Virus record (IMG/VR): IMGVR_UViG_3300042885_000984
Location: 1 to 22,576 of that record
Length of the DNA stretch: 22,576 nucleotides
Reading direction: 5' to 3' (one strand)
Source of the DNA: a virus
A program made the position numbers and the translations under genes. A model generated the notes under the pieces. That model was not told the DNA's origin. It ran no database searches and saw only the letters and a list, made by a program, of their open reading frames with translations. How positions within the stretch are numbered: the first letter of the stretch is position 1; each line of letters begins with the position of its first letter. Positions 1 through 22,576 of this stretch are shown piece by piece.

Positions 1-33
1 GGAAAAACAAAAGAACAAAAAAAATGGTGTAAA

Positions 34-558
34 ATGGCTGATGAGTTTGCTGAAAAGACTAACTTTGCCAAACTTCCTGAAAAGAAAAAAGAAACCAAAG
101 AAGGTTATGATGATATGGTTGGTGGGGCTTTAAATAAAATTGCTCAATCCAAATTAAGTCAGGTAAAACCAAGTGTTACTATGGGAGAAAGTAAAATTGA
201 AAAAGAAATTATGAGACTTGTAGAAAAACACATTACACCAAAAATGTCTAAAAAAGATTTTAATAATCTTTTAGAAGGAGACACAAAGACAGCTCCGGCG
301 AAACCAAAGGTTAGTCCTGGTACAAAACCAAAACATCCATTCCAACCGGACCCTGATAAAAAAGGAGCTCCTAAAGCAAAAAAAAGAGTGATGGATGAGG
401 ATACAAAAACTGCACCGGCAAAACCAAAAGTTAATCCGGGAACAAAACCAAAACATCCTTTTGCTCCGGACCCAAGTAAACAAGGTGCTCCAAAAGCAAT
501 TAAAAGAGAATTACCAAGTTTTTTAAAATTCAATCAGTTAGGACTTAAAACAAAATAA
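34..558 (+). CDS. Lys/Pro-rich hypothetical protein with internal duplication
   Basis: I do not recognise this 174-residue protein as a family. It is strongly basic and looks largely disordered after residue 80. Its C-terminal half holds two copies of a 36-residue segment, residues 83-118 and 123-158. Each starts DTKTAPAKPKV, runs through PGTKPKHPF and PDP, and ends GAPKA.KR. The helical N-terminal part contains LLE|G near residues 79-82, which fits the T4-type prohead protease consensus (L/I)xE|(A/G), but such sites also arise by chance. The gene stops two bases before the next ATG and lies two genes upstream of the terminase, so it is probably co-transcribed with late head genes. A virion-internal or DNA-binding role would fit the charge but is only inference. 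The A-rich leader has no Shine-Dalgarno sequence. Confidence 0.8.
   Translation: MADEFAEKTNFAKLPEKKKETKEGYDDMVGGALNKIAQSKLSQVKPSVTMGESKIEKEIMRLVEKHITPKMSKKDFNNLLEGDTKTAPAKPKVSPGTKPKHPFQPDPDKKGAPKAKKRVMDEDTKTAPAKPKVNPGTKPKHPFAPDPSKQGAPKAIKRELPSFLKFNQLGLKTK
280..507 (+). repeat. Two-copy in-gene repeat, 120-base period
   Basis: Bases 280-387 and 400-507 encode two near-identical 36-residue Pro/Lys-rich units. The copies differ at only a few residues (S/N, Q/A, DK/SK, K/Q and K/I), while several codons differ synonymously. That suggests an old duplication kept by selection on the protein. Confidence 0.85.
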
Positions 559-560
559 TT

Positions 561-1949
561 ATGAGCGTAAATTTAAAAATGGAAAAAATATTGAAAGCCA
601 AAAGTGACTTAGATAAAAAATTAGTTAATGAAGGGTTAACCAATAATCAAACAACTATGTTGAACGAAATTAATCGTCGTTTAAATGAGGCTCCTGTTAG
701 TTATGATGGTCCTGAAAGAATGGAACCGGGTATTGAAAGACAAATTAATCAAAGAGAAACCCCATATAAAGAACATCCAGCATTACCACAAGATGGTGAT
801 AGAGATTTCATTGAAATGATTACCTCTCAACGATTTAAAGACTCTGTAGACAAAGTAAGAAGATTTTTAGGTGATACTACACCAATTCAGGGAAATAATC
901 CAATGATGGGACTAATGAGTTCTGTAATGGGTAGTTTACAACAAATTAAAAGAGTTGAAGTTCAAAACAAAGAATATCTTGAAAACTTGGCAGTTGATTT
1001 AGTTAAAAAAGAATTAGGTATTCCTGAAGGTCAATTACAGTTTGAGGTTGAATTAGTTAATGGACCAATGGGAGCGTCTGAAGGAATGCAAACACAACCG
1101 GAACAACCGGACGAAGAAGATGTCGAAGAAGCATTCAAAGAAAGCGAAGAACACCAAGAAGAAATAGAAGACTTTATGGATTCTATGGAAAAATTCAATT
1201 TAGAGAAAGCAAAAAGAAGAATGATTAATTCATTAGTTCAAGGAGCGGCATTTAAAGGTGGACATATGTATACATTAGTTAGTGACGAGATAAATAGATT
1301 AAGTCCAAACTTACTAAACCTATATGGTGTTACACAATCATTGATGGAACACTTATATTGGTTATATCCGGATATGGAAAATATGGCCGGTGGTGGAGGT
1401 GGTCAAATGGGACAATCAGAATCTGACCCTGAAACTGACCCACCAACAATTAAAGCGAAAGCATTTACATTCCCTTTATTAGTTCACGAAATAGTTAAAG
1501 GTATTTATTCATTATATGGTGACCAAGGATTACCAAACGACCCTGTTCAAAGAAGTATGGTTGTCGGTGCTGAGGATACATTACCAGCAGAAATATGGGA
1601 TTCAAGATTAGGTCCAATATTTTGGGAAAAATTCAGAGATTCTTGGCCTGATAAATTATATGAAGACGACCAAAGACACCTTCAACAATACTTATTTATG
1701 AAATTGTCTCAATTAGAGGCGAAAGATTTTATTGTATTAGCGAAAGCCATTATGGCTGATAAACCTGAAGCAAAAGAGGTAATAAATAGAATGGTTGCAG
1801 AAATCGTTGAAATCCTTAAAAACCACGAGTATGAATCAAAAATGTCTGATGACGAAGATGATGAAGACGATAGTGAAAATTATGGTGATTACGGATTTGA
1901 TGACTTAGATGACTTAGATGATATTGATTTATCTTCGTTAGGATTCTAA
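561..1949 (+). CDS. Acidic hypothetical protein upstream of terminase
   Basis: This 462-residue protein is not one I recognise. Residues 1-160 are mostly helical with an amphipathic stretch. Residues 180-210 are very acidic (DEEDVEE onward). A Gly run (AGGGGG, 276-281) separates the halves. Residues 297-420 form a helical, aromatic-rich block (FTFPLLVHEIV, GPIFWEKF, LYEDDQRHLQQY). The last 35 residues are an Asp/Glu tail ending DLDDIDLSSLGF. It follows the preceding gene by two bases and precedes the terminase by about 20. T4 has its small terminase gene at this position, but the length and composition do not resemble a small terminase, so I do not assign that. A head-, neck- or packaging-associated role is inference from position. 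No Shine-Dalgarno sequence is present. Confidence 0.8.
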   Translation: MSVNLKMEKILKAKSDLDKKLVNEGLTNNQTTMLNEINRRLNEAPVSYDGPERMEPGIERQINQRETPYKEHPALPQDGDRDFIEMITSQRFKDSVDKVRRFLGDTTPIQGNNPMMGLMSSVMGSLQQIKRVEVQNKEYLENLAVDLVKKELGIPEGQLQFEVELVNGPMGASEGMQTQPEQPDEEDVEEAFKESEEHQEEIEDFMDSMEKFNLEKAKRRMINSLVQGAAFKGGHMYTLVSDEINRLSPNLLNLYGVTQSLMEHLYWLYPDMENMAGGGGGQMGQSESDPETDPPTIKAKAFTFPLLVHEIVKGIYSLYGDQGLPNDPVQRSMVVGAEDTLPAEIWDSRLGPIFWEKFRDSWPDKLYEDDQRHLQQYLFMKLSQLEAKDFIVLAKAIMADKPEAKEVINRMVAEIVEILKNHEYESKMSDDEDDEDDSENYGDYGFDDLDDLDDIDLSSLGF

Positions 1950-1970
1950 AAATTACCGACAACAGTATGT

Positions 1971-3740
1971 ATGTCGAATTTAACAAAAGAACAAGTATTA
2001 ATAGAATACGTAAAATGTAGTAGAGATATTGAATACGCACTTAAGACGTATTTAGAAACTTATGATAACACCGTTAAAAAATATGTTCCATTGGAACTTT
2101 TTCCGGACCAGTTAACATTACTGAATGACTACGAAGAATACAATGAGAATATAGCATTAAAATACAGACAGGCCGGGGTATCAACAGTTACCGCGGCTTG
2201 GATGTCTAAAAAACTTGTATTCGCAAGAAAAGAAACTCCCGAAAAAATATTAATTATCGCCAATAAGTTGGATACTTCATTGGAGATGGCGAACAAGATA
2301 AAAGCGTTCGTTGGTCAATGGCCGTCTTGGACAGGTGTAGATTTTGATAAAGCAAAAAATTCCCAAAAACATTATAAGTTAACAAACGGATGTGAGGTTA
2401 AAGCCGTTGCAACATCTAAGGATGCCTTGCGTGGATTTACACCAACCATACTTGTATTTGATGAGGCGGCGTTTATTGAGGCAGATAGTGATTTCTGGTC
2501 TGCCTGTATGGCGTCCCTATCTACGGGGGGTAAAGTAATTGTGGTTTCAACACCTAACGGTTATGACGCAATTTACTATGAAATATACGACCAAGCGTTA
2601 CGTAATATGAATGACTTCAAAATTACGGAAATGTTTTGGTATCGAGACCCAAGATACACCAAAGATTTATTTTTTGTTAAAACAGATAACATTATTCATT
2701 ATTTGTTAAACAAAGAGGAATATGACCCTAATGGATTTATTGATTGGGGTAGTAAATCATATGACGCTCGAAACTTTGATGATGTTAAATTATTAATGAA
2801 TGACGGATACAAACCTTGTTCATCTTGGTTTGAGGCGATGGTTAAGAAATTAAAATACGATAAACGTAAGGTTTCTCAGGAGTTAGAATGTAACTTTTTA
2901 GGTTCCGGAGATAACGTATTTGATTCTCTTATGATGCAAGATATTCGTGAAAATCAAATCCAAGAACCTATTAACAAATTGATGGGGAATGCTCTTTGGA
3001 TTTGGAAGGAACCGGTTGTTGGACATAAATACATTATGGGTGTCGACGTTTCCCGTGGGGATTCTGAAGATTTTAGTTCATTTCAAATTGTTGATTTTGA
3101 TGAAAGAGAACAAGTTGCTGAATATGTTGGTAAATTACCACCCGATACTATGGCTGAAATTTGTCATAAATGGGCTGTTATATATTCTTGTTTTGTCGTT
3201 ATCGATATTACAGGTGGTATGGGTGTTGCAACTTCAAGAAAACTCCAAGAAATGAATTATCGTGATTTATATGTTGATGGTGTTGATGTCTCTAACAAAT
3301 GGAAATACGACCCAGCCGCGGCAGATAAAATTCCGGGATTAAATTTTAATAATAAAAGGGTTCAAATTATTGCCTCATTTGAAGAGGCGATGAGACATAA
3401 ATTTAGGATTTATAGTTCTCGTTTAAATAATGAGATGAACACCTTTGTATATATCAATGGTAGACCTGACCACCAAAAAGGACATCACGATGATTTAATT
3501 ATGTCAATCGCGATGGCGACGTATGTTGCGGAGTCTTCTTTTGGAAAATTAACTAAAGTTACGGAACAAACTAAAGCGATGTTAGATTCTTGGTCCGTTA
3601 ACAATAATGAATCAATTAAAGAAAACATCAATTTTAACCCTGTAATCCCACATTATCAAGATAGAATAAATCAATTTAACAGCCAACAAGTTAGTCGAGA
3701 CGATTATCAAAAATATGGTTGGTTATTTGGCGGAATGTAA
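1971..3740 (+). CDS. 17: Terminase large subunit, gp17-like DNA packaging motor
   Basis: This is the ATPase and nuclease that pumps phage DNA into the prohead through the portal and cuts the concatemer. At 589 residues it is close to T4 gp17 (610). The N-terminal ATPase shows an adenine-contact Gln (FPDQ, Q47), a Walker A segment KYRQAGVST (64-72), Walker B ILVFDEAAF (160-168, with D164 and E165) and the coupling motif STPNG (193-197). The C-terminal RNase H-like nuclease supplies three acidic positions: D359 in GVDVSRGD, D412 in VVIDITGG, and D507/D508 in HHDDLIMS. The Walker A is deviant: the usual Lys of GKT/S is Val, and a Lys stands at the front of the motif, as in lambda-type terminases. 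The small terminase is not recognised nearby. The ATG at 1971 lies 21 bases after the previous stop with no Shine-Dalgarno sequence. Confidence 0.95.
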   Translation: MSNLTKEQVLIEYVKCSRDIEYALKTYLETYDNTVKKYVPLELFPDQLTLLNDYEEYNENIALKYRQAGVSTVTAAWMSKKLVFARKETPEKILIIANKLDTSLEMANKIKAFVGQWPSWTGVDFDKAKNSQKHYKLTNGCEVKAVATSKDALRGFTPTILVFDEAAFIEADSDFWSACMASLSTGGKVIVVSTPNGYDAIYYEIYDQALRNMNDFKITEMFWYRDPRYTKDLFFVKTDNIIHYLLNKEEYDPNGFIDWGSKSYDARNFDDVKLLMNDGYKPCSSWFEAMVKKLKYDKRKVSQELECNFLGSGDNVFDSLMMQDIRENQIQEPINKLMGNALWIWKEPVVGHKYIMGVDVSRGDSEDFSSFQIVDFDEREQVAEYVGKLPPDTMAEICHKWAVIYSCFVVIDITGGMGVATSRKLQEMNYRDLYVDGVDVSNKWKYDPAAADKIPGLNFNNKRVQIIASFEEAMRHKFRIYSSRLNNEMNTFVYINGRPDHQKGHHDDLIMSIAMATYVAESSFGKLTKVTEQTKAMLDSWSVNNNESIKENINFNPVIPHYQDRINQFNSQQVSRDDYQKYGWLFGGM

Positions 3741-3752
3741 TATTTATTTAAA
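3741..3752 (+). promoter_or_regulatory. Late-promoter-like motif before first adhesin gene
   Basis: TATTTATTTAAA starts directly after the terminase stop codon and ends 8 bases before the ATG at 3761. It shares the TATTTAT core with motifs near 14967, 16891, 18385, 19428 and 19494. It is a weaker match because the second half diverges from TATTTATAAATA. The role as a promoter is inferred from placement and similarity. Confidence 0.35.
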
Positions 3753-3760
3753 AAGAATAA

Positions 3761-6700
3761 ATGGGATTTGATAGTAGAAAAAAATCGGGTAATATAATCG
3801 GGGGGTCAAGACTTAATGTTATTGGTCAGGGGATTTATAATGTGAAAATTATCCCACCTGGATTTACTAAGCGTTTACCTGCGTATGCCGATGCTGGTGG
3901 AAACCCACCAAGTCAAACACCAAGTAACACTCCAACTCAAACTCCAACACTATCAATAACCCCATCAAATACGCCAACACCTACATATACTCCAACACCA
4001 ACTCAAACTGCAACACCATTATATTGTGATTTTAGTTATTATGTTAACGCAATCACTCCAACTCCAACATCAACATCATTAGCGTGTGATTTCACATATG
4101 AAGTCGAATTATTTACAAATACCCCAACACCAACCCCAACACCAACTCCAACACAAACAATAACACAAACACCAACACAAACTGAGACGCCAACACAAAC
4201 ACCAACACAAACTGAGACGCCAACACAAACTCCAACACCAACACAAACTGAGACGCCAACACAAACCCCAACACAAACCCCAACATCCTCTCCATTACCA
4301 CCAACAGTTGAGTATTTCCAAGATTGTTGTGATAGTCTTACCGTATATAAAGTTGGTGGTGTATCAACCCCTATTATTGTTGGTAACACTTATTACATCA
4401 ACACTGATGGATTTAGTGGTTGTGGGACTGCGGTAAGTGGTCCACCATATAATAGTCAATCTTTAATTATTAGTGTTACATCATACTCAAATTGTGTTCT
4501 GTGTGAGGTAGACAATCCTTGCCCAACACCAACACCAACACCAACAATGACAGTAACACCAACAAATACTCAAACCCCAACGGTTACACAAACACCGACG
4601 GTTACTCAAACACCAACTAATACACCAACAAATACTCAAACCCCAACTAATACACTTACACCTACACCTACTCCAACAGTTTGTATTCCACAAATGATAT
4701 ATAGTGGTGAAAAATTTATTAATATACCACTTCATACTAGTGCGTCTTTCAAACCGGATGGTACGATATTATATATTGCAATTCATAATGGTTCACCAAC
4801 TGATAGTGTATGTGCTTATTCATTATCAACACCGTGGGATGTTTCAACAATTACATTACCACTAATAGGATGTTCAATTGCTGTTCCGGTAATTTCCGGA
4901 TTAACCCCTACTAGTGTAATTGGTCATCATTTTTCACCGGACGGTAGTAAATTATTTGTAGTTGAGACAGCATCAAAAAGTGTCCTTAGATATATATTAT
5001 CAACATCGTGGGATGTTACAACATCTAGTTATTCACCCGGTGACTTATTTACTATAGTTGGTTTAACTCCGTCACATATTGATTTTACCCCTGACGGTTT
5101 ATTTATGTTTGTTACTGTTACGGGTAGCCTTCTTAAAAAATATAGTTTAACCACACCTTGGGTTATAAATACGGGGGTTGTGGAAATTCAATCAATTTCC
5201 AACTCAATTGTTTCCGATTTTACTTTTCAAAATAGTGGAACTTATTTGTTTTCAATAGTATCAGGTCCAAGTATAAGAAGACAAACACTATCTACACCGT
5301 ATGATTTAACTTCAATTGTTCCTGTTTTAACTCAGACAGAAAATGTAAGTAGTTTTATTTCAGGAGGTAATCTTTATTCTCTTAATTTTAAAGATGGTTA
5401 TAAAGGGTTTATTGGTGGTTATTACTCAACCGGTTTGAACGGAATTACAGCTTTTAATCTTACCTGTGAATACGATATTAGCGGGACTTTAATATTACCA
5501 ACACCTACTCCAACACCAACTCAGACGGTTACACCAACCAATACAGTTACTCCAACACCAACATTACCACCATCGTTTGTTTCAGTATGGAGAACAACAA
5601 CACCATCTGAAAGTATTACATTACCATATTCACCATCAGGAACATATAGTGGAACAATAGATTGGGGCGACGGTAGTATATCCGCTAACACATATGCAAA
5701 TAGAACACACACATACTCATTATCAGGTAATTCTACTGTTACAATTTATGGAACAACTAATGGTTGGGCGTTTGGTAATACTGGTGACATATTAAAAATT
5801 AGAGAAGTTTTAAAATGGGGACCATTAAAAATTAGTAATGGTGCTCAAGTTTTTAGAGGATGTAGTAATTTAGTATTAACCGGTGTTACGGACACTATTG
5901 ATTTAACAAGTGTTAATAATTTAATTTATATGTTTGGAGGTTGTTCATCTCTTACAACCATCAACAACGTTAATAGTTGGAATGTTTCAGGAATTACCGT
6001 TATGAGTAATATGTTTCAATCATCAACTTTTGACGATGATATAAGTTCTTGGAGTGTTTCAAATGTTACAGATATGAATCGTATGTTCCAATTTGGAGCA
6101 TTTAACCATAATATAAATTCGTGGAATGTTTCAGGGGTTACAAGTATGGAAAATATGTTTAGACAATCTTCTTTTAATCAACCATTATCAGGTTGGAATG
6201 TTTCAAAGGTTACATCTACTATGGCAGGTATGTTTGATGGAACCTTATTTAACCAAGATATAAGTATGTGGAATGTTTCAGGGGTTACAAGTATGAGTGG
6301 TATGTTTAGATACACCCCATTTAATTATTCTCTTAATAATTGGAATGTTTCAAAGGTAACAAATATGTCTAATATGTTTTATGGTGCGTCATTTAATTTA
6401 CCATTATCAGGCTGGAATGTTTCAAAGGTTACAAATATGAATTCTATGTTCGCATCAACTTCACAATTTAACCAAAACATTAATTCGTGGAATGTTTCAG
6501 GTGTTACAGATATGGGTTCTATGTTTTATCAAAACGCATATTTTAACCAACCATTATCCGGATGGAGTGTGTCAAACGTTAGAAATATGTCTTTTATGTT
6601 TTACAATTCACCATTTAATTATCCTATTGGTAATTGGGATGTTTTAAATGTTACAGGAATGACATCTATGTTCCAAAGTTCATCATTTAACCAAGACATC

Positions 6701-6949
6701 GGAAATTGGAATATATCGGGAGTAACCAATTTCACTGATTTTATGTTTGCAAAAACACCGATTACATTCTCAACAATAAATTTAGATTCTATTTATAATG
6801 GATGGCAAACCAAAACACCGCAAACCGGATTAACAATTAATTTTGGTTCTGCAAAATACACATTAGCGAGTCAACCGGGTAAAGATATACTAACAGGTTC
6901 AACTATGAGCGGTGGATATGGTTGGACAATAACAGATGGGGGGATATAA
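3761..6949 (+). CDS. Modular adhesin/tail-fibre-like protein: Cys module, propeller, PKD, 11 DUF285 repeats
   Basis: This 1062-residue protein is probably a virion surface or receptor-binding protein. In order it has a unique N-terminus (1-48) and a Thr-Pro spacer holding two short CDF(S/T)Y modules (89-93, 109-113). A longer TPTQT spacer (119-178) follows, then a Cys-rich module starting YFQDCC (185-254) and another spacer (254-306). Residues 308-575 form a propeller-like region with recurrent F.PDG..L and SLSTPWDV strands. A PKD-like domain follows (607-665, with IDWGDG and HTY), then 11 BspA/DUF285 repeats of about 25 residues (WNVSGVTSMS.MF type, 722-999) and a conserved C-terminal cap (1000-1062, ending GGYGWTITDGGI). 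No signal peptide is evident, which fits assembly onto a virion rather than secretion. It is the only long gene of the block without the N-terminal NY.G..ADITF module. Confidence 0.85.
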   Translation: MGFDSRKKSGNIIGGSRLNVIGQGIYNVKIIPPGFTKRLPAYADAGGNPPSQTPSNTPTQTPTLSITPSNTPTPTYTPTPTQTATPLYCDFSYYVNAITPTPTSTSLACDFTYEVELFTNTPTPTPTPTPTQTITQTPTQTETPTQTPTQTETPTQTPTPTQTETPTQTPTQTPTSSPLPPTVEYFQDCCDSLTVYKVGGVSTPIIVGNTYYINTDGFSGCGTAVSGPPYNSQSLIISVTSYSNCVLCEVDNPCPTPTPTPTMTVTPTNTQTPTVTQTPTVTQTPTNTPTNTQTPTNTLTPTPTPTVCIPQMIYSGEKFINIPLHTSASFKPDGTILYIAIHNGSPTDSVCAYSLSTPWDVSTITLPLIGCSIAVPVISGLTPTSVIGHHFSPDGSKLFVVETASKSVLRYILSTSWDVTTSSYSPGDLFTIVGLTPSHIDFTPDGLFMFVTVTGSLLKKYSLTTPWVINTGVVEIQSISNSIVSDFTFQNSGTYLFSIVSGPSIRRQTLSTPYDLTSIVPVLTQTENVSSFISGGNLYSLNFKDGYKGFIGGYYSTGLNGITAFNLTCEYDISGTLILPTPTPTPTQTVTPTNTVTPTPTLPPSFVSVWRTTTPSESITLPYSPSGTYSGTIDWGDGSISANTYANRTHTYSLSGNSTVTIYGTTNGWAFGNTGDILKIREVLKWGPLKISNGAQVFRGCSNLVLTGVTDTIDLTSVNNLIYMFGGCSSLTTINNVNSWNVSGITVMSNMFQSSTFDDDISSWSVSNVTDMNRMFQFGAFNHNINSWNVSGVTSMENMFRQSSFNQPLSGWNVSKVTSTMAGMFDGTLFNQDISMWNVSGVTSMSGMFRYTPFNYSLNNWNVSKVTNMSNMFYGASFNLPLSGWNVSKVTNMNSMFASTSQFNQNINSWNVSGVTDMGSMFYQNAYFNQPLSGWSVSNVRNMSFMFYNSPFNYPIGNWDVLNVTGMTSMFQSSSFNQDIGNWNISGVTNFTDFMFAKTPITFSTINLDSIYNGWQTKTPQTGLTINFGSAKYTLASQPGKDILTGSTMSGGYGWTITDGGI
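4115..4294 (+). repeat. Thr-Pro hexamer-type tract
   Basis: This stretch encodes (TP/TQ)n and is built from ACNCCA/ACNCAA hexamers, with two adjacent identical copies of a segment reading acacaaactgagacgcca. It is a low-complexity spacer between domains and a likely site of replication slippage or recombination. Confidence 0.85.
5924..6757 (+). repeat. DUF285/BspA repeat array, 11 units
   Basis: Eleven units of about 75 bases encode W(N/D/S)VS(G/N/K)VT.M..MF followed by ..FN..(L/I)..W. The family (DUF285, the bacterial surface repeat related to BspA leucine-rich repeats) is usually found on cell-surface proteins and forms an extended solenoid. The count is from direct reading of the WxVS anchors. 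Confidence 0.85.
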
Positions 6950-6952
6950 TAT

Positions 6953-9364
6953 ATGGGAACAATTTTAAAAATATTATCAATAAATTACGACGGACAATTC
7001 GCCGACATTACCTTTTACCCTTGTTCGGGTGGGAGTATTAATATCGGTGAAGTTAACTTACCATATAATTATTATTCGGAAAATTACTACGGAACATATA
7101 ACATTTATTTACTTGATTCGGGTAAAACTTGTTTGTTAAATGTTCCTTGTTTAACACCTACGCCTACTCCAACAACAACAATGACATTAACTCCAACAAA
7201 TACTCCAACACCAACAAACACACCCGCACCAAATTGTGATTTATTAGGTTTAGATATTACAACCCCAACCCCAACTCCAACACCTACAATGACACCAACA
7301 CCAAGTTCTACACCATTATTACCATTTATATCTGTGTGGAGAACAACATCTCCGTCTGAGAGTATAACATTACCTTATTACGGTTTAGATTATTCAGGAA
7401 CCATTGATTGGGGTGATGGAAATTTTTCGGCGAATACATTTGCAAATAGGACACATATTTATACAACTCCTGATGACTATGTAATAACTATTACAGGTAA
7501 AGTTAATGTGTGGTCGTTTTATTATACACCAACAAGTAAACTTAAAATAAGAGAAATAACACAGTGGGGATGTCTTAACATAACTCAACTATCATATAAT
7601 TTTTATGAGTGTTCTAATTTAATATTAACAGGTGTTACTGACACTCTAAATTTATCTCAAGTGACAAATTTAACATATATATTTCGTGGATGTTCGTCTA
7701 TTACAACCATAAATAATATTAATAATTGGGATGTTTCTAACATTACAGGTATGTCAGGAATGTTTGGTCAAAGTAATTTTAACGATAACATTAATAATTG
7801 GGATGTTTCGGGAGTTGAGGATATGAGTTATATGTTCCAAGGAGCAACATCTTTCAACGAACCATTATCTGGTTGGACTGTTTCAGGTGTTACAAATATG
7901 TCGAATATGTTCCAAGGAACAACATCTTTCAACCAACCATTATCAGGTTGGAACGTTTCAAATGTTGCGTCTATGACATATATGTTCCAAAATTCACAAT
8001 TTAATCAAGATATTAATAATTGGGATGTTTCAAGTGTTATTTATATGAATTATATGTTTAACGGCACACCGTTTAATCAACCGTTGTCAGGTTGGAATGT
8101 TTCAAATGTTACAAGTACGTATTATATGTTTGCTAGCACCCCATTCAATCAACCAATCGGAAATTGGGATGTCTCAAAAGTGGTTAATATGGAGGGTATG
8201 TTCCAAAACGCAACATCCTTCAACCAACCAATTAATAATTGGAATGTTTCAGGAGTTACCAATATGACATCAATACTCCAAAGCACTGATTTCAACCTAC
8301 CATTATCCGGATGGAATGTTTCAAATGTCTATAATATGACTTTTATGTTTGCCAATTCACCATTCAATCAACCAATTGGGAATTGGAATGTTTCGGGTGT
8401 TACAAATATGGTAGGTATGTTCCAAGGAGCAACATCGTTCAATCAACCATTATCCGGATGGAATGTAAGTAACGTTAATAGTATGAGGCAAATGTTTAAT
8501 ACTGCTACCGACTTTAACCAACCTATTGGGTCTTGGAATGTTTCGGGGGTTACAGATTTGGGTTATATGTTTTATGCGTCATCATTTGACTATCCATTAT
8601 CTGGGTGGAATGTTTCAAAAGTTACAGATATGACTTATATGTTTGCCAATTCCCCATTCAATCAACCAATCGGAAATTGGGATGTCTCAAAAGTTAAAAA
8701 TATGTCAGGTATGTTTGTCAATACATCATTTGATTATCCGATTGGGAATTGGACTGTTTCAGGGGTAACAAATATGAGTAATATGTTTCAAAACGACCAA
8801 TATTTTAATCAACCATTATCTGGATGGAACGTCTCAAATGTTGTTGATATGACATCTATGTTCCGAAATTCACAATTTAATCAAGATATTAATAATTGGG
8901 ATGTTTCAAGTGTTATTTATATGAATTATATGTTCGCATCTTCCCTATTTAATCAACCATTATCCGGATGGAATGTTTCAAATGTTGGTGATATGAACAA
9001 TATGTTTTATAATTCGGAGTTCAATTACCCTATTGGAAATTGGGATGTATCTAATGTTGTTAATATGAACAATATGTTTAATATTAATACATATTTTAAC
9101 CAAGATATTGGAAATTGGAGTATATCAAATGTAACTAATTTTACTGACTTTATGTTAGGTAAAACACCATTAACATTCTCAACAACAAATTTAGATTCAA
9201 TCTATAGTGGATGGTCAACTAAAAATCCGTATACAGGAAGAACAATAAATTTTGGAAGTGCTAACTACACAATATCCGGAGGACAACCAGGTAAAAATAC
9301 ATTAACGGGTTCAACTATGAGTGGAGGATATGGTTGGACAATAACTGATGGAGGAGGAATTTAA
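6953..9364 (+). CDS. Modular adhesin/tail-fibre-like protein with 20 DUF285 repeats
   Basis: This 803-residue protein starts three bases after the previous stop codon, in tight late-gene spacing. Residues 1-67 are the shared N-terminal module (ILSINYDG, ADITFYPCSGG, INIGEV.LPYNY, YYGTY.IY, ending CLLNVPC). Two Thr-Pro spacers (67-92, 103-122) flank a short segment containing NCDLLGLDI. A PKD-like domain with IDWGDG (151-156) and THIY lies at about 125-182. A Cys-bearing lead-in, then 20 DUF285 repeats, fill about 240-735. The C-terminal cap (730-803, ending MSGGYGWTITDGGGI) closely matches that of the upstream gene. It therefore looks like a paralogue of that gene with the Cys-rich and propeller modules missing and the repeat array longer. 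A receptor-binding or adhesion role is inferred from the repeat family and genome context. Confidence 0.85.
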   Translation: MGTILKILSINYDGQFADITFYPCSGGSINIGEVNLPYNYYSENYYGTYNIYLLDSGKTCLLNVPCLTPTPTPTTTMTLTPTNTPTPTNTPAPNCDLLGLDITTPTPTPTPTMTPTPSSTPLLPFISVWRTTSPSESITLPYYGLDYSGTIDWGDGNFSANTFANRTHIYTTPDDYVITITGKVNVWSFYYTPTSKLKIREITQWGCLNITQLSYNFYECSNLILTGVTDTLNLSQVTNLTYIFRGCSSITTINNINNWDVSNITGMSGMFGQSNFNDNINNWDVSGVEDMSYMFQGATSFNEPLSGWTVSGVTNMSNMFQGTTSFNQPLSGWNVSNVASMTYMFQNSQFNQDINNWDVSSVIYMNYMFNGTPFNQPLSGWNVSNVTSTYYMFASTPFNQPIGNWDVSKVVNMEGMFQNATSFNQPINNWNVSGVTNMTSILQSTDFNLPLSGWNVSNVYNMTFMFANSPFNQPIGNWNVSGVTNMVGMFQGATSFNQPLSGWNVSNVNSMRQMFNTATDFNQPIGSWNVSGVTDLGYMFYASSFDYPLSGWNVSKVTDMTYMFANSPFNQPIGNWDVSKVKNMSGMFVNTSFDYPIGNWTVSGVTNMSNMFQNDQYFNQPLSGWNVSNVVDMTSMFRNSQFNQDINNWDVSSVIYMNYMFASSLFNQPLSGWNVSNVGDMNNMFYNSEFNYPIGNWDVSNVVNMNNMFNINTYFNQDIGNWSISNVTNFTDFMLGKTPLTFSTTNLDSIYSGWSTKNPYTGRTINFGSANYTISGGQPGKNTLTGSTMSGGYGWTITDGGGI
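7990..8058 (+). repeat. Exact 69-base direct repeat, copy 1
   Basis: It is identical base for base to 8866-8934, 876 bases (292 codons, in frame) downstream. Neighbouring units differ by many synonymous changes, so complete identity over 69 bases points to recent gene conversion or duplication. Confidence 0.9.
8866..8934 (+). repeat. Exact 69-base direct repeat, copy 2
   Basis: Second copy of the segment at 7990-8058. Recombination between the copies would remove 292 codons in frame, so the array can change length without breaking the gene. Confidence 0.9.
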
Positions 9365-9368
9365 TATT

Positions 9369-11582
9369 ATGAAAACTTTTGAAATATTTACAACAAATTA
9401 CGACGGGTATATCGGAGATATAAGTTATTCCGCATATACCGGAGGAACTATTAGTTTAGGTTCACAGTTATTACCATACGATTATAATACAGATTATTAT
9501 TATGGAACATATACCGTATACATACCTTTTTATAATAAAACCTGTATTTTAGATTATCCGCCACCTTCTTGGGATTTAATCGGTGATACGTTAATATTGT
9601 TCATTTCAAGTTGGAAAACCGACAATGAAGGTTTTACTAACACTAATCAAATTGGTATTGTGTTAGACCCATCAGGAACTTTTAATTTTGTAATTGATTG
9701 GGGTGATGGAAATACAGACACAATAACATCATATAGTCAACCTGAGCTTATACATACTTACAATGTTATAGGAACATATACTATACGTATGTTTGGAGTA
9801 ATTGACGGGTTTAATATAGGAAATTATGCTGGTGATTATGGTAAAATTTTAAGTGTTCAACAGTGGGGTGATGTAAAATTAATTGATGGTGGATATCAAT
9901 TTTATTATTGTTTTAATTTAGATTTATCTACCGTAATCGATACTTTAGACACTTCAAATCTGACTAATATCGACGCTATGTTTGCAGAATGTTATAGTTT
10001 AACATCTGTAAATAATATACAATCGTGGGACATTTCTAATATAACAAGTTTATCTTATTTATTCTCCGGATGTATATTATTTAATCAAAACTTAAATAAT
10101 TGGGATATTTCGGGAATTACAAATATAAGTGGAATGTTTTATTTGACAAGTTATAATCAACCATTATCCGGGTGGAATGTTTCAAATGTTCAATACACAA
10201 ATTATATGTTTAGTAATTCTCAATTTAATCAACCATTATCCGGATGGGATGTTTCAAATGTTGTTGATATGAGTAATATGTTTGAGTCTTGTCCATTTAA
10301 CCAACCAATCAATAATTGGAATGTTTCAGGTGTTACAAATATGGGTTATATGTTTAATGGGTCATCATTTAATCAACCATTATCCGGATGGGATGTTTCA
10401 AATGTTACAGATATGAGTTATATGTTCTATAACAACTCAATATTTAATCAACCTATTGAAAATTGGAATGTTTCAAATGTTACAAATATGAGTGGTATGT
10501 TCTATTACAACTCAGCATTTAACCATCCAATTGGGAATTGGAATGTTTCGGGTGTTACCAATATGAGTTATATGTTCTATTACAACTCAACATTTAACCA
10601 TCCAATTGGGGATTGGAATGTTTCGGGTGTTACCAATATGTCGGGTATGTTCTCTAATAATCAAATATTTAATCAACCATTATCCGGGTGGAACGTCTCA
10701 AATGTTACCAATATGTCGAATATGTTCTATTCCAACTCAACATTTAATCAACCATTATCAAGTTGGACTGTTAGTAATGTAACAAATATGTCAGGTATGT
10801 TTTATAATAATAGAATATTTAACCAACAAATTGATAATTGGGATGTATCTAAAGTTACAAATATGAGTTATATGTTTTTTAACAGTTTATTTGACCAACC
10901 ATTATCCGGATGGAATGTTTCTAAAGTTACTCTTATGTTTTCCATGTTTAATAATTCTCAATTTAATCAAAATATAAATAATTGGAATGTTTCTGGAGTT
11001 ACAAATATGAGTGATATGTTCTCTAATAATCAAATATTTAATCAACCATTATCCGGGTGGAATGTTTCAAAGGTTACAAGTATGAGTAATATGTTTGCCA
11101 CTTCATCATTCAATCAACCAATTAATAATTGGAATGTGTCGGGTGTCACAGATATGGGTGCGATGTTCTATCAATCTCAATTTAATCAACCATTATCCGG
11201 GTGGAATGTTTCAAATGTTATTAGTTTGTTTAATATGTTTAGGGGTTCAAAATTTAATCAACCTATTGGAAATTGGGATATTTCTAAAGTATCTAATGTT
11301 GTGTATATGTTTTATGAAAACCAATATTTTAAACAAAATTTAGGGAATTGGAACATATCAGGTGTTACAAATTTTTATTATTTTATGGGAACTAAAAACC
11401 CTATTACTTTTTTCACATACAATTTAGATAGTATTTATAATGGGTGGGTAACAAAAAACCCACAAATAGGGATACAGATTAATTTTGGTAGTGCAAAATA
11501 CACATCAGCTGGTTTGGCGGCAAGGACAACCCTTGTAACAACTTATTTTTGGTCAATTAGCGACGGAGGAATGTTAACTTAA
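9369..11582 (+). CDS. Modular adhesin/tail-fibre-like protein with 19 DUF285 repeats, no Thr-Pro spacer
   Basis: I place the start at the ATG at 9369, giving 737 residues. This aligns its MKTFEIFTTNYDG with the starts of its paralogues, and the in-frame ATG at 9348 would overlap the previous gene and add seven residues. The shared N-terminal module covers 1-65 (NYDG, GDISYSAYTGG, YYYGTYTVYI). It is followed directly by PPPSW instead of a Thr-Pro spacer. A PKD-like domain has VIDWGDG (108-114) and IHTY. Nineteen DUF285 repeats fill about 203-673. The C-terminal cap keeps NLDSIYNGW and INFGSAKYT but ends FWSISDGGMLT, having lost the GGYGW motif of its relatives. It is probably a third version of the same surface protein; binding target unknown. 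Confidence 0.85.
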   Translation: MKTFEIFTTNYDGYIGDISYSAYTGGTISLGSQLLPYDYNTDYYYGTYTVYIPFYNKTCILDYPPPSWDLIGDTLILFISSWKTDNEGFTNTNQIGIVLDPSGTFNFVIDWGDGNTDTITSYSQPELIHTYNVIGTYTIRMFGVIDGFNIGNYAGDYGKILSVQQWGDVKLIDGGYQFYYCFNLDLSTVIDTLDTSNLTNIDAMFAECYSLTSVNNIQSWDISNITSLSYLFSGCILFNQNLNNWDISGITNISGMFYLTSYNQPLSGWNVSNVQYTNYMFSNSQFNQPLSGWDVSNVVDMSNMFESCPFNQPINNWNVSGVTNMGYMFNGSSFNQPLSGWDVSNVTDMSYMFYNNSIFNQPIENWNVSNVTNMSGMFYYNSAFNHPIGNWNVSGVTNMSYMFYYNSTFNHPIGDWNVSGVTNMSGMFSNNQIFNQPLSGWNVSNVTNMSNMFYSNSTFNQPLSSWTVSNVTNMSGMFYNNRIFNQQIDNWDVSKVTNMSYMFFNSLFDQPLSGWNVSKVTLMFSMFNNSQFNQNINNWNVSGVTNMSDMFSNNQIFNQPLSGWNVSKVTSMSNMFATSSFNQPINNWNVSGVTDMGAMFYQSQFNQPLSGWNVSNVISLFNMFRGSKFNQPIGNWDISKVSNVVYMFYENQYFKQNLGNWNISGVTNFYYFMGTKNPITFFTYNLDSIYNGWVTKNPQIGIQINFGSAKYTSAGLAARTTLVTTYFWSISDGGMLT
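9975..11387 (+). repeat. DUF285/BspA repeat array, 19 units
   Basis: Nineteen WxVS-anchored units of about 24-25 residues, counted by eye. Several adjacent units are almost identical at DNA level, which marks this array as recently expanded. Confidence 0.85.
10496..10640 (+). repeat. Near-perfect 75-base tandem duplication
   Basis: Bases 10496-10565 and 10571-10640 match over 70 bases with two mismatches (cagcat/caacat and gggaattgg/ggggattgg). The 75-base period equals exactly one DUF285 unit, so this is a recent single-unit duplication. Confidence 0.9.
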
Positions 11583-11585
11583 TTT

Positions 11586-11795
11586 ATGGAATATATATAT
11601 AGAATATCGACAAATAATTATACCGGATATACCGCCGATATAACTTTTAATCCATCAACAGGTGGAACAATTAATATTGGTACGGTTACATTACCGTATG
11701 ATTACCCTACAGATTATCCGTATGGTGATTATTATATATACATACCGGCAACAGGTGTATCGGGGTCTTTGAATAATCCCCCACCAACACCTTAA
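11586..11795 (+). CDS. Stand-alone N-terminal adhesin module
   Basis: This 69-residue protein consists only of the N-terminal module found in the genes at 6953, 9369 and 11816. It has NYTG, ADITFNPSTGG, INIGTVTLPYDY, YGDYYIYI and ends NNPPPTP, exactly where the Thr-Pro spacer begins in the longer proteins. It starts three bases after the preceding stop and has a proper TAA. Either it is a free capping or adaptor subunit, or it is what remains of a longer fibre gene whose distal part was deleted. The intact reading frame and conserved core favour a working protein but do not prove it. No Shine-Dalgarno sequence is present. Confidence 0.75.
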   Translation: MEYIYRISTNNYTGYTADITFNPSTGGTINIGTVTLPYDYPTDYPYGDYYIYIPATGVSGSLNNPPPTP

Positions 11796-11815
11796 TTTAT
11801 ACGAACTAACAATAT

Positions 11816-14800
11816 ATGAGTACAACTTTAGAAATATTAACTGCGAATTATAACGGACAATTAGCCGATATAACCTTTTTCCCTTGTTCGGGGGGGGTTA
11901 TAAATATTGGTGAAGTTACATTACCGTATAATTACGAATCCGAAAATTATTATGGAACTTACATTATTTACGTAATGTATTACGATGAAACTTGCTCGTT
12001 GGATATTCCTTGTATATCATTAACACCGACAAATACACCGACAAATACACCGACACCTACTATTACAGATACTCCAACTCAAACACCAACTCAAACTAAT
12101 ACTGTTACACCAACTAATACTGGAACACCAGCACAAACCCCAACACAAACGACAACGCAGACACAAACACAAACACCTTCCAATACAGCTACACCTACTA
12201 ACACTATCACTCCAACTCAAACTCCAACTAAGACTCATACTCCCACACCAACAAATCGCCCTACAACAACACCAACAATGACACCAACAAATACTCCTAC
12301 ACAAACAAATACTCAAACAAATACGCCAACAAATACGCAAACGCAAACACAAACGCAAACTCAAACCACTACACAAACTCCGACTAACACTCCAACACAA
12401 ACACAAACTCAAACACAAACACCGTCACCATTACCTCCAACAATTGGGTATTTTGAAGATTGTTGTTACCCATCTATAATATATAAAGTGGGTGGAATAA
12501 TATATCCTGTTTTTATTGATAACTTCTATTATATAGAGACTACCGGATATAGTGGTTGTGTTAAAGCAATAAATCCTACGTCATTTAACAGTCAATATGA
12601 AATTATTAGTTTAACTTCATATGTGAGTTGCCTTATTTGTCAATTAGACCACGAATGTATTTTACCTACACCTACACCAACTCCAACTCAAACTGTGACT
12701 CCAACGGTAACGCCAACAGTAACTCCAACAATTTCAACAACACCAACAAATACTCCTACACAAACACAAACACAAACTTCAACACCAACACAAACACCTA
12801 CCAATACACCAACAAACACTCAAACACAAACTCAAACACAAACACAAACTCAAACTTCAACACCGACACAAACACCTACTCAAACTCCGACTAACACTCC
12901 AACCAAAACTCAAACTCCAACAACAACAACGACATTAACCGCAACACCAACTCAGACTCAAACTCCAACAAACACTCAAACACCAACAAAAACTCAAACA
13001 CCAACACCAACAAAAACAATGACTCAAACACCTACTAATACTCAAACACAAACACCAACCAAAACTCAAACACAGACGCCTACAAACACACCAGTTTGTT
13101 CAGCACCTCAAATGTTAGGTGTTACATTGTCATCAGGTTCAATTTTATCTGTTTCGATTATTCCGGGACCAAATTGTAGTGGTATTTTTATGATATATTC
13201 TTATGATAATATAAACTTTAATTCTGCTGTGGCAACTCCAAGTAACTGTACATCACCGTTTACTTTTGACTCTCTTACTACAACAGGAAATGTTTATGTA
13301 AAAGTGGGTCAATTATGTACATCAGGTGGTATTAGCGCATATTCTGAAGTTTTCCCATATTTCTTCCCAACCCCAACTCCGACACCAACACCAACAAATA
13401 CACAAACGCCTACTAAAACTCCAACCAACACTCCAACTAAAACTCAAACCCCAACAACAACAACAACATTAACTGCAACTCCGACTCAGACTCAGACGCC
13501 AACTAAAACTCCTACTAACACTCCAACCAAAACACAAACACAAACTCCAACTAAAACTCAAACTCCAACAACAACAACAACATTAACTGCAACTCCGACG
13601 CAAACACAAACGCCTACTAAAACTCCTACACAAACACCTACTCGAACAAACACTCCAACGCCAACAACATCGTGTGGTGTTACATTAATTTCTACCACAT
13701 ATGTTTCAGGAACCACTTGGAATTATAATTTCACAACAGCAGGTTCTTGTGGAACACTTTTACCGGAATATTCGTCTGATAATATAACTTGGACTTTGGG
13801 TGGTGCAGGTGGTTGTACTTCACCTAGGTCGGCAATAACCGGTATTAATAGTGGAACAATATACTTTAGAATGACATTATTTTGTTCGTCTCTTACGGGA
13901 GTTTCAAATGTTATTACTTATGTGTTCCCATCACCAACACCTACACCTACAAGAACTCAAACACCAACACCAACAAAAACACCTACACCTACACCGACTG
14001 AAACACCACCTGGAGTAACTTGTGTATGTTATGAATTATATTGGTCTCCACCAGGTGGTCCTTTCTTTGGTTCAACAACTTTTGATTATATTGATTGTGA
14101 AGGGTTCCCTGCAAGTTCCTTTGCTAACAATATGGGTGATTCACCGAATATTTGTGCTCAAGAAAACACTATTTCATTTGGCGGTGGTGACAATTCAGGT
14201 GGTTGGCTTCCATCAATATATAATTGTTGCGCAACAAATATTACATTAGGATATAGAGTGTCAAATGCTGTATGTTCGTTACCTGGTTGGGCGTTAGTTA
14301 ATCAATGTATAAATCGTTCCGCAATTTTAGGTTTATGTGACGCAACCGAATTATATGATGATGATATATCCGGTAATTGTACCTTCGCATTTGCAGCTGC
14401 GGGTTATTATAAAACCACTGATAACTTTAGTAGAAGATATTGGGATGGAACCGCATTTACGGGTGCTTGTTTTTCGTGTGGTTGTTTAGTTGTTAATACA
14501 GTAATAACATTATCTGATGGTTCAACTAAATTAATACAAGATGTTCAAGTTAACGACATACTTAAATCTATTGATGTTTCAGGAATGCCACAACCATCAA
14601 ACGAATGGTACTCTTGGAGTAGTGACACTTTAAATTATGTAGAATCAACCTCTACAGTAATTAATTTTACAATATATGAATTTGATTCGGTTATTAATAT
14701 TAATAACGATAAATTAATTGCGACTGATTCTCATAACCACGTTGTTAAACAAAATGGTGTTTGGTATATCAGAACAACATCTGATTTAAATGTTGGTGAT

Positions 14801-14938
14801 GTATTATTAGATATTGACAATACTGAATTTGAAATCACATCATTAGTGACAATTACAGAATCAACAACAGTTTATAACGTTGATGTGAATAATAGTAATT
14901 TATATTTTGCGAATAATGTCTTAACTCACAATAAGTAA
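11816..14938 (+). CDS. Modular adhesin with Thr-Pro spacers, Cys and Ig/FN3-like modules and C-terminal Hint domain
   Basis: This 1040-residue protein starts with the shared N-terminal module (1-66). Long Thr-Pro/Thr-Gln spacers follow at 69-206, 284-427, 519-618 and 705-730. Between them lie a Cys-rich module (YFEDCC, 212-283) also found in the gene at 3761, and two Ig/FN3-like modules of about 90 residues (428-516 and 620-703). Both have a YS.DN(I)(N/T) strand, a C(T)SP turn and a final Y.FP before the next spacer. A Cys-rich segment (733-885) of unknown type includes NCC and several single Cys. The C-terminus (890-1040) is a Hint domain: Cys890 in CLVVNTVITLSDGS, TDSH (970-973), and the ending YFANNVLTHNK with His1038-Asn1039. 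There are no DUF285 repeats. It is probably a virion surface protein that processes or cross-links itself. Confidence 0.85.
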   Translation: MSTTLEILTANYNGQLADITFFPCSGGVINIGEVTLPYNYESENYYGTYIIYVMYYDETCSLDIPCISLTPTNTPTNTPTPTITDTPTQTPTQTNTVTPTNTGTPAQTPTQTTTQTQTQTPSNTATPTNTITPTQTPTKTHTPTPTNRPTTTPTMTPTNTPTQTNTQTNTPTNTQTQTQTQTQTTTQTPTNTPTQTQTQTQTPSPLPPTIGYFEDCCYPSIIYKVGGIIYPVFIDNFYYIETTGYSGCVKAINPTSFNSQYEIISLTSYVSCLICQLDHECILPTPTPTPTQTVTPTVTPTVTPTISTTPTNTPTQTQTQTSTPTQTPTNTPTNTQTQTQTQTQTQTSTPTQTPTQTPTNTPTKTQTPTTTTTLTATPTQTQTPTNTQTPTKTQTPTPTKTMTQTPTNTQTQTPTKTQTQTPTNTPVCSAPQMLGVTLSSGSILSVSIIPGPNCSGIFMIYSYDNINFNSAVATPSNCTSPFTFDSLTTTGNVYVKVGQLCTSGGISAYSEVFPYFFPTPTPTPTPTNTQTPTKTPTNTPTKTQTPTTTTTLTATPTQTQTPTKTPTNTPTKTQTQTPTKTQTPTTTTTLTATPTQTQTPTKTPTQTPTRTNTPTPTTSCGVTLISTTYVSGTTWNYNFTTAGSCGTLLPEYSSDNITWTLGGAGGCTSPRSAITGINSGTIYFRMTLFCSSLTGVSNVITYVFPSPTPTPTRTQTPTPTKTPTPTPTETPPGVTCVCYELYWSPPGGPFFGSTTFDYIDCEGFPASSFANNMGDSPNICAQENTISFGGGDNSGGWLPSIYNCCATNITLGYRVSNAVCSLPGWALVNQCINRSAILGLCDATELYDDDISGNCTFAFAAAGYYKTTDNFSRRYWDGTAFTGACFSCGCLVVNTVITLSDGSTKLIQDVQVNDILKSIDVSGMPQPSNEWYSWSSDTLNYVESTSTVINFTIYEFDSVININNDKLIATDSHNHVVKQNGVWYIRTTSDLNVGDVLLDIDNTEFEITSLVTITESTTVYNVDVNNSNLYFANNVLTHNK
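12020..12433 (+). repeat. Thr-Pro/Thr-Gln tract 1 of last adhesin gene
   Basis: About 138 codons of ACN-CCN/ACN-CAA/ACN-AAY dipeptides encode a stiff, low-complexity spacer between the N-terminal and Cys-rich modules. Synonymous third bases vary, so it is a degenerate rather than a pure microsatellite. Confidence 0.85.
12665..13096 (+). repeat. Thr-Pro/Thr-Gln tract 2
   Basis: About 144 codons of the same dipeptide type. It includes a TKTQTPTTTTTLTATPTQTQTPT segment that recurs twice in tract 3, showing copying of spacer blocks within the gene. Confidence 0.8.
13367..13669 (+). repeat. Thr-Pro/Thr-Gln tract 3 with duplicated block
   Basis: About 100 codons of spacer between the two Ig/FN3-like modules. 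The bases coding TQTPTTTTTLTATPTQTQTP appear twice here (near 13443 and 13557) and once in tract 2, so spacer blocks have been duplicated. Confidence 0.8.
14483..14935 (+). other. Hint (intein/hedgehog-type) autoprocessing domain coding segment
   Basis: These 151 codons form the C-terminal domain of the adhesin at 11816. Block A is CLVVNTVITLSDGS through VQVNDIL, with Cys as candidate nucleophile. Block B is KLIATDSHNHVV with the TxxH pattern. Blocks F and G are VYNVDVNNSNLYFANNVLTHN. The length fits a mini-intein or Hint fold without a homing endonuclease. Only a single Lys follows the Asn, so there is no C-extein to ligate and protein splicing in the usual sense is not expected. N-terminal thioester chemistry or Asn cyclisation remains possible. 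Confidence 0.8.
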
Positions 14939-14966
14939 AACAGATACTTATTAGAACAAAGTAAAC

Positions 14967-14978
14967 TATTTATATAAG
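14967..14978 (+). promoter_or_regulatory. Late-promoter-like motif before portal gene
   Basis: TATTTATATAAG lies in the 64-base gap between the adhesin block and the portal gene, ending 24 bases before the portal ATG. It matches the TATTTATAAATA motif at 9 of 12 positions. The gap is the first sizeable one after the adhesin genes, so a new transcript is likely to start here. Confidence 0.45.
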
Positions 14979-15002
14979 GAAAATTATATTTAAATTTAGA
15001 AT

Positions 15003-16889
15003 ATGGAAAATAATGAAAATAATGATTTAACGGTTTGGCAAAGGTTATCAAGAGCCTTTGGACCAAACGCGTTATTAAATCAAGACTACCCAACATATAA
15101 GTTAGATAAGAAAGAGTTGTTAAAGACAACATCACAAGCGGAATATGAAAGAGAAAAATTACAAGCTCAACAAACATATTACCTATCTAACCAATGGACT
15201 AAGATTGAAAGTAATCTATACACTCAAGCAGTTTATTATGAACCAACTCGTTTGGCTTCATTTTACGATTATGAATCTATGGAATACACCCCTGAGATAT
15301 CAGCGGCATTAGACATCTATGGTGAAGAATCAACAACTGTTGATGAGAATGGATATATGTTACAAATTTATTCTGAATCAAAAAGAATAAAATCTATACT
15401 AGCCGATTTATTCAATAACGTATTAGACGTTAATACGAATTTAACTATGTGGACAAGAAATACTTGTAAGTATGGTGATAACTTTGTTTATTTAAAATTA
15501 GATTCAGATAAAGGTATTGTTGGTTGTATGCAATTACCAAACATTGAAATAGAACGTTTGGAAAGAGGTATGGCAGCAAAATCTGCAACTATAGATGAAC
15601 CTGCAGAACACAAAGGATTAAGATTTAAGTGGAAGGCAAAAGATATGGAGTTTAACTCTTGGGAAGTTGCCCACTTCCGTTTATTAGGTGACGATAGAAA
15701 ACTTCCATACGGAACGTCAATGTTAGAAAAAGCAAGACGTATTTGGAAACAATTATTATTATCGGAAGATGCGATGTTAATTTATAGAACTTCAAGAGCA
15801 CCGGAAAGACGTGTGTTCAAAGTATTCGTTGGTAATATGGATGATAAAGATGTTGAGGCTTACGTACAACGTGTTGCAAACAAATTTAAACGTGACCAAG
15901 TTGTTGATGCTAAAACAGGTAATGTCGATATGAGATTCAACCAAATGGCTGTTGACCAAGATTACTTTATTCCTGTTAGAGACCCAGCGGCGGCATCACC
16001 AATTGATACGTTACCGGGAGCAACAAACTTATCTGAAATTGCCGATATAGAATATATCCAAAAGAAATTATTAACCGCTCTTCGTGTTCCTAAAGCATTT
16101 TTAGGATTTGAAGAAACTGCCGGTGATGGTAAGAATTTATCATTACAGGATATTCGTTTTGCAAGAACAATCAATAAGATTCAAAAATCAATGATTGCCG
16201 AATTAAATAAAATTGCAATCATTCATTTATTCTTATTAGGGTTTGAAGATGAGTTATCTAACTTTACGTTAGGACTAACCAATCCATCATCCCAAGCAGA
16301 TTTATTAAAGAATGACCTTTGGAAAGAAAAAATTGCATTATACCAACAAGCCGTTGCGGCAATTGCGGGTATTGCTCCGGTATCTGTATCGTGGGCTAAG
16401 AAACATATTTTAGGATTCTCTGATGAGGAAATCAAACTTGATTTACAACAACAAAGAATTGAGATGGCTGTCGGAGCTGAATTAACAAATACGGCAACTA
16501 TCATAACACATACAGGTATCTTCGATAATATCGATAAATTATATGGTAACCCTGCATCCGGAGCAACTGCCGGTGGTGCGGCACCATCATCCCCACCACC
16601 ACCGGGAGGTGGAGGAGGTTTCGGCGGAGGTGGAGACTTAGGTGGAGGAATGGAAGATTTAGGTGGACCTGAACCAGGACCTGAACCGGGTGGACCTGAA
16701 CCGGGTGGAGCCCCTGAGGCGGCAGCTCCCGAAGCAGAAGTAACTCCTGAATCATTTAATAGAGATAATTTAAAAATATTGGTAGAAAGAAGTAATATGA
16801 CAGAAGATGATTCATACATTGATTTATCCAAAGGTGGAAACTCTTTAGGAGAAATTGAAGCTCAATTAGGTAAACTTCTAAAAGATTAG
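15003..16889 (+). CDS. 20: Portal vertex protein, gp20-like
   Basis: This is the dodecameric portal through which DNA enters and leaves the head and on which the prohead starts to assemble. At 628 residues it is longer than T4 gp20 (524). The core aligns closely with the T4 protein: IYRTSRAPERRVFKVFVGN (260-278), VDAKTGNV (301-308), IDTLPGATNLSEI (334-346) and the following YIQKKLLTALRVP (351-363). The extra length is a C-terminal tail. Residues 519-580 are Gly/Pro/Ala/Glu-rich (PPPPGGGGGFGGGG, repeated GGPEPG), then a short helical end follows (585-628). The ATG at 15003 is preceded by an A/T-rich leader with no Shine-Dalgarno sequence. The stop codon is TAG, so TAG is used as a normal stop in this genome. 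Confidence 0.95.
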   Translation: MENNENNDLTVWQRLSRAFGPNALLNQDYPTYKLDKKELLKTTSQAEYEREKLQAQQTYYLSNQWTKIESNLYTQAVYYEPTRLASFYDYESMEYTPEISAALDIYGEESTTVDENGYMLQIYSESKRIKSILADLFNNVLDVNTNLTMWTRNTCKYGDNFVYLKLDSDKGIVGCMQLPNIEIERLERGMAAKSATIDEPAEHKGLRFKWKAKDMEFNSWEVAHFRLLGDDRKLPYGTSMLEKARRIWKQLLLSEDAMLIYRTSRAPERRVFKVFVGNMDDKDVEAYVQRVANKFKRDQVVDAKTGNVDMRFNQMAVDQDYFIPVRDPAAASPIDTLPGATNLSEIADIEYIQKKLLTALRVPKAFLGFEETAGDGKNLSLQDIRFARTINKIQKSMIAELNKIAIIHLFLLGFEDELSNFTLGLTNPSSQADLLKNDLWKEKIALYQQAVAAIAGIAPVSVSWAKKHILGFSDEEIKLDLQQQRIEMAVGAELTNTATIITHTGIFDNIDKLYGNPASGATAGGAAPSSPPPPGGGGGFGGGGDLGGGMEDLGGPEPGPEPGGPEPGGAPEAAAPEAEVTPESFNRDNLKILVERSNMTEDDSYIDLSKGGNSLGEIEAQLGKLLKD

Positions 16890-16890
16890 A

Positions 16891-16902
16891 TATTTATAAA
16901 TA
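16891..16902 (+). promoter_or_regulatory. Palindromic late-promoter-like motif TATTTATAAATA
   Basis: This perfect 12-base palindrome contains the T4 late-promoter octamer TATAAATA (16895-16902). It ends 9 bases before the ATG at 16912. The same 15 bases, TATTTATAAATAAAA, recur at 18385. If it acts like a T4 late promoter, transcription would start almost at the start codon, giving a very short leader. Confidence 0.6.
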
Positions 16903-16911
16903 AAAAAACTT

Positions 16912-17628
16912 ATGAACTTCGGTATATTAAAAACAAAAATAGAAAGAGTGTTGTTAGAATCATACGCTAACGACACATTTAAAGACGAAATAAAAAATTT
17001 CAAAAAATATGTTTTAGAAAACAAAAACATAAGTAAATTATTTTATTTATACGATGAATTAAATTCTCCAAAAGCATTAAGTGAATCTTACGCCAGAGAG
17101 TTTATTAACGAAAGTATTAAAATGTATGAGAACACAATCAATAAAATCAAGCAATCTGATTTAAATAAAATAAAATCTTGGGTTGGTAATAAACAGATAG
17201 AGAATCAATATGAGACTATCGATACGTTGTTTTCTTCAGATATATTAACGATTGAATCTAAAATTAAATGTAGAAACATTCTGTCAGAATCTCTTAGAAA
17301 ATTACCGGTGGTGAAAACAGAAGGGATTGATTTACCGTTAACAACAATGGTAAGTGTTGCAAACAAAACTATTAAAAGTTATATTGATGGTTTAACTGAA
17401 TCTGACAAAAAAGAATTAATGTCTTTATTGTCTGAAGATGATTCAACATTGAATGAAAAATACGTTACACTTAAAGAAGGTGTAGTTACGAAACTAACGG
17501 AAATGAAGAATGCTAGCACTGATTCAACAATGCAAATAAGAATTGAGGATACTATCTCAAAAGTAATTTCTGAAAAATACGACAAACTTACGTACTTCAA
17601 ACTTAAAAACCTTAAAGAAAATCTTTAA
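16912..17628 (+). CDS. Helical hypothetical protein between portal and protease
   Basis: This 238-residue, Lys/Glu-rich protein is predicted by eye to be almost wholly helical, with no transmembrane segment or Cys cluster. I do not recognise it. In T4 the small prohead core proteins gp67 and gp68 lie between portal and protease, so a prohead core or assembly role is possible, but I see no sequence match to support it. It has its own late-promoter-like motif 9 bases upstream of the ATG. Its TAA overlaps the end of the convergent bS21 gene by four bases. Confidence 0.8.
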   Translation: MNFGILKTKIERVLLESYANDTFKDEIKNFKKYVLENKNISKLFYLYDELNSPKALSESYAREFINESIKMYENTINKIKQSDLNKIKSWVGNKQIENQYETIDTLFSSDILTIESKIKCRNILSESLRKLPVVKTEGIDLPLTTMVSVANKTIKSYIDGLTESDKKELMSLLSEDDSTLNEKYVTLKEGVVTKLTEMKNASTDSTMQIRIEDTISKVISEKYDKLTYFKLKNLKENL

Positions 17629-17819
17629 TTATCGTCTGATTTAAATTTTTTCTGAACATACTTAGCTTTTGAAAGACCATCACGTTTAATTACTGATGGT
17701 TTTTTAAATTCTTTTCGTTTTGATAATTCAGAGCTTTGACGGGTTTTAATTACTTTACTTTTATAGAGTTTTAGAGCTTTCTCAATCGTAATGTGATTAT
17801 TTAATTTTACTATTAGCAT
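17625..17819 (-). CDS. rpsU: Phage-encoded ribosomal protein bS21
   Basis: This 64-residue basic protein matches bS21 of the small ribosomal subunit. It has MLIV at the start, IEKALKLYKSKVIKT (12-26), a basic middle (SKRKEF), KPSVIKRDGLSKAKYVQ (40-56) and a charged tail. The start MLI(I/V), the length and the KPSV segment are those of Bacteroidota bS21. Phage bS21 genes are known from large phages found by metagenomics. They are thought to exchange into host ribosomes and favour phage mRNA. In flavobacterial ribosomes bS21 helps bury the anti-Shine-Dalgarno sequence. This is the only minus-strand gene here, converging on the preceding gene with a 4-base overlap. Upstream lies a strong GGAGGG, 16 bases before this ATG and 7 bases before an ATG-TAG pair, which is unusual in this window. 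Confidence 0.88.
   Translation of the reverse strand: MLIVKLNNHITIEKALKLYKSKVIKTRQSSELSKRKEFKKPSVIKRDGLSKAKYVQKKFKSDDN
17676..17705 (+). terminator. Possible plus-strand terminator inside antisense bS21 gene
   Basis: ACCATCA (17676-17682) pairs perfectly with TGATGGT (17694-17700) across an 11-base loop, and a T run follows on the plus strand only. It lies about 50 bases past the stop of the gene at 16912, where a terminator would be expected. The stem is only 7 bp, and the sequence also encodes the conserved KPSV part of bS21, so chance is possible. Confidence 0.4.
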
Positions 17820-17822
17820 ATA

Positions 17823-17841
17823 CTACATATATCTCCCTCCT
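17823..17841 (-). promoter_or_regulatory. Shine-Dalgarno sequence and start-stop pair upstream of bS21
   Basis: Read on the minus strand, TAGGAGGGAG is followed after 7 bases by ATG (17828-17826) and TAG (17825-17823). One more codon (TAT) then leads to the bS21 ATG (17819-17817), all in the same frame. GGAGG is ideally spaced for the ATG-TAG pair and far (16 bases) from the bS21 start. No other gene in the window has such a strong Shine-Dalgarno match. Confidence 0.65.
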
Positions 17842-17852
17842 ACAAAAAAGTT

Positions 17853-17881
17853 TTGACATTACCCATAAAAACACCTATTAT
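17853..17881 (+). promoter_or_regulatory. Sigma-70-like promoter before gene at 17914
   Basis: TTGACA (17853-17858) and TATTAT (17876-17881) are separated by exactly 17 bases. The upstream TTTG (17852-17855) with TATTATTT about 20 bases on also loosely fits the Bacteroidota pattern TTTG/TAnnTTTG. This is the only clear two-box promoter I see. Confidence 0.5.
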
Positions 17882-17892
17882 TTTTAAAAATA
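17879..17892 (+). promoter_or_regulatory. A/T palindrome in divergent region
   Basis: TATTTTTAAAAATA is a perfect 14-base palindrome overlapping the -10-like box. It resembles TATTTATAAATA and ends 11 bases before an ATG at 17904 (21 before the ATG at 17914). It could be an operator or a variant of the late motif. Confidence 0.4.
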
Positions 17893-17913
17893 AACAGGAA
17901 AATATGAAAATTA

Positions 17914-18384
17914 ATGAAAAAGGGAAAAACTTCTCTACTACACGGGTTCAAAACAGCGAAGATTGTTTATGGAACGGTAGACTCAATCAAACTTAAATCA
18001 CTTTACTTAAACATCCAAACTTGGGTTGAACCAATATACGAATGTGATAATTGGACAAGAACAGTTCTTAACCTAAGTAGGAGTATTAAACACTCAATCT
18101 ACGAGTCAATAAACAAAGATATATTCAACGACAAATTTATTGTAGACTTAGATTTAAGGTCCAGCGGACTCAATCTAAACAAAAAATCGTTTATGAACCT
18201 TGAAATAAATTTTTATTTAATACAAGAAGATTTGGATTTCAAATGTAACGAAATAAAAGAATCATTACAACAAATAACAAAACAAATTTTTAAAGATAAT
18301 TTTTTAGATAATGAAAATTTTAACTTTTATCTAACCAAAAACAGTAAAATCACAGAAGAATTGTTACAAACCGAGAATGTTTAA
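17914..18384 (+). CDS. Hypothetical protein upstream of prohead protease
   Basis: This 156-residue protein is not recognised. It is mixed alpha/beta by eye, with VEPIYECDNWTRTVLNLSRSI in the first half and FIVDLDLRSSGLNLNKKSFMNLEINFYL around residues 77-104, which reads like paired beta strands. I use the ATG at 17914. An ATG at 17904 lies in another frame and gives only a 30-residue peptide ending at a TAA. No transmembrane segment is seen. It lies head-to-head with bS21 and 23 bases before the protease gene. Position suggests a late structural or assembly protein. Confidence 0.75.
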   Translation: MKKGKTSLLHGFKTAKIVYGTVDSIKLKSLYLNIQTWVEPIYECDNWTRTVLNLSRSIKHSIYESINKDIFNDKFIVDLDLRSSGLNLNKKSFMNLEINFYLIQEDLDFKCNEIKESLQQITKQIFKDNFLDNENFNFYLTKNSKITEELLQTENV

Positions 18385-18396
18385 TATTTATAAATA
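18385..18396 (+). promoter_or_regulatory. Palindromic late-promoter-like motif TATTTATAAATA
   Basis: Identical 12-base palindrome to the one at 16891, with the TATAAATA octamer at 18389-18396, ending 11 bases before the protease ATG at 18408. It begins right after the stop of the preceding gene. Confidence 0.6.
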
Positions 18397-18407
18397 AAAC
18401 ATTCAAA

Positions 18408-19133
18408 ATGAATTTAAGAATATTACAACCAAGTGAATCAGGGAAAGGTATATTAGTTGAATACGATGCTGGGTATATTAACCCAAATGATAATCGTAAC
18501 GAAACATTAATTAGAGAATCTAGCGAAACTCTTGACCACACTAAACCAATTGAGTTTTATGCCGTATTACAAAAATATGATACCCCTAATAGAAATGGTA
18601 GATTATATCCTGAACGTATATTAAAAAGAGAGGCGGAGAATTATAAAAAAATGATTAAAAAGGGAACAGCCCTATCCGAGTTAAATCACCCGGAATCATC
18701 TTTAATCGATTTAGATAGAGTTTCTCACGCAATCACCGAAGTATGGTGGGAAGGTAATGTCCTAATGGGTAAAATAAAACTACTTACATCACCGGGATAT
18801 CACGAAAGTGGTATTTGTTCAACCAAAGGTGACTTAGCAGCTAACTACCTAAGACAAGGAGTTACATTAGGTATCTCATCAAGAGGTGTAGGTTCCCTTA
18901 AAAAGATTGGTGAACAAAATGAAGTTCAAGACGATTTTGAATTAATCTGTTTTGATTTAGTATCATCACCATCAACCCCGGGAGCGTATCTATTCTTAAA
19001 TAAAGAGGATAAACAACTATACGATGAGAACTTAGAAGAAGAGAAAAAAATGAGTGTTGAGAGACACGTTGGTGATTCCGGAAATAAATCGCTTGACTTA
19101 ATGAAAAAATTAAACGATTATTTGGGTTACTAA
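18408..19133 (+). CDS. 21: Prohead core protease, gp21-like
   Basis: This serine protease lies inside the prohead and, during maturation, cleaves scaffold, core and capsid proteins at (L/I)xE|(A/G) sites before DNA packaging. The 241-residue protein has the T4 gp21 pattern: a strand with NRNGRLYPERIL (61-72), ELNHPES with candidate catalytic His94 (91-97), VTLGISSRGVGSL with candidate nucleophile Ser157 or Ser158 (152-164), and the late FDLVSSPSTPGA segment (182-193). The C-terminal 45 residues are charged and probably trimmed or flexible. The fold is the herpesvirus-assemblin type. A TATTTATAAATA motif stands just upstream. The scaffold and capsid genes downstream encode its expected substrates. 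Confidence 0.93.
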   Translation: MNLRILQPSESGKGILVEYDAGYINPNDNRNETLIRESSETLDHTKPIEFYAVLQKYDTPNRNGRLYPERILKREAENYKKMIKKGTALSELNHPESSLIDLDRVSHAITEVWWEGNVLMGKIKLLTSPGYHESGICSTKGDLAANYLRQGVTLGISSRGVGSLKKIGEQNEVQDDFELICFDLVSSPSTPGAYLFLNKEDKQLYDENLEEEKKMSVERHVGDSGNKSLDLMKKLNDYLGY

Positions 19134-19147
19134 TAAAAAAAAACAAA

Positions 19148-19357
19148 ATGGAAGAAAAGTATTTTATCGCAAAAGTTACCTTGGACTCAGTTGATGAGGC
19201 ATCAGGTAAGATTAAAAAATTAAGAGAAGAAAAATTAGTAAGTGGTTACAACCCTACTGATGTTGAGGCGAAAGTTACCAAAGTTTTTGAACATTATACA
19301 ATGGAGTGGAGAATTACCGCTATTGTAGAAAGTAAAATTGATGAAGTAATTGAGTAG
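19148..19357 (+). CDS. Small DUF4494-like protein
   Basis: This 69-residue protein (YFIAKVTLDS, KIKKLREEKLVSGYNPTDVEAKVTKV, EWRITAIVESKIDEVIE) resembles the core of DUF4494, a small protein family I know mainly from Bacteroidota. The likeness is in the Y-K-V start, the K/E-rich EEKLVS strand followed by a T.VEAKV helix, and the final I..I..SKI(D/E)E strand. Function is unknown. It sits 14 bases after the protease and is followed by a strong terminator, so it ends that transcription unit. The family assignment is from memory of the pattern, not a search. Confidence 0.65.
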   Translation: MEEKYFIAKVTLDSVDEASGKIKKLREEKLVSGYNPTDVEAKVTKVFEHYTMEWRITAIVESKIDEVIE

Positions 19358-19378
19358 TTAAATTTTTAATTATTAAGT

Positions 19379-19407
19379 AAAAGAGGACATATAGTCCTCT
19401 TTTTTTA
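19379..19407 (+). terminator. Intrinsic terminator after DUF4494-like gene
   Basis: AAAAGAGGAC (19379-19388) pairs perfectly with GTCCTCTTTT (19394-19403) across the loop ATATA, with further T residues to 19407. It lies 22 bases past the stop codon and separates the protease unit from the scaffold-capsid unit. Confidence 0.92.
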
Positions 19408-19422
19408 TGCTTTTTATTTTTT

Positions 19423-19505
19423 GGAGATATTTATCAATGTATAAAAACCTAACTCAATTTAAGTAAATTTTAAACTTTTTTTGAATTAGGAGATATTTAT
19501 ATATT
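19423..19505 (+). promoter_or_regulatory. Scaffold-capsid leader with duplicated late-type motif
   Basis: GGAGATATTTAT occurs twice, at 19423-19434 and 19489-19500. Each copy contains the TATTTAT core (19428 and 19494), continuing as TATTTATCAATG and TATTTATATATT. Between them CCTAACTCAA (19448-19457) and TTGAATTAGG (19481-19490) form an imperfect 10-base inverted repeat with one mismatch. The second motif ends 19 bases before the scaffold ATG. Highly expressed capsid genes often have more than one promoter, so a tandem late promoter is plausible. Confidence 0.5.
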
Positions 19506-19524
19506 AAAATAACAACAAAACGAA

Positions 19525-21036
19525 ATGGCAAAAGAAAAATCTTTAGTTGAAGAGGCTATCATCCAAATGAAAAACTTGGAAGAAGCGGTAGCTGAAAATG
19601 CAAAAGGAATACTTGCTTCTACAATGAAACAAGAAATCAAAGACCTAGTAAAAGAATCTCTAACTGAACAAGACGAGATTAACCCTGATGACGTTGAAGT
19701 GGATGAACCTATGGGTTCTGATGATATTGCCGATATTGATATGGGTGATGATTCAGATGAAGAAGGTGATGAAATGGATACTGATGATACTGATGACGAA
19801 GAAGATATGGACTTTGGTGACGAAGAAGATATGGACGACGAGGAAGACACTATTGACTTAACTGACGCAGACGATGAAGAAGTACTTAGAGTATTTCAAC
19901 TTATGGGTCCGGATGACAACATTGTCGTAACAAAAGACGACAAAGGAAACACTCACCTTAAAGATGAGGAAACCGGTAAAGAGTATATGATTGTTGGTGA
20001 AAGTGAAGAAGAAGAATTTGAAATGTCTGAAGAATGGGACGAAGAACTTGAAGAAGATGAGATGGGTGACGAATCTATTGAATCAATCGTTGAGAGAATG
20101 TTCGGTTCTGATGATGAAGACGAAGACGAAGTGGAATTTGATTTTGAAGAGTTTGACGAATCTGATGATATGGACGATGAAGAAATCGTTTATGAAATCG
20201 AAATGGATGAAGAAGACGAAGAAGAATTAGGTGAAGAAGAAATGGATGATGAATCTATTACTGAAGCTAAAATGTCTATCAAACCAAAAGGTGTTGGGAT
20301 GGGTAATCAATCAAAATTTAAATTTAACAAATCACCTAATCAAGGAACAGGATTTAAAACTAAAATGAAAGAGGCTCCAAAATCTGTAGGAACAGGTAAA
20401 GCGAAATTCGAGTATAAAGAAGGTGAAAATTCAGGAACTAAATTAGGAACAAACAAAGTTGTTAAGAAAACTGAAACAAAAGAAGGTTCAACTAGAAAAC
20501 CAATGGTTAAAAAAGTTGAAGGTAAAAAAGAAGAGACAAAAGAGGCTGTAAGAACTTTAGGTTCAGGGTCTAACTTTAGAAAAGGTGGTTTACCAAAACC
20601 AAGAGCTCATTCAAGTTTTAATACTGCTATCAAAGAAAGTAACACTAATTCAGAGTTACAAGTTCTTAGAGAAAAAAACGAAGAATACAGAAAAGCACTT
20701 AATGTTTTCAGAAGTAAATTAAACGAGGTTGCAATCTTCAATTCAAACTTGGCTTACGCTACACGTTTGTTCACTGAACATTCAACATCAAAACAAGAAA
20801 AAATTAACATTTTAAGAAGATTTGATGGTGTTGAAACTATCAAAGAATCTAAAAATCTATATCAGGTCGTTAAAAATGAATTATCCTCAGGAACTAAAAC
20901 TCAAACTATGAACGAGTCAATTGAAAGAACAATCGCAAAATCACCTTCTACAGGAGCGGTTAACTTACTTGAATCAAAAACATATGAGAATCCACAGTTC
21001 TTAAGAATGAAAGATTTAATGGCAAAAATAAAATAA
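19525..21036 (+). CDS. 22: Prohead core scaffold protein, gp22-like
   Basis: By position (protease, scaffold, capsid) and composition this is the internal scaffold around which the capsid shell assembles. The 503-residue protein is much longer than T4 gp22 (about 270). A helical start (1-48) is followed by some 200 extremely acidic residues. A Lys/Gly-rich disordered stretch follows (about 251-370), with recurrent GTGFKTK and GTKLGT motifs. A helical C-terminal part (378-465; LREKNEEYRKALNVFRSKL, INILRRFDGVETIKES) is the segment most like scaffold proteins. Candidate protease sites (L/I)xE|(A/G) are LEE|A near residue 20 and ITE|A at the acidic-basic junction (about 249). No Shine-Dalgarno sequence is seen; the leader holds two late-type motifs. 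Confidence 0.82.
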   Translation: MAKEKSLVEEAIIQMKNLEEAVAENAKGILASTMKQEIKDLVKESLTEQDEINPDDVEVDEPMGSDDIADIDMGDDSDEEGDEMDTDDTDDEEDMDFGDEEDMDDEEDTIDLTDADDEEVLRVFQLMGPDDNIVVTKDDKGNTHLKDEETGKEYMIVGESEEEEFEMSEEWDEELEEDEMGDESIESIVERMFGSDDEDEDEVEFDFEEFDESDDMDDEEIVYEIEMDEEDEEELGEEEMDDESITEAKMSIKPKGVGMGNQSKFKFNKSPNQGTGFKTKMKEAPKSVGTGKAKFEYKEGENSGTKLGTNKVVKKTETKEGSTRKPMVKKVEGKKEETKEAVRTLGSGSNFRKGGLPKPRAHSSFNTAIKESNTNSELQVLREKNEEYRKALNVFRSKLNEVAIFNSNLAYATRLFTEHSTSKQEKINILRRFDGVETIKESKNLYQVVKNELSSGTKTQTMNESIERTIAKSPSTGAVNLLESKTYENPQFLRMKDLMAKIK

Positions 21037-21068
21037 AAATAAATTAAAATTAATAAAAACCAAAAAAA

Positions 21069-22576
21069 ATGGGAGCATTATTAGAATCAGGATTAGTTGG
21101 TAACATCGGGTTAAAACACCTTAAAGTTATCAAAGAAGACACAATCAACAAATGGGATAAATTAGGATTCCTAGAAGGTCTTAAAGGACACATGAGAGAA
21201 AACGTAGCTCAGTTATATGAGAACCAAGCGTCTTTCTTAATAAACGAAGCTACAGGTGAAGGTTCAAACGGTTCATTCGAAACGGTTGTATTCCCTATCG
21301 TAAGAAGAGTATTCTCTAAATTACTTGCGAATGAAATCGTATCAGTACAAGCTATGAACTTACCAATCGGTAAATTGTTCTTCTTCGTACCTAAAATTCA
21401 AGGTTACCAATCAGGTCAAGAAACTATCTTAGGAACTCAATTAGGTGGTGGTACTCACTACGGACCAATTGGTGCGGCTGATGGACAAACTGCGGCTGAT
21501 GGTCAATCAGGAGCTGGTTACACAGGAGCAAACGCATTCAAGAAAAATCTTTATGATTTATTCTATGAAGGAAACGAAGGTCAATTAGACCCTCCAGGAT
21601 TGTTTGACTACTCTAAAGGACAATGGTCGGCAGTTACTAAACCAACAACAGTTATGGTTTGGTCAAATGGTAGTTTAGTTGTTGCTGACGCAACTGCATT
21701 AGCTAACCAATTCAATGGAAAAAACATTAGAAAAGTAATCGTAGCATTATCAGGATTCACAACTGCTGGTACAGGTAAATTAATCGGACCAGACGGTAAT
21801 GAAGTTGATACTGAAACTTTCTTATCTGATTTAAGAATCTACAGTGATTCTACAACTGCATGGACTTCAACAACATCACCTTGTAGTGTTGTAAGTGGGT
21901 CTACCGGAATAAACTCATTATTGTTTAGAGTTGTTACTCAACAATATGGTGAAGGTATCGTTTCAGGATTAAACGGAAGAGGAACTACATCATTTGCAAC
22001 TACAGGTAATAACGGTACTTACAATGATACTTGTTCTCCTGCAGGAATCATCTACTTAGAAGTTGATTTATCTTGTCCAACTTGTCCTTCTTGTGGTGAC
22101 ACATTAGACGGTTATACAGGAACAACTATCGGAGTATTACCATCAACTGGGTTTACTGCTGTTTACAGACGTTACGCTGATATGGAATTTGAAGATAAAA
22201 TCGGTGAGGTTTCTTTCGAATTAGATTCAGTTACTGTATCTGTTACAGAAAGAAAATTAAGAGCACAATGGTCTCCTGAGTTAGCTCAAGACGTTGCAGC
22301 TTTCCACAACATCGATGCTGAGGCTGAATTAACAGCTTTATTATCTGAACAAGTTGCGGCTGAAATCGACCGTGAAATCTTAAGAGATTTACGTAAAGGT
22401 GCGGCATGGAACTTACGTTGGGATTACAATGGTTGGAGAAGAATCTCTTCAACAACAAACTATACACAAAAAGATTGGAACCAAACTTTGATTACTGCAA
22501 TTAACCAATTGTCAGCACAAATCCACAAATCTACTTTAAGAGGTGGAGCTAACTGGATTGTAGTATCTTCTGAGGT
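21069..22576 (+). CDS. 23: Major capsid protein, gp23-like (3' end outside window)
   Basis: This is the main shell protein, with 502 complete codons in the window, no stop, and a frame that stays open to the edge. The N-terminus (MGALLESGLVGNIG) leads to a helical arm and ENQASFLINE|ATGEGSNG at residues 51-68. This lines up with the T4 gp23 cleavage region SFLTE|A and gives a mature chain from Ala61. FPIVRRVFSKLLANEIVSVQAMN.P.G (74-101) and ERKLRAQWSPELAQDVAAFHNIDAEAEL (about 398-425), followed by AAEIDREIL, match the gp23 core. An insertion around 330-352 carries CPTCPSCG (Cys336, 339, 342), which T4 gp23 lacks as far as I recall. The ATG follows an A-rich leader 32 bases after the scaffold stop. 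Codons here include more C-ending ones than in the adhesin block, as expected for high expression. Confidence 0.95.
   Translation, partial: MGALLESGLVGNIGLKHLKVIKEDTINKWDKLGFLEGLKGHMRENVAQLYENQASFLINEATGEGSNGSFETVVFPIVRRVFSKLLANEIVSVQAMNLPIGKLFFFVPKIQGYQSGQETILGTQLGGGTHYGPIGAADGQTAADGQSGAGYTGANAFKKNLYDLFYEGNEGQLDPPGLFDYSKGQWSAVTKPTTVMVWSNGSLVVADATALANQFNGKNIRKVIVALSGFTTAGTGKLIGPDGNEVDTETFLSDLRIYSDSTTAWTSTTSPCSVVSGSTGINSLLFRVVTQQYGEGIVSGLNGRGTTSFATTGNNGTYNDTCSPAGIIYLEVDLSCPTCPSCGDTLDGYTGTTIGVLPSTGFTAVYRRYADMEFEDKIGEVSFELDSVTVSVTERKLRAQWSPELAQDVAAFHNIDAEAELTALLSEQVAAEIDREILRDLRKGAAWNLRWDYNGWRRISSTTNYTQKDWNQTLITAINQLSAQIHKSTLRGGANWIVVSSE

Follow-up and report, generated by a model that had tools for sequence, protein, structure and literature searches.

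A bS21 gene lies reversed in a conserved place among the head genes of this phage, and no Shine-Dalgarno (SD) sequence is conserved in its leader. From comparison of the leaders we judge, with a probability of about 0.6, that the phage gene has been taken off the SD-dependent feedback of its host and is set by phage transcription signals; because the host start signal seems not to have been kept, the virus probably makes bS21 on its own schedule. That phage bS21 has mostly departed from the host feedback is a better reading than the kept host control proposed in the first-pass annotation of this DNA. A strong SD is, in Flavobacteriales, typically confined to the bS21 gene, where it serves as a sensor of bS21-free ribosomes, and this autoregulation has been suggested as a possible counter-defence of the host (McNutt et al. 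2023; PMC9976891); phage leaders are not treated in the sections of that paper on which we draw.

The bS21 gene and its locus

The stretch of DNA analysed here (the window) comes from IMG/VR, where it forms a virus record of 22,576 bases. It carries terminase, portal, prohead protease and gp23-type capsid genes, a head module of T4 type, in which bS21 lies reversed between portal and prohead protease:

1971–3740, plus strand: large terminase
15003–16889, plus strand: portal protein, T4-type
16912–17628, plus strand: convergent conserved neighbour ORF
17625–17819, minus strand: bS21 gene, 64 aa, Bacteroidota type (profile and alignment)
17914–18384, plus strand: divergent conserved neighbour ORF
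18408–19133, plus strand: prohead protease, T4-type
21069–22574, plus strand: major capsid protein, gp23 type, running off the window

The gene is a real Bacteroidota-type bS21 on a phage. The 64-residue minus-strand homologue with an MLIV start and a KPSV motif that had been noticed at first pass is ORF 17625–17819, its identity is borne out by the Pfam S21 profile (PF01165, 30.4 bits against a cut-off of 27, residues 4–56 on profile positions 2–54 of 55), and its Bacteroidota character by an ungapped alignment to residues 1–57 of Flavobacterium johnsoniae bS21 (7jil_z; E 5.4e-8) in which Tyr54 is kept. Tyr54 is present in at least 90 per cent of 14 phage-contig rows, and the alignment, the level at which 16S contacts were checked, retains it together with the invariant bS21 positions. 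An AlphaFold model (pLDDT 86, pTM 0.44) places helices at 12–36 and 41–63; a PDB structure search with this model gave no match at E 0.001, and chains of ribosomes, of E. coli among others, are included in the seven matches at E up to 10. The window's bS21 (row L002) falls, in a tree of 63 rows, within a phage-only group of 26 rows (96/82), and the phage rows as a whole need six label changes in this tree, which has few columns and many unresolved forks. Matches at E 1e-3 were found in 6 of 50,697 INPHARED records.

With Tyr54 kept, the phage protein is most likely built into host ribosomes, where it would hold the anti-SD tail out of reach. It is very unlikely, in our view, that it acts off the ribosome as a decoy or RNA-binding regulator, with its leader as a unique site for a phage regulator. 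The full leader motif does occur at most once per phage contig (one copy in seven of eight contigs, none in the 308-kb relative G002), which suits such a role, but the retained Tyr54 and invariant positions speak against it, as does the finding of Mizuno et al. (2019; cited in PMC9976891) that the HTVC008M bS21 is taken up into ribosomes of E. coli. The same counts led us to discard the full leader motif as a genome-wide motif.

Phages of Bacteroidota with a reversed bS21 in the head-gene region were described by Chen et al. (2022; PMC9723584), who proposed late ribosome replacement for the phage protein. As far as that account was available to us, the window agrees with it in the reversed bS21 within a region of terminase, portal, prohead protease and capsid genes, in the Bacteroidota-type protein with an aromatic residue 54, and in the conserved hypothetical neighbours; ORF 17914–18384 is possibly their bS21_CN. 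Since the place of the gene is the same, both the gene and the late-ribosome idea are already in print, and what is new here is the leader comparison and the TATTTAT motif. The main text of that paper contains neither 'promoter' nor 'start codon', and its three instances of 'Shine-Dalgarno' are in the introduction and the reference list; among titles and abstract openings on phage bS21 and on late or leaderless promoters of Bacteroidetes phages we found none on phage bS21 leaders. The available portions of Chen et al. (2022), which make no mention of whether the reads were stranded, also have bS21 transcribed together with an opposite-strand neighbour, a point against control of bS21 by phage signals of its own. 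In the window the last 4 nt of bS21 are shared, tail to tail, with the end of ORF 16912 (17625–17628), so unstranded RNA data could not tell a bS21 mRNA from opposite-strand read-through.

Several other genes of the window are worth recording. Three long adjoining genes (3761–6949, 6953–9364 and 9348–11582) consist of DUF285 repeats (MFxxxxxFNxPLSxWNVSxV), two of them with Thr-Pro linkers, and are likely to encode surface or fibre proteins. A 1040-aa protein with long TPTQT repeats is encoded at 11816–14938; by eye a self-processing domain of Hint/intein type might be seen at its end (CGCLVVNTVITLSDGSTKLIQDVQVNDIL...NVLTHNK), but Pfam gave no match at E 0.01. The 69-aa gene at 19148–19357 matches only the second half of DUF4494 (profile 72–137 of 139).

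The SD-like run in the window leader

The run that had drawn attention to this gene is indeed there, and it is followed closely by a second ATG:

17833–17842, minus strand: SD-like run TAGGAGGGAG, which varies among relatives
17826–17828, minus strand: upstream ATG with an in-frame TAG next (ATG TAG TAT ATG)

Its GGAGG ends 16 nt before the bS21 ATG, and the upstream ATG follows 7 nt after GGAGG. Pairing energies were computed as ViennaRNA duplexes with a 13-nt anti-SD tail, as found in two of two Flavobacterium genomes, and the window leader reaches −12.5 kcal/mol, in a best register whose distance from the start exceeds that in host rpsU by only 2 nt. This could be a working SD kept from the host, through which bS21-free ribosomes would favour the phage gene, as first proposed; we regard this as unlikely, and the evidence on each side is taken up as it arises.

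It had also been claimed that no other gene of the window starts behind such a sequence. This is right only in part: the gene at 11586 has GGAGG likewise 16 nt before its ATG (11565–11569), with an energy of −9.5, and the gene at 6953 has gatggggggatataatat directly before its ATG, with −12.0 beside the −12.5 of bS21 (both energies computed for these genes in G001, a relative of 272 kb), and in each case the SD-like stretch lies within or beside the preceding coding sequence. GGAGG occurs 18 times in the window against 15.5 expected. A rank of second among 330 ORFs of G001 by SD pairing favours a working SD, but another gene there equals the bS21 energy, and energies of −13.0 and −12.5 are found in mock windows. 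Unusual as the run is for a single gene, it is therefore within the range that 330 genes give. In G002, moreover, the bS21 leader pairs at −6.3 and stands outside the top 12 of 377. Counts of GGAGG in SD windows and mock windows were 2 and 2 of 314 in one phage genome and 1 and 4 of 361 in another; since GGAGG is no commoner than in the mock, these two phages are SD-less like their hosts.

Leaders of related phages

A first scan kept the best 80 of 564 relatives as close loci, and these, with three further scans and four phage records (four of the six INPHARED matches), made up 224 loci, among which the same contig sometimes appears twice. A bS21 profile match was present in 221, which gave 96 unique leader-plus-protein pairs; the three loci without a match were dropped, and L326, L327 and L342 were left out of counts for their weak profile scores. 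The reversed bS21 has an opposite-strand homologue of ORF 16912, of ORF 17914 or of both beside it in 199 of 218 loci, and the leaders can therefore be compared position by position. Twenty-seven close leaders were chosen by hand from 38 leader groups, the 11 omitted groups being more divergent and without the purine run.

Among these 27 leaders the positions on either side of the SD-like slot are fixed (2.00 bits each at −24 to −22 and at −13 to −6) and the slot itself is not (0.78–1.77 bits at −21 to −15); within 43 nt of the start only −4 (0.63 bits) is as variable, and −46 to −44, also variable, lies inside the spacer of a divergent promoter described below. The slot is purine-rich (R at least 0.89 at −21 to −14), as a working SD would be, but an exact GGAGG stands in only 8 of 27, pairing ranges from −12.5 to −2.9 kcal/mol, and the run differs between near-identical bS21 genes. 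In outgroup leaders that share the window's type the slot is T-rich or resembles AAGAATAA, without an SD-like run, nor was such a run found in the 40 syntenic leaders outside the window's type, which is marked by GATATAT. The claim that the phage copy has kept the host SD control fails on this variation and on these absences, and the run behaves as a purine stretch specific to one subclade.

A further possibility is that the run drives a start-stop element, in which ribosomes would start at the ATG at 17828, stop at TAG and re-start at the bS21 ATG at 17819, throttling bS21 output. The 7-nt distance from GGAGG to the upstream ATG is a good spacing, and a stop directly follows that ATG in 9 of the 27 close leaders. 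In the other 18, however, TAT or TTA takes its place and an extended protein would result, and SD and stop are uncoupled (AGGAGG stands with TAT or TTA in L057, L061, L062, L064 and L074); with the immediate stop in 9 of 27, the upstream ATG is not a conserved start, and we hold throttling of this kind to be highly improbable. In two relatives TAG is an ordinary stop, used by 29 of 314 ORFs in one and 28 of 362 in the other, by which its recoding as an amino acid was ruled out.

None of the 73 unique syntenic leaders pairs at −13 or stronger. Thirteen reach −8, all of them among the 33 of GATATAT type and none among the 40 outside it, while under 5 per cent of G001 ORFs reach this level, so the window's subclade may still use an SD. 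This enrichment is the best remaining argument for a working SD; it concerns one clade, the more divergent members of which lack it. Also on that side, A at −6 occurs in 0 and A at −3 in 1 of the 33 GATATAT-type leaders, which means that the usual signals of SD-less Bacteroidota genes are missing as well.

Host rpsU leaders and phage exceptions

Pairing in host leaders is of another order. All 80 Flavobacterium-type rpsU leaders lie between −19.0 and −20.9 kcal/mol, and host values agree across programs (median −20.9 here, mode −20 in McNutt et al. 2023); GGAGG stands 10 nt from the start in 65 of the 80 and 9 nt in one, and 14 have no exact GGAGG. As a broader control that avoids so near-identical a sample, 80 genomes were drawn from the phylum of a Flavobacterium genome, and PF01165 was found in 80 of 80. 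Of the 79 cellular leaders read, 44 pair at −13 or stronger and 58 at −8 or stronger, GTG and TTG gene starts being approximate. The −13 level that marks hosts is reached by a single one of 86 unique phage leaders, and not by the window's, which again tells against kept SD control. With the leader of L112/L264 left out as near-identical to that of cellular locus L526, a Fisher test at this level (44/79 cellular against 1/85 phage) gives p 6e-17, which is only a guide because the leaders are related.

Two observations concern the provenance of single loci. The rpsU genes of L178, L195 and L200, in genomes titled Lentimicrobium, Rhizobium and Chitinophaga, are 89 per cent identical to the Flavobacterium query, and these assemblies are probably contaminated or misnamed. 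L112/L264 is an IMG/VR 'viral' contig on which both bS21 and leader nearly match L526; it is probably cellular DNA or a prophage flank.

The autoregulated rpsU described by McNutt et al. (2023) belongs to the same protein family and has a run complementary to the anti-SD upstream; as far as their text was available, host genes there pair at −14 to −21 kcal/mol and are usually the single strongest gene. The phage run, by contrast, pairs at −12.5 at best in the syntenic family, is not conserved, and differs from host rpsU in spacing and register. Against their level of pairing stronger than −13, set with a different program, the window at −12.5 falls just short; bS21 is not the clear strongest gene in G001 or G002 (ranks here cover all ORFs, theirs ribosomal protein genes); and conservation of the SD among relatives, a further mark of that autoregulated class, is absent from the phage leaders.

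The one phage leader that resembles the host's belongs to L284 (also L357), a 119-kb contig that is not syntenic with the window and is otherwise SD-less. There AAAAAGGAGG stands 7 nt before ATG, pairs at −13.6 and is the strongest of 125 ORFs, which shows that strong SDs do occur before bS21 in phages, a point for the working SD albeit from another contig type; in L358, a relative, GGAAT takes its place and pairing drops to −6.2, though no other of the 19 in that locus is stronger. A second candidate, the AAAGGAGG before bS21 in the huge phage LR756501 (−11.5), was rejected as a bS21-specific SD since other genes there pair too: 10 of 86 genes in the bS21 stretch fall below −8 (mock 2), the figures for two other stretches being 3 of 43 (mock 2) and 5 of 56 (mock 5), and in G012, which has the same bS21, 10 of 121 do so (mock 3). 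A profile search of the 80 loci listed for AGGAGG before MLII-type starts returned no bS21 among the matches listed.

Candidate transcription signals

Upstream of bS21 three conserved elements can be placed:

17851–17857, minus strand: GTCAAAA, invariant in the 27 close leaders; the plus strand holds TTGAC
17853–17881, plus strand: divergent promoter-like TTGAC-N18-TATTAT for ORF 17914–18384
17820–17833, minus strand: GATATATGTAGTAT, a strongly conserved block adjoining the start; candidate −10 element in leaderless geometry, with two mismatches to the TATTTAT core

TTGAC-N17/18-TAWW is present in 63 of 73 unique syntenic leaders (shuffle mean 0.9). GTCAAAA is invariant because the TTGAC of this divergent promoter lies on its other strand, which explains the conservation better than an element of bS21 itself. 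A host-type promoter, TTG-N19/20-TAnnTTTG, was likewise set aside for bS21: it is enriched genome-wide (12 against 0.3 and 22 against 0.3), but by eye no such pair is seen in the window bS21 leader.

The motif TATTTAT stands 7–45 nt before 79 of 330 ORFs in G001 (12.1 in shuffles) and 90 of 377 in G002 (15.2), and we read it as the −10 element of a phage promoter. It has a sharp one-nucleotide mode at −11 from ATG (20 ORFs in G001, 22 in G002) and broader modes at about −21 to −25; the −11 mode is possibly a class of leaderless phage mRNAs. In ORFs of this leaderless geometry A at −3 is rarer (about 26/61 against 344/538, from rounded fractions; p 0.002). Among 285 stretches upstream of host genes the motif shows no enrichment (7 against 11.4), in contrast to TAnnTTTG (141 of 285 against 12); these stretches come from 80 similar rpsU loci and so are not independent. 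In the window the motif precedes 5 of the 15 genes looked at:

3741–3747, plus strand: TATTTAT, 20 nt before ORF 3761
14967–14973, plus strand: TATTTAT, 36 nt before the portal gene
16891–16897, plus strand: TATTTAT, 21 nt before ORF 16912, candidate phage promoter
18385–18391, plus strand: TATTTAT, 23 nt before the prohead protease gene
19494–19500, plus strand: TATTTAT, 31 nt before ORF 19525

Both strands of the window together hold 25 copies against 15.2 expected, so many copies lie inside genes. As the motif is spread over both phage genomes rather than confined to the structural region, and is absent before terminase and capsid, late timing is not established by it. T4-type late promoters have the sequence TATAAATA. 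The likeness of the candidate promoter to them lies in a −10-type motif before some structural genes and a phage-borne sigma-type gene (of four phage contigs searched, a sigma-70 region 2 gene is on G001, G002 and G014, with no match on the fragment G003); the core here differs in being TATTTAT, and some genes have it in leaderless geometry.

Before bS21 itself TATTTAT occurs in 25 of 86 unique leaders (shuffle mean 4.5), eight of them in leaderless geometry. Of the 40 unique syntenic leaders that are not of the window's type, 24 have it and 16 have no exact copy. The window bS21 has no exact core in its leader but TATATGT, two mismatches away; a model fitted to the motif tolerates hardly any departure from the core and puts this leader at rank 72 of 707 (shuffle p 0.023), so the promoter of the window's clade is not identified by it. 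GATATAT-type leaders have GATATATGTAnTAT at the place that matches TATTTAT, and L325 (AATATTTGTATTAT) looks intermediate between the two, a link that for the window's clade is suggestive only.

Implications for phage bS21

Under host control bS21-free ribosomes translate rpsU through its very strong SD, and it is this feedback that the phage gene would leave; a bS21 set by phage transcription could be made by ordinary ribosomes that have their full share of bS21. The signal would, in many syntenic relatives, be the TATTTAT upstream of the start, and at −11 to −13, where it lies in some, a leaderless mRNA would follow. In the window's clade, if GATATATGTAnTAT is a −10 element, GGAGGGA would lie upstream of the transcript and never be seen by the ribosome, which is the weakest step of the proposal.

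A wider form of this reading we offer more tentatively, at slightly less than even odds: that phages with bS21 have as a rule removed the gene from SD feedback and put it on phage transcription, often on a leaderless mRNA, such that bS21 would be made though ribosomes are full of it, while feedback would continue to act on the host gene only, which the phage protein would thereby shut down, with the L284 side branch having kept or regained an SD. If so, that branch would be a natural control. The leader comparison gives a clear, testable prediction. Whether a phage obeys or evades the host sensor bears on how it can replace host bS21: overproduction would be open to a phage copy that lacks an SD, and such a copy would silence the host gene as well.
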